Assembly: GCA_963971425.1 (NCBI GenBank)
Contig: OZ020515.1
Location: 20,890,637 to 20,954,636, forward strand
Source: Bryoerythrophyllum caledonicum
Taxonomy: Eukaryota > Streptophyta > Bryopsida > Pottiales > Pottiaceae
Direction of reading: 5' to 3'
Length of the DNA stretch: 64,000 bases
Made by a program: the position numbers and the translations under genes. The first letter of the stretch is position 1. Every line of letters starts with the position of its first letter. Positions 1 through 64,000 of the stretch are shown here, piece by piece. Below the pieces are notes generated by a model. The model ran no database searches and was not told the DNA's origin. It worked only from the letters and a program-made list of their open reading frames with translations.

Positions 1-119
1 ATCCTTATATTCTGATTCAACCTCATGTGAACCACCCAAGCTTCTAGGAAGGGGCTGATTTCACTGCAACTGATGAGGGTTGTCAGGATCACATAAGAGC
101 TCATCTATTTTTTAGAATG

Positions 120-1385
120 ATGTCTGGTCCGACCAGCTCATGTTCAGCTTTGACGCTTAGTCGTTCCAAGTGCCCAGCAAAGCACGAATTGGACGTCCCA
201 AACATCTTTGTATAAAACAAAAGAACTCTTACGATCAGTGGGGTAGTAGGCTTCTGCTTTTACAGAGAGAGGTCTAAAGTGCCTTGTCCATTCTACTTAA
301 TGGCGGTGTCCAAATCGCTCAGAAAGTGCAGGAGCAGCATCTGAGATATGGGAATTCAATTCCTCTAAATTGAGATAATTTGTGGCATCCAGACATTCTA
401 AGCTGCAAGTGTAGGAGCAAGACCAAATCAGAAAATGTGGACGAATTGGGTAAACCTGGGCCATGGAACTGAACCGGTGCGCGCTGCAAGACAACTTGAC
501 GCTTCTCCTACCCAGACTTCTTGACGAATTCACAAGTTGGTGGAGCGTCAGAGTCCAATCATCAGCTGATGCCAAGGCCGTCACGCTTTCCTCGATCCTC
601 CGCAAATTCGCCTCCATAGCCTGCTCAACGCTGGATCTGAAGACCTTGGCGAGCAAGGGGCACATGGTCAGTCCCTGAGATTCCAGCAAGGAGCAATAAC
701 CGAACGCAATCTGGACGCATTCCGCTGCTGCTTGAAGGCCCCCTGCGGCAGCTGCTGAGGACAGCACATGTTGCTTGATCTGACCAGCGTAGACCTCGGT
801 TACATCTCGAGCCCACACTACCAGCTCTGACGCGTAAGCTGGTACCGCTCCAAACACAGCCAGAGAGTCTCTTTCAGCCTGCAGATTCACGTGATTCAGT
901 GCTGATGGAGCCTCATTTAACCCCCTTCATGACAAAAGTGTTAGCTCATTCAACCCCATATGAATCACTCTAGGTTTTAGAAAGGGGCTGATTTCACTGC
1001 AAGCCATGGGCTATGTTGTTAGGATCATAAAAGAGCTTCTATTTTAAGAATGATGTCTGAGGCGCTCCATCCATGTTCAGCTTTGGTGCTTGGGGTTCAT
1101 CCAAGTGCCCCAGCAAAGCATGAATTGCGTAACCCAAACATTGTACTAAAAAATAATAGAATCCATACAATCAGTGGGGAAGTAAGCTTCTACTTGTACA
1201 GAGATATGTCTGAAGTGCCTTGTCCATTCTTAGCTTTGACACTTGGGGTAACTCATCCAAATGCCCTAGCAAAGAATGAACTCGGCACATTCAACATCTG
1301 ACTGCACAAGTAAAGACTCCTTACAATCGATGGGGTAATACAAGATTTATTTTGATTTTTACAAGGAGGTCTGAGGTGTTATGTC
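120..1385. repeat. Intronic repeat of about 170 bp, three copies in two EXO84 introns
   Basis: A unit containing GTTCAGCTTTG, AGTGCC(C)AGCAAAGCA, ATCAGTGGGGTAGTA and GTGCCTTGTCCATTC occurs at about 120-290, 1050-1233 and, more diverged, 1207-1385. A further upstream stretch (AGGGGCTGATTTCACTGCAA) is shared by about 30-80 and 975-1005. The first copy is in the intron after exon 5 and the other two fill most of the intron between exons 4 and 5. The exon between them is single copy. Confidence 0.8.
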
Positions 1386-2868
1386 CAACTTGCCTGAGCA
1401 ATAGCAGAGAATGTCATCTGAGACAAAGCAGCAGTGAAGGCGCCTCCATAAGACGTGCCGCTGGGACGACGCCCTCTGGTATTATGCTTGAGCCGCTCAT
1501 GATGCGCAAGCAGCAGCAGAGTGTGTGCCCGAGTTCCTTCACCCAACCGATTCAACATACCAATGGCGCCTCGGAGCTCCATGCCTTGCACAGACGGCTG
1601 CCGGCACACCTCGCTCAGATAGCTCACCAGCCTCGCCCGTCTCTCCGCCAGCGCAATCTGTAGGAAAGACGCTGTGACAGGGCTGAGGTCGCCCTCCACA
1701 CTAGCTGTATCCACCATCTTTCCGCCTTCCTCCAGAGATGAGAGGAAGAGTTCCAAGTTACGCTCTGCGAGAAGGACGTCGAGGTCGTCGGGGAGAGACG
1801 ATGGGTTGGAGAGGATGGAGTCGTCGTCTCCGCTGTCTAAGCAGCCGGTTGAGATTTGAGGATGTGCCAGGGGCTCTGTCCATTCTGTCGTTGCTAGGCT
1901 CCGGACCACGGCTGCTCGGGAGCGGAGAAGCGTCCGGAGTTTTAGAATGGCTTCTTCCAAATCAGCCACCTCCCGGGATGTCCTGGAAAAACGATGGACA
2001 AACACATGAAAAAATGGACAAACACATGATAGCTCTCAGTATCTAAATCAGTTGGAGCTCCTCTTTCTTCACTCACAAGGATGGCTAAGACTAATTTGCC
2101 TTGATTTTAGAGATCACCAACTCTCCGGATTATGAATGGAAGACCACCAAGCTCTTCTAGTGACTATTTCGAGTGAACAAAAAATGATACAACAATTGAA
2201 ATTGTCTTGCTGAAACTCTGAATGACATTACAAATGACCAAAAGTTGGCCCAAACTTGGTGGCCTTCGACAATAGACCAGGGGACAATGTCATAAAATTT
2301 TGGTTTGTTGAGGTGTCTTACTGAATGAAGAGAGCGTATTGAGATATCATAGACTTTATCATCTCTTTCGCCGATATCTGCTGCAGACCCTTGAGCTCCG
2401 CAATCATGACCCGAAGCTCCTGCAGAGATGTGAGGACAAAAGAGGTGAGTTCATAAGGTTAGGGTGTGTTAGGTCATTGGTATGATCAGTGAAAGGAGTT
2501 TGATGTATGCAGGAAAGAGAACTTACATTCTTCGTGTTTGTATCTCTGTAGTGCACCTCTGGTTGCTTGACACAGGCGCAGAAGTTTCTGTAAACAGCAG
2601 ATTTCCATGGCGTCTGGGTGAATAAATCAAGAAATTCAATTAGTAATCAGAGTTCATCAATCAATGTGTACAGAGACAAGATTTCAGATGCAAATGAACA
2701 ACATGTTGTCCAACCTACCTCTTCCTCCTCTTCCACAGGGCGGAGCCGGCCGAGCACGTACGACTCCGGGGAGAAGTCTTCCTCTTCGAACACCACGAGC
2801 TCACGGCGCCGTGATCCATCGAAAGGGTGAGCGCTCTCATAGTCAGAGTAGCTACCACATGACGACAT
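456..2868 (-). CDS. EXO84: Exocyst complex subunit EXO84 (EXO84B-like), 5' part; gene continues past the left edge
   Basis: EXO84 is a subunit of the octameric exocyst, which tethers secretory vesicles to the plasma membrane. I read five exons: 2719-2868, 2527-2613, 2322-2419, 1394-1982 and 456-878; phases agree at every junction. The ATG at 2868 has an in-frame TAG four codons upstream. Family landmarks: an acidic FSPESYV segment in exon 1 (plant EXO84 has FD..YV), then ISAKEM, YALFIQTSREVADLEEAI across exons 3 and 4, the STSYGGAFTAALSQMTFSAIAQ block, and SELVVWARDVTEVYAGQIK, AAECVQIAFGYCSLLE, SVEQAMEANLRRIEESV and ADDW in exon 5. These follow plant EXO84B order closely. Exon 5 ends after SAHRFSSMAQ at a GT donor; plant EXO84 continues roughly 300 residues more, so the C-terminal third is outside. 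The exon 4-5 intron has a GC donor. Exon 2 (29 codons) is the least certain. Identification is firm, exact exon ends are inferred. Confidence 0.88.
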
Positions 2869-2872
2869 TGGA

Positions 2873-2881
2873 AAACCCTAA
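2873..2881. promoter_or_regulatory. Telo-box just upstream of the EXO84 start codon
   Basis: AAACCCTAA lies five bases upstream of the EXO84 ATG in the leader. Such boxes are common near plant 5' ends of housekeeping genes. Function here is inferred from position only. Confidence 0.4.
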
Positions 2882-2975
2882 TCCTAACCTCATCTCTTCC
2901 GCAACCGAAAGCATTTGACCATACCTGAGCTACTTCTCCTTCGGCAACCCACTTCCACAATCCTCACCTTGTTAC

Positions 2976-3610
2976 CTGCTTCCTGCGCATGCCATACGTG
3001 GATTTCCTTTCTTAGCAAATCACAGGTCACAATGGGAAAGGTCGCCTTGTACAGAAAGCTACCACAACAAAGCTGGGATGACACTAATGTTACCTACCGT
3101 AGGATGCACTGTCTCCCTGCACTCTGCCATTGACATGAAAGTAGATATACACAGGACGTTATATTACGAGACACAGCGATCCAATCAATACTGAAATTAA
3201 CTACTACAAAAATACAAGGTTAGTGTACATTACATAGAATCGAAAGTAGACCTTCAGAAATGGAGGAAGACATGCTTATGCATGTACAGTGCGCCGTTTC
3301 ATGTAGCTGTCGACATGAAACGTACAGATCGGTGTGTATGTAAAGTTCGGATACCTGGAGTTCAATACAACTCCTACAACAAACTACACGCCTTCAGAAA
3401 GCAATGTATCAAATAAGCTCCATCACCTGGTTTGAGATGAAACCAACTTGCATGTGCTCTCATGGGGTGAGGTTTTACCTTAGTCTTGGTGACGCAACGG
3501 ACGTCGAGCTGCTGCACACCGATACACCAACCGAGCCCTCCAATCCCCGCTAACTTGCCGAACTTCTCCTTCACTGCCACTGTGGAGGTACAACCCAACA
3601 AATTCTCCAT
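2976..3610 (-). other. Possible small spliced reading frame upstream of EXO84
   Basis: Two open blocks on the minus strand join in phase. ATG at 3610 (MENLLGCTSTVAVKEKFGKL) runs to a good donor (AAG|GTAAAA) at 3479. A block at 2976-3072 follows an acceptor (ATCCCAG) and ends at a GTAACA donor. If spliced to the AG at about 2891, the frame would stop within ten codons, overlapping the EXO84 start. I recognise no domain. It could be a spliced upstream ORF in the EXO84 leader, a small separate gene, or chance. Confidence 0.25.
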
Positions 3611-3721
3611 CTCTACTGCAACCCTAAAACTGGACTGACATCCTCCTGGATCAAAACATATCTCCGTCCGCATGCACCTCGCAAGGGGAGGTGCGATCGA
3701 AGAATACGTCTCGATTCAGGA

Positions 3722-3798
3722 GAACAAACAACACAAACAACACAAACAACACAAACAACACAAACAACACAGACAACACAAACAACACAGACAACACA
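3722..3798. repeat. 9-bp minisatellite
   Basis: About eight tandem copies of ACAAACAAC, with some ACAGACAAC variants, clean enough to open several reading frames. The (NNT)n and (CVV)n peptides in those frames are artefacts. Confidence 0.95.
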
Positions 3799-4024
3799 CG
3801 TCCAAGTACGCTTACTTGTGCAATACAATCCGGTACCCACTTCAGAAAAAAAGCAACAGAAAACAACGAACCGAAAACAACAAACCTGGTGATCACGTGA
3901 GAATCATGCTTGCAATGAATTGAGGAGAGGAAGTGCATTCCGCATGAACTTGAGGAGATTGGCAGACGAAGACGACTCACAACATGGCAGTGTGTTTTGT
4001 GATTCGCCTTTATAAGGTGCTTTT

Positions 4025-4362
4025 GTCTAGCTACCTACCAGTTTCTCTTCCCTACCTACCTGCCCGTTTCTCTTCCCTACCTACCTCCCCGTTTCTCTTC
4101 CCTACCTACCTACCAGTTTCTCTTCCCTGCCTACCTTCCAGTTTCTCTTCCCTACCTACCAGTTAGTTTCTCTTCCCTACCTTCCTGCCAGTTTCTCTTC
4201 CCTGCCTACCTTCCAGTTTATCTTCCCTACCTACCAATTAGTTTCTCTTCCCTACCTACCTGCGAGTTTCTCTTCTCTACCTATCTGCCAGTTTCTCTTC
4301 CCTATCTATCTACCAGTTTCTCTTCCCTACCTACCTACCAGTTTCTCGTTCCTACCTACCTA
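4025..4362. repeat. 24-26 bp pyrimidine minisatellite
   Basis: About 13 tandem copies of a unit CTACCTACCTACCAGTTTCTCTTCC with point variants (CCCGTTTC, CAGTTAGTTTC). The plus strand is almost pure pyrimidine apart from A and G at fixed places, so it has strong strand asymmetry. Confidence 0.95.
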
Positions 4363-4619
4363 TACAAACTAAGGTCGGTTTCATGGTCACCTTTAAACCA
4401 CTAAGGTAGCACAACCCAAAACTGACAAGCGACCCACTATTGCTCCCTCTAAACCCTTCCTAGATTTCAGGGAGGATATGTAGTTGGTCATCACATCACC
4501 TATAAATTCATTAGTCAATGCATAAGTCATGTAAAGACAAGATACATTTGCTCCTACGAATCTACAAAGGGTACCGAAGAGAGCAATAATGGGTTGCCTA
4601 TCGGTTATGGGTTGTGACA

Positions 4620-6010
4620 TTTGGAAGTCTCAAAGGTGAGTGAGAAATTATAGAGAACTATCTTGCTAATGTGAAAAGGATCACAAATTCTAGCAGGTGT
4701 TTTATCTAACGTGTCAGAAATTAGTGCCAGTTTTAAGGTGTTTGAGAAATTGTAGTTGATAACTTATAAGTTTGAAGGTGTTTGAGAAATTATAGTTGTT
4801 AACTTATAAGTTTGAAGGTGTTTGAGAAATTTCAGCTTATAAGTTTCAAGTGTTTTATCTTTCTTGTCTACCTATTCGGATTTTACTTTTGTACCTATAT
4901 GCCTAATCAAGGTGGATTTTATGGTCACTTCCATATTGCAACATGGCGTTAGAAGTTTTAAGGTGTATGAGAAGTTATAGGAGCTATATCTTATTAGTCT
5001 TGGTATGTGTAAGAAATTGTAAAACTCACCTGGTTGATATAAAAGGGTTTGAGAAATTCGGAAAAGGACTTTATCAAGTGTGAAAAATTATAACATGTAC
5101 ATGTACGTCTCAAGTGTTTGAGATATTATTGCATGTGTGGTGCCAGGTGCAAGGTGTCTAAGACAATATTGCATATACAATACCAGTCTCAAGGTGCCAA
5201 ACACATGATAGCATGTGCGTTACATGTCTGAAGGTGTCTGAGACATTATTGCATGTACAATGCCAGTCTCAAGGTGCTAGACACATTATAGCATGTACGT
5301 TACACATCCGAAGGTGTCAGAGACATTATTGTACTTTGCCAGTCTTTAGAGCATATACATTGTCTGAACGTGTCTGAGATATTATTGTGCTTTGTCAGTA
5401 GCATGTACGTTGTCTCAACGTGTTTAAGACATTATAGCCTGTACTTTGTCAGCCATTATAGCATGTACGTTGTCTCAATGTGTCTGAGACATTATAGCAT
5501 GTACTTTGTCGGTCTCAAGGCATGTGAGAAGTTAGAGCATGTAGGTTGCCAATTTTAAGAGTGTGAGAAATTATAGTGTGTTCAATGCCAATTTCGACGT
5601 GTCTTAGACATTATAGCATGTACTTTGTTGTTCTTAAGGTGTTCAAGAAGTTATAGCATGTGTAATGTCAATTTCAAGGTACTCCAAAAAATAATAGCAT
5701 GTAGGCTACCAATGGTTTACTTTTTAGAAAATTACAGTTAATAAAGTGTTAGTCATATATTGTTTAAGAAATAATAGCAGGTAACTTACAAGTTTGAATG
5801 TGTTAAAAAATTACAATCGATAAGTTATTAGTCTTAGGGTGCCTAAGATGTTCTGCATCATATTTCAAATGTGTGAAAAATTATAGCATGTACTTTATTG
5901 AGCTCAAATTGCATGGAAAATTATAAAAAGTTATTTACAAGTCTAAAGGTGTTTAAGAAATTATAGCTTGCAATTTGTTAGTTTTAAAGTGTGGGAGAAG
6001 TTACAACACT
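4620..6010. repeat. Decayed satellite with a unit of about 40 bp
   Basis: The unit is roughly TCTGAGACATTATAGCATGT followed by ACNTTGCCAGTCTCAAGGTG. At least 25 diverged copies run head to tail. Units at 5160-5320 keep an even 40-bp period; elsewhere units are merged or shortened. No gene is visible here. Confidence 0.85.
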
Positions 6011-6299
6011 ATCTATGGAGAATTTTTCTATTTAGAGAAACAATGAAAACCATGGAAACCATTCTTTTTCAATTAACTAATTATCCAATCATTCAAATAT
6101 TGAATTATCCAATTGTTGGCTACAAAACGATCCTCAAGGATGCTTGTGTAAAGATGCAAAAAAACATTTCAAATCCACTGAATAACTAATTACCACAATA
6201 ACATAAATATTACATCGTCGACAATAATATTTTATCCATCTTATTCACTACATCAAAAGAAGGTAAATCAATGCAATGTCCATGATGTTTTGATCAATA

Positions 6300-6900
6300 T
6301 GTAAAAATAATAGTTATCACATGAAAAAAATCTTGTCACTTATATGTGAAATCGTTTGTTTGCTCTAATGACTATGTACATTACAAGCTAGCAAGTGCCC
6401 ATGAAGCTAGGAATAAAAAAATACAACCTAATTTTACTCTAAGTCTTGAAAGTAATTATGACATGTTCAAGAATCTTGTTACTCGCATGTGAAATTTGGT
6501 TGTTTGCTCGAATTGCTCATTATACAAATATTAGCAAACACCTGCAAAGGTGGAAACAAAAATAAGTACCACCTATTTTAGTAACAAAAATAAAATACAA
6601 CCTATTTTTCCTCCAAGTTCAAAAAAAGACAATTGTGACATGTCACTTGAATGTGAGGTTTGTCTACTCTGATTGTTTATGTATTTAAATTCCAGCAAGC
6701 GTCTACAAAGGTAGGGCCATAATTGAGTACAACTTCTTTTTTTAGCCAAATTTGGAAAAGTCATTTACGGCATGTCAAAGAGTCTTATCACTAGCATGTG
6801 AAATCTTGTTGTCTACTCTCATTGCTCATGTACTGTATTAAATGCTAACAATTAGGAATTAAAAAAGTAAAACCTACTTTCCTTCCAAGTTTTATATGGT
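6300..6900. repeat. Tandem array with a unit of about 145-165 bp, four copies
   Basis: Copies are anchored by the phrase AATCTTGTCACT followed by ATGTGAAAT and TTGTTTGCTC, near 6329, 6472, 6637 and 6780. Each is followed by a GCTAGCAAG/TACAAAGGT block and an ACAACCTATTTT block. Copies are well diverged. Confidence 0.75.
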
Positions 6901-8439
6901 TTTCAACTAAAATAAGTCATTTCTGCTATACACCTTGTAAGCGCGGGCAAATTCATGAATAAATACTGAGACAATATTTTTTCAAACAAGATTTTTTATC
7001 TCCATACTATTAGATGGAATTGTATATTTCAACCAAGATTCATTACTTGTATGTAAACTACAAACACTTGCAAGGTAGATATCAACAGATTTTTACAAAA
7101 TTGTTCTTGGAAATATGCCTCTTAATGAGTAAATGAAATTTGTTTTTAGTTTGCATGGAGAATCTATAGAGTGTAGAGGTGTAGGCACTTTGCGTCGATA
7201 TTTAAACAAGCCATGAGTTAATTTAAAAACATCTAATTTACGCATTGACTTATCATGAATCCATCAAATTATATCATGAATGCATTTGTCATACCAATCA
7301 GCTAAATTCAAATTCTATTTTGTCCATTCAAGCCTTAGGTTTCATTGGGATAGGAGAAAGTGTCAATCGTTCATTGCCTATTTTTGAAAAACTTAGTAGG
7401 TGATTTATCAACTTTTACTTTGAAGCCTTATAACTATCATGCAAATATTTTGTTTTAATTGTAATCCCTTTCAGTGCTCATGATCTTCACTTGTTATTAT
7501 GTTGATATGATTTATCATGTTTCCTATAATTCACATATTTGTTAATATTTGTAAATTAGTTCATTGAACTAGTAGAGAATCTATAGATGCATGACTTGCT
7601 TAAGTAAATTTTACAATACAATATCATATATTTTATACGTGTAAAATTCACAAATATATATCTTATAAGTGCAAATTTTCAAATTCTTCTTCTTAATAAG
7701 TAGATGTTTTTAGCAGACTCAAACTAAATAGTGCTCTTATCAATGTAAGGCCATCAAATTTTATTATGTGTCATCCACATTATAATAGCCCCATATTTTA
7801 AACTTTGATCAATTGTTATAATGAATGCACCTATAAAACCTAAATAATACAATACCAAATTTCATAAAATAGAAATTGGTGGATCAAATGTGGATACATC
7901 ACATTGATGAAAGTAGATTAATCCTTTAGTACCGAGGAGATCCAAAAAAGGTCTCTAGGCATTGTTTTGGAAGAATATTTGTGAATCTATCTACTTGTGG
8001 GCTTTGCCTTTTTTGGAACAAAGGTGTGCCTAGAAATTTGGGATCACGTGCATTTCTCAAATGCCAAATCAGATTGCTACAACCCCCACAAAAGTGGTTT
8101 CTATGAATTAGTGTCGCGGTGATATGTATCCATTGTGTGCATGATGTTTTGCAATATCTATCACAATCATAGAATCTCATGGGTCTTCTCTGTCATGCTC
8201 AGCACTAAAGGAATAAGGACCTAGACACTTTGTGGACCCAATGTAGGTACAATACAATGTATCTTCTACATCCTCAATGTATCTTCTACATTCTCAAATA
8301 CGGAGAGCACATCATGTATTGGCTACAATGGCACATTGGAACTTTTAAGGGTCAAAGTTGTTTGTGTTGTTGTGGTAGGACATTGAAGGTTTACCATGTG
8401 AGAGAGATCAAAACAATGTTTATTGGAACAAAAAGAGAT
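6901..8439. other. AT-rich intergenic DNA, no gene seen
   Basis: No conserved frame is visible. A small direct duplication of 20 bp (AATGTATCTTCTACATYCTC) lies at about 8258-8298. Confidence 0.6.
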
Positions 8440-9720
8440 ATTGGTAATTATGTGAAAATTATCATTATATGTGTGTTTTTTACTTGTTATGTAACGTAGT
8501 TGGCCCACTGTGATGTAAGAAGACCGGTTTGTTTGGTGGATGGTCTATTTGATGGAGACGTGTTGAGAATACGTTGAATGCGCAGCTGGCCCACTATGGC
8601 CTAAAGAAAGTGGTTCAACTGGTGGATGGTCTATTTAATAAAGATGTGGTGATTGTACGTCGAGTGCGGGGCCTACATATTAGAAGGACTTATGGATCTT
8701 TGGAATATCCAATAAGATGGGGTGGTTTAAACAAACATGGTTGATTTGGAGTCTTTTCTACCAGTGTTGATATATGCTTCTGGTTTGATAAGTGAAAATG
8801 GTAACTATATGCAATGCGTTGAGTGGGTGAAGATGAAGGTTAAAGATTTTAAAAATGATAATGTGAAAACAATCATTATACTTGTCTTTCTCACTTAATC
8901 CCTAACCAGCTTAGGCTAACGTGGCATAAAGATACTGAATCTAATGGTTGGTCTATTTCATTACAAGGCGGTGATTGAACGTTGTATGCGGGACTATGTA
9001 TAAAAAGGGATTATGGATCATTGGTATATCCAATAAGATGGAGTGGTTTGAGCAAAATATAGTGATTTTGGAGTCCTTTCTACCATTGATGATATATGCA
9101 CTCACTTAATAGGTGAAAAAGTGAGCATAAGCAATGTGTTGTCTCCAAGAAAAATGAGAATTATAGATAAATGTTTGGAAATGTGAAAATAATCATTACA
9201 GGTGTCTTTTTTACTTGTTTTGTAACCATATGGTAGTCAGCTTGATGTAATTTAAAGAGATTTGTCTAATGGTTGATCTATTCCATTAGAAGATGGTGAT
9301 ATTCGTTGAGTGCAAGACCTACATACTAGAAGGAATCTTAGTGGATCTTTGGGATATCATAGAGGTGGTTTGAAATAATCGGGTTGATCTTCGAGTCCTT
9401 TCTATCATTTGATAATATATGCATTGACTTGGTAGGTGAAAAAAGTTATATGCAATGAGTAAATGGATAAAAATTGAGGGTGAAAGATAAAAAAATCTAG
9501 AATGTGCACAAATCATTGCATGTGTCTTTTTAACTTGTTCTATAATTGGCTGGCATCTGGCTTAATGTGGCAGAGAATGGCTAAATGGTTGGTCTATTTT
9601 ATTAGAAGGCCGTGGCGTTTCTTGAGTGAAAGACCTACATATGGATCTTTTAGATATCTAATAAGAAAGAATAATTTGGAATTTGTTTTACCATGTCAAA
9701 TAAGAAACAAAGTCTCCTCT
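8440..9720. repeat. Tandem array with a unit of about 320 bp, 3-4 copies
   Basis: Each copy starts with AATGTGAAAATAATCATTA and TGTCTTTTTTACTTGT, then GGTTGGTCTATTT, a GATTGAACGT/GTCGAGTGC block, GGATCTTTGGATATCC, TGATTTGGAGTCCTTTCTACC and GATATATGCA. Starts lie near 8452, 8870, 9185 and 9505. The first copy is longer because an 80-bp piece (TGGCCCACT...GGATGGTCTATTT) is itself doubled. Short open frames here are not conserved between copies. Confidence 0.85.
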
Positions 9721-9822
9721 ATAAATTTTTGTGGATGCAATTTATAAGTACAAGCCTTGTAAGTGAAATTACACAGAGTGAAGTTTTACATGTATAGATT
9801 GTAAACATTTGGTTTCACCACT

Positions 9823-10057
9823 TTAATCCTTAAATGTTAGTCGGGAACAATCTATATAAACACGTAGTTTACCCTATTAAATACAAAAAAATGTATCAAA
9901 GTTTGGCAAGACTTACACCTTTGGATTGAATATTCTTCATCTAACATCTTTCATTTGGGGGTCATTTCAATTTCTCAACCTCATCATGTTCATATACAAT
10001 ACTATACATGTAGAATATTGTGGCCACCGGTTGCACCTTCTTACATTTAAGGATTAA
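9823..10057. mobile_element. TTAA-flanked MITE, family 2, complete copy
   Basis: A 235-bp element bounded by TTAA on both sides, with a perfect 14-bp terminal inverted repeat including the TTAA: TTAATCCTTAAATG and CATTTAAGGATTAA. Other copies have TTAACCCTTAAAGG, so C-to-T changes have been mirrored at both ends here. The inside contains the family signatures GTTTGGCAAGACTTACACC and GTGGCCACC. It has no coding capacity. Confidence 0.85.
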
Positions 10058-11214
10058 ACACATTTTACAATACTTGTATCATTGTAACTATGATTAAGAA
10101 AAAATCAGAAGAACCCTCCAAAACTATGAGAAATAAGATTGAAGGCAAATGTTGTGAAGATCCAAAATCTCAAAAGTTCCCTAAGGGACAAAATATCTTG
10201 GAGAGATTGATTTTTGATTCATTAAAGTTTTTTGAAAGTGAAAAAGGATGATTGTGCATGTCATCCTCTACTATATGGTCTTATATTACCTTCTGCTTCA
10301 TGGTGGTATATTAGTAATTGGGACCACATGGATAGGGTGACTTGGGTTGGGAAAGGTGTGGGAGAAGTTTGAAAATGGTTAATTCTTTGAGAACTTAGAG
10401 TTTTGCAAGGAACCTTTAGATTGCATTGAGTAGGGCCTAAGAGCATTGATTGCCGTGCATTTCAATGGTGCAAAAAAAAGGAACATGAAATTCCTCATGC
10501 TCTCTTTCTTTCTGCATTTAAATCTTACCTTGCCTATTTCATTTCTTTCCTCTTCAAGGACTTTAAAAAAACTCTATTGGGAAAACAACTTTCTAAAAAA
10601 TTTGGCAGGCATGTTTTTACAATTTTCTTTTAATATCTAGAGGAAAATTTATACATGTGGGGTACAAATCTAATTTTGGAAGGTTTGTAAAAATTCAAAT
10701 CTAAAAATAAAAATTTGAGAATTTTGGTGAAAATAGAAATACGGATTCCCTTTGCGGGGATTTTGATTTCCATTTTTTGGACTTATAAGAAAAAGTTATG
10801 GTGCTTCAAACATCAAAAGCTCGAATTTGGGACAATTGAGCAGAGTTCTATAGAGCTGAATAACAATAATGTATTGATGAATATTGCACTTTTTCGAGGT
10901 GGGTAGCAGTCAAGGGAAGTTCCTTGCAATGCTCATTGTTTTCACTTTAAACACATAGAAATTAAGGATTTACTTATTCTTCAAAAAAAAAAAAATTATT
11001 GAATAGAAGAAGGCATAATAATTCTATGCGTTGTTTAAATTTTAGATCCAACAAATATTTCTTTATTAAAAAAATAAAATTGCTTCTCTAAGTAAATCAT
11101 AAATGGTTATTTTCTATATCCCTAGTCATTGCAAGTTCATTTCTCTTATCTTATAGGTCCTCCATTACTTGTGGTTTCTAGAGTATAAAGTGAAAATAAC
11201 GCATAACCAATACT
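10058..11214. other. AT-rich intergenic DNA, no gene seen
   Basis: Only short unconserved frames and poly-A runs (for example at 10981-10996). Confidence 0.6.
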
Positions 11215-12136
11215 TTGACCCCTAGAGGCCCAAGGCATTTTGACACCAATAACAATTTAAAGCTGTTGATTCTAGTGCAATGAGTAATGAAGGAAATAAA
11301 ACCTTATATTTATCCTCTTGATAATAGGATCTCCATTAAGACTTACTAAGTAACATACTCATAAAATTTCATACACTTTGACCGCAAGGATTAAAAGATT
11401 ATAGTGTTTGAGGTCAAGAAAATGGTTCATTTTCTTCCCAGCGTTGAGTGGATCAGCAGACTTTGACTTCACTTGGTATCAAGTTTTGCACTACACAAGC
11501 TCTAAATCTTTTACCATTGTTTTAAGCATGATGTTAGTTCCCTATAAACCAATTTTTAGAGGTAAAAAAGAGGTGTAGCATATTCAAAACAAGTATGCAA
11601 GGAGTGGAGGTTCAAAAATTGTCATCTCACAAATTTTTTTTTGAGAATTTAATATGTTTTAGAATGATAATCTAAACGGTCAATAAGAAGGTTTACACCA
11701 CATATTAATGTAAAAAAAATAAAAAGTGAAAAATATGAAGATATCTCGGCTTTATTTGGAAAAGATGAAATTGTTTTCCTCTCTTGCCCTATATGTGTAA
11801 AAATGTTTGATTTGAGTTACAATGTTTATTTACACTAAAGACAAGATTTTTTTTGACATCTTCAAAGAAGGTAAATATTCTCAATATGTTTGGAAAATCT
11901 CAATGTTAATAGAGACTTCTAGCAAAATTTTGGAGCTGCCCGGAGTCCCCATTTCTAACTTTGAGTGGTACTAACTTTGAGACCATGAATCCAAAAATAA
12001 TAATAAAAATATCTCCATGGAGCTCTTATCAAGGACAATCTAGTAAAAAAGTTTCAAACAAAAAAAATCAAATTTTAGGAACCTGTCCAAAATCAAAATC
12101 GTCCGCCCAAGGGACACTTGGGCCTTCAGGGGTTAA
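11215..12136 (+). mobile_element. TTAA-type element, 0.9-kb family, copy A
   Basis: A 922-bp element. Its left end is TTGA-CCCCTAGAGGCCCAAGG, with one base off TTAA. Its right end is CTTGGGCCTTCAGGGG-TTAA, giving an inverted repeat of about 17 bp. The inside has family signatures TTTGACTTCACTTGGTATCA, AATTTTTAGAGGTAAAAAAG, TGTGCAAGGAGTGGAGGTTC-like text and AAGAAGGTTTACACCACAT. There is no long frame, so it is non-autonomous. I use its orientation as plus for the family. Confidence 0.8.
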
Positions 12137-14259
12137 GCCAAACTAGTTCTAAAATGACATTGTATGTTAAAACCCAACAAAGCCCATAATTGTACTATAG
12201 GGTATGTGGAACTTGTCATGAAGTGGGTCAAATTTTGTACCCTTGTTTGCCTAAGCTAGCAAGTGACAATGAGTAAAAGAGAGAAGACATGCAATGCATA
12301 AACCAACACATGCATGATCCAAAACCGCACCCCCATTTTCAGACTTTTAAACAAGGCCACCAATCACAAGATCGAGTGAGGTGAAGCAACCCAAAATTGC
12401 ACTCATTCGTGATCCAATACCCTACTACCTATTTTTCTTACAACTTGTTGAGATTGATTGTGTCATCGATTCTCTCAAACTTTACCATTTCATGCATACT
12501 CTACATATGGGTTTTGGGTGGGGGTGCGGTTAGAGTTTGCTCCACCTTAATGACTTAATACAAGGTAGAACATAGATCCGTTAAAAAATGCAATGTGTAG
12601 TAAGAAAATATGCCATTATCTTGAGTCAAAGTACATTGACCTAGTATGCATAGGAAGAAAAAACTCAAATTGCACTCTACAAATGCAAGTATTTTACAAT
12701 CCGTGCAAATGAAGTGTACAAAAAAAATTGGAGTGTATTTCTATAATAGTGAATTTGAAGATCATGCGGTTGAAAATAGTAAAATATTGTTTCATATAGT
12801 CTGGCAACGTCTCATCTTAGAGAGGTAGTTTTTGGGTGGTTTTGGTAAAACATATATAGTCTCGGGTCCTTTTGGCTCAACTGATTTATTTAGAACTTAA
12901 CCCCTAAAGGACAGAGCCTATAACTGTGGCATCAATCCCAAATTTCCATTCCACTCTGTGCTCTATTTCTTCATTAAGTACTAGTGGATTTTTTTATAAA
13001 AAAATTCACAGATGAGAGCACATGTCTTGTGTTTGTTACAAAAATTGCAGATTTTTTGGTGAAGATTTATTAATATTGTGATTTTCCAAAGAAAAGTAAA
13101 GAAAATATATATCAAATACACAATATGCTTAAAATTTTTGAAAATTTCACTAGAAGTGTGCATTCTTAGGTTGAAGATGAATTATTTGTTCATCTAAAAT
13201 TAGTAAATATGTCAAACATTGTTATAGACCCAAAGTTCAAATAGCAATAACTTATTCAATTTTATGTATTTTTCAAAAAAAATTGGAATGGAAACTAGAC
13301 TTCATAAGCTTTGTTTCATTAGTTGGTCATAAATTAGAAAAGTATAATTTGAATGACTCGAATTGAGATTCAGAGCAAAAACCAGAAGTTTCTAAAATAC
13401 ACTACATTGAGATCCATGTCACAAAGATTTTCTTTTGTAGATAAAACATGACTACCTCAATGAGGCAAGTTTCATCAGTATCTATTACACATTCAATGAA
13501 CCCCCTAAAAAAGAATTGGATGAACAAAGATCATTCACATCGATTATCATCCTCGAATTGTCATTCAAGAAGCCAGTTTTTGGCTCCTTGGACGTTCTAG
13601 GATGAAGGTAACCTTCATGCAAATGACATTAGGGTTGCATAGATGAGTGCGGATGGGTTGCGTTTGGGCCCAAACTTGACAGTAGACCAACGCAAATGAT
13701 GGTTGTGAGGGTTGGGTTGGACGTCCAATTAATAAGGGCGGGCTCCCATCGTCGTTCAACTAGCCATTCAATTTTTACAGCCATGTTGACTTTTCAAACT
13801 TGTTTTTGGATCCATCGAGGTAGAATTCTCTTTTTTACTCAAGGGATGAGACGGTGCCCTGGAGAGAGAGAAAAGGAGAGAGACGAGTAGACATGCGTGG
13901 TGACTTCCTCATACCCAGGGCAAAACGTGAGGTAAACAATTCGTGAGGGTTGAGGTGGCACAAAATATTTGCTTTGGGTCGTGGGGCTAGCCAGAACTAA
14001 CCTCGGTCCTTCCCGCGCCCTCACATACGACGTCGCACGCTCCTCGTTTGCCTCATGTGCACAAGCCTAGTCTAGGGCCCATGTTTGCCCTCGCCAGCCT
14101 TGGCGTGCAAATTGATAGATTGTGGAGTTGAGTAATCAAACCATTGGTTTAACCCATCTTTTATTACCATATTTGTAACTTATCCACAAACCATCATTCA
14201 CATTGAATTCCCAACGAGTTCACACTAAGTTCCCAACAAGTTCACACCGAGTTCCCATT
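12137..14259. other. Intergenic DNA, no gene seen; stray TTAACCCC end at 12898
   Basis: TTAACCCCTAAAGGACAG at about 12898 looks like the left end of another TTAA element, but I find no matching right end nearby. From 13600 base composition rises to mixed. Nothing conserved is visible. Confidence 0.5.
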
Positions 14260-14372
14260 GTGTTCCCTATGAGTGCCCAAAGCGCTCTAGTGTGTTCCAT
14301 TGCCGTTCCCAATGAGTTCCACTACGTTCCCTCGTGTTCCCATCTCGTTCCCCGCGAAGTTCCCAGGGCGTT
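14200..14372 (+). repeat. Short degenerate repeat with GTTCCC core
   Basis: About a dozen irregularly spaced copies of GTTCCCANYGAGTTC-like words, 10-17 bp apart. It is probably a decayed microsatellite. Confidence 0.6.
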
Positions 14373-15837
14373 CGTGTAATTTTAGAATAACAAATGGTGA
14401 TTTTCACGCATGGGTCGCGGCATGTGCGTGTCCCCAATTGCTGAGCTGGAAAGGAGATGGCTCCCATGTTTGCTCCATCACGGGCAGCATGTTGCGAGCG
14501 CTTGAGAAAAATCTCCAATAAAAGTCTTCACCATCCAGAACAAATCTCATCCACAAAGCAGTAAAAATATCATGGCATTTATATTTATCATCAGTGACGT
14601 CATTTGAAGGTACACCATGGCTCGGATTCCAAACCCACTTCAACCTCGCAAGAACAGATCCAGACACGGTACAGAAAGTACAGATTTCATTCAATGATTC
14701 AATAAACGAAAAAGAAGCTGAACAACACTACGCCACCATAACTATGAAAAGGTTCTGGAAAGTAAATATCTCCCAAAAGATCAGATGCAATTCTTCATCT
14801 GAGACAAAGCAATTCTAAAGGGGCATCAAGCTGAAAGGAATGGAGTTTACCCCCAAGTCTTTATAAGCAGAATCATGACATTGTACACACCTTCCACACT
14901 CTACATTTGATGAGAGATAGTATATGCGGTCCAAATAACAGAAATAAATGTAAGCCTAGTCACCTCGTCGAGTTGTCCTCTCCCCGTGCTAATCACATCC
15001 CATGGTACAGTAGCTATTTACAACTCTAAGCACACCTGCTCTGGTGTTTCTTCCAGCCACACCCAACCTCCACCGTCCTTTGGTTCATACTCTAGAACAG
15101 ATCCAAACCTGTCCTACCTGTCGAAAACAACCTGACAAAGCTCGAGCCTGATCCTACACAGCAAGTTACAAATTCGTCCTATCTCTCCTCAACAGGCAGC
15201 TCAGGATACTTGAGCCAGTTTCTAGGCTGTAGCATACACATAAAATAATCAGGAACAGAATATACCTCAGGCCTGCTAACGAAACTGGTTCTCAGATATT
15301 TTCAGTCCAACCTGGCGATGGAAGCCCGTCCAACACGTGATCCGATACACGAACCTTGTGTCTCATAGATGCGTTCCAGGAAAAGATGTCAGGCATCCCC
15401 ACTATCCTCCTTGACGACGTCTGCAACGATGGACAGAGAGCCTGGCAAAAGAACGCAGCCATCCTCGCCGGGGTCGATGGCAACCACCGGAGACAAGTTC
15501 CTTTATAATCCTGAGAGAAAGGTCTCAAGACTGCGCTCAAGTGGATAACGCAAAGGAAAACTCCAATCATCCGAACAGATAACATAATCAACCACCTGCA
15601 CAAAGAACCGACTCTCAGATGATCATCACAAGAACTCCCGTACACTTGATTCGAACTCCAAGATATGCCATCTCACTATCACCGGAGGCCAAAGAACACC
15701 AGGCAGACTCCAAGATATACTACACAAATATCCCGAGAATGGGCGCTAAACGCAACCACGGTATATCGACCCTTTGCCTACTGAGCAGCACGTAAAATAA
15801 AGTATTCAGACATTCTAAATACAAAACTCTACTACTA
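14373..15837 (-). other. Probable 3' flank or 3' UTR of the PHD-like gene
   Basis: This stretch has GC content between that of the gene and of intergenic DNA and directly follows the stop codon at 15838. Frames on the minus strand (for example 14404-14694) show no recognisable domain. I cannot place the polyadenylation site. Confidence 0.35.
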
Positions 15838-18800
15838 CTACCAAGCAGCTCTTCCATTCGACTTACTCTGCTCGGTTGCGGACGACCCCATCGCAGCACC
15901 TCTTGATGCTGTTCGTTCTCCTCCACCCAACTTTATCTCCCCCGACACAGTGGGTACTCCGACTTCCACCAAAGAGGTCAAATTAGCACCAGCTAGGATC
16001 GCATCAGCTATAGTCTTAGCCACCTTGTCCATACCCACATTCCTCAATCTCACTTCATTCGCATCCGCAACCACCATAATCTCATTGCTTGCAGCGGGCT
16101 TGGCCACAACGCTCGCATCCGCAACAACAGCCACGGTCTCATTGCTTGCATCAGATTGTGGCTCAATGCTCGCATCCGCAACAGCCATAGTCTCGCTGCT
16201 TACATCGGGCTTGGCCACTATGCTCGTATCAGCACCAACAGTCATGGTCTCATTGCTTGCATCAGGTTGGGGCTCAATGCTCCCATCCGCAACCGCCATA
16301 ATCTCATTGCTTGCATTGGGCTTGGCCACTATGCTCGTATCCGCACCAACAGCCATTGTCTCATTGCTTGCATCGGGTTGGGGCTCAATACTCATATCCG
16401 CAACAGCCGTGGTTTCATCATTTGCATCGGGCTTGATTTCACCGCTCGTATCCACAACAGCCATGGTTTCATTATTTGCATCGGGCATGAGTTTAACGCT
16501 CGTATCCGCAACAGCCACGCTCTCATTGCCAGCATCAGGCCTGAGCTCCAAGCTCGTGACAGCAACAGCCATAATCTCATTGCTTGCATCCGGCTTGAGC
16601 TCAAAGTTCGTATCCGCAACAATCACGGCCTCGTTGCTTGCATCGGGCTTAAGATCAATGCTCGTATCCATGGGCTCAATTCTCGTATACGCAACAGTCA
16701 TGGTCTCGTTGCTTGCATCGGGCTTGAGATCAATGCTCGTATCCATGGGCTCAACTCTCGTATCGGCAACAGTCATGGTCTCGTTGCTTGCATCGGGCTT
16801 GAAATCAATGCTCGTCTCCATGGGCTCTATTCGAGTATCCACAAAAGCATTGGTCTTGTTATATGCATCAGGCTTGTGCTCAATGCTCGTGTCCGCTTCG
16901 GACATGGTCTCTCTGCTGGCATCAGCTTCAGACACGGTCTCTTCGCTGGCAACAGCTTCAGTCATGCTCTTCTCCACAGGTACACCACTAGGCCTCTCTT
17001 CCGACCTGGGATCCATCATACCCGTAGGATCTTCCTCAACCACAAGGGGCGCGTCGAAACCGCCTCTCTCTTCCATTTCTACATCATGCAGAACGGTCAA
17101 CTGGTTATCTTCTTGCAGCCCCAGCGTCGCGGACTCCAGAGCAACATCCTCACCCGCGTCCCCATCCCGGGCCTTCGCCTCACCCTCATTTGCATCCCCA
17201 TCTAAGCCCGACGCCATAAGAGTCTCCTGCCCTTGCTCTGCCATTTCGGGTTCCGACCTCAAAGTCTCCATATCTTCTTGCAGCCCCAGAGTCGCGGCCC
17301 CCAGAGCAACATCCTCACCAGCGTCCCCATCCCGGCCCTTCGCCTCACCCTCATCTAAGCCCGACGCCACAAGAGTCTCCTGCCCTTGCTCTGCCATTTC
17401 GGGTTCCGACCTCAAGGTCTCCATATCGGAGATCACCTCGTGCGTCCCATCGTGGAACATCGCGGAGTCCGTCAGCACCGCGGCCTCTAATATCTCCTGC
17501 AGGTAGTCTGGCCTCCGACCGTGGCCCTGCCCGCCCTCGCCAGCTGCATGCATACCCTCGCCCTCGACCAAGGCCTCAAACAGGATGCTCGCCTCATCCT
17601 GCACGCCCACCGGTGCAAACATCACCGCGTCCATGGCCTCGCTCTTCACTCCCGAAGCAAGATCCACCGCCGAATGACCGCCCCCGTCGCTCGGAGGAGC
17701 CTCTTCACTCGATAGCACCAGCCCGCCCACGCGCTCGCCTTGTTGACCATTCCCCTCCTCCGCCGTCTTCACCTCGTGCCTTGAAACCCTACTCTCGATG
17801 CGCCTGAACTCCTTGTGAGTTATGGACCGCGGCCTGGTCTGCTGATGCCTGATAGGATGGAGCTGCTGTTCCTGCTCATGACGAACCTGCGCGGGCTCTG
17901 CCGGAGATGGCCGAGGCCGCACCCTAACGGTGTCTGCGCTGCTGTTGCTCACCCCGCTCGACGGGGTCTCGGGTTTCACCGACGCCTTCCGGCGCATCGG
18001 CGTCATGCTTCGAGAGATCCTGGGAGAGCTGTTGATCACCCTGTGCAGCTGCCGGGCCAGCTCCTCGTCGGCCACCGATCCCGGGCCTGTACGCCTCGGC
18101 ACATACCCGTCGTCGCGCTCATACTTCGTCTCGCCCTTGGAGCTCCTCTCCCTCCGGGGTTCCGAGTGCACGTTGATCTCCAGCCTCATCGGGCCCCCGC
18201 CTCCAACCCTGGCCTCCCCACTTGCCAGTTTCTTCCGGAGCTCCGCCCGAGCAACAGCATCTGCCCTCGAAGCGTGTGCAGCGGCCTCCAGAGCCGCTTT
18301 CGCCACTGCCGCGGCTCTCACAGACGCGGCCGCCTTGGCAGCTGCGTTCGCCTTTGCTGCCGCAGCCACCTTCGCCGCAGCGTTTGCCGCGTTCCTTGCA
18401 GCGACGGCTGCTTCTTGGGGCGACGCAGACTCCGATTGTGGCTGCAGCGACGACGGCTTCCTCGGAGGCACCAACCCACCCCCTTTCGTCCCTCCCGCCG
18501 CGTCCAGCCCGGACCTGTGCCTCGAACCATCCGTTGTGCGCTCATGCTCTCCAGGCCGGCTGCTCCGCTCTCTACTCATGCGCGGCTTCTTCAGCGCTGG
18601 GCTCAAAAAATCGCCTCCCAGTCCCGCAGGCGAGCCCGTCCTCGCCTCTCCATGGAACCCCGGCACCGGCCTCGCGGAGCTGTGCTTGCTCCGCATGCCC
18701 GTCACGCCATTGGCCTCCCTCTGCCGCCTCGCAGAGTTCACGCAGTCCAGGCACACGTACGACGCCGGGTCCGGCGCGCTGCCCAAGTGCTTCTGCTCGC

Positions 18801-19278
18801 ACTCCGGATGCACCGACCGCCTGCACCGGGTGCACACCAGCCACATCGACGGGTCCCCCAACAAGCTGGCATCATGGTACATGGCCAGACAATGAGGGCA
18901 GAACATGCTCTTCGAGTACAGCAGCGTGCATGCGCTGCAAAGACGCAGCGACACGCCTCCCCGCTTTATTCTCCGCATCCCGCTGCTCTCCGCCGCATTA
19001 CACCCCATGCACCCGTCCTCGCACTTCCGAACAGCCAACTCCCCCCCGCCCACCCCCTGAGCTCCCACCCCGCCCATGACATAACCACCCGCCGAGGGCG
19101 ACACCACCGGAGGCGGAGACGTCGACAGCCACCCGTTCTGCTTCAGCCCCGCGAGCAATCGCTTCCGCGGAGGCAACGAGCCCCCCTCCATCAACGCCCG
19201 CGACGCGGCCAAACTCCCCGCATCCCCGGAGTCCAGAGAACCCGCCCCTCCCCCTCCCGCTACGTCCGCGTCGCCCAT
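15838..19278 (-). CDS. Plant-specific Cys-rich/PHD-like nuclear protein with a long C-terminal repeat
   Basis: One uninterrupted frame of 1146 codons from ATG at 19278 to TAG at 15838. Residues 37-52 read PPRKRLLAGLKQNGWL, a signature I associate with a plant family of PHD-type proteins. Residues 86-179 hold a Cys/His cluster (CEDGCMGC, LCSACTLLY, CPHC, CTRC, HPECEQ, CLDC), a zinc-binding PHD/RING-like module. A strongly Ala-rich helix follows (about 285-365), then DEELARQLHRVINSSPRISR, again shared with seed-plant relatives. Residues about 600-720 contain a duplicated block of about 50 residues. Residues about 760-1080 are 15 or more copies of a 21-25 residue repeat built on KPDASNETMAVADTSIEP. 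Charged segments suggest a nuclear role, presumably in chromatin. Biochemical function is unknown to me. The repeat tail is the odd part; relatives I recall are shorter. Long frames on the opposite strand are shadows of GC-rich third positions. Confidence 0.85.
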   Translation of the reverse strand: MGDADVAGGGGAGSLDSGDAGSLAASRALMEGGSLPPRKRLLAGLKQNGWLSTSPPPVVSPSAGGYVMGGVGAQGVGGGELAVRKCEDGCMGCNAAESSGMRRIKRGGVSLRLCSACTLLYSKSMFCPHCLAMYHDASLLGDPSMWLVCTRCRRSVHPECEQKHLGSAPDPASYVCLDCVNSARRQREANGVTGMRSKHSSARPVPGFHGEARTGSPAGLGGDFLSPALKKPRMSRERSSRPGEHERTTDGSRHRSGLDAAGGTKGGGLVPPRKPSSLQPQSESASPQEAAVAARNAANAAAKVAAAAKANAAAKAAASVRAAAVAKAALEAAAHASRADAVARAELRKKLASGEARVGGGGPMRLEINVHSEPRRERSSKGETKYERDDGYVPRRTGPGSVADEELARQLHRVINSSPRISRSMTPMRRKASVKPETPSSGVSNSSADTVRVRPRPSPAEPAQVRHEQEQQLHPIRHQQTRPRSITHKEFRRIESRVSRHEVKTAEEGNGQQGERVGGLVLSSEEAPPSDGGGHSAVDLASGVKSEAMDAVMFAPVGVQDEASILFEALVEGEGMHAAGEGGQGHGRRPDYLQEILEAAVLTDSAMFHDGTHEVISDMETLRSEPEMAEQGQETLVASGLDEGEAKGRDGDAGEDVALGAATLGLQEDMETLRSEPEMAEQGQETLMASGLDGDANEGEAKARDGDAGEDVALESATLGLQEDNQLTVLHDVEMEERGGFDAPLVVEEDPTGMMDPRSEERPSGVPVEKSMTEAVASEETVSEADASRETMSEADTSIEHKPDAYNKTNAFVDTRIEPMETSIDFKPDASNETMTVADTRVEPMDTSIDLKPDASNETMTVAYTRIEPMDTSIDLKPDASNEAVIVADTNFELKPDASNEIMAVAVTSLELRPDAGNESVAVADTSVKLMPDANNETMAVVDTSGEIKPDANDETTAVADMSIEPQPDASNETMAVGADTSIVAKPNASNEIMAVADGSIEPQPDASNETMTVGADTSIVAKPDVSSETMAVADASIEPQSDASNETVAVVADASVVAKPAASNEIMVVADANEVRLRNVGMDKVAKTIADAILAGANLTSLVEVGVPTVSGEIKLGGGERTASRGAAMGSSATEQSKSNGRAAW
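16000..16960 (-). repeat. Coding minisatellite, 63-75 bp units, inside the PHD-like gene
   Basis: On the plus strand the unit reads as TCATTGCTTGCATCGGGCTT, then TG(A/G)(C/T)(T/C)CAATGCTCGTATCC and GCAACAGCCATGGTC. More than 15 copies vary in length by whole codons, so the reading frame is kept throughout. Confidence 0.9.
17085..17430 (-). repeat. Direct duplication of about 155 bp inside the PHD-like gene
   Basis: The block encoding DMETLRSEPEMAEQGQETL, GLDxGEAK, RDGDAGEDVAL and ATLGLQED occurs twice in a row with few changes. One copy has extra codons (DANEG). The duplication is in frame and fairly recent. Confidence 0.85.
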
Positions 19279-19315
19279 CCCCCTTACCCTAACAACCCCC
19301 TCCCCTCTCCCCTCC

Positions 19316-19663
19316 AAACCCTAGCCCCGTCCCTCACCCTAACAAGAACCAACCACGGCCCGTCACATTGCACTCCCGAAAAAGACCACCACTCCACATC
19401 CCCCGCGCTCTCAACACGCCCCTAACCCCAACGCCCTCGCTCATCACCACAGAATTTGACCCCACCCGCGCTCCAAACCTAAAAAGAAGCACCCCGCTCC
19501 TCTACGCCCCCAAACCCTAACACCCAGAACTCACTCACCCGTTCCAAATTCCCCGCATTCCCACAAAAGCTCGTCGCCCGGAGCTCCCCCGCAACTCCAA
19601 ACCGGACGATCACCGTGAGCCCGCAGCGACGGCGAGGACGATTGGGGTTTGGTGAAACCCTAG
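19316..19663. promoter_or_regulatory. Three telo-boxes in the 5' region of the PHD-like gene
   Basis: AAACCCTAG at 19316-19324, AAACCCTAA at 19512-19520 and AAACCCTAG at 19655-19663. They are spaced within 350 bp upstream of the start codon in a GC-rich, probably transcribed leader and promoter. These boxes are typical of plant genes active in dividing cells. No TATA box is evident. Confidence 0.45.
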
Positions 19664-20126
19664 GGAAGATCGCGTGGGGGCAATTCACGAGCATTTGGAG
19701 GTCGGAGGAGGAGTACAACTCTTGGACCCTTCACCAGCACCAAGACCTGCCTGCTCCTGCTGCTGCCCCACCTGCGCAAGAAAACCAGGCTGCTGCCCCG
19801 AGTCCATCTCCCGAGCCAACTCCCTCCCTTTGACTCCCGCACGCAAACGCGTCATGGTTTCACAAAGCCGTCGCCGATTGCGTAGATTTCAGATTCACGG
19901 CTGTACGCCTCGGGTGGATGGTCCTGGCTGCGCGTTTTGCGTCCCGGATCCCACGACGTCGTGTTCTTTTCGTGACGGTGTCCCCGTCAGCAGCGACTAA
20001 GGTTATCCTGGGGGAAGCTCGAATGGGAATGTCTGGGATTCCTTGTGCCTTGAGGTGATTTTGCCAGTAGGGGGTGTCACACCATTCTCAAGAGAACGTA
20101 CACTACCCTAGGGTCGGATTTAACCC

Positions 20127-20976
20127 TTAACCCCAAAAATCGAAATCAACCAGAATGTGGTCGATCTGACTCTGGTCAGGCTCTCAGTTACTAAATTTAG
20201 ATCGTATGAAGTTACAACTTCTTGCAGGTTGTAGAGTTTTCCCATACCTATAAAATGACACCATTCATGCTTCAAAATTCCTCATACTTTAGGAGATATT
20301 CACGGTCAAACTTTGAAAACACTGTTAGGGCATGCTGAAATCTGCCCAAAACTGCGGTATATGCTCATTTATTCTCAAAATCTGCCCAAAATCAATTAGA
20401 TCGCAGTAACTTCAAAAATTCACCAAAAATTGAGATTTTACTTTTTTTCGAATTTTGTTTTTCGTACATGTAAAAGAGGTAGTAAAGCATGATCTCACCG
20501 TTTGGATTTTCAATCCAATAATTTTTTACATGCCTTTTTAATTGTTGAAAATGGGCATTTGTATTTGTATTTCAGCATACCTCCATGTGAAAAATTAAGC
20601 ATTTCTTTAGGTTTTATAGGTCCTGTGAGGGTAAAAATTACATGGACATATTCCTTACTCAAATAGGAACAAGAATTGGAAGAGCCTCATGTCAAATTTC
20701 CTTTCTAAAATGGTTTTTTTGGCCCCCAAAACATTAGTTTTCCATTATACAACAAGGAAAAAATCCTTTTTTTCAACTTTGAACATTATGATCTCACAAA
20801 TGGTGAGGAATTTGAATCTAAGATTTGGTATGCATGTACATGTACAAGTTAGGTACTAGATCTTACGGTTACATACTCAAATATTTGTCAAAAGTTAAAA
20901 ACTTTCACCTTGCATTGAAAGAGGGTAGTTTTGAGGGTTTTTGGCAGTTTTGAGGGCTTTCGACTTTAGGGGTTAA
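20127..20976. mobile_element. TTAA element E, inserted in the end of the family 2 MITE
   Basis: 850 bp including TTAA on both sides. Its inverted ends are TTAACCCCAAAAATCGAAA and (reverse complement of the right end) TTAACCCCTAAAGTCGAAA. It sits in the TTAA inside the host MITE's own terminal repeat (TTAACCC-TTAA). The inside is AT-rich without a gene and is not closely similar to the 0.9-kb family. Confidence 0.75.
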
Positions 20977-21035
20977 ACGTCAGTCAGGAACCGTATATAC
21001 ATGACCGTATTATACTCTATAAAATAAAACATTTT

Positions 21036-22896
21036 TTAACGCCTTAGGGGACTCTTGAAGGTTTTGGCAGGTTCCTATGGTGTCAATTTATAACATTCCT
21101 TTTTTAGATTTCTACTCTAGATGGAAATTGCTAAAAGCTTTGTGTGAGTCCAATTTTTTTCCTAAATCCGACATTTTATGAAAAAGTTACATGGTTTTGA
21201 AGTTCAAATTGGGAGACCGGGCATGTCGGACGACTCCAAAAACTTTTGCTAGGACACTCTATTATTTGTGAGATTTTCAACACTAGCAAATAATACTATA
21301 TCCTTTCATACTCCCAAAAAAAATCTCTTGTCTTAACCCCTAAAGACCACGACCTATTTCGCTCTAAAACCAGTCCAAAACTGCCACTATCAAAAAGAGA
21401 CATGAAAATCACATTTTAAAGTGAATTTTTGATTTTCAACCGTAAGATCTTAAAATAGACTTCCATATAAACACGCCATCAAATTTTGGTTGCAATCCAC
21501 CGCACGGATTGATAGATTTTAGTGTTTAAAGTCAAAACAAAAGTTCATTTTCATCCATGCGTTGAGTAGATCAGCTGACTTTGACTTCATTTTGTATCAA
21601 ATTTTTGCATTGTACAAGGTCTAAATCTTTTACCATTGTCTTAAGCATGATGTTATTTCCCAACCCACCAATTTTTAGAGGTAAAAAAGGGGTGTAGCAT
21701 ATTCAAAACAAGTGTGCAAGGTGTGGAGGTTCAAAAATTGCCATTTCACGTTTTATATTTTTGTGAACTACGTATGTATTCAAATGATAATCCAAACGGT
21801 CAATAAGAAGGTTTTCACCATATATTGTTGTTGAAAAAAATAAAAGTGAAAAATATGAAGATCTCTAGGTTTTATGTAGAAAAGATGAAGTTTTTTTCCC
21901 CCGTTGCCCGACAATGAGCGAAAATGTTTGACTTGGAATAAAATGCATTTTTACACTTAAGACAAGATTTTTTTTCAAAATTTTCTAAATAAGGAAATAT
22001 TCTTTATATGTGTGAAAAATCTCAATGTCAATAGAAACTTTTGTCAAAATTTTTGGAGGTGCCCAAAGTCCCACTTTTGGCTTTAAGTGGTACTAACTTT
22101 CAAACCACAAATCCAAAAAAAAATTTAAAAAATATCTCCACGAAGCTCTTATCAGATCCTATCTTGAAAAAAAAATTCAGAGAAAAAGGATTTTTTTTCG
22201 AATTGTAGGTACATGCCCAAAATCCAAAATGACCCTAGGGGGAGGTTTGGTCCTTTAGGGGTTAACTGGAAAATAGCATAGTAATCTAAGTCAAACATTT
22301 TCACACATTGTCACACTTTGTCGGGCAAGGTACCAAAAAAACTTCTTTTCCACATAAAACTATGAGATCTTCATATTTCTTACATTTTATTTTTTCTACT
22401 ACAAGATGTGGTGTAAACCTTCTTATTGACCATTCGGATTATCATTCTAAAACATATTTAGTTCACAAAATATGAACACGTGAATTGGCAATTTTTGAAC
22501 CTCCACTCCTTGCACATTTGTTTTGAATACGCTACACCCCTTCTCTTCTTGTAAAAATTGGTGTGCTAGGAAATAACATCATGACTAACATGATGGTAAT
22601 GTTTTCAGACCTTGTGTGGTGCAAAAATTTGACACCAAGTGTAGTCAGAGTCTGTTGATTCACTCTAAGCAGGGAAGAAAAAGAACTAATTTCTTTACTT
22701 CAAACACTATAATCTTTCAATCCGTGCGGTCAAAGTTTAAGAAATTTTGCAAAGATAGTTATGAATAAGTCTTAATTTAGATCCTATGGTTAGATGTAGA
22801 AATAAAAGGTTTTGATTAACTCATTATCCATTGCACTAAAACGAGCAATATTGAAGTGTTTTTGGTGTGAAAATGCCTTGGGCCTTTAGGGGTTAA
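21036..22896 (-). mobile_element. TTAA element, 0.9-kb family, copy C, split by copy B
   Basis: It begins TTAA-CGCCTTAGGGGACTCTTGAA and ends CTTGGGCCTTTAGGGG-TTAA, inserted at the TTAA in the middle of the family 2 MITE. Its own sequence is 21036-21336 plus 22262-22896, about 0.93 kb, in opposite orientation to copy A. Its left end matches copy I at the window's right edge. Confidence 0.8.
21333..22265 (+). mobile_element. TTAA element, copy B, inserted inside copy C
   Basis: 933 bp with TTAACCCCTAAAGACC at the left end and GGTCCTTTAGGGGTTAA at the right, so it has terminal inverted repeats and duplicated TTAA. The middle matches copy A. The first 150 bp differ from A, so it is a related subfamily. 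In copies G and I the corresponding site of the host element is unoccupied. Confidence 0.85.
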
Positions 22897-23050
22897 AGTT
22901 TAGCAAGACTTACACCTTTGGATTGAAGAATCTTCAACTAACTTCTTTCATTTGGGAGTCATTTCAATATCTGAACCTTATCATGTTCAAATACAACACC
23001 ATACGTGTAGAATATGGTGGCCACCAGCGGCATCTTTTAAGGTTTAAGGG

Positions 23051-23595
23051 TTAACCCCTACAAGACCAAGACATTTTAGAGGAATTTCTATTGTATAGAT
23101 TAAAGATTGCCAAGAAGAACTTCTTCAGAATGTAACTGTAGGACCTTCTTTTGAACTTGTGTGAGAGGATGTGGCAAAACTTTTGTGGAATTTGACGGTA
23201 CGGATTGAAAGATAATTGCAGTCAGAGTTGGAAGGCTTGTACCCTATAGGTTCATTTGGTCATTTCTAAAAAAGAATTATTCATTTCTAAATTTTATATC
23301 TATTGAAAAAAGTTTTAAGGATTTTCGAAATTTTATTTATGAAAAATTTGGAAGCTATTATTGGATTTTATTTTTTTGCCATATCCAACCCTCGGGTATG
23401 GTGTGTGAAGATTAGCGCTTAACCCTAAATGACAAAAGTCTTGAGGTGGGCTTTTGCAAATCTTGGGTACGTTCCCATGGTTGCAGTTTATATCTATAAT
23501 TCTTGAAATTTTGTACAAAGATGGAAAGAGACAAGAGCTGCTTGGGAATATCATTTCTATTCTCACCGGATCAATAGAAAAAAAATTATGCCATC
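23051..23595. mobile_element. Adjoining TTAA element ends (D and family 3), boundaries unclear
   Basis: TTAACCCCTACAAGACC starts at the same TTAA that ends the family 2 MITE. A second start, TTAACCCTAAATGACAAAAG, lies at 23419 and is followed by GGGCTTTTGCAAATCTTGGG. A copy of this second start lies at 58996-59043. I cannot find the matching right ends. Confidence 0.45.
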
Positions 23596-24513
23596 TTAAC
23601 CCCTAAGAGCCCAAGTGTACGTGGGACGTACGTTTTGGATTTTGGGCAGGTTCCTACAATTAAATATTTTTTATTCTTTTCAAAACTCTTACACTAAATT
23701 TTCCTTGGTAAGAGCTCCATAGAGATATTTTTATTGTTTTTTTTGGATTCATGGTTTGAAAGTTAGTACCACTCAAAGTTAGAAATGGGGACTCTAGGCA
23801 TCTCCAAAATTTTGCTAGAAGTTTCTATCAACATTGAGATTTTCCAGACATATAGAGAATATTTTTCTTCTTTGAAAATGTCAAAAAAAAATTCTTGTCT
23901 TTAGTGTAAATAAACATTTAAACACATTTTTACACATTTCAGGCAAGCGGGGAAAAAATGTTCATCTTTTCTACATAAATCCTAAAGATCTTCATATTTT
24001 TCACTTTTTATTTTTTCTACATCAATATGTGGTGTAAACCTTCTTATTGACCTTTTAGATTATCATTCTAAAATATTAAATTCTCAAAAAAATAAATCGT
24101 GAATTGGCAATTTTTGAACCTCCACTCCTTGCACACTTGTTTTGAATATGCTACACCCCTTTTCTACGTCTAAAAATTGTTGAATACAGAACTAACATCA
24201 TGCTCAACACAATGGTAAAAGATTTAGACCTTGTATAGAGCAAAATTTGATACCAAGTGAAGTCAAAGTCTATTGATCCACTCAACGCCAGGAAGAAAAT
24301 GAACCATTTTTTTGACTTCAAACACTCTAATCTTTCAATCCGTGTGGTCAAAGTGTATGAAATTTTGTGAGTATGTTACTGAGCAAGTCTTAATGGAGAT
24401 CCTACAGTCAAGAGGATAAATATAAGGTTTTGTTTCCTTTCTTACTCATTGCACTAGAATCAACAATTTGAAGTGTTTTTGGTGTGAAATCGTCACGGGC
24501 TTTTAGGGTTTAA
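23596..24513 (-). mobile_element. TTAA element, 0.9-kb family, copy F
   Basis: 918 bp. Left end TTAACCCCTAAGAGCCCAAG, right end GGGCTTTTAGGGTTTAA. It is nearly collinear with copy A in reverse orientation over its whole length, including GGCAGGTTCCTACAATT, GAGCTCCATAGAGATATT and TTTGACTTCACTTGG on the other strand. Confidence 0.8.
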
Positions 24514-24519
24514 AGAAGG

Positions 24520-25262
24520 ACTTCTTGTGTGTAGACACGTCGGGCAACTCCAAAAACTTTTTCTAGGACACTCTATACAATGTGAGATTTTTAATACTAG
24601 CAAGTAATATTATTTCCTTTCCAAGTGTCAAAAAATAATTTTTGTTTGTAGTGAAAAATAGCATTTAACTCAAGTCAAACATTCTCACACATTGTCACAC
24701 ATTGTAGGGCAAGGTACCAAAAAGAATTCTTCTTTTTCATGTAAAACTTAGAGATCTGCATTTTTTTTCATTTCGAGAGCAATATGTGATGTATACCTTC
24801 TGACACACCGTTTGGATTCTAATTCTAGAACATATTAAGTTCCCAAAAAATAAAAACGTGAATTGGCAATTTATGAACCTCCACTCCTTGCACAATTGTT
24901 TTGAATATGCTACATCCCTTCTCTACCCTCTAAAAGATGAAGTACAATACAAGGAACTAACATCATGCTTAACATGATGGTAGAATCTAGACCTTGTATA
25001 GTGCAAAGATTTGACATCAAGTGAAGTCAAAGTCCGCCAGTCCACTCAGTGCAAGGATGAAAATGAATCATTTCTCCTACTTCAAACACTTTAATCTTTC
25101 AATCCGTGTAGTCAAAGTTTACAAAATGTTTTTGAGTATGTTACTTTGAAAGTCTTCATTGATATTCTACGATTAAAAAATAAAATAAACGCTTTTGTTC
25201 CCTTTCTTACTCATCGCACTAGAATCAAAAGCTTTGAAGTGTTGTTGATGTGAAATTGCCAA
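24520..25262 (-). mobile_element. TTAA element, 0.9-kb family, copy G, truncated
   Basis: Picks up in the middle of the C-type sequence (GGGCAACTCCAAAAACTTTT) and runs to TTTGAAGTGTTGTTGATGTG and the following GCC. The first about 190 bp and a clear right terminus are missing. It preserves the unoccupied version of the site where copy B entered copy C. Confidence 0.7.
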
Positions 25263-25289
25263 AGAAATCTCGGGGTAAAAGCCTAATGT

Positions 25290-25540
25290 TTATTTTGGGT
25301 CGTTTGGGCACGTCAACCTTTGTAGCAAGCACTACAGATCACCTCCGTGGAAAAGTTGGAGAAAATTTTGAGGTGAAGCAAGATGAGCATCTACCACGAC
25401 TGGCGTCACCAATATTGATGCAAGCATTGGCGAGCTACAGTGATTTCCACAAAGTGAGGTTGCAATGAAATATACCTTCTGTGTAAATGTTGTTCTGAAT
25501 GATCTATCACAGTTGTAAATTCTTCCGAGCCATGTGAGCT
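25290..25540 (+). mobile_element. Fragment related to family 4 MITE
   Basis: Shares TTTGTAGCAAGC(A/G)CTACA, ACCTCCGTGGAAAA-like text, GGCGAGCTACAGTGATTTCC and AATGATCTATCACAG-like text with the element at 58023-58327. It lacks clear ends. Confidence 0.55.
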
Positions 25541-28500
25541 CATCAATCTTGAACCTTTGAGAATGGGCAAGGAGGTTTGTAGAGTCCAAGGGGAATCCTA
25601 TTTTATTCTTCAACGTGTCACACTCAAAAAGAATCAATGGACACTCTGTTTCAATGAAGATGAATATTGCCATTCTTTACCTTGGGAGGTGAGGAATGCT
25701 CATTTTCGATAGTCAAAAGAATAGATTGTCTTTTTTTTTCCATGTGAAAAACCACCTTGAATACATTTTTGAATGTACTACGAATGGCACACGAGGATTG
25801 TGACAATCCCTAATGTATAGCATGAGGCCTCATTGTGAGGGCTCCATGGGCTTTGAGGAGCTCAAGGGCAAGGCCTACCAAAAGAGAGTCTCTCAAAACC
25901 TGAAAGGCCCACAAGACATGGCTCACACAACATCATATATTGGCTTGCATTGCACTAAACCTGTTCAAAAACTAGTTTGTAACGCACAACATATAGACAT
26001 TTATTCCATCCTTCTAGAGGTATAAAAAAAAAGTAGTTGTCAAAGTATGCGGCATCGGGTGCCACACCACATCGGATTGATATTTTAATATATTATTTTA
26101 CATTTTAGTAGTCTATTTCTTGTTTGTCGATGTTTCATCCATTTTAGCAATTTCATCTAGGATATGATTCAACTGCATAGGATTTTAGTGTATAATGGAG
26201 AAACCTCCCTTGACTTGACATTCTTGTCAAGTCATGTTTTGTGAGAGTTTTGCAGAGCTTGTATTGTTAGTTTTTTTGCTTGGAGATGGTGATTCAACCA
26301 TGTAGTAAAGATTGATGCTTTCCATATTCCCTTGCACTCTTTCATTCTTCCATGGTGGAGTAAGAGACGCTTGACTAATAGTGGACTTGTTTATTTATCT
26401 CAAGGGAATACTGTGTGTGTACTTTTGTGTATGTGATGTTGTCCTGATGGTGGTTAAACCATCATTAGGACAACAACATCACACATGCAAAAGTGCACAC
26501 ATAGTATACGCATTAACTTTATTGTACTCAATATGTTCCATGTGACAATCTATTTTTATACGACATATTATTATATACTGATGACAACATTATACAATAC
26601 AACCAATATAGAATATCTACACTTATGAGCAAATTGATGCCCATGATCCGATTATTAAAAGCCACAATAGGGCTTCTCCTCCTAAATTGGGTTGGCTTTG
26701 CAATCCTATATACCTCCCCATGCTCTCATTGACATCATACACTTTACTTTTATCTTGATGTATTCTTTGTTCACCTCTTGGTCCAAGGCTACTCTCTTGT
26801 TATATCTTTCTCTCTTGGATTTTAATTCTAGTATCGTAATGTCTCTTCTCTTATATTTTGTACATGCACTCCTCTTTGTAATTTGAATAGTTTTTCTTGC
26901 TTAATTTAGGTACTAATGTTGCGATTCGTGTGTACAATTTTTTGTTTCACTTACAATGATGCTATTAGGGTTTTGAAAGTCTTTCTTGTACACTTATATT
27001 AACTTTGTACTGTTCTATCCAAATTTATTTTTATCTTAGATGATGGATGAGGTATCATCAAGCTCTACAACAAGAGTATTTTGTCATTGTTTATCATGTT
27101 TTTAATTGGTTTTTTAGGAATTTGTTAGTTTACTTAACCTCGTCTTTAAGGTTGAAAAGGTGCCTTTAAGTATAGTTCATTCTTTATCTATTTGAGCTTG
27201 TTCCTTATATTTTTTATTTGTATAGAATGTCAAGTTTAGCCTCATGTTTTGTTTACTTCTCATTTGTTTAAGCATTATACTTGGTTTTAGCCTAGGCAAC
27301 TTGTTTTGTTTGTTAAGATAGTTTATCTGATTTTATGTCCAATGTATGGTTGTCACATATAGACTAGCTATTATTTGCTTATTTATAGTTCTTGCCTTAT
27401 ATATATTCTTGTTTATAATGTCAGACTTGCGTATTTGATACTAGTCTAGATTGGTTGGTTGTGTTTCTATAGAATACGACCCAATTTTTGTGAAATGTAA
27501 AACTTTATCAAATAGATATTTTTTTGTATGTCTTGTCTCATAGTCTTGCTTTATTTGACATACTTGTATCCCTTCTCGGAACCGGCGTTCTTCTCTCTCA
27601 CATACTTGTGTAAAGAATGAAGTTTTTTTTATTACAATTAATAGGTCCTTATTTGTTCTTTTTTTTGGAGATTATGCGTTTGTTTAGCTTATCTATAGCT
27701 TGTATATATATAAAAAGTGTTGTCTTGATCTATATTTTTTAACAGTTATTTTTATTTGTTCTAATTTGTGACTATCGTTGGACGTGGAAAATCCAATTGT
27801 CTATTTTTTAAAGATAGATTTGTGATGAATATCATGCTCTATTGTATATTTAGGCATGATTTGCTTGTTTTGGTGTATGTCTATTCTACATGAATATACT
27901 TATATCAATTCTAATGCTGATATATAGTATTCTAATTGATTTTCTCCATGGATTGATTTATTTAAGCCATAGCATGGAATACATCAAGAACACATTGCAT
28001 TTTAAAAACTGTGTAGGATCGACTGACTTCGAATTAAAATACTAGAAATACCGTCTCCATCGTGTTTGTTCAATCTTGGAATAATTCCTTGCAATAGTAA
28101 AGAAGGAAAGTTGCTAATCGTAGAAGGAAAAAAGCTGCCATGACAAGAAGGCCAAATGGAAATATTGTTTGCATGCAACTAAAGCCAATAAAAGTAAAAA
28201 GGATGTTATATTGATAATTGATGACAAATGGTGTTTTATTATTTTATACACTTAACATTGAGATTGTCTACATTGAGGCAATTAGACCATCGTCGTTCCG
28301 ACCGGGGAAGATTTTTTATTGGTGCTCCTCAGAATCCTCACTTCAAACGTAGCATGTCTATTGAAATCTTACTACAGTTTGTCCTAAACGTCACACAAAA
28401 TATCACCATACAGACTACCATTCATGTGCTATAATCCTGTATCTAATTCCTAAAACCAAATACAAACGCAATCAACAGATCTACAACCACACATGAACAT

Positions 28501-28702
28501 AGATGTGCTCAGGAACATATTATGATCCTGGTTCTCGCAACAAATGGGAATCAAAAAGCACATCCAATGCTAATTTATTAGTTCCAGCCTCTGATCAATT
28601 GAAATCTCAATACAGTTTGTTCAAATTGTCACACAAAATCTCATCATACATACATCGCAAAGAAACAAAAATAAAAAATTTTCAGGGTTTGCATCTACCA
28701 AC
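25541..28702. other. AT-rich, T-skewed intergenic DNA, no gene seen
   Basis: From about 26650 to 28000 the plus strand is strongly T-rich. Short frames have no recognisable content. A hairpin is listed separately. Confidence 0.6.
26408..26507. repeat. Near-perfect hairpin with arms of about 46-50 bp
   Basis: The arms pair GTACTTTTGTGTATGTGATG with CATCACACATGCAAAAGTGC and continue through TTGTCCTGATGGTGGTT and AACCATCATTAGGACAA. There is almost no loop; the centre is GGTTAAACC. It probably is a small foldback MITE. Confidence 0.85.
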
Positions 28703-28847
28703 CATGGAGGGAATTCGGTCCGTTGTTGATGGGCAGGACCAAGCGCTCCCCGTCCAAGACGATGGTGCTGCGTGCAATTCGAACTGCTTCCTCGTTCTGA
28801 CGATATTGTAGAAATGCTCTTCGCCTTGTCTTCAAGACTGCGCCGTC
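28703..28847 (-). pseudogene. Orphan exon of an aldose 1-epimerase (galactose mutarotase)
   Basis: A 145-bp open block reads EEAVRIARSTIVLDGERLVL then PINNGPNSLHG, ending at a plausible GT donor (CATG|GTTGGT). In the mutarotase family the motif NRIA...F.LDG..Y.L.INNGPN.LHGG is the conserved N-terminal substrate-site region. I see no other exon of the gene within several kb on this strand, and a stop lies directly upstream in frame. It therefore is a pseudogene remnant or a captured exon. It is more GC-rich than its surroundings. Transcription through it is unknown. Confidence 0.6.
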
Positions 28848-31800
28848 TCATGCTTGAGGTCCGAGTAACCTAAACACACCGATCTCCACAATTGATGCCA
28901 AATTAATTGACCTTTTAAATTAAATTCATAATTTGATAAAATTGTCATTTATATCATTTATCATATAAAAATCCACTCTAAATAAAAAATATTCTTATAA
29001 CATAACCCGCTCTTGTAAAATATCAATGCTTTTGCTAGTACTTGATATCTGATTATAGCAACATACTTGATTTTGAATATACCAAATTTTAACACAAATT
29101 TTAAATACATTAATTTATTAAGCCATAGATTTTAAATCATTTAAACCAATGTCACTTAAAATACTATTGAAATCATATTCTATTTAATAATCTTCTGGAA
29201 AGACTTGAAAATGATCAAAGTGAAGAGATCTTCTCATAGTCATCTCGTAGAACAATAATGAAACCAAGTTGTTGAAGTTAATTTTACTACTTTCAAATTT
29301 TCATTTAATTTCACTAATAACAAATCTCTTGAATGGTTAATTTTTTGGATTAGGTTTTTAACTAAAGAATCTTTATGTACTTGAGTATTTTTCCAAACTT
29401 GTTCTATTTTCTTCTCCAAAAGATTAAATAGTTTTTCTTTGTGGTATTTGATTTTACATTTATTATTTACAATACTTTTAAGCAAGTTATGTTTATTTAG
29501 TGGTTTCAATTGGAAATTCATAGTCTAAGAGCATTGTCAATGTTTCAAAAGCAACAATATTTGAGCAATTAGTATCTTAGAAAATAAATCTAGAAGAAAC
29601 AATATACTTCTGGAATTAAGTTTGTTGTATGGAAAAATAAAAGTTTCCTTATTGAACTTATGACCATTCCATTGCCCACAACCTTTAGAAATTAAAGTTT
29701 GAATATAGTACTCTAGTATATCATATTAGTCAAAGTAAAATTGAAGTTGTTGTCCAAAATTCAATGTTAGATGGATTAGAGTGGTCAAAGAAATGAGTAC
29801 ATCAATGTAGTTGTTTGAATTTTAGTTCTTCATTATTGCTATGTCAATATTGCTAAATATCATCAATAGACAAAACTTAGGAATTATGCAAAGTGGAAGG
29901 AAGGAATAGTCATCTACATATCAGTCAACCCTTCTGTTGCTTTTGAGCTCAATTCGGGCATTGCTTCCCTCCTTCCTTGAATACAATGAAAGAAAATCTT
30001 TTATGTCTTACTCAAGTTGGACATTGTTGGTTGGAGGACTCCGTTTAGTCGAGATGGACAATTGGAGGTTCCTTTTCGACAATAAAATCATTGAATCATT
30101 CTCCTTATTCCAAACTCTAGATAATATTAATTGTTTTATATCAAGTGGAAGTTAATTAAAGTTGTCTATAAATGGTTTATTAGTATATGATGTTTACCAA
30201 AAAATTGAAAACCTTGACAATAGCATGCTTTCTTTATGAACATTATAATATAAAGTTGTAAACAAATATGGACCTTTGAAAAACTCACATACGTATTCCT
30301 CCCTCACTTTCCATAGGAATTAAGATATGGTTAACTAGTATTAATTGTATAAAATGGACCAAAAAAAATTCATTGATAAAACATTTCGGTATTGAATAAA
30401 ATTAGCACATTGTGTATGTTCTCTTACAAGAAAGGATTTTTTAAAAAATTCTCCATTTTGAGAATCCATTTAAGAACCAACATCATTTTCCGTAAGTTTC
30501 AGAGCTCTTATTGGAAAAGTGTGTTTTTTAGGTTCTTTGAAAAGAAGATCCATTGACAAATATAATTGTTAAGTATATCAATTTCTATATTTTTACATCT
30601 TGAGCTATCACTTGACTGAAACCATGTAACAGTGCCAAAAGCGTAGAAGGCCAAAAGTTGCCATGGCAATAAGACCATAGTAACTCTTATAGTGGGGATT
30701 GTTTTTGAAAAGAAGGTCAATTGATATTATTGTTGCATGCAACTAATGTCAAAGTGAGGTAGAAATTATTTTAAATTGACAATTGATGATATATGGTGTT
30801 TTAATATTTGATGCATTCAATAGTCAAATTGTCGACACCGAGGCCATTGTCTACCACCTTATGTGTTTTTTCACAATACAACATTTGGTTCAGAAGTAAT
30901 TTTTGCATATCTTATAGAGTTATGCAATTTTTTACTTCAATAATTCTAGTCACTGGTAATCAAATCAATTGGACAAGTTGTAATAGCTACAACAATAATT
31001 CAAGTGAAGCACATCAAAATTCCACTTCAATGGGAGGTACATTTCCTATGTGTTAAGGACCCTCTTAACAAATTTCTTTCTTTAATGAAGTCTTTGTGAA
31101 ATGTCAATGTGCACTTTCATATTATTTTTTTAGCTCATTTCATATATCTTAGTCCAAAGCATTCATATTACCACTAAAAAAGCTACTAGACTACTAGACA
31201 ATGACATTTATACTAAGTATATTAAAATTAACTCTAAGTCTAAAATTTTATTTATAACACTTATTTATAAAGACTTACATACATTATGTTTGTATTTTTT
31301 TTATACTCTCTAATGTAGATATAGTCACATAACTTAATGATATTCAACTTTCCCATGTACCATCATATGAGGCACATCAACCTAATGATGTCAAACTCAA
31401 ATTGATAATGTTAATCTCTATCTCATTTTAATGTCTTTTGTTAAATTCATGTATACCAAAATATGTCATAATATTCAAAGTTTCTTGAATCTAAGACCAC
31501 TTTGAGCACTCATATTGAATAATCATATTTATTGAGACTATGATAATATACAATCAAAATATTAATAAAAACTTGAGTCTATTCTGCTTAAAATAAGGAA
31601 GTACTTAAATTCCTTCTATGATGGAACTTGCTATACCTACTACTACATACGATCTACCATGTTCCACTTCCCACTAAAGAAGAAAACAAAACAATACATC
31701 ATGGACGTGTATAAAATCATATAAACCTAAAAGACCTAAATTTTTTTTCAACGCTCTCATTCTCAATTGTTGTACGACATAGACATTTTAAAAACAATAG

Positions 31801-33031
31801 CATTTGGTCATACATCTCCATTCTTCCATTTGCAACAATTGAATCCACTTCATAAACGACAAAGTGGAGATGCTCGAACATCATTACTTCAAATTTTATC
31901 AAATATAAAGATAAAAATAAAAATGTATATTTTTTTTAATTCATAAAATTGTATGTGAAAACAATTGAACATACCTGAGCTCTATGGAATCCATGTAGTG
32001 TTATAAGGCATCAAAATGACTCCAATTTTCAATTGGGCCCTTATGAGTTTTTGATAATTTTGAATTGTCCACATTATTCATTACAATTGAATTTTCAATA
32101 ACAATGAAGTGTATTCTTAAAGTTCCTTGAAAACCACTCAATACAAGCATTCCATGCAACCAATTGTTTAATGCACTACCATTTTCATTATTTCAATCTA
32201 CATTCATGTTAATTTACAATACAATTATATGAAAATCAAATAAATAAATATCATACATACTTCATTTAGAGGAGGACTTCTCATTTTCCCACTGTTCAAA
32301 ACCTTCCTTTCTTAACACTGATTTTCTCAATGCTTGAAGTCTTCTATTGTGTTTCATAATGAAACTTCTAAAATCTCTTTTGTTACAAGCTCTTTAAGCC
32401 GTTGTCATCAATTCAATATATAAATGTTTATATATGTCAAAGTATATTCAAATGAAGTCTAACCAAATCTTTGAATTGCTGAGGTATAGTGGGACATACC
32501 ATGAACTTTCACTATTTATTGTGCTAATTATTGCCTTTTGAGAGAGCTCCCGTATAAATGCTCCCTAAAATCATTCAAATTTTGAAACATCAATATATTT
32601 ATCGCTAGAAATAGTTAAACAAAATTAATAATACCTTACATTTTTATTGATGAAATGGGGTTTTAAGTTCTAAAATGCACCTTTCCATCATATCCTTTAT
32701 TACTCCATATACTCTTTTGTGCAAAATGTAATTTTATACCATTTCAATTTTTTTCAATTTCTCCTATAATCTTCTCTATATAAAAACCAACAATGCAAAA
32801 TGCTGTAATTTTAATTGTACAAAATACTATAACTTTAATTGTACAAAATACTATAACTTCTTACAAGAGCTCGTGCACAAAATAAAGATTTCAAACCTTG
32901 AATTGGATATCAATAGTGCAAAATATGTCTGCAAATGTTGTTTTTCCCTCCATCCATTGGCTTTTTAATACATTGAATCACCATAAGTATTAATGGGTGC
33001 AGCTCATCTTACCTTCAAATCCTCTATTTAA
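28848..33031. other. Very AT-rich intergenic DNA; weak coding-like patches
   Basis: Only short frames. On the minus strand, 32268-32390 (RSFIMKHNRRLQALRKSVL) and 31717-31902 look somewhat coding-like and may belong to the zinc-finger remnant next door. No gene is called. Confidence 0.45.
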
Positions 33032-33420
33032 TTACGGATGCAAGAACTCTTGATTGAATAAATTGTCTACAACTTGATTGGATAATCTGGATGACCTTTG
33101 ACGTGTTCTTATACATCGATTTAAATAATCTATTGAATCCATAACATGAGTGCCGGATACTTCTTCCTCACTCTCATAGTCTTGTAAAAGAGGCTCTTGA
33201 AGTACTTGTAGGCTTTTTAGAACCTGTTCAACAAGCTCCAAGTCTTCAATGCCTTTTTTTTACATTTTGTATCACTATAAAGTCTCCTTGTGCATGCACT
33301 GAGACTCTAAGTCTTTTACACGTGTTGCATTTGAATTTTTTATGAGAGGAAAATGCGGTTCTACTATGAAATCCTGTTGAATTACAAATATTGCAACTAA
33401 AGTGTTTTATTACGAACACC
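33032..33420 (-). pseudogene. Zinc-finger-bearing gene fragment, probably transposon-derived
   Basis: After an AG acceptor at about 33421 an open block reads FSCNICNSTGFHSRTAFSSH then CNTCKRLRVSVHAQGD, a C2H2/C2HC-like finger followed by a second CxxC. A shift of frame near an A8 run at about 33252 leads into a second open block (33032-33247), ELVEQVLKSLQVLQEPLL with acidic and Arg-rich stretches, ending in a stop. I do not recognise the family. The frame change means it is broken or that a tiny intron is missed. Confidence 0.35.
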
Positions 33421-36400
33421 TACATTTTCCAAAATTGAGCCATATATCAATTTCAGATTCAATTAAAAAATAATATTATATAAACATTTGGATGAATAAC
33501 CTAAAACATTCACCTTCAACTAAGCCCCTCAACATGCACCACCAATTACCTATCACCAAGTGTACAACTTGAAGACACAATATAGATAGGAAGAACATGC
33601 TTGTTTCCTGCAAAAACCAAGCCCTCACAGACGTAGGTATGTGCAACCAATAAACTTGATCATCCTTTCTAAACATGCACATGTATGCGCAAGCATCTCA
33701 CAATGCACTCATGTCCACTGATATTGATATAATACTCTGTTGATACCAAACTAATACTCGGGTGATACTAGTCTAATAATGAATTAGTCATCAAACGCGT
33801 ATACTGAAGACACAATATAGATGAGAAGACAAAACCAATACGCCGACAAAGCCAAACTGACATAGAGATGCTCAAGAAAAAAATCCATTGCCAATGAGTT
33901 TGTCCTCTTTACCAAGAAGGAAGGTTGCAATAGAACAAACTTTCACCACTATAGACTCCAACACCGCGGTGTTGGGTAGGGAGCTAGAGCTTCTAGGAGT
34001 ACACTTCCAAAGCCACTCTCTTAAATCATGGTCAAACAAAGTTTTGCTTGCTCTTTACTACCACTAGTATGTGAATTATGTTCGTTCCAATTCACGCTAA
34101 GGAAATGACATGTGTCACTTGCATGATCATTCTTCCTTGTTCTTTACGTCCTCCGGGTAGCGCCGACGTACTGCCATTTGTCCCGCGTTGTGAAGAAGCT
34201 TCCTCGCCCAAGTTTTTATTTTGTACTGTCTGAATTGTTGAATTTTGCACCATTCTTAACTATCTCAACCGTCCGATTTTTTCCAAAATTAATTTATTAT
34301 TGAAATAATATTTTTATCTTTCAAAATTAAATAGTATTTTAAAAATAACAGATGAGTAGTTGTCATTGGCAAAATCCAAGTGTGACTGTTGGGGAGATAC
34401 TTCTGCACTCAACTCCACCTCCCTTTGCCCCCTCCACCTCCCTGCAACACAATTCCAAACGTTGCAAAAGTTGAAGGCTTGGGAAATTGAAATGAACATT
34501 GTGACATGTCGTCTTCGCAACAAGACTCAATCTCATATATGCAACACAATTGGATGGTATCTAACGCTGACGAATATGATTCCTCAACCACAAACTTGAA
34601 GGTGCAAGTGGCATCGGCGTTGTTGTTGACAACGGTGACCATGCATACATTGTTGATGCGCATATAGAGTAACAAGCAACCACCTATGTGCCACACGGGG
34701 CACGTCCCAAGATCCTTTGTCTACATAATATAAGTGCGGAACGCATCCACCATCTTACTCCTGCACAACGACAACAATGCCATCTCAATACCTCGTCATC
34801 ATATACAAACATCCATCCCCCAACCGATCAATGACAACCATCACAAACCCTACTTGACATAGTCACGGTAGAGGCACTTGAGCACGTTGATCCGCAGGTT
34901 CAAAAAGTAGATGGCACATGCCGCCATTGGCATTGTGCCTGCACTACTCCGATGCGCTCTTCTTCCTTCCTCTCCGCAAGATCTTCAACTGACAATGGTG
35001 ATGGCGCTTGCTCTCTCTCTCACACTCTCGATCTTTGTTAGTATGTATATATTTGGCTTTGTCTTCCCTGTCTCTGTTCTTTGCACTTCATCTTCCTCTT
35101 TGAGACGACAAGTTTAAGGTATCTAATCAAGTACCACCAATATATCCTACCAATCAAAGGAGTGCTAACAATAGTAAGAATAACACTGAAAATAAACCAA
35201 GCTTCTGAATATGGATGGTGAAAATTGAGAAGTAAATGTGCTACCATTTTTGTGCCAACAAATTACTTTTTACTTGTACATTTGGGAACTAAGCTACACT
35301 CCCCGTTTCTAGGAGTTGAATCTAGGCAAAAGCTAAGGAAGCATTGAAGCGTACATGTGTCACAGACAGTGAAGAGAAAAAATTGTAGGAGAGAATTGAC
35401 CCTCTAAATTTTTTAATCATTGAACAAAAATTCACCGCATCAAAAATGTTTTGGTTGGAACACATTAAACACATGACGTGTGTCACTTTAGTTACCACAA
35501 GTCAAAAACAACAACTTTTTGATTCATCTCCCCTCTTACAAGGAAAAATACATAATTAGTTCCAACCAAAACGTACTTCGGGAGCTAGGGCTCCTAAGGA
35601 TTCTACTCCCAAGAGCCACTGCCAACCCCTCCCATAAGCCCCAATTTGTTGTAGTGTTTCTTTTGTGTTTGAAATCATCATAGCCTTGGGTCAGCTTTTG
35701 GGACCTACATTCATTCCTAAAAGCATGTAAGCCTTTAGAAACTTCAGAGACTTCCAACTAAGTTAGTTCCAACATGAGATATTATGGTATTGAGAAACAT
35801 TACTGCTACTCTAGCCAACTGCTCTAGAAACGAATGCAACAATTAAAAGTCCGATGAAATACCGTTCAATTGCTTAAAAGTGGAAAAAGGTGCATGTCCT
35901 GCGAAATTTGGAGATAACGTTTGAATTTGGTCTTCACAAGTCTACATTATTGTTTAGTTCTTGAACGTCATGATTGATGCGCCTCTTTAGCTGCTCAATT
36001 CTCAGATCACACGATGTGATGGACCTGTTCCTCCAAGTTGTCACGTTGTGACCTTTCAAGGAATTGTTGGCAAAATTAGAACATTGAAAACAAATACTAG
36101 AAACGTCAATGGCAAATGTGCCAATGGAACTCAGAGTAGCCAATGTCAACTTGCCATGCAACAATTGTGGAGACGTTGCTAGACTACAAGTTCACAAGTG
36201 TAAGTCACAACACCTTCCCATTTGTCAACTTTTGGTGGTTTGCTATTCTACCAATTTCTAGGTTCTTCTATATTGAAGCGTCTTGGAATCACTCTTCACA
36301 AGCCTACATGAGTGAATAACCTCGTTAGTTGTTGTGTTGTAGAACTTATAATAAAGGTTCAATCAGCTTCCATCACATCTCCTCTGAAATATTTTTTTTG

Positions 36401-37502
36401 CGAAAGCAAGAAGCTCTAAGGACCAAATTATCTTCTCACCCATTGACTCGCCATTGCCACACTTATCTTGTTGTTGTTGCTGCGGTTGCTGCAGGTTTTC
36501 ACCCTCAACTTTCCAACGTAAGCCTCGTACTTCTTCATCATGTTTGTTGAGGAATGATACGTTGACAAAACGCTTTGTGCGCGGATTCAGGTGCTCTGTA
36601 TTGGATTCCGTCAATGTGAGTTTGAGGATGCTCTCCATTGAGCTTCATTTTCTTGTGCACCAATACTTTGTATTTATGTTACTTGATTCTCAATGCCCTT
36701 TACCTGAGCGTTTGTGGCAGACACAAGTGCGTTCTCAATGTAGTACAAAAGATAATTATTCTGGTAGAATTGACCCTTTGTTTAGTTCCAATAATTGATT
36801 ACCATACTTGTTTAATCATTTATCGATGGGATTTATTCTAACATGACGTTTTGTTGCTACACATCTTGGTAGTTTCAAAATATTACTTTGAAGAGGATTA
36901 CATAGAAGAAGATCTTGGAAGTTTTGTACCTCATAGGGTAGGTTTTGATACATAAGCATATTCACGTGCTTCTCAATCTACTCTAGTGTATTTGCAAAGT
37001 GTTGGTAGTCATTTCCATATAAGGATAAAAAGAACAAAATTCTCATGAGAGTGAGATATACATGAGACATATGTTTTTTGAGATACATGTATTTCATTCT
37101 CCACTGAGATCAATCAAAGTAGCCACAATTCTTGAAGACATCCCTGCTTTTAAAGTGAGATGACATCAATATGATTGCCGCTATTCAAGAATACTTTTGC
37201 CACACAACTTGTGCTTAGAAACAATTTTCATTTCATCCAATCACCTCATTGTTGATGTTTTCTTAGGTGGTTTATTTGTGAAGAAGAATGTGATTGAGAT
37301 TGCAAATTGTGAAAAAGATTAGTCAATGTCAACATTCACGTGATTTTCCACAAACTCAAACTTGCATTGAAAATAGTTCTTAAATGTTGTCCCATTTACG
37401 ATTTTATACATGTTTGTGACTTTGGTCCTTGAAAGGTTGTATACATGTAGTAGGTCCTTATCATTTGTATTTGCTAAGGAGTAGAAAGTCCCTCTTGGTA
37501 AT
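33421..37502. other. Intergenic DNA with a dispersed short repeat, no gene called
   Basis: GGGAGCTAGAGCTTCTAGGAG with a following CAAAGCCACT (about 33980-34020) recurs diverged at 35580-35625. Complementary words TTTTGGTTGGAAC and GTTCCAACCAAAA lie at about 35447 and 35559. A hydrophobic minus-strand frame at 35110-35247 (SEAWFIFSVILTIVSTPLIG) is noted without assignment. Confidence 0.4.
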
Positions 37503-39037
37503 GTGAACATCCGTCCATCTTACACGCATAGCAAAACAAATATACCACTCTCCAATGTTGGAAAATTTCAAGCAACAACTCTCGTCTTTACAAATCCTAG
37601 CAGTGCAATACAAGTAAGATTTCCTTTTATTGTTTGTTGGTTATTTTCCATCTCTCAAATTCACTTGTCATCTCTAAGTGGGAAGTTTTTGTTGTAAAAT
37701 CAAAAACTTCACGTCAAGGGACTATAAGCCTTTACTATTGGTAAAAGGGACATTCAAGTTACCAACAAATTTTGAAAGTTGATCAATCCTGGCATTTGCA
37801 GCGATTTGTACCCGAAATACTTTGTTGATTTGACGTTGCCATCTCCGCAAGTTCAAGAATTGGTTGATATATCACCATGGGATAGCACCAAACCTAAGCT
37901 CAACAATCAGGTTGAAGGATGGTAGATTTTTCCAAGTAGACAAAGAAGGAAACATGTGAGTATGACTATATTCATTATATTGCTAGTTCTCACATTGTTA
38001 TGAACAAAGTCATGTTTGAAAATTTTCTACGCGTGTGAGCAACATTAACGAATGGAATTGTACCACTTGAGTTCACTACGGAGAACAACGTCCATCCTGA
38101 GATACCGAGTACTACATAAGTATATATTTGTTTTCAATCGCATAGTGTCTTGTTGAATGATTTGAAGCACAATAACAATGACAAAGTTTAAGGCTAAAAT
38201 TTATTAAACTTTCTCCTTCGAATGAAATTTTTGGAGGTTGCATGTATAGGATGATGTTCAGATGCTGAAATTGTGGCGTTTTTGCTATGAATTCTATAAA
38301 TAGAAAAACTATTCATCAAATATTTGAAATTTTGTATTTTTAATGTTAATATGTAATTATTGAATGAATGTAAGAAAAGATTTGTTCATTATTGTATAAT
38401 TGTAGAATTTGTGATATTTGTTCTAATTACTAATTTATGTTTTGTATATTTCTTACTTACACGTGTAACAAATATAGAACCCTTTACATCTTGCACCCAA
38501 GAGAGGGCTTTCAATGAATTGCAACATCATAGCAGGCTAATTCTCCATTAGACTAGTGCCATGCTTGCACAAAACGAAGAAGCAGAGCAGCACAAGTGCA
38601 TAGTGTAGAATACCTTCAAGACGTAGATGTTTGGTACAACATATACTTTGCTCATTAGTGACACACCTTTTGCGTCTATGAAACCTCATCAACAAGATAT
38701 CATAAAGACTATATTGGAATGGTAGAATGTGGAGAATGATATAGTTGTTCACCGCCAGCTTGAAACTGCATGGCTTTTGAAAATCCTAAATAAAGTATGC
38801 TTGCATAAATGGGTAGTAGAGTACCTTTGCTCTAGAAGGGGTCACTTCACGCGCCTTGTGCACGATGAATTGAGCTGGCTTTTGAATTTTCCCAGGGTAG
38901 CAAATACTACGTCAGAAAAACTACCATCGCTTTACGCATGGAGGAAAGAAAATAAGACTTGGCTGCTTGGTACGGTTATCATATGCTTCAAGAAATTTAT
39001 TCAATTCAGCAGTTACTTAATTTTGTATAGCGTTTGA
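37503..39037 (+). pseudogene. Coding-like patches of an unrecognised decayed gene
   Basis: Plus-strand blocks look coding but are broken: 37503-37617 ending at a GTAAGA donor; about 37776-37955 (SDLYPKYFVDLTLPSPQVQE and DISPWDSTKPKLNNQVEGW, then a stop); 38040-38118 (LTNGIVPLEFTTENNVHPEI); 38474-38551; and 38729-39037 (VVHRQLETAWLLKILNKVCL through SLYAWRKENKTWLLG). I cannot name a family. They may be one gene with several exons or unrelated remnants. Confidence 0.25.
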
Positions 39038-39763
39038 TGAACAATTGATATTGTAGAATTTCATAGCAATCTGTAAGTAGTTATTTTACAAAAACTTGAT
39101 GTTTATAACTCCAAAGAGGAGGTAATGTTGCAATGGCCATGATCCTTATGGATCAAATGCCGTGCATGGAATAGTTGCAAGAGTTGTTAACGAAAAGCGT
39201 TATCAACCACAAGATGTTCACCAATTAAAGCCACAGTAGCTCACATGATTCATCTAGGTCGTGAATTCATTTGAAATAAATTTCTTAGAAAATGGTAGTC
39301 CTCGAGTTAACTATCATAGAATTCTACCATCTTTTTAATGTAGTTGTTTTTCTTATTGATCATTTTAATGGTTCATTATATTATATATAGTAATGTTTTC
39401 TTTATTTATACGTGCATTGTATATAATTGATCACAACAGATGGAGCTTTGTTTGAAAGATACAACCTTCTTTGATGGCAACAAACAAAAGATTGGATTGC
39501 CATACATGAGCAAGAAAATTATATAAAGCAAAATTTGGATAAGCTAAGACGGTTGAAGTGATTTTTCATCGAGCGGATGTGGGTGTAAATACCAATGATG
39601 TTTGGAACAATGATATTAATATTCCCTTGTAAAGAATCACATATCACAAGAAGAACTTCGGTCCTCACTTAAGCGGGCCGAAGTGAATAAAGTGTATGTT
39701 TATTCCACCACTAAAGTTTAAACCAATGTCCACCAAATATAGATTTTTGTCAAAGATCAAAAT
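39038..39763. other. Intergenic DNA; possible 3' body of the 5S-headed element
   Basis: On the minus strand, just downstream of the 5S-like head, a GGTGGAATAAACATACACTT-type block (about 39680-39715) also occurs at about 59515-59545. This hints at a shared retroposon body. Otherwise AT-rich without a gene. Confidence 0.4.
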
Positions 39764-39882
39764 GGATGCATCACCAGAACTTTCCGGAAGGTCACCCATC
39801 TCAGTACTATTGTGGCCCAAAGGCGCTTAACTTCAGAGTTCTGATGGAATCTGGTGTAGTAGCCTTGGTGTGACCGCATCAC
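39764..39882 (-). rRNA. 5S rRNA-like sequence (pseudogene or 5S-derived SINE head)
   Basis: The 119-bp minus-strand sequence aligns end to end with plant 5S rRNA from GATGCGGTCA to GGTGATGCATCC. It keeps CCATCAGAACT, the box A core GAAGTTAAGCG, TAGTACT and the box C core GATGGGTGACC. By eye roughly four-fifths of bases match, with most changes in the stem I, loop B and 3' half stems. It is a single copy here, not an array, so it is more likely a pseudogene or the promoter head of a retroposon than a working gene. Confidence 0.8.
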
Positions 39883-41481
39883 AAATCACGTATCATACGC
39901 TGTATAAAAGTAATAGAATTGTGCAGATTTTTACTTATGTCAACTATGATATTGGTGAAAAATCTATTGTTGATTAGAAAGGATGTTCTTTAACGTGGCT
40001 CCATTGGTTGGCTGAAAAATGTGGCTAGAAAATAGCTCGCAAATAGGGTGGGGTGGGCACAGTGTGAGTGACTCTCTCTTTCTTGATCTTCGATGTATAG
40101 GCTTTTCTTCCTCTTTGCCATGAGTTGTGCTTTTGTAGGAGCCATGTTGTCATTGTTGATGCCACATTTTTCATTGGTGGTTTTCTTGTCCATGCCCTTT
40201 TGTCAATGGAGACCTTGGTTGCTTGACCTTTGTATGCACGTTTGGTTCTTTCTTTAATGGTTATCTTAGAGTCGTATCATGTGTATGAGCATTAGCAAGA
40301 TACCATTGGTGATTTGGAACATGTTATAGGCAGAAGGAAGGTTGTGTACTAGACTTGCAGGACAAATGGAAAACTTGCTCCTCTTATCTTCACTTTGAGG
40401 TACCACCCTAAGGTTGCATTTTGAGCTGTACTAACTGGCCGAGTTGCATAGAAGATAGGTCTCAACAACATCTTGAAGGCATGGTTGTCATTGATGCACA
40501 AATGGCCATAGAGTGGCTTTGATGTCAACATACCTTGGCGACATACTAGTAATGTTAAGGCAATCACTTTGTACAAATATAAAATACTTCTATTTCCATT
40601 TCCATGGAGCCCTTACGTACATGCATTAGTTTAACATAAACCTTGATGTGTTAATAGATGGTAGGGTTTGCTATTTACTCCATTTATGGTGAACTGAGTT
40701 TTGACTGCGAAGGTCTCGGCTTCTAGATTCACAGATTTTTTTTAGTATCACCACATCACTTTCGTATTTGATAAAAGCTTGTATTTGTAGATATTACAAG
40801 GGCAACTTTTGATGGATTATATGCACGTTTGTTAGCTTGGATTTCTTGTTCCCAATATTATTGATGTGCATTTCATGCCACATTTTCCATGAGTGGCGTT
40901 GGCCTCCACGCCCCTTTGTCGCAGGAGGAGAGGAGGGTCTCTTCACACTCTAGATCATGTGCCAATTCTACATCCTGGATTTTGTCTTTGCTTAAGTTTG
41001 CATTGCATCATATGTCGACATTTGCTTCTATGAGGAAGAGTCATGCCATTGCTTCTAACAGGTCTGTAATTTCCAAATTTCTCTCTCCAACAACCTTTCC
41101 ATCTTCCCCATCTTTGCATGAGAAGTAACCTTCTTTCTCTCTTTGTGCATGTCTAAATTATTGCCGGGTAGAATACTCCCAAACCAACCGCGTCTTGCAC
41201 CTTTGATTTAAAATCCAAGAATCTGCTCCTAGACCAAGAAGGAAGCTCCATCAGGATTGCCAACTTTATATTGAGCAACATCATGCGCTATGGCCATTTC
41301 TTCAAGTCTACTTGCGGAAGCCTAAATCTCGCCTCTCTAGAGATAAGACTCTAAAAGCCGCAACACTCTTTGTGTTATCTTATGGTGATGGCGGCTAATG
41401 TAACATTAGGGCACTTGTGCATGTGATTCAACAACATTGGTATGGAGGTCCCCAAGCAAAAATTTGGAGTTGTGAAGTGAT
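39883..41481. other. Intergenic DNA, no gene seen
   Basis: A diverged direct repeat of about 60 bp (ATGCCACATTTTTCATTGGT and the following CATGCCC-TTTGTC) lies at about 40155-40205 and 40870-40920. No conserved frame. Confidence 0.45.
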
Positions 41482-42822
41482 CACTATAAGAAACCCGTGA
41501 TTTTTGTGACGTTAGTTGTGATCTAGTGTGTTTTTCAAAACATGTTTTTGCGAACGGGCCGTGCCTTGGGCTTTCGGATTCTGGTGGATGTTGCACCAAA
41601 CATGAAAAATTGGCGGAAAAACGCAGAGATGTTAGCATAAACGTATTTGTTTTGCGGGACGTCCTAGTGAACGTAGTCATGTTTTAGACAACGTCCTCAG
41701 AAAGGTGACAATGCCACGTTGGCAGGGGGGTTTCAGATTCACTGTGAGTAACTTCGAGATTGTTACTGCAACCTCCCGTAAAACACTGCCCAACGGTTAA
41801 AACACAATGGAGATGGGCTGACCCCTACAAAAATAAAAACGTGGATGTCGTTACTGACGTCACAAAAAACGTGTTTGAGCCACGTAGGCAAGGTAGAAAT
41901 TGGATTCTTTTTAAAATGTTTGTGCCACGTAGGCAAGGTTGAAATCAGCTACCACGTAGGCAAAGAGGATGTTGGAACAAACGTCTGGATGGACGTCTAC
42001 TGTGACATTTTAATGTTTATGCTAACACGAGGCCAACACCATGACAAATCCAATAATCCCATGTAGATTGTCACCACTTGTGCATCCCATTGTATATGTA
42101 TGTAAGGCCTTCTCTCCTATCTCATCACACTTGAATCAAGAGTGATTCACTTTCATCCATCTATTTGGATGAATTTGAATTACCCTTGAAACTTAAAGTG
42201 ATACGGTATTTTTTGATGACATGGCGCTTCTTTTTGGTGACATGACACTTGCTTTTGCTGACTTGGTGCTTGCTTTTGGTGACCTCCATCTCAACGAACG
42301 TCACAGAAAACGTCATAACGAACGTCACAGAAAACATACCGTGTTAGAAATGACGTCCCAATTTACACTGTCCACAATTAATTATTGCATTAAACTATGC
42401 TGATTGGACATGCCACGTCATATTTTTAAAAGTGACACGTCATATTTTAAAGGTGCCACGTCATAAAATGGCGGGTCCACGTATGCAAGCCTAGTCACAA
42501 TCGTATGCCACGTCATGCGCCACATCATGGGCCACATTACCAAGGGCCCGGATGAAAAATTTGGGGATGTGGCACTGCCCGTCCATGTGGCGATGACGTG
42601 GACGCGACGTGGCAGCCACATGGCAGATTTTTAACACCTTCAACCCCCAAGTTTTTGTGACGTTTTAAAAAACGTGGGCCTGTTTTTTGAGATTTTGGCA
42701 TGTTTTTCGCATGTCAATTGTAACGGATTTTTTTGGACGTCAACGTTGACGTGCCGGATGCTGCACAAAACGTATTTGCACCTTAGTTGCCCTGTCACAA
42801 AAAACACGGGTTTCTTATAGTG
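41482..42822. mobile_element. Non-autonomous CACTA (En/Spm-type) DNA transposon, complete
   Basis: 1341 bp with inverted ends CACTATAAGAAACCCGTG at the left and CACGGGTTTCTTATAGTG at the right, extending to about 28 bp with one mismatch (TTTTTGTGAC). The flanks carry a 3-bp duplication, GAT, at 41479-41481 and 42823-42825, as CACTA elements make. Subterminal repeats are present: CCACGTAGGCAAGGT three times near 41880-41970, and CACGTCATATTTT/CCACGTCAT words repeated at 42415-42600. Such repeats are where the family's TnpA-like protein binds. There is no transposase frame, so it would depend on another element. Confidence 0.92.
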
Positions 42823-42825
42823 GAT

Positions 42826-45084
42826 TCACTACACCAAGCTCTACGGCTTCTTGCCCTTTGACAACAAGAACATCTCAAGTCTCTATCGCAACATTATTAT
42901 AAGGATGTGACATAATGTGCAACTTGCTTCTAAATTTTTATGATTTTTGTTGGTTTGGTCTGTTTTGAAATGATGCTCCCAAGCCAATTATCTGCCGAGG
43001 AGCCTAACTTCAATATGAGCATGTTGAAGCGGATCCATTGCAACGCATCACCATCGCCGAGACATATTGCTAACCCTTCTTCCAAATCAAGCTACATCGC
43101 GCTCCCCCCACCAAGACTGTGTATCAAGTGAAGAAGATATTTACATGATCTCTCTACATGTGTCTTTTCTCTTTTGGATGATTTCTAATGGATGGACGTG
43201 GGTGTGTAGATTGACAAGGATATCATTGTGAGAGTGGAGAAGATGGCAATGGCATGTGAATTAATTCCTTGAGCTTGTTGTCTTGCTCTGTTGGATGCAA
43301 TCTGTCATATTTTTTCTAACTTAATAGAATGTGCGTAATTAGAGCGATGAATGTTTCAAATGTTAATATTTCCAGTGGTCAGGCAAGCTCATGCTCAATA
43401 TACCTCTAAAAAGGTAATGAATGCGTAGTTGAATATTAATGTGGACGGTAAACATAGTATCGGATCTCATTATTTGTATTAATGACACGTTTCTATTTTA
43501 GATCTTCTATTTTTATGAATACCTATGGGAAGAAATTATTTAGACCTTAACGTACCTGTCAATTAGTGAAATATTAATGCTATTCACACTTGGCTATGTT
43601 CCGCTAATTATGATAACTTAATAGTATATATGGTGTAATATGTGCTCATGTAATAAAGTTGATCATGCAACTAATCTTTTTTTCAAAGCCAAAGAACGAG
43701 GAAGTTCTTGAGGTGACTTCTCATCCAAATATTAAACAATTACTTGTCCTTTGTATATCATAATCTATTACAAGTTATCATGTCTTGATGTTTTGTTAAA
43801 AATATGGTATTCCAATGTTGATTAGATTTGATTTTGAGACAACTTTAAAGTTGAACCTTTTGCATCAACTCCCCGCCCGAAACCGCCACTTTTCCATTGC
43901 TTAGCCACAACCGTGCGGATTTGTTTAATTTTGATTTCGTCATCGTCCATGCAAATTTGCTTTACATAGATCCACATCAATTATGTGCAAAAAATACGGA
44001 ACAACCAATATTATTTATGCATTACATGATTTGATGTAGATTGAATATTAAGGTGGACCACTATAATTTGGGTTTACAGAAATTAGTGTGGGTATTTTGA
44101 AATAATCAATTCCACACTATGACAGGTGAACGGTGTAATATAGCCTAGAATTTGACAAATGTGTTCATACTTTTTAAACATATGGTGACACGTAAAAATG
44201 TTGGAATGACCATGTTTTTTTTTCATTTTTTTGGCACACTAGTTGCTATATTGGCAACTTGCAACAAGTGTTTCCATCAAGCAAAGAGAAGATTTCATAG
44301 CCAAAAATTGAACCCACAATCAGTCCATTCAACTTGGGTATCTTTCCACCACCACCTTGTAGTTTAACCCTTAAAGGTCAGTGGAGGTCTTTGTATACGG
44401 TCACATATTTTACTCTTAACATACAAAAAATATTTTTTAATTTAGCAAGACAAACGTTTTTGGATTCAAGATTCTTCAACTAACATCTTTTATTTGGAGG
44501 TCATTTCAATATGTGAACCTTATCATGCTCAAATACGACACCATACATGTAGAATACATGACCATTTTGCAACTTCTCAAGCATGTAGTAGGAGCAATAA
44601 TGATCTAAATTAGAATTGCCATGTGCCATTGGATTGAGCTCAACACAAATATAAACTCTTGTAACTATTGTATACATCAATTCCTATACCTTGTGTGTCA
44701 AATACACCAAAAACATCATGTTGCAACCCAAATGTGGCTTCTAAGACCTTTTAGGATTAAAATCATCTTGAATACAATCTAAATCAGGATTTTAAGTTTA
44801 AGGCCATCTTGGACAAGGGATGACTATGTTGTAAAGGTGCAATCACCTCGTTCTTTAACAACGCCTAGGGCCAATTGACCCCCTAGTTCTCCCTTGTGGG
44901 ATGAACGGGGAAGTTTTCTTGTGGATGAAAAGGCTTGGGAAGCTGGCCAAGCGGTGAAGCCCCAGCCAGTATCCACAACATTGTCCACCCCACCTCGGCC
45001 CAGCCTATGCCCCCGCACACCCTAGCCCCGACTTGTGCAAATCATTCCTGCCTTCTATTGCCGTGTCTCCTCACTCCTTTGTTA
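42826..45084. other. Intergenic DNA, no gene seen apart from a MITE
   Basis: AT-rich, short frames only; a family 2 MITE fragment lies at 44364. Confidence 0.5.
44364..44580 (+). mobile_element. Family 2 MITE, right end lost or diverged
   Basis: Begins TTAACCCTTAAAGGTCAGTG, continues TATACGGTCACATATTTTACTC and TTTAGCAAGAC, then ATGTAGAATA. It retains an unoccupied TTTTTTAATTTAGCAAG at the place where copy C entered the MITE at 21036. The right TTAA end is not clear. Confidence 0.65.
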
Positions 45085-45094
45085 TGAAAAGAAA

Positions 45095-45651
45095 GATTGA
45101 AAACTACAACAGATCAAGAGTCCTAACCAATATCAAATAAACAAAAAAACATACACTAAAACAAGTATATGTAGTACACCCTCAAGGAATAACTAGTAAA
45201 TCACAAAAGTAATCAAATGTCTCGCACTCCACAAAGGGAGAATCAACTAGCGCAAGTAGTGTATGAAAATGCGGAGCCTTCACTAATGATAAACAATCAC
45301 TTACAAGTAAAGGTAATTACTAAACATTCTCTAACTCACTCACAAAGCTTGATTTGACAAAAACATCAAGTTGAGGACGTATGTGGCGCTATACACACAC
45401 ACACAATCCTAAGTGGATGGAAATCATCCACAGATGAATGCAGTGCGCCGCCGTACGTCCCTAAATCCGTCGAGTAGTAACAAACTAATCTACGCTAAAA
45501 CACTACGATGTGGATAGGCCCTCGACACCAAGTTCCGTGACAGCTGTTGTGTAAAGAAAGATCAATAACCACACTAGATCAAGAGTCCTAACCAACATCA
45601 AATAAAAAAAACCATACAATAAAACAAGTATATGTAGTACATCCTCAAATG
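45095..45651. repeat. Direct repeats of about 90 bp flanking the left LTR
   Basis: A block containing AAGAAAGAT, AGATCAAGAGTCCTAACCAA and AACAAGTATATGTAGTACA occurs at about 45088-45188 and again at about 45560-45648, immediately either side of the left LTR. A C10 run follows at 45651. Confidence 0.75.
45191..45542 (-). repeat. Left (3') LTR of the gypsy element
   Basis: About 352 bp matching 52257-52614 at roughly four-fifths identity by eye. Read on the minus strand it starts TGTCACGGAACTTGGTG. An AC microsatellite and the palindromic word GGATGATTTCCATCC are shared. Confidence 0.8.
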
Positions 45652-46019
45652 CCCCCCCCCTTAGTGGATAAAGTGACCTTCTATTTAGCTAGAATCAAAC
45701 AAGACTAACATGACTAAACACACGGTGATGTCGCTGCAACAACTGTACGCATCTAGTCGAAGATGTCGCGAGTTGCGGAATCCAAAAGTGTGTACAAAAG
45801 TAACAAAGAGAGGATAGGTCGGGTGCAATGTGAGCCCCATCTTTAATTGCCCTATACAACTTTGTTGCCAATTCCTTTGTCAATCTTCACCTACCCTATC
45901 ACTGAATAAAAAGCAAGAACATCTAACTCGATGGTAATGCACCACATAGTGACAATTCAACAAGGAATTCAAGCTGTATTATCAAGTCAAATGTGGCTCG
46001 AAGACCTCCAACAATGAAG

Positions 46020-46300
46020 GCAAAGTTCAATCCCCAGATAGTAGAGTAGAAAGAGGCAATGTCAAACAAACCATATGCCAACCACAATGACAATGGTCAC
46101 AAAGCAACATGGTAGTTGCGCCCTTCTTCCCACCACATACGAAATACAGAAGGTCGTTTCGCACAACGGCCAACTCCAAATGAATGGAGCCATCAATGGG
46201 TAATGGCATGGAGCACAATTCTTAGAGTGCTCTCGACACTCCCAGCCATCTTTGCCTTCCAGCAACAAGATGCCACTGGGTAACACATCACACAAAGAAT
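46020..46300 (-). other. PHD-finger-like region at the 3' end of the gypsy fossil
   Basis: One frame shows MLLCDHCHCGWHMVCLT after a CGG-containing stretch, the Cys4-His-Cys core spacing of a PHD finger (CD.C..GWH..CL). PHD fingers read histone tails. In a retroelement such a module after integrase could steer insertion, as chromodomains do in other gypsy clades; that role is inference. Confidence 0.65.
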
Positions 46301-46616
46301 AGTACGCCCTACCGTGACGTCCAACGTCCAGGGCGCCTCACGTTGCAAATAAATAAGATTTTCCGTGGAAAAATGACGCAACTGAGGTTGGTAGGCACCG
46401 CTACGAGTACGGACGTACTGTAAGGTGTCACGGTGCTGAGCAATGGACAAGTTTTCTATGGCCATAGGCATGGCCCGCTGAAGAACTCCGCTTGATCCCG
46501 TAGACATTGGGCCCACACCTTCGGATTGTCCAAATCCACAACCGGAGCCAATTTTTCCCGAACGGAACTCCGTAAAATTGGCTCCCGCCCGTACAACAAC
46601 TGATACGGGGGTAGAA

Positions 46617-47425
46617 GTCTACTAAGGTTACTAACTTTTGGGCAAAAAACATATAATTCAAAGTATATTTGTTTTGGAGCCCTTTGTTAAATTGTTGATA
46701 AATGCCAACCGTCCATTGATTAGGTGTGAAGAAATCATAGCCAATAAAATGTTAGATGAACAGATAATATCTTGAAGAAGGTGGTGATTTTTTGGACTTT
46801 GTGTTGTCATAATACATGTCGTTCTATAGGTGGCCCAACCCTTTCCCAAGATGAGTATATTGCATACTGCAGAGACTGAAAATATACCAAATATACTATG
46901 CAATATATATGTTAAATCAAGGCACCAAAAACTAGGTTTTGAAAAAAATGGTCGAAGATTTTTTTTTTGGAAAACATTTTATGCATCAAGATAGATTTTT
47001 GTATACTAAAAAAGGTTGGATAAGAATTTGGAGAAAAAACAACATTAATTTTTAATTTAGGCTTCTTAAAAAAATAGCTTATTTTTTAGCAATAAAAGCC
47101 AAATCAAGTTTTGGATCTAGAATTTTCAATTATAATGTAGGAGCACATTATGGTATTTTACTTCCTGAAACTCTCAAAAAAGAATATTTGTTTGATTTGA
47201 CATACCTGTGACATGTATGTAGTAATGAAAGGTATACTTCTATTGGCCAAACCATGAGCCAAAACTCTAATTTCTTAGGACTCTCATATTGCTATTGAAG
47301 TAAGCAATTACACTCCATTAGAAGAATTCCAAAATCAAACCTACATTGGCACTAGGTAGCAAATGAAGGCTCGTGACTTGTCCCTATACCATTTATGACA
47401 GGTTTTTCATACTAGCTTAGTCGAC
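46617..47425. mobile_element. AT-rich insertion inside the gypsy integrase region
   Basis: About 0.8 kb of AT-rich DNA, unlike the GC-balanced retroelement around it, separates two integrase blocks. Its edges are imperfect inverted repeats: GTCTACTAAGGTTACTA at the left and, read inward from the right, GTCGACTAAGCTAGTA. It probably is a non-autonomous DNA transposon that entered after the gypsy element had landed. Superfamily not determined. Confidence 0.6.
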
Positions 47426-50279
47426 CGAGACATATGGATTAAAAGCAGCCAGTGAAGCCTCCCGGCTAAACCGGTATCCCATGGTGATCCATGGTATCAT
47501 CATATCCCAATCACGGTGGCCATCCAGAAGTAATTCATACTTCCGTAGGCCCCGCTTCACAGTCTGAACCACACGCTCCGCCAAACCATTAGCTTCCAGG
47601 TGATCCCGAGAAGTGGTACGATGGTCAATCAAAGCTCTAATATACAAAGCTTTCAAAGCCCCAAGGAACTTACGCCCTGATCTGTCAAAACCTCAGTTGG
47701 GGCTCCAAAACAAGCCAACACCCGGTCGAGAAATGCCATGGCTGCCAACTCTAAAGAGTTGTGCAGAAGAGCCACGAGCTTAATTCACTTGATGAAATGC
47801 TCCACCATCACCAAGACATACTTTGCTCCGCATGGAGTCACAACAAGTGGACTAGCAAAGTCCAAAGACCACCGGTATCCAAGCCCCATAATGGGCAAAG
47901 GTTGCAACGTGGTGACAAGGTATTGAAGCTAAATCTAACTCGATCACATACTTCACACCGAGAAACATATGTGGCGACCTACTATAACATGCCGGTCCAC
48001 CACTATTAGCTGTGGAACATTGAATGAGTTCGTCGCACACCAAAATGTCTTAGGTCTTCGTGTACTTGACGTACCAACGAAGCCTTCAGATGTACTTAGG
48101 AACTATGCGCCTAGTCCCATCTGGTCACACCCAAAATAGAAGCTCGTTCTCCCGACGGAACTTTGCTATTTGGTGTCCAACTCCATCACGCTCCATAGCA
48201 GAAAGAGTTGGGGGAAGTGTCCCATGTTGTAGCTTGTGCAAGACTGGAACGTCTTCCCACACATCGCTAACAACTTGGGCTCTATTCGGTACCTCATTTG
48301 TTGCCAAATCAGACAATGTGAATGCGGAGCCAGACATCAACGTGACGTAAGCCGCTGCATGCCACCCCGGGACTAACTCCTTGTCACAGTCCCCATGCCT
48401 CCTGCTACAAGTCAGATCCTCCTCCAAAGGGCTTGGATTACGAGATAGACAATTCGCATCGAGGTTCGTGATGCCGGCTCAATGTACAACTTCAAAGTCA
48501 TAATCCTGAAGCAACAAAGCCTACCTAGCAAGCTTGCCAGTAAGCTTGTCAGACTCCATGAGCCACTTCAAAGGTTGATGGTTGGTCACCAACGTAAAAC
48601 CTTGCCCATACAAATAGGGCCTAAAATGGCCTATGGCCCAAACTACGGCCAAAGCCTCCCCCTCATAGGACAAATAGTTGAACTCCGCGTTGTTGTTGCT
48701 CCTAGAAGCAAACGCCACAACGTACTCAGGTCCCTTATCATCCTTCTGAGTCAACACAACCGCCAATTCCACAACACTCTAATCTGTGTGCAACTAATTT
48801 AAGGGTCGTGTAGCATCCGGACGCCGTAGCACAGGCGCACAACTGAGCTTCAGCTTCAAAGTAGCAAACCCCTGCGGCTGCTCCCGTCCCCAAGTCCATG
48901 ATTGATCCTTTCCCGTGATAATAGTCAACGGCTTAGCAATTAAGCTAAAGTTCTTGACAAACTAGCGATAGTAATTCGCCAAGCTAAGAAAAGCTCGAAG
49001 CCTTGACACGTCGGTTGGGGCATGAATCTTCTGCAACGCATCCACCTTGGCCTCCTATACACCAAGGCCCCCCTGGAACAATCGTATGTCTCAAATACAA
49101 CAACCGATTGTGGAAGAACTTGCACTTGCCATAGTGCAAGCGCAATCCCCACTGCTGTAATCTCTTGAACACCGCCTAAAAATGCCTTACATGCTCCTGT
49201 AGGCTGCTCCTAAAAATGATAACATTATCAATATAGCATCGAGCAATTGTTAAACCGGCCAACACTCAATCCATGACCCTCTGAAACTCAGCCGGTGCGT
49301 TCTTGAGGCCAAATGGGAGAAACTTCCAATGATAGAGTTGATCTCTCTTATCCTGATCAATGGTAACTGGTGGTAACCAGACCGCAAATCTAGAGTACTA
49401 AATACTCTAGTGTGGCCCACCACATCTAACAACTCCTCCGACGTGGGCATGGGATACCAGTCTAAATTGGTCTTGCATTTAACTGGTCTAAAATCCCCAC
49501 ACATTTGCTTCTTCGTCTAGTTGCCAAAGATGTCCTTCTTCGATGGCATAACCGTGGCACAAGTGTACTCGCCATTGGAAAGCTCAATCAAGCCGGCGGC
49601 CACCAACTCTTGACAACAAGTCTAGACCCCAACTTCCTTTGAAAGGCTGAGCTTGTAAGGTCATCGGAAGATTGGGTGGTTGTTCTCCAACTGAATGTGA
49701 ATGGGCTTGCCTCTATATCCCTCCAAATATCGAGACTAAAAGCAAAACAACTACCATACAAACGTATAAACACTTGTATCCTCCGTGCCTCGGCATCGGT
49801 AAAATGTGGCCCTAAATTTAAAGGCCAATCATCAAATTCTGTGGTCTTGTTTTCCACCGTAGAAGACTCACGGCGTGATTGCTACTTGGTAGCAGAGGCG
49901 GCATTCATGCCCGAAGACTCCTCACTCACAGGATCTAGAGAAAATCTCATGTCGTGATGATAAAATTGGAAAATGATATCCCGGGCATCCTCTCGGCCAA
50001 AGTTCTCCGCCAAGGCTGCAAAGACACACTGAGCACATAGCTCCTCAACAACATGCGTCTTCAAACAAAAAAACAATTCCGCTTCCTCGATCGCTATGAG
50101 ATGTGTCACCACGACCCCCTGACCATTAGAGTCTGCCCCTAGCACGTGTGGATGGTTACGCAAACCGCACTGAATGGCGAAATAAAGGCCAAAAATCTAA
50201 ACAAGAGTGTTGAGGTCAATGGCTTGATCCAACAAATAACAACGCTCGCCCTCAAAGAGATCCGGTGCGGCGGTGGTGC

Positions 50280-51225
50280 CTGTCAAAAAGTCATTGCCCT
50301 CTCCCTCTCATTGGCCAAAGGCTCTTTGTAGTTTTGGAAAACAGAATTCTGAACCATGCCCGGACCGTGTGTCCTATAGGCAAAAGACCCTGGGTAGCAC
50401 ATCAACGTGGAAAATGCCTCCCGAGTGAAACCAACGCATTTCACCACCTCCAATGGTGGCTCATCATCCTTGGTAACCTCCTTGGAAACACGGTGGTTGT
50501 CCAAGATGTCATCAATCTTACGGCGTACGGGCTGTTGCACCCAAGTAAGCAAGTACAAAGGTGAGCATTGCCGGTGATACCATGTTGGTCCAAATCCAAC
50601 GTAGCCGATGGACGTAAGAGCCCAACGCCGCGGCATTAACAAACATGGGGGGACCAAGAAGGTGATGGATGTATGTCCCATCCTCACGCACCTTCATCCG
50701 TGTATTCCCCAATGGGATACGTCTTAAAAAATGTATCTTGGTGGCGTCGATTGGTGGGTAATCCACCACTAGATGAGCCTGAGAAAATCCGCAAAGAGCC
50801 CTAACCGTGGATCATCCAAGCCACATCCACTGCTCGCTTGTTAATGGCCTTCGCAAGGCCATCCGGCAATCACCAAGTCCATGTGATCTAACCAATGCAC
50901 ATCATCCTCACTGATCAACGTCACATCACGTCGTAACTTGCCAAAACACCCCTGAATGGTAGAAGGTAGTAATTGCTCCGGATACAAAGGCTGAAGACGT
51001 TGAATGTGATGGTGAGTGGCACGGTTGGCTGCAAAGCTAACATCCACGTGGATATATTGCCGTACTTTAAGGCCGGCCTGTAATATAGTGGCAAACCCCG
51101 TACCGATACCAGCAAATAGCTTTACGAGGGTGATACCCTCATCCGGTGGTCGCCACTGAATAGTGCAAGCCAACAATAGAGTGGAAGAGTCTAGTGAGAG
51201 ATGAGGAGCATTGAGGGCATCCACA
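50280..51225 (-). other. Cytosine-5 DNA methyltransferase domain of the gypsy fossil
   Basis: Motif I is seen as VKLFAGIGTGF, motif II as HVDVSFAANRATHHHI, motif IV with the catalytic Pro-Cys as DLVIAGWPCEGH, and a later AALGSYVHRLRWIWTN block resembling motif VIII of DNMT3-like enzymes. A region like EPLANERERAMTF resembles motif IX. The order and spacing are those of a C5 methyltransferase. It lies between the right LTR and reverse transcriptase in the same orientation, so it belongs to the element and is not a neighbour gene. It shares the element's broken state. Confidence 0.82.
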
Positions 51226-52256
51226 ATCTCTCGGCTACGACGAGTGAACTTTAACTAAGTCCCCCATGGATCCTTGCAATGACGTGCAGGAATCTCCATT
51301 GATCTATGCTCACGTGATTTCGCCACCTCCGACATTAAAGCATATGTCTCCTTCAAAAGTGTAGAATCACATGACAAATCGGATGCCAAGGCACTAGACA
51401 CAAACATAGCATCTGTTGTGGATTTATATTTGTCAAACGTGCCGATATGCCAATTTAACAAATATATGACAAATACATGACAAATGTGCCAATATGCCAA
51501 TTTAACATAAGAATTGGGCGAGGGGCGGAATGCCTTAACTATAGATGCAAATTTTACTCAAAGCCGTGCAAAAATGCCTTCACAAACGATTATGTGATCG
51601 TTTGTCCTTATAGTTAACACCTTGGACTGGTCCCAATGGAGCCCTCCAATTGGCTGTCCCTTGCCTTCAATCGTAGCGTCCCACTTGAGTGCGCACGTCA
51701 CCGACCACTGCCACGTCCGCGGCTCCTAGCTCTATGCCCGCCAAGTCCTAGTCAACCCTGCTGGTTAACTCAAGCTCGGGCCCACAAGTGACACTCTTCT
51801 GATTCTTGCAGATAAAACCAGATGTTCTCTTGCTGACTAGATGCCCAATGGTGGGCTGACTCCCATATTGGTGGTCTTGCGAATTGGCAACTACCCCCAA
51901 CTCCGTGCAGTCTTCTACAAAATCTTGCTAAGTACCGACTGCATCCGTGTCACACTCAAGCCAAGTCTCACTCGCGGTTCCCCGGCTTTTCCTAACTCAA
52001 TGAGCTCTCTCCAACTTACGCCTTTAGAGTAGTGAGCTCATGCAGTCTTTGGCTCTAAACAGAATCACCTTTACTCTAGCAGCTTCTCTTCACAACATAA
52101 GCTTGTACAACCAAGTTCTCTATCACACAACATTAATAGCACACAATGTGAATTTTTTGCAACCCACTCTTTCTCTACTCTTCCAATTTTCTTCAAACTT
52201 TCCAAATGCAAAAATAGTGGAAAAATAAGGGAGAAATGAGAGGGTCTTTGTCAAGT

Positions 52257-52614
52257 GAATAACTAGTAAATCACAAGAGTAGTCAATCGTCTTACACTCC
52301 ACAAAAGAAGAGTCAATGAGTGTAAGTAGTATAAGAGAATGCGGAGTCTTTACTAATAACAAACAATCACTTAAAACCAAAGGTAATCACTAAACACTCT
52401 CTTACTCACTTACAAAGTTTGACTTAACAAAAACTTCAAGTCAAGTACGTGTGCAGCGCTATGCGCACACACACACAACCCTACGTGGATGGAAATCATC
52501 CACGGATGAATGCATTGCGCCACCATACGTCTTTAAACCTGTAGATTAGTAACAAACTAATCTATGCTAAAACACTAGAATGTAGAGAGGCCCTCGATGC
52601 CACGTCCCGTGACA
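52257..52614 (-). repeat. Right (5') LTR of the gypsy element
   Basis: About 358 bp; read on the minus strand it starts TGTCACGGGACGTGGC and ends TAGTTATTCA, giving a TG...CA LTR. I could not recognise a primer binding site in the next bases, and no target duplication is evident at the outer edges. Confidence 0.8.
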
Positions 52615-53660
52615 TTTTGGATCTCTACAACATCTTCAGTCATGAAGCATGAAGGTAGGAAGTGGGGCATATCACTCTGGATATGCCGCCGTAAAGGTTC
52701 TAACCACATGGTCAAATCCTCTTCCATAGATCAATTTGAAAGCAGCCAAACAACAAGAACTATATTATTCCAATGATCAAACACAAGTAGAGACCATAGA
52801 AGATAGTTAGGGATAATTTTTACCATGTGTTGCGTCCATAGAGATTGCTCTCGTATGCCAAAATTTCACCATCATTTTCTCCTACCAATTGATTTGGATA
52901 CCCATGATGAAAGATATATCCGTCGCATCATCTTGTTCATGCTACATAAAAACGTTTTCGGAACATGCTTCAGTCCACATCTTTACGCTAGTGAAATCCA
53001 AAGGATCTCTATGCCAAATTCCAATTTTCTGGTATCCTTCTAAGTATGCTATGTCTTTGAGTTTGATGAAGTCATTTGGTTATAAGGCATACATAATTTC
53101 CTTTGCTCATTCCAATTCCGCCTATGTTCTTCAAATATTTAAAAAGGTGTGAATTATGCGCTTAATTTCTTTTAAATCCAAGCCTTCATTTTGCCATTCA
53201 TTCGCGGCTAATATGCGGTTTTTCTTCCAATCAACTCCGGATCACTAGGACCATGAGTTGGAGCCCCATCTTCTTGTGTGTGATCCACATCATAGTATGT
53301 AACTTTGGCAACATTTGAGTACAATAGTAAGTGATTTATTAAAAACTAAGCAATGCATTCACGTTTATTAGACTTACAAATTTGTGGATCCTTTCTATGA
53401 TCCGCCGGGCCATACGTACATTTATACCACACATGCTCAATAAATGAAGTAGTGAACGGCTTGTTCTCTTCTCTTTTTTTTTCGCTCTTTCACATTCCAA
53501 CCAACTGATGAATTGTCGTCACAAGTCTGGTCTTTTATGAAATCTTGAATCGTCTCATAAGAAATATATGAATGTAGAATTGTACTTGCATTGCCCCATC
53601 CTTGCCTACTAGCATGCTCCCATATTATGTCATGGAATAAAATAGATCCAGGCGGAGGAT
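52615..53660 (-). pseudogene. Mutator-like (MULE) transposase remnant, cut by the gypsy LTR
   Basis: Minus-strand blocks in several frames resemble plant MULE-type transposases. SDMPHFLPSCFMTEDVVEI (52625-52681) matches the P..FMTDDA.AE signature, and RAISMDATHGKNYP (52811-52852) matches the DATHGTN catalytic strand. Upstream lie IGIWHRDPLDFTSVKMWTEA (52950-53030) and WGNASTILHSYISYETIQD (53530-53620). Stops and frame changes separate them, so it is dead. The 52614/52615 edge is exactly the LTR end, so the retroelement inserted into this transposase. I could not find the rest beyond the left LTR. Confidence 0.6.
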
Positions 53661-55110
53661 TTTGTATGTTGATAGTTTTTTGTGATTTTAGAATATTGAT
53701 TTTATAAGAAAAAATTCAAATATAAGAAAGAAAAATTGAGTAATGAAAAGTAAAGTGGCGGATAGGTCAATTTGAGTACATAAATATTCATTATTTTTAA
53801 TACAATAGAAATTAAAAGAATTTTATTTGAATCATGAGAAATTTATGTAATTATAAGGGTAGGGAAGACAAAATATACATAGCAATACCCTTCACGAAGA
53901 TGACAACTAAAAAACATTTATTTAATTACTTTGTTTTCAAACAAAATACCCGTCATGCTGCAAGAATATGAAACAAGGCGTCGCTGGTTTCTTATCACAA
54001 TATCTGTCACGAAGGGAAAAGGTCTCACTTGAGTGTGCATACAAAAGATAAAAGTTCCCTAAAACGTCCCTAGGGGCCTTTGCATACCAATCACAATACC
54101 TCTCGCGCACATAATCAAATTTAATAAATTAGTCACTGTCTACATCTATAATGTATCTAGCATAAAGTTGTGCCATAAAAACCCTAAGTCACACTAAATG
54201 GAAAGATTGAAATATGTATGTTATCCTGAACTACAGTAAATCACTTACTGAAGAAACTAATGTATCACTCAAGAAATTTGCAAATATAAAACTCAAACCC
54301 TAGTTTCAATAACAACATACCTAAGCACAAAAGATGAGCTTGAAGAATCAATCTCTGTGGAATGGGAACCATCAAAGAAAATAATATATTCAATACTAGT
54401 GTCAAATGGGCACAAAAGATAGCACTTGAAAACACTTGGGAAGGTACAGAAACGAACCCTACAAGTGCTACTTACACAGGCTTCACAGGACACAATACCC
54501 ATCACGGGTATTTCGTAGAAATATGTGTCACGACGGGGCGAGGAGCGCATTGAGGGCATATACTAAGAGGAGGGGAGGGTTTGTGTGCCGGCCGGCTAGG
54601 GTTTGACCACCTGGCCGGTTGGCAGGGATGATGCCTCCAAAGCTGCAACTGGCCCCTTCATCCCACGAAGGGAACAAGGGGGTCAGTTCGCCTTGGGCTA
54701 CAGGGGCCCCGTTTATCTTACCAACATTTACCAACACCTACCAAGTCCAATCCAACCTCATATTTACTAAAAAAATAGACAGCCCCTTTTACAACAAGAT
54801 AGCCCCCTTTACAACAAGATAGCCCCCTTTACAACAGCATCTGGCTGTTGCTGTTGTAACATATGCTGAAGGGAGCTACTAGCCGCCTATAGTCCACTTT
54901 TCAAAGTATGACGCTGATGGATGCTCAAGTCATGGTCAAGAATGATTGATGACATGCAACAGCAAAGTGATGGGAGTATTATAGCAGCATTGGAAATAGA
55001 ATTATTGATTACCTCTACATGAAAATGCAGGAAATCGCCAATGACGAATTGCCTCTTCAAAAGTGAACATGGAGAATTCTAAAATGGATGGTCTAATCCA
55101 AGATACATTA
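53661..55110. other. Intergenic DNA with short scattered repeats
   Basis: A word like ACAATACCCGTCACGAAG recurs in varied form near 53884, 53945, 53998, 54100 and 54495. A 20-bp unit (CCCCCTTTACAACAAGATAG) is repeated three times at 54781-54838. A mixed GC stretch lies at 54540-54720. No gene is called. Confidence 0.5.
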
Positions 55111-55837
55111 ATTAATGCAGTAACACTCTGAGGTTACAAAAAGTACAGGCAGTAGCACCATTCAAAAAAAAAGGGGCATCACATTTGTATACACTGGGAT
55201 CTCTACATGGGCACCTTCCTGGCTTGGGGTCGGAAATATCAAAATGTGCAGGCAAGTACTTGGTGAAGAAGATGGTGTACCTCCACATGATACACCGGCA
55301 TGGCTCCTGCTCTTCTTCACAATTCATCCAGCAGAGTGCCCCACCATCTTGGAAGCTCCACCCTCGCTTCTTCTAATGGACGAGCTCAGCTGCAGTAATC
55401 TGTTGAGCTCGCTGTACATGGATGCCTTTCACCGACGTGACGTCCTCTCATGGTCGTCGTTTGAAGCAGTACTACTCAGCACACCGATTCAGTTCGACTG
55501 CCCTGCTAAACTTTCCTGCTCGCTTTCGAAAACTCCAACAAAAACTGATGAATTCATCGTCTCTGTTGTACTCTGCAGTTCAAAACATTTCTCAGTTTCG
55601 CAAGCTGCCAGCCTGCTGCCATGTCATGCATTGGCAGCCATTATCAATACTCTTGCCCTCTTTCACAAGACCTGCTGGAAACACAATTGCCCTCCTTCGC
55701 AAGACTTGCTGGAAACAGTTGAATGTCAGAGGTGGAAACTCCCAGGTGTAGAAATGAAGCTGTCGTGGTAATGTTCAGAGACATCGGCGATTTGCGACAC
55801 CCCAGCCTAGAGATCCTGTAGAGCCAATCCACCCAGA
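55111..55837 (-). other. Probable 3' UTR/flank of the cyclin gene
   Basis: GC-balanced DNA directly after the cyclin stop codon. A 30-bp direct repeat (CAAGACYTGCTGGAAACA) lies at about 55669-55719. The 175-codon frame on the plus strand has no recognisable domain and is probably antisense to the UTR. Confidence 0.4.
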
Positions 55838-57361
55838 TTAAGGTGCAAACATGGACTTGTATTGAGGTAGAGGTTGCTGATACGACGGCTGGTAGGAAGG
55901 CTGATAAGAAGAAGCCAGGTAAGATGGCTGATAGGAAGAAGTCTGGTGAGAGGTCTGATGAGAAGTCTGGTTAGAGGTCTGGTGAGAAGGCTGAAAAGAA
56001 GAAAAGTTTTTCCTGCTTGCATACGACGGTGCCGGGAGTCCATGAGGTACTCGCTTCTTGAACCTGGGGGAAATCTCTGTAGGCGTCCCAGGAGCACTGC
56101 CGCGAGGAGTTCCGGGAGAATCAATCGGAGGACTGCCGAAGGCGGGCAAGCTTCGCTCAACCCGCTCCGGTCTCTTGTCGATTGCCGATATGTCCCTCTC
56201 CAAGTAAGTACAATAGCTCTCGAACATGCTCACCGAGACGGATAGCTTAAAGTCCAGGCGAAACAAGAATTCGAGCTCCAGACGGTTCAACTCAACCACA
56301 CTAACACCTCCAACCCTTGCGAAGAAAGCGTTGTTGAAGTGCCTGCAGGCCAGAAATTTATCAGCACTGTAAGCCATATTCAAACTATCAACATCAGCAA
56401 GAGCGAAACAAGAAAGATTTCCAGCTTAAATACCACACTGAAAAAACTTAATATTTCTAGAAAAAGAATTTCATATCGCACCAAAATCCAATTTCGGCTT
56501 CAGAGAGTTCATATGAGTCCCAGAAACTTAACAAATCTACTTTAAATCACTAAGCATGTACGACATTTCAAACAATGTAGGTAGAATTCTGCACTAAGAC
56601 AACTACAACAGTCTACCATTACTAGAAACATAGAACGCACTCTCTCTAACCGTAACTCCACATCCAGTACTCACTCACAAACTCGAGATTCCGGGAAAGG
56701 GTCAAGACTGGATTAGAAATGAGCTAATGCACGAAAACAACACAATCAACTCCCTGGATAAAAAAAACAGGTGCGAGAGTTGCTGTCCAGCTGAAACTTA
56801 CACATCGTCAAGCGTCTTCGTGGCCACCATGACGCTCGTCACCAGCAGCCTGTGCACGTTGAGAGATGTGACGAGCAAATCCGGTTGCCGGTGGATGAGG
56901 CGGTCAAGAAACACGTATCCAACGACGAAGCACGACGGACTGCAGCTGGTGTACTTGAAGATGCGCTCCAGGTACTTGGCAATGCTGATGCTCGGCGCCC
57001 TGAGGCCATGAAAGATCGTCAGCTTCTTCCCCTGCTGCGACGGCGCATTCGCGAATTGCTCGTTCCGCGCCACGAGCCGGTCCAGCACAGCCGCCAGCAC
57101 GCTCAGCACCTTCGGCACCTCCCGCCCCGACGCCGACGCATTGGAGTCGGACTCGTCAATATCCGGCGCCTCGAAGGTAAGCGCCGACGACGACGACGAC
57201 GCCACCGCGACCTTCCTCGTCAGCTGCATCCCGGAGCCAAACACATCATCCTCCTCCTCCGCCTTGGCGTGGCTCCCGAATGACCCCGGCGTCCTGCACG
57301 AAGGCGGCATCCTTCTCGCTCGCTCCCCGTCAAAACCGCTCTCATCTCCCCGTGCCTCCAT
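55838..57361 (-). CDS. P-type (U-type, PHO80-like) cyclin
   Basis: Two exons, 56802-57361 and 55838-56342, joined in phase through a GT-AG intron (donor GATGT|GTAAGT, acceptor CCTGCAG); 354 residues. The start is the ATG at 57361. The cyclin box starts near residue 90 with VLSVLAAVLDRLVARNEQ, then FHGLRAPSISIAKYLERIFK, SCFVVGYVFLDRLIHRQPDL, NVHRLLVTSVMVATKTLDDV, and across the junction HFNNAFFARVGGVSVVELNR and LELEFLFRLDFKLSVS. This is the plant CYCU/CYCP pattern, in which LDD..YNN.Y.A.VGG is diagnostic. Plant members partner with CDKA-type kinases and are linked to phosphate or nutrient signalling and division. The acidic, low-complexity first 85 residues and a Ser/Thr-Pro rich tail ending in SYQPSYQ and SHQTS repeats make it longer than the usual 200-220 residues. 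Confidence 0.9.
55870..55995 (-). repeat. Coding tandem repeats in the cyclin C-terminus
   Basis: 12-15 bp units encode (SHQTS/NQTS)n followed by (SYQPSYL/SYQPSYQ)n. All units keep the frame. The tail ends with LPQYKSMFAP. Confidence 0.85.
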
Positions 57362-58022
57362 CAAATTCCACAAATTCCCCCGCCATAGCGCCACCAAGCT
57401 AGCTACATCCTCCCCCTCAACAACTCCAGAAACAAACTCGAAGCAGATCCTGAAGAAAGGAGTGAAAGACGTGGTCGACCCTAATCCAATACAAAAGGAG
57501 CGAGGCGAGGCGGGCGCGGCGAAGATCGCAGGCCACTAGTCGAGGCTCCGCAGCGCGCTCTTTGCAGCACCAACCTCGCGGATAATGAGGTTGTCGCCGG
57601 AAAGAGTTATGAGCGCGTGACGCTGCTTTTCACTTGCTCCAGTTGCGGTAACTTTGTCCGCCGTGACTTCGAAAGCTGACATGGCAATCATCGGTGCCAA
57701 GAGCCGAAAGGTGAAAAGAGCGCTGCCACTAAAGTAAAGCCTGCATCATTTCAAGGTCAACTTAAATCTCATGCTTAGGACTCACTAATTGTTTCAATAT
57801 GAGCTTTTTGGGCCTGTGAGGATCTACGAGTTATGTAGATCATGCAGATTGATATCTACACAGCGGATACATTTCAGCACAGAGATCTACAAACTCTTTT
57901 TGGGAAAATCACTGTAGCTTGGCGATGCTTGCACTGATTGTTGTGGTGATGGTCTCAATAGAAAATCTACAAGCGTTCTAGATCATACCATATGTGTACA
58001 ATACAAACCACCAATAGCAGCT
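57362..58022 (-). promoter_or_regulatory. 5' UTR and promoter region of the cyclin gene
   Basis: A GC-rich stretch to about 57660 then a drop to AT-rich DNA. No clear TATA box or telo-box. The transcription start cannot be placed. Confidence 0.35.
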
Positions 58023-58327
58023 TTAACCCTTTAAGATTGAATGACCATACATGGATCATTTTGGCACAAGAACATTTGTAGCAAGCGCTACAAACCACCT
58101 CGAAGGAAAAAAGAGACCATGACTTAGAGGTGGAGGAAGATGGGCATATGTTGAGACCATTGCCACCGCGATCGGTCTAAGCATCGGCAAGCTACAGTGA
58201 TTTCCGTTAAATGAGTTTGAAAACTTTTGTGTTGAAATGTACCCAAAGTGTAGATGTCATATAGCATGATCTAGAATGCTCGTAGATTCTCGTAGGTTGT
58301 AAAAGCTCATCGGACTAAAAGGGTTAA
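58023..58327 (+). mobile_element. Family 4 TTAA MITE, complete copy
   Basis: 305 bp including TTAA on both sides; left end TTAACCCTTTAAGATTGAATG, right end CGGACTAAAAGGGTTAA, with short inverted repeat CCCTTT(T)AAG. A second, broken copy begins at the right TTAA (CCGAACAACCATATATGGGT) and runs into a TA microsatellite. Confidence 0.7.
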
Positions 58328-58359
58328 GGCCGAACAACCATATATGGGTCGTTTTGGAA

Positions 58360-58363
<4 letters not shown>

Positions 58364-58399
<36 letters not shown>
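58364..58399. repeat. (TA)n microsatellite
   Basis: About 18 uninterrupted TA units. Confidence 0.98.
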
Positions 58400-58699
58400 T
58401 AGAGTGTTACCCGTGTCCTCCGGACACAACATTTTTTTGTGTTGAGTCCCCACCTCCCTGTCCCCTAGCCCTTTCCCTCCAATCCATCATCCCCCTCCAT
58501 CCTTGTCCCCTTGTCCCCCGTCCCCCGTCACCATCCCCATCCCCGCCCCTATCCCCGCGCATCCTTTTATCCAAAACCCTAACTTTTAGCTTTTATTTAG
58601 TTTTTAGCTTTTGACTTTTAACTTTCGCATCACTTTTTCATCCAAGCTCGACACGTTTTTTTCATCTACTCGTTCATCCATTCAACGGATTTCTCATCC

Positions 58700-58906
58700 T
58701 GTATTCTTTTAGAGATATAGATGCACATATTTTACTCTATATAGTACAAAAATGTAATAAAGTTTAGCAAGACTTATACCTTTGAATTGAAGATTCTTCA
58801 ATTTACATATATTGTTTGGAGGTCGGTTCAGTATCTGAACCTTATCATACAGCATACAACAGAATGTTGTGGCCACCAGTGGCATCTTTTGATGTTTAAG
58901 GGTTAA
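58700..58906 (+). mobile_element. Family 2 MITE, left end diverged
   Basis: Contains TTTTACTCTATATAGTACAA, AAAGTTTAGCAAGACTTATACC, GTGGCCACCAGTGGCATCTT and ends TTTAAGGGTTAA at 58906. Confidence 0.7.
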
Positions 58907-58995
58907 TTATGATGAATGTTTTTAGCCCTTAGGCACCCATTTGACTTCCAAAAATTACAACAATTTTTTTCTTCCATAGGGTGTATAGTTATGGA

Positions 58996-59475
58996 TTAAC
59001 CTATAAATGAAAAAAGTCTCAAGATGGGCTTTTGCAAATCTTGGGAATTAAAACGTGAATTGGCACTATTTTGAATTTCCACTCCTTGCACAATTTTTTT
59101 GAATATGCTACACCCCTTCTCTACCTCTTAAAAATGGTGTACAAGGAGTTAATATCATGATCAACGTGATGATATAAAATTTAGAACTTGTGTAGTGCAA
59201 AACTTTGACGCCAAGTGAAGTCAAAGTTTGTTGATCCACTCAACGTAGGGATGAAAATAAACCATTTTTTCTACTTCAAACACCATAATCTTTCAATCTT
59301 TGTAGTCAAATTTGATGAAACTTTGTGAGTATGTTATTTATTGAATGTTAAATGAGATCCTTTGGTTAAAAGAACAACTTTGATTTTTTGTATCTTTCCT
59401 TACTCATTGCACTAGAATTCAAAGTTTTGAAGTGTTTTTGGTGTGCAGTTGTCAAGGAAATTTAGGGCTTAAAGG
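58996..59475 (-). mobile_element. Family 3 start followed by truncated 0.9-kb TTAA element, copy H
   Basis: TTAACCTATAAATGAAAAAAG with GGGCTTTTGCAAATCTTGGG (58996-59043) runs straight into the middle of the 0.9-kb family (AAACGTGAATTGGCA). That continues to GTGTTTTTGGTGTGCAGTTG and GGGCTTAAAGG at about 59475, in the same orientation as copies C and F. Confidence 0.65.
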
Positions 59476-59644
59476 AAGTATTAAGAACGTTAGTCTCTTG
59501 AGGAGGTTGACATGAATAAAGTGAATATTTATTCCACCGCTATACCTAGAGGTGTTAATGTCATGGTGGTCTATTGAAACTTTGGCAAATCGCTCTAGGG
59601 ATTAAATAACAAGGAGGTCGATCGTAACCCATCTTATGTAGTTC

Positions 59645-59990
59645 TACTCCGGGCACCAAAGCCTCGGTGTAGTGGTCTGGGTCATGGCACACCGGAGAGG
59701 TGGTTGTGAGTTCAAGTCCTATTGCCGGCGTGGTGCCTACCACCATAGTCCACCCAATTATAGTGGGGGGTCCCAAGGCCTCATTGTATAGGGACCCACA
59801 AAGCCCTTGGGGGAGATGACATGTCGGTTGTCTCTAAGGCAATTAGTATAGGGAAGCACTTAGTGTAGAAAAGTGTTTACCCTCGAGAGGGGGGAGTAGT
59901 TCTATTACATCAACCTATGTCCCGTGGCCATATGCTTAGTGAAGAGAATGAACAAACACTATATTCACGCCGATCTCCTTCAGAGACCGG
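59645..59990 (+). mobile_element. tRNA-derived SINE-like retroposon
   Basis: The head has a pol III box A-like TCGGTGTAGTGG at 59664-59675 and a box B-like GAGTTCAAGTCCT at 59708-59720, 32 bp apart as in tRNA genes. An unrelated body with TAGTGGGGGGTCCCAAGG and AGTATAGGGAAGCACTTAG follows. The cloverleaf does not look intact. The 3' end is unclear; TTCTTCTTCTTCT follows at about 59996. Confidence 0.6.
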
Positions 59991-60204
59991 AGTTGTTCTT
60001 CTTCTTCTAGTTCTACTCCACAGCTCATACTATCCAGCACTTTGACACCCTTAATTTTTCTCTTGCAATCCTTTGCTGAATTTTTATATATCTTCTCTTA
60101 GAAAAGGCCACTCACTCTGTTTTTATTAGCTTCTTCTAATCTAGGTCAATGAGTTTCAAACTCATTTTGGACTTTTGGTTCTAGAATGTTGTGTGTAATA
60201 AATG

Positions 60205-60357
60205 ACATGGATGTATTTTTCCTCAGTGAAATCTGAATTCATTCCATACGTGAGAGAGTAATTAGTGTGGGTGAGTTATTACATGGATGTATTTTTCCTC
60301 AGTGAAATCTGAATTCATTCCATACGTGAGAGAGTAATTAGTGTAGGTGAGTTATTA
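60205..60357. repeat. 77-bp tandem duplication, almost identical
   Basis: The block ACATGGATGTATTTTTCCTC through GAGAGAGTAATTAGTGTGGG and TGAGTTATT occurs twice in a row with one visible mismatch (GTGTGGG/GTGTAGG), so it is recent. Confidence 0.95.
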
Positions 60358-60864
60358 CTTTGCTAGCGTTATTAGCAAGGGAGGGATTTGCGGGGACTGT
60401 TGAAGGGTTTGAATGTGCATTGATATCTGACAAGAAGGGCTCAATAATGCAGCTGGAGCTTGGTGAGAGACGAAAGGAAGACTGTCGCTAAGTGAAGTCA
60501 CAGCCTCATCGCTGCTGAGGCCATCACGCAGACAAAAATCCGCACCAAAATCTTCCTCGGACGCACGGGACTGGATTCCGAATTCGAATGTGAGAACAGA
60601 CAAGAGTCGGGCTGCAGGAGAATTACTAGGTGAGAGTCAAGTTAAGATATTATTCTGTGGCTCTGGAGTTCTCTCTGCCCCAAAAAGCTGGCCTGCAGGC
60701 TGCCATATTTGGCGTCTGGAGTGTCGTCCCGCCGGAATCGCCATGACACTCCTCTGCTGCACATGTTCCTCATCAAACGGTTCACCGGCTTGGCCCTCCT
60801 CTGCACACTGCTCACTTGATGGTTCCAAGTTGGTATCTGCATCGCCAGCCGTGCTCGCGAGCAC
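60355..60864 (-). pseudogene. Coding-like C-terminal fragment of an unknown gene
   Basis: One minus-strand frame is open over 510 bp except for a single TGA near 60637. It reads EPSSEQCAEEGQAGEPFDEE, RQIWQPAGQLFGAE, then FGADFCLRDGLSSDEAV and SLPFVSHQAPAALLSP. Ser/Glu-rich composition and GC content are exon-like. I do not recognise it. It could be the last exon of a decayed gene, or an intron around the TGA may have been missed. Confidence 0.3.
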
Positions 60865-60951
60865 GCCTTAGAACGCTCACTCTTCAGGTTGCGGGTCACT
60901 TCTCTCACGAACGGCTCCCCACCAAACGCCCTCACACTTGAAATTTCCGAG

Positions 60952-61092
60952 AGGGGCGATTTACACTACAGACGAAGAACTCGTCCCATGCACCTCTAAA
61001 ATCTGTGATTGGCTCCATCTACTTGATTGGCCAATCATTGATTTTAGAGGTGCATGGGACGAGTTCTTGGTCCGTAGTGTAAACTGCCCCTC
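60952..61092. mobile_element. Foldback MITE with arms of about 62 bp
   Basis: 141 bp folding on itself: GAGGGGCGATTTACACTAC pairs with GTAGTGTAAACTGCCCCTC, and CTCGTCCCATGCACCTCTAA with TTAGAGGTGCATGGGACGAG. A loop of about 16 bp lies at 61012-61028. Few mismatches, so it is young or under gene-conversion. Confidence 0.85.
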
Positions 61093-61552
61093 AGGTGCAT
61101 GTCAAACAGTGGCTTGTATTCAGAGTCCGCAAATTTGCCCTCGACCATACTGAAGATTGCACCGGAGCTTGTCGATATGCACGGATGGAAGCATGTGTTT
61201 GTCTTTTTACGCGTGATTCGCACGAATGTGTTGTCGCAGGTTGCATAGGTTTGGCGGGTGTGTTGTTGCCTTGCGCGCAGGTTGCGCATGTCGGGCGGTT
61301 CTTCGAATCCCGGGACGGAAGGAGGGAAGGGTGATGGGGGCACCTTCTGGATTCTCCCTCCCACATGTTGTTTATAGGCTCTTTCAACAACGTTTGAAGG
61401 GTCCGTTTGAGGGTGACTGCTGGCATTGCTCTAATACTCTTCATAAGGTATACCCATGACCACCACCTTCTTATCACTGTCACTCTACATTTGGTCCCAA
61501 TTCCACCCCAATTCGGCCCCATTTCCACCCATTCACTCTTTGATAGCTCTTA

Positions 61553-62130
61553 CTATTGGTCAAGATCCCTAACTTTTGGTTGGCACTAATGGGGGATTAC
61601 ATAGTGGCAGAAATAGGCTGAACATGGCTGGCCACTTTGAAAATTCATAACTAATTCACATCTTATTGGGAAAATATGAAATCACTTGAATTGAGATTGT
61701 AATTCTATGAGCTATCTCTGAAAAATAATTGTATTATAATTTGGGTTCTCCTTATATGCACATTGCTTAAATTGTTTGTCATTGCGGGCTAATTGCCGCA
61801 TAAAGACCCACTTCAGACAAACTTGGTGAAATGTAAGGCCATGGACCTTGATGGTGTTCTTCTACACAAGGCTATGATGCTTTTGTATAAGGGAAGCCTC
61901 CTTATAACCGACAAGTTAAGCAACATGCATATATGGAGAGAGGAAGAATTACACATTTCTTTTTTAGTGATTGCCAATAGTTTTGCAACTGCAACCCAAG
62001 TGATTTCATATTCTTCTGATGAAATGAGTATTAGTTATGAATTTTTATAGTGTGCTACCATGTTTAGCCAGTGGCCGCCAATAGTTACCTTCAAAAGCGC
62101 CAACCAAAAGTAAGGGGTCTTGACTAATAG
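61553..62130. mobile_element. Non-autonomous DNA transposon with long inverted repeats
   Basis: 578 bp. The left end CTATTGGTCAAGATCCCTAA with TTTTGGTTGGC pairs with the right end GCGCCAACCAAAAGTAAG and GGTCTTGACTAATAG. Pairing continues through GTGGC..GGCTGAACATGG, AATTCATAACTAAT and GAAATCACTTG, giving arms of about 150 bp. A related inner sequence (CCATGGACCTYGATGGTGTT) lies outside at 62232, suggesting a second, decayed copy. No clear target duplication. Confidence 0.75.
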
Positions 62131-63039
62131 CTGCATTTGGAGCTGATTGGATGGAATTGGGTTAAATATACCCCAAATTTTAAAGAGTTGGTTATGGATT
62201 TTGATTGCTAATAAAGAGGGTTACCGTGCCATGGACCTCGATGGTGTTGTACACAAGCTCTGATATTGTATATTTTGTTCTTTCATCTAGTCATTCATCC
62301 TAAGCCACCTCATAATCTATTTCTGAAAACTGGCAGAAATACTGCAACGTGTAAGGAGTGATATATGGAGATGCCAAGGTAATACCTTGCAATATGCACG
62401 ATACACCTATGTGATACCCTGGGATATCATCTCAGAAGGTGCCTAAGTACTTATAATGTTGGCTAGCCTTCTCGCTAAACTTCATTCGTTTTTCAGATTT
62501 TCACAGTGTAGTACACCAAACACTGAATATAGTGTGGATTCATACTTGATGTGGATCACCCACACTAATTTGCATCAAGCACATGCATGTCACAATCTGA
62601 TTGGCTATTTGTTTTCAAGCAAGTATGTGCTAGTCGCCGATTGGATGTAAATTTTCAAGTAGTGTAGAAACTCGAACTACTCTCGTCCACAGTATATGCA
62701 GTGATTGGTGTAGTAGCAGATAAATACTTCTTGTAACTTTTCAACTTGATTTTAGCCGATTTAAAAACCTCTGCCCATTTCAGCCTAGCGATTGGACATA
62801 GGAGACATCTATGAGTGCCATACATCATACAAAACATCCTAGACCTTACATAAGAGCTTGTCCTTTGATTCTACACAATTCTTAAAAGTGTTTGTTTCAG
62901 GTGAAGTAATGGTTTCAGATATGTATGCCTTATGCTTAGGTCATACTGGCGAGATTGCAATGCTTGGGCCGTAGTGGGGTGATGCTCAGGCTACCATTAG
63001 GTGGTGCTTAGATGGTTCTACAGTGAAGTCTATGCTTAT
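62131..63039. other. Intergenic DNA, no gene seen
   Basis: Contains the stray piece noted at 62232. Short frames only. Confidence 0.5.
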
Positions 63040-63781
63040 CAAGTTTATTTCATTAACATTGACCAAATTTTGAAGTGTTCAAAGTTCTACACTTGTTTGA
63101 AGGACATTAAAGGGTTCATTTGCTTCCCTGCATTTAGTGGATCAACAGACTTTGACTTCACTTGGTGTCCAATTTTTGCACTATTCAAGGTCTAAATTCA
63201 TTACTATCATGTTATGAATGATATTAGTTCCTTGTACACCAATTTTTAGAGGTAAAGAAAGGGTGTAGCATATTCAAAAAAATTGTTCAAGGAGTGGAGG
63301 TTCAAAAATTGTCAAACTGTATTATAATTGTTTGTAAACTTAATATGTTTTAGAATGAGAATCCGAATGGTCGGTAAGCAGGTTTACACCACATAATGGC
63401 GTGGAGAAGATAAAAAGTAAAAATATGAAGATCTATGTGTTTTATGTGGAAAGGAAGCTATTTTAATCTAAAGACAAGAGTTTGTTTTTTTGAAAATATG
63501 AAAGGAGATAATATTATTTTCTTAAAATTTCACATTTGATAGAGTGTCCTAGCAAAAGTTTTTGGAATGGCCCAACATGCTCGCTATCCCCATTTGAACT
63601 TCAAAACCGTATAACTTTTTCATTAAATGCAGGATTCAAAAAAAAAATTGGATTCACATAAAACTTTTGGTAATTTCCATCTATGATTTTTTTTTAAAAG
63701 AATGTTGTAACTTGACACAATAGGAACTTGCCCAAACCTTCAAGAGTCCCTTGAGGGGACTCTTGATAATTTAGAGGTTAA
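63040..63781 (+). mobile_element. TTAA element, 0.9-kb family, copy I, left end lost
   Basis: Matches copy A from TTTTGAAGTGTT-like text through GACTTTGACTTCACTTGG, CAATTTTTAGAGGTAAAGAA and GGTTTACACCACAT. It ends with the C-type terminus CAAGAGTCCCTTGAGGGG, TTAGAGGTTAA at 63781. It retains the unoccupied version of the site where B entered C. Confidence 0.75.
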
Positions 63782-64000
63782 ACTTCATCTTGCCATCTTG
63801 CCATCAATCATACGTAATTGATTAGACCTACTATTCCTAAAATAACACTATTGTACATGTAAAGATGTTACTATTTTCCTACTTTAAAAATTTAACAAAG
63901 TTGGAAAAGGGTATTAGATTTACATCTAGTGTTAGCCACCATTTTAGACTTGTGTTGAGATTATGTGTTTGTGTTTGAATCTAGTGTTGCCAACACTAAA

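Follow-up and report, generated by a model that had tools for sequence, protein, structure and literature searches.

Published work describes DNMT3 enzymes within retrotransposons of two algal lineages (PMC5890265), and the earlier note on this DNA was right about cytosine methyltransferases in LTR elements of dinoflagellates and a charophyte. Gypsy elements with a DNMT3 enzyme are already known, as in KnitGypsy-Dnmt3 of Klebsormidium nitens. As described in that paper, KnitGypsy-Dnmt3 resembles our element in its Gypsy domains, in the unrearranged DNMT3-like enzyme within its polyprotein, in having an enzyme under purifying selection, and, according to the text of a figure legend, in its DIRS-like repeats (PMC5890265). 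According to the text, however, its enzyme is in the Pol ORF, whereas a UAG codon places ours with Gag. Also, the main text on KnitGypsy-Dnmt3 does not mention a PHD finger, whereas ours has one after the integrase. The KnitGypsy-Dnmt3 enzyme had no activity in yeast, which its authors termed inconclusive (PMC5890265). SymbioDIRS-Dnmt3 from Symbiodinium is similar in that it has a DNMT3-type enzyme in a polyprotein and A-coding-B-A-B repeats, but it is described with a tyrosine recombinase (PMC5890265), where our element has a DDE integrase.

Other systems share single features with this element. Chromoviruses, which are Gypsy elements with a chromodomain after the integrase, also have a chromatin reader at the integrase's C-terminus, but ours is a PHD finger, and a profile search of pieces of the fossil and its relative found no chromodomain. 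Ginger1 transposons have a Gypsy-type integrase, with a PHD finger farther C-terminal in Ginger1-9_HM; unlike our element, they are DNA transposons, and the C-terminal domains listed for them do not include a methyltransferase (PMC2836005). Finally, the integrases of HIV-1 and a spumavirus cleave palindromes in 2-LTR circles (PMC1905944, PMC1180852). As in the route that we propose below, this turns a palindrome into linear DNA with processed ends, but the retroviral palindrome is described as the LTR-LTR joint, whereas ours is internal to the LTR and we infer its cleavage.

Beyond the published description of KnitGypsy-Dnmt3 (PMC5890265), the locus has a Gag-side enzyme, an A-coding-B-A-B layout that is cut at a palindrome, and an LTR-internal complement of the putative primer site.

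A Gypsy-type fossil and its relative

The window is the whole stretch of DNA that we analyzed (64,000 nt). We read a 5S-like sequence and gene exons in it, and the host looks like a streptophyte. The earlier note had placed a Gypsy-type fossil with a 5' LTR at 45191-52614. The fossil is there as described, but its borders are 45080..52614 on the minus strand (5' end at 52614, 3' end at 45080). The terminal repeats are also present, but they are laid out as A-coding-B-A-B, and gag and protease are missing.

In profile searches, the order on the minus strand is C5-methyltransferase, then reverse transcriptase (RT), RNase H, and integrase, with the PHD finger last. Because RT-RNaseH-integrase is the Gypsy order, we classify the element as Ty3/Gypsy-type. 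It is very probably a dead copy from a lineage that captured a DNMT3-like C5-methyltransferase, as well as a PHD finger at the C-terminus of its integrase, and so is of the same kind as KnitGypsy-Dnmt3. This identification rests on the order of the domains, a methyltransferase whose motifs are not rearranged, the shared plan of a relative, the similar decay of the methyltransferase and pol, and the A-coding-B-A-B repeats.

All four families that the earlier note proposed to search for (methyltransferase, RT, integrase, and PHD finger) matched the fossil, with the integrase core below the cut-off. The RT remnant (48923..49800, minus strand) was delimited with RVT_1, the Ty3 RT 4ol8, and tblastn of the relative. 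Its C-terminal half matches RVT_1 (4.7e-15), its N-terminal half had no match in the profile search, and the RT piece matches 4ol8 (2.1e-11) and had no match among phages. The RNase H remnant has a stop-free core at 48521..48778 (minus strand; PF17917, 1.8e-25), and a second profile search gave 2.9e-27. The integrase remnant (47432..48086, minus strand; profiles and tblastn) includes the H2C2 zinc finger (PF17921, 1.9e-12), the core (rve, 9.1e-5, which is below the cut-off), and part of the C-terminus, and is 74-82% identical to the relative by tblastn. The integrase gene also contains an 829-bp stretch (46606..47434) that is missing from the relative, and by this comparison it is a later insertion. 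Beyond it, the integrase tail (46222..46605, minus strand) is 80% identical by blastn to positions 5991-7420 of the relative. The PHD-finger-like region that was said to close the element does so: the remnant (46027..46221, minus strand, with its last part past a stop) matches PF00628 above the cut-off (4.8e-6) and the PHD finger of UHRF1 (1.3e-5).

The relative is contig CADCWO010000201.1 (L003) from a public environmental assembly, binned as a cyanobacterial MAG. At the DNA level it aligns with the fossil over 4052 columns at 85.0% identity, and over a further 1445 columns at 80.1%. The relative encodes gag-protease-methyltransferase and then, after one in-frame UAG, RT-RNaseH-integrase-PHD. 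Its two ORFs, the first of 1162 codons and running off the contig's start, the second of 1047 codons, have just one in-frame stop between them, and the copy is apparently intact. Its ends overlap by 127 nt, as in a circle, which may be an assembler's collapse. Comparison with the relative showed no trace of its gag or protease in the window. A remnant of its protease-methyltransferase spacer (positions 1953-2240 of L003) aligns to 51132..51413 (minus strand), while 51414..52161 (minus strand) does not match its gag or protease, nor, past the first ~113 nt, its leader.

This was the only further member of the family that we found. A scan of genome contigs gave the relative's locus only, and its integrase-PHD piece, compared with 386 genomes of the MAG's phylum, matched in just one, on the same contig. 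No relative was confirmed in IMG/VR with four queries from the fossil and three derived from the relative. The MAG's five other Gypsy-type contigs (partial, 3.3-6.7 kb) had no methyltransferase match and no PHD finger.

Terminal repeats and the LTR-internal palindrome

The 5' copy of repeat A (52257..52614, minus strand) begins with TGTCACGG and ends with TTATTC. The 3' copy (45187..45542, minus strand), identified by comparison, is 83% identical over 364 columns (K2P distance of 0.192 over 357 sites), and differences of the C-to-T type between the copies show no clear CG excess. The ~105 bp ahead of the 3' A, which we call B, are absent ahead of the 5' A, and B occurs again on the outer side of the 3' A. 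The inner B (45545..45649, minus strand) begins the 3' LTR and was identified by its match to the outer B (45080..45186, minus strand). The outer B joins A as TTATTC followed directly by CTTGAGGG, and ends with AACA at the element's border. The two copies of B are 87% identical over 106 columns (K2P distance of 0.126 over 104 sites). The outer ends (AAAA / AAGG) do not clearly show a target-site duplication.

The layout is cut exactly at ACAGCTGT (45540..45547, at the inner B/A joint, by repeat comparison), and the 477-bp B-A LTR block of the relative contains no other palindrome of 8 bp. This is the pattern that integrase would leave if it opened a 2-LTR circle. The A pair (59 differences at 357 sites) and the B pair (12 at 104) are similarly diverged (p = 0.28), so both may date from insertion.

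The window also contains a second, older LTR from a related family (26038..26440, plus strand; the end is approximate), whose A begins from the same TGTC. Its A matches at 65% over 354 columns and is followed by B-like sequence; no B is detectable ahead of it. With an anchor that we chose by eye, the continuation into B was reached by 0-1.3% of 300 shuffles, and the continuation into the leader scored 0. The unanchored test is weak (p = 0.05-0.29 after A and 0.35-0.58 ahead of A).

Alternatively, this could be an ordinary LTR element that inserted by its plain LTR ends, with the layout arising later by duplication of the LTR's end and loss of the 5' B. Indeed, a polypurine tract (45650..45662, minus strand) lies directly ahead of the 3' LTR, before B, and a candidate primer-binding site follows A, as expected for normal B-A LTRs; also, the outer ends show no proven target-site duplication. 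However, both breakpoints are at the same palindrome, the B and A pairs have diverged similarly, the 26-kb copy is likewise A-first, and a DIRS-like layout is printed for KnitGypsy-Dnmt3 (PMC5890265). We consider later rearrangement somewhat unlikely.

The candidate primer-binding site is at 52244..52256 (minus strand), directly after the LTR's end, and a stretch within A (52422..52434, minus strand) is complementary to these 13 nt. In the fossil, all 13 positions pair if G-U is allowed, which 0.2% of 2000 shuffles reached; with Watson-Crick pairs only there are 6, which is not significant. The relative has 13 Watson-Crick pairs (0 of 2000 shuffles). The LTR-internal complement hints at self-priming. 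In self-priming of the Tf1 type, the primer site is complementary to the 5' end of the RNA; here the 13-nt complement sits within A.

The methyltransferase and its Gag-side placement

Profile matches place the methyltransferase where the earlier note had it, between the 5' LTR and RT and in the same orientation. The remnant spans 50253..51131 (minus strand; the low border is approximate), as judged from profile searches and alignment to the relative. Using one reading frame with X at stops as the query, it matches PF00145 (26.1 bits, E = 7.3e-6, cut-off of 22), a PHROG methyltransferase (E = 1.3e-10), and NCBIfam's dcm (E = 4e-6, but at 26.7 bits well under that model's cut-off of 100.65). A shorter stop-free ORF had no match in Pfam, and the motif VIII piece by itself had no profile match, but that piece is 80% identical to the relative over 51 residues.

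By pattern, motif I is near 51119, IV near 50864, and VIII near 50610; inspection by eye added II, X, and a decayed VI. (We take these to be the usual numbers for C5-methyltransferase motifs.) The relative has the same order, with VI in between and X seen by eye. We rejected a DRM methyltransferase, as the motif order is not rearranged in either copy. The earlier note had left DNMT3-like or DRM-like as a question. By similarity, the relative's intact enzyme is DNMT3-like: it matches DNMT3A (8.7e-8, motifs IV-VIII) and DNMT3C (1.2e-7, motifs I-VIII) better than HaeIII (1.6e-5) or DRM2 (0.54). Phage C5-methyltransferases (328 records with E of 1 or less, below 60% identity) and weak matches in 8 of 28 other genomes of the MAG's order confirm only the class of enzyme. 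Two structure predictions for the methyltransferase had pLDDT of 31 and 34.

At the methyltransferase-pol boundary is an in-frame TAG (49882..49884, minus strand), and the fossil and the relative share both the site and its context (TAG CAA TCA, or UAG CAA UCA in the RNA). This codon leaves the enzyme on the Gag side, so the enzyme was probably made at the level of Gag. Leaky reading of the UAG seems fairly likely, and the nine unchanged bases could be a chance agreement between the copies. There is no codon constraint in the linker of ~120 codons ahead of the UAG (p = 1), and none that is significant in the stretch ahead of the methyltransferase (p = 0.15). The frame between methyltransferase and RT has 4 stops in 248 codons, which 1.5% of Markov shuffles matched; since 7.8% of 1155 real segments of the window with similar GC content did so as well, we do not rely on it.

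In our proposal, ribosomes would mainly make Gag-protease-methyltransferase, and some of this would be fused to RT-RNaseH-integrase-PHD via the leaky UAG. The methyltransferase would be packaged with Gag and would methylate the new cDNA; we see the chances of cDNA methylation by the element's enzyme as evenly balanced. Another role, such as damping transposition to spare the host or acting on RNA, is raised as open in PMC5890265 (RNA for the LINE type), but the Gag-side placement suggests action inside particles, and we think another role somewhat unlikely.

The methyltransferase and pol have decayed alike, judging from the stops gained (3 in 291 codons for the methyltransferase, 7 in 305 for RT, and 5 in 244 for the integrase). 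Differences between the methyltransferase and the relative's, by codon position, are 0.143/0.113/0.220, with the third position the commonest (p = 6e-4). Third positions also differ more often in RT and integrase, which implies constraint before the fossil copy died.

This similar decay argues against a methyltransferase that inserted separately into an ordinary Gypsy element, or a nested host gene. The body of the element is present in a single copy within the window, which would fit such an insertion, and the earlier note would have favored one if the methyltransferase were found only here, in unrelated flanks. Instead, the relative, on another contig, carries the enzyme at the same position and in frame with gag-protease, and has the same UAG and a PHD finger. 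Unless L003 is a chimeric assembly, a separate insertion is very improbable. If the element were of the DIRS type, a tyrosine recombinase would explain its split direct repeats, and the repeats do resemble the published DIRS layout (PMC5890265), but there is a DDE integrase with an H2C2 zinc finger (complete in the relative) and no recombinase family matched the scanned pieces of fossil or relative, so we give this reading almost no credence.

A possible circular route and what it would mean

After its synthesis, the cDNA would close into a 2-LTR circle. The integrase would open the circle at ACA/GC/TGT inside the LTR and join the TGT...ACA ends to the chromosome, where the PHD finger would select chromatin via histone tails. 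We regard the circle route as a possibility, short of probable. More broadly, we speculate that in a streptophyte, possibly land-plant, lineage of Gypsy elements, the DDE integrase bypasses the LTR ends: the cDNA would form a 2-LTR circle, be methylated by a Gag-borne DNMT3, and be reopened at the LTR-internal palindrome. A retrotransposon whose integrase is of the retroviral type would then have converged with DIRS elements in its split repeats and its passage through a circle.

The locus is a second streptophyte case of an element that carries the enzyme for its own silencing mark, and the host is probably not Klebsormidium. A land-plant host would contradict the printed statement that land plants are without such elements. 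The apparently intact relative makes the system testable, and the Gag-side placement opens the idea of cDNA methylation to a direct test. Ends bounded by the palindrome would give an integrase-based explanation for the repeat layout reported in PMC5890265, for which we saw no explanation there.

The element and its surroundings

The decayed Ty3/Gypsy-type element is encoded by the minus strand and spans 52614 to 45080 of the window. Its LTRs are made of two parts, repeat A (52614-52257 and 45542-45187; 83% identity over 364 columns) and repeat B (45649-45545 and 45186-45080; 87% identity over 106 columns), all on the minus strand, and the layout in element orientation is A, coding region, B, A, B. 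The earlier note had proposed a Gypsy-type fossil with a methyltransferase between the 5' LTR and reverse transcriptase (RT) and a PHD finger at its end, and profile searches returned that domain order: C5-methyltransferase, RT, RNase H, integrase H2C2, integrase core, and PHD finger. When translated with X at stops, the methyltransferase matched PF00145 above the Pfam cut-off (7.3e-6); its shorter stop-free ORF had no Pfam match. Hits to NCBIfam dcm (4e-6, below that model's own cut-off) and to PHROG (1.3e-10) agree with the Pfam class. RNase H (2.9e-27), the C-terminal half of RT (4.7e-15), H2C2 (1.9e-12), and the PHD finger (4.8e-6) also matched profiles, the integrase core was below the cut-off (9.1e-5), and the N-terminal half of RT had no profile match. 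The best solved structure for the RT piece is Ty3 RT. The integrase is split by an 829-bp stretch, and gag and protease have left no trace in this copy. Upstream of the methyltransferase, a 35-nt unit is present in two direct copies (51426-51507, 86% alike).

The window is AT-rich, and the element is flanked by exons for the exocyst subunit Exo84 on one side (1382-2035; 1.8e-7 and 31.6 bits, just short of the cut-off of 32; another exon piece at 300-926 reached only 0.039) and by cyclin exons on the other (56801-57535; 3.3e-23). The sequence of these exons looks streptophyte. Klebsormidium nitens, which has a compact genome, seems an unlikely host given the AT-rich composition. A 5S rRNA-like sequence at 39763-39881 (minus strand, 85.6 bits) is the window's sole Rfam match at the gathering threshold. 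A GC-rich open frame of 1160 codons at 15841-19320 (minus strand), with internal repeats and a weak PHD match (0.0023, below the cut-off), is probably a host gene. Related dispersed repeats, about 74-86% alike, occur in both orientations (11203-12137, 21499-25293, 59046-59474, and 63094-63756), and 4027-4363 contains tandem-like repeats with 84-90% mutual likeness.

A relative in a cyanobacterial bin

A scan of genome_contigs, which covers 84,980 species of bacteria and archaea, returned 255 pattern-matching stretches, with a single locus confirmed: CADCWO010000201.1, a contig filed under a Synechococcales MAG. Because this contig is a retrotransposon, we took it to be of eukaryotic origin, from a eukaryote in that sample. 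Among 386 genomes from the phylum to which the MAG is assigned, this MAG alone has the contig's integrase-PHD piece. Five more contigs in this MAG carry Gypsy-type RNase H (six in all), and the public bin seems to be contaminated by eukaryotic DNA.

The relative is 85.0% identical to the window over 4052 columns of DNA and 80.1% over another 1445. ORF1 has 1162 codons and runs off the start of the contig; a start codon is present at 8609, at the contig's other end. It encodes a zinc knuckle (0.01) and a protease with a DSGA motif (Asp_protease_2, 4.9e-4), neither of which reaches its cut-off, followed by the methyltransferase (PF00145, 9.5e-13). One in-frame stop separates it from ORF2 (1047 codons), which encodes RT (1.6e-31), RNase H (5.7e-39), integrase (H2C2, 4.2e-18; core, 4.9e-14), and the PHD finger (1.9e-10). 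The methyltransferase is thus not confined to one locus with unrelated flanks: the relative has it upstream of RT, along with the PHD finger. On the evidence of these two members, both domains are part of the element family. The contig's ends (1-127 and 9159-9285) are identical; this 127-nt overlap can be a collapsed repeat or assembly effect, or a real circle. The MAG's five other retroelement contigs lack such an overlap.

Functions and constraint

The relative's methyltransferase is most similar to DNMT3A (8.7e-8, in a match that begins upstream of motif IV and reaches VIII) and DNMT3C (1.2e-7, motifs I to VIII), followed by HaeIII (1.6e-5), HhaI (4.8e-5), and DRM2 (0.54). Its motifs are in the canonical order, which rules out the rearranged DRM plan; motif X was placed by eye only and aligned at -2.7 bits. 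The fossil's own methyltransferase gives a weaker class call (DNMT3C, 0.0012; HaeIII, 0.0044).

Between the methyltransferase and pol, the fossil and the relative both have AAG TAG CAA TCA at the same position and in the same frame. With CAA UCA after it, the UAG matches the CARYYA context of stop-codon readthrough in tobacco mosaic virus. If this UAG leaks, the methyltransferase would be produced with Gag, and RT as a minority product. With about 18% divergence around the stop, the nine unchanged bases could also be due to chance.

The relative's PHD finger is complete and matches those of CHD4, UHRF1, KDM5, ATXR5, and others (among the best 60 of 98 matches, with E up to 0.01). Several of these bind the unmodified H3 tail. 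In chromoviruses, a chromodomain follows the integrase; since the PHD finger occupies a parallel place, a role in target choice is a natural guess.

Compared to the relative, the fossil has gained stops in the stretch before the methyltransferase (1 in 93 codons), the methyltransferase (3/291), the linker that follows it (1/123), RT (7/305), RNase H (4/149), integrase (5/244), and PHD finger (1/53), with none in the 112 codons of the integrase tail. Differences by codon position are uneven in the methyltransferase (0.143/0.113/0.220, p = 6e-4), so it was under constraint before this copy died. The constraint was apparently weaker than on the integrase (0.081/0.061/0.183, p = 7e-6). RT (0.134/0.055/0.163, p = 0.0035), RNase H (p = 0.0039), the integrase tail (p = 0.03), and the PHD finger (p = 0.037) are also biased; the stretch upstream of the methyltransferase (p = 0.15) and the linker up to the stop (0.187/0.177/0.185, p = 1) are not.

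The A copies differ at 59 of 357 sites (K2P 0.192) and the B copies at 12 of 104 (K2P 0.126), which is not a significant difference (p = 0.28). If a rate of 7e-9 changes per site and year applies to the host, the divergence of A would correspond to about 14 million years.

Ends, candidate primer site, and known elements

A polypurine tract (45650-45662, minus strand) is directly upstream of B, and the 13 nt directly 3' of the 5' A are complementary to a stretch within A. In the relative, all 13 pairs are Watson-Crick (equalled in 0 of 2000 shuffles); in the fossil, 13 pairs form if G-U is allowed (0.2% of 2000 shuffles), and the 6 Watson-Crick pairs are not significant. The relative's candidate priming region, which was picked to contain the arms, folds with z = -3.1 (equalled in 2 of 200 shuffles). 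Because the polypurine tract abuts B and the candidate primer site abuts A, reverse transcription should yield LTRs ordered B-A.

The integrated fossil starts with TGTCACGG (in A) and ends with ..AACA (in B), and its A-to-B joint, TTATTC|CTTGAGGG, coincides with the cDNA ends implied by the primer site and polypurine tract. We consider it a serious but unproven possibility that a 2-LTR circle was opened within one LTR and inserted. The opening point is ACA-GC-TGT, the sole perfect palindrome of at least 8 bp in the relative's 477-bp B-A block, where it reaches 10 bp. Cuts 3' of ACA on both strands would give recessed CA ends with two-base overhangs, which is what integrase 3' processing leaves. 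According to PMC1905944 and PMC1180852, the integrases of HIV-1 and a spumavirus cleave palindromes of this kind in 2-LTR circles. The outer ends of the fossil show no evident target-site duplication.

A second, older LTR of a related family (26038-26440, plus strand) also has A first, beginning from the same TGTC as the fossil. B is not detectable before it (p = 0.35-0.58). Its continuation into B was equalled in 0-1.3% of 300 shuffles when the joint was anchored by eye, and did not fit the leader (score 0); an unanchored test was weak (p = 0.05-0.29). By eye, an inverted repeat follows this LTR at about 26410-26510.

According to PMC5890265, KnitGypsy-Dnmt3, a Gypsy element from Klebsormidium nitens that carries DNMT3, resembles the fossil in combining a DIRS-like arrangement of repeats with Gypsy domains. 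In the parts consulted of PMC5890265, PMC12344493, PMC6453930, PMC2836005, PMC9033089, PMC1905944, and PMC1180852, Gypsy elements that carry a DNMT were found neither together with a PHD finger nor in a land plant; the figures or supplements of PMC5890265 may include a PHD finger or the stop codon. A land-plant host would contradict the printed statement that land plants are without such elements.
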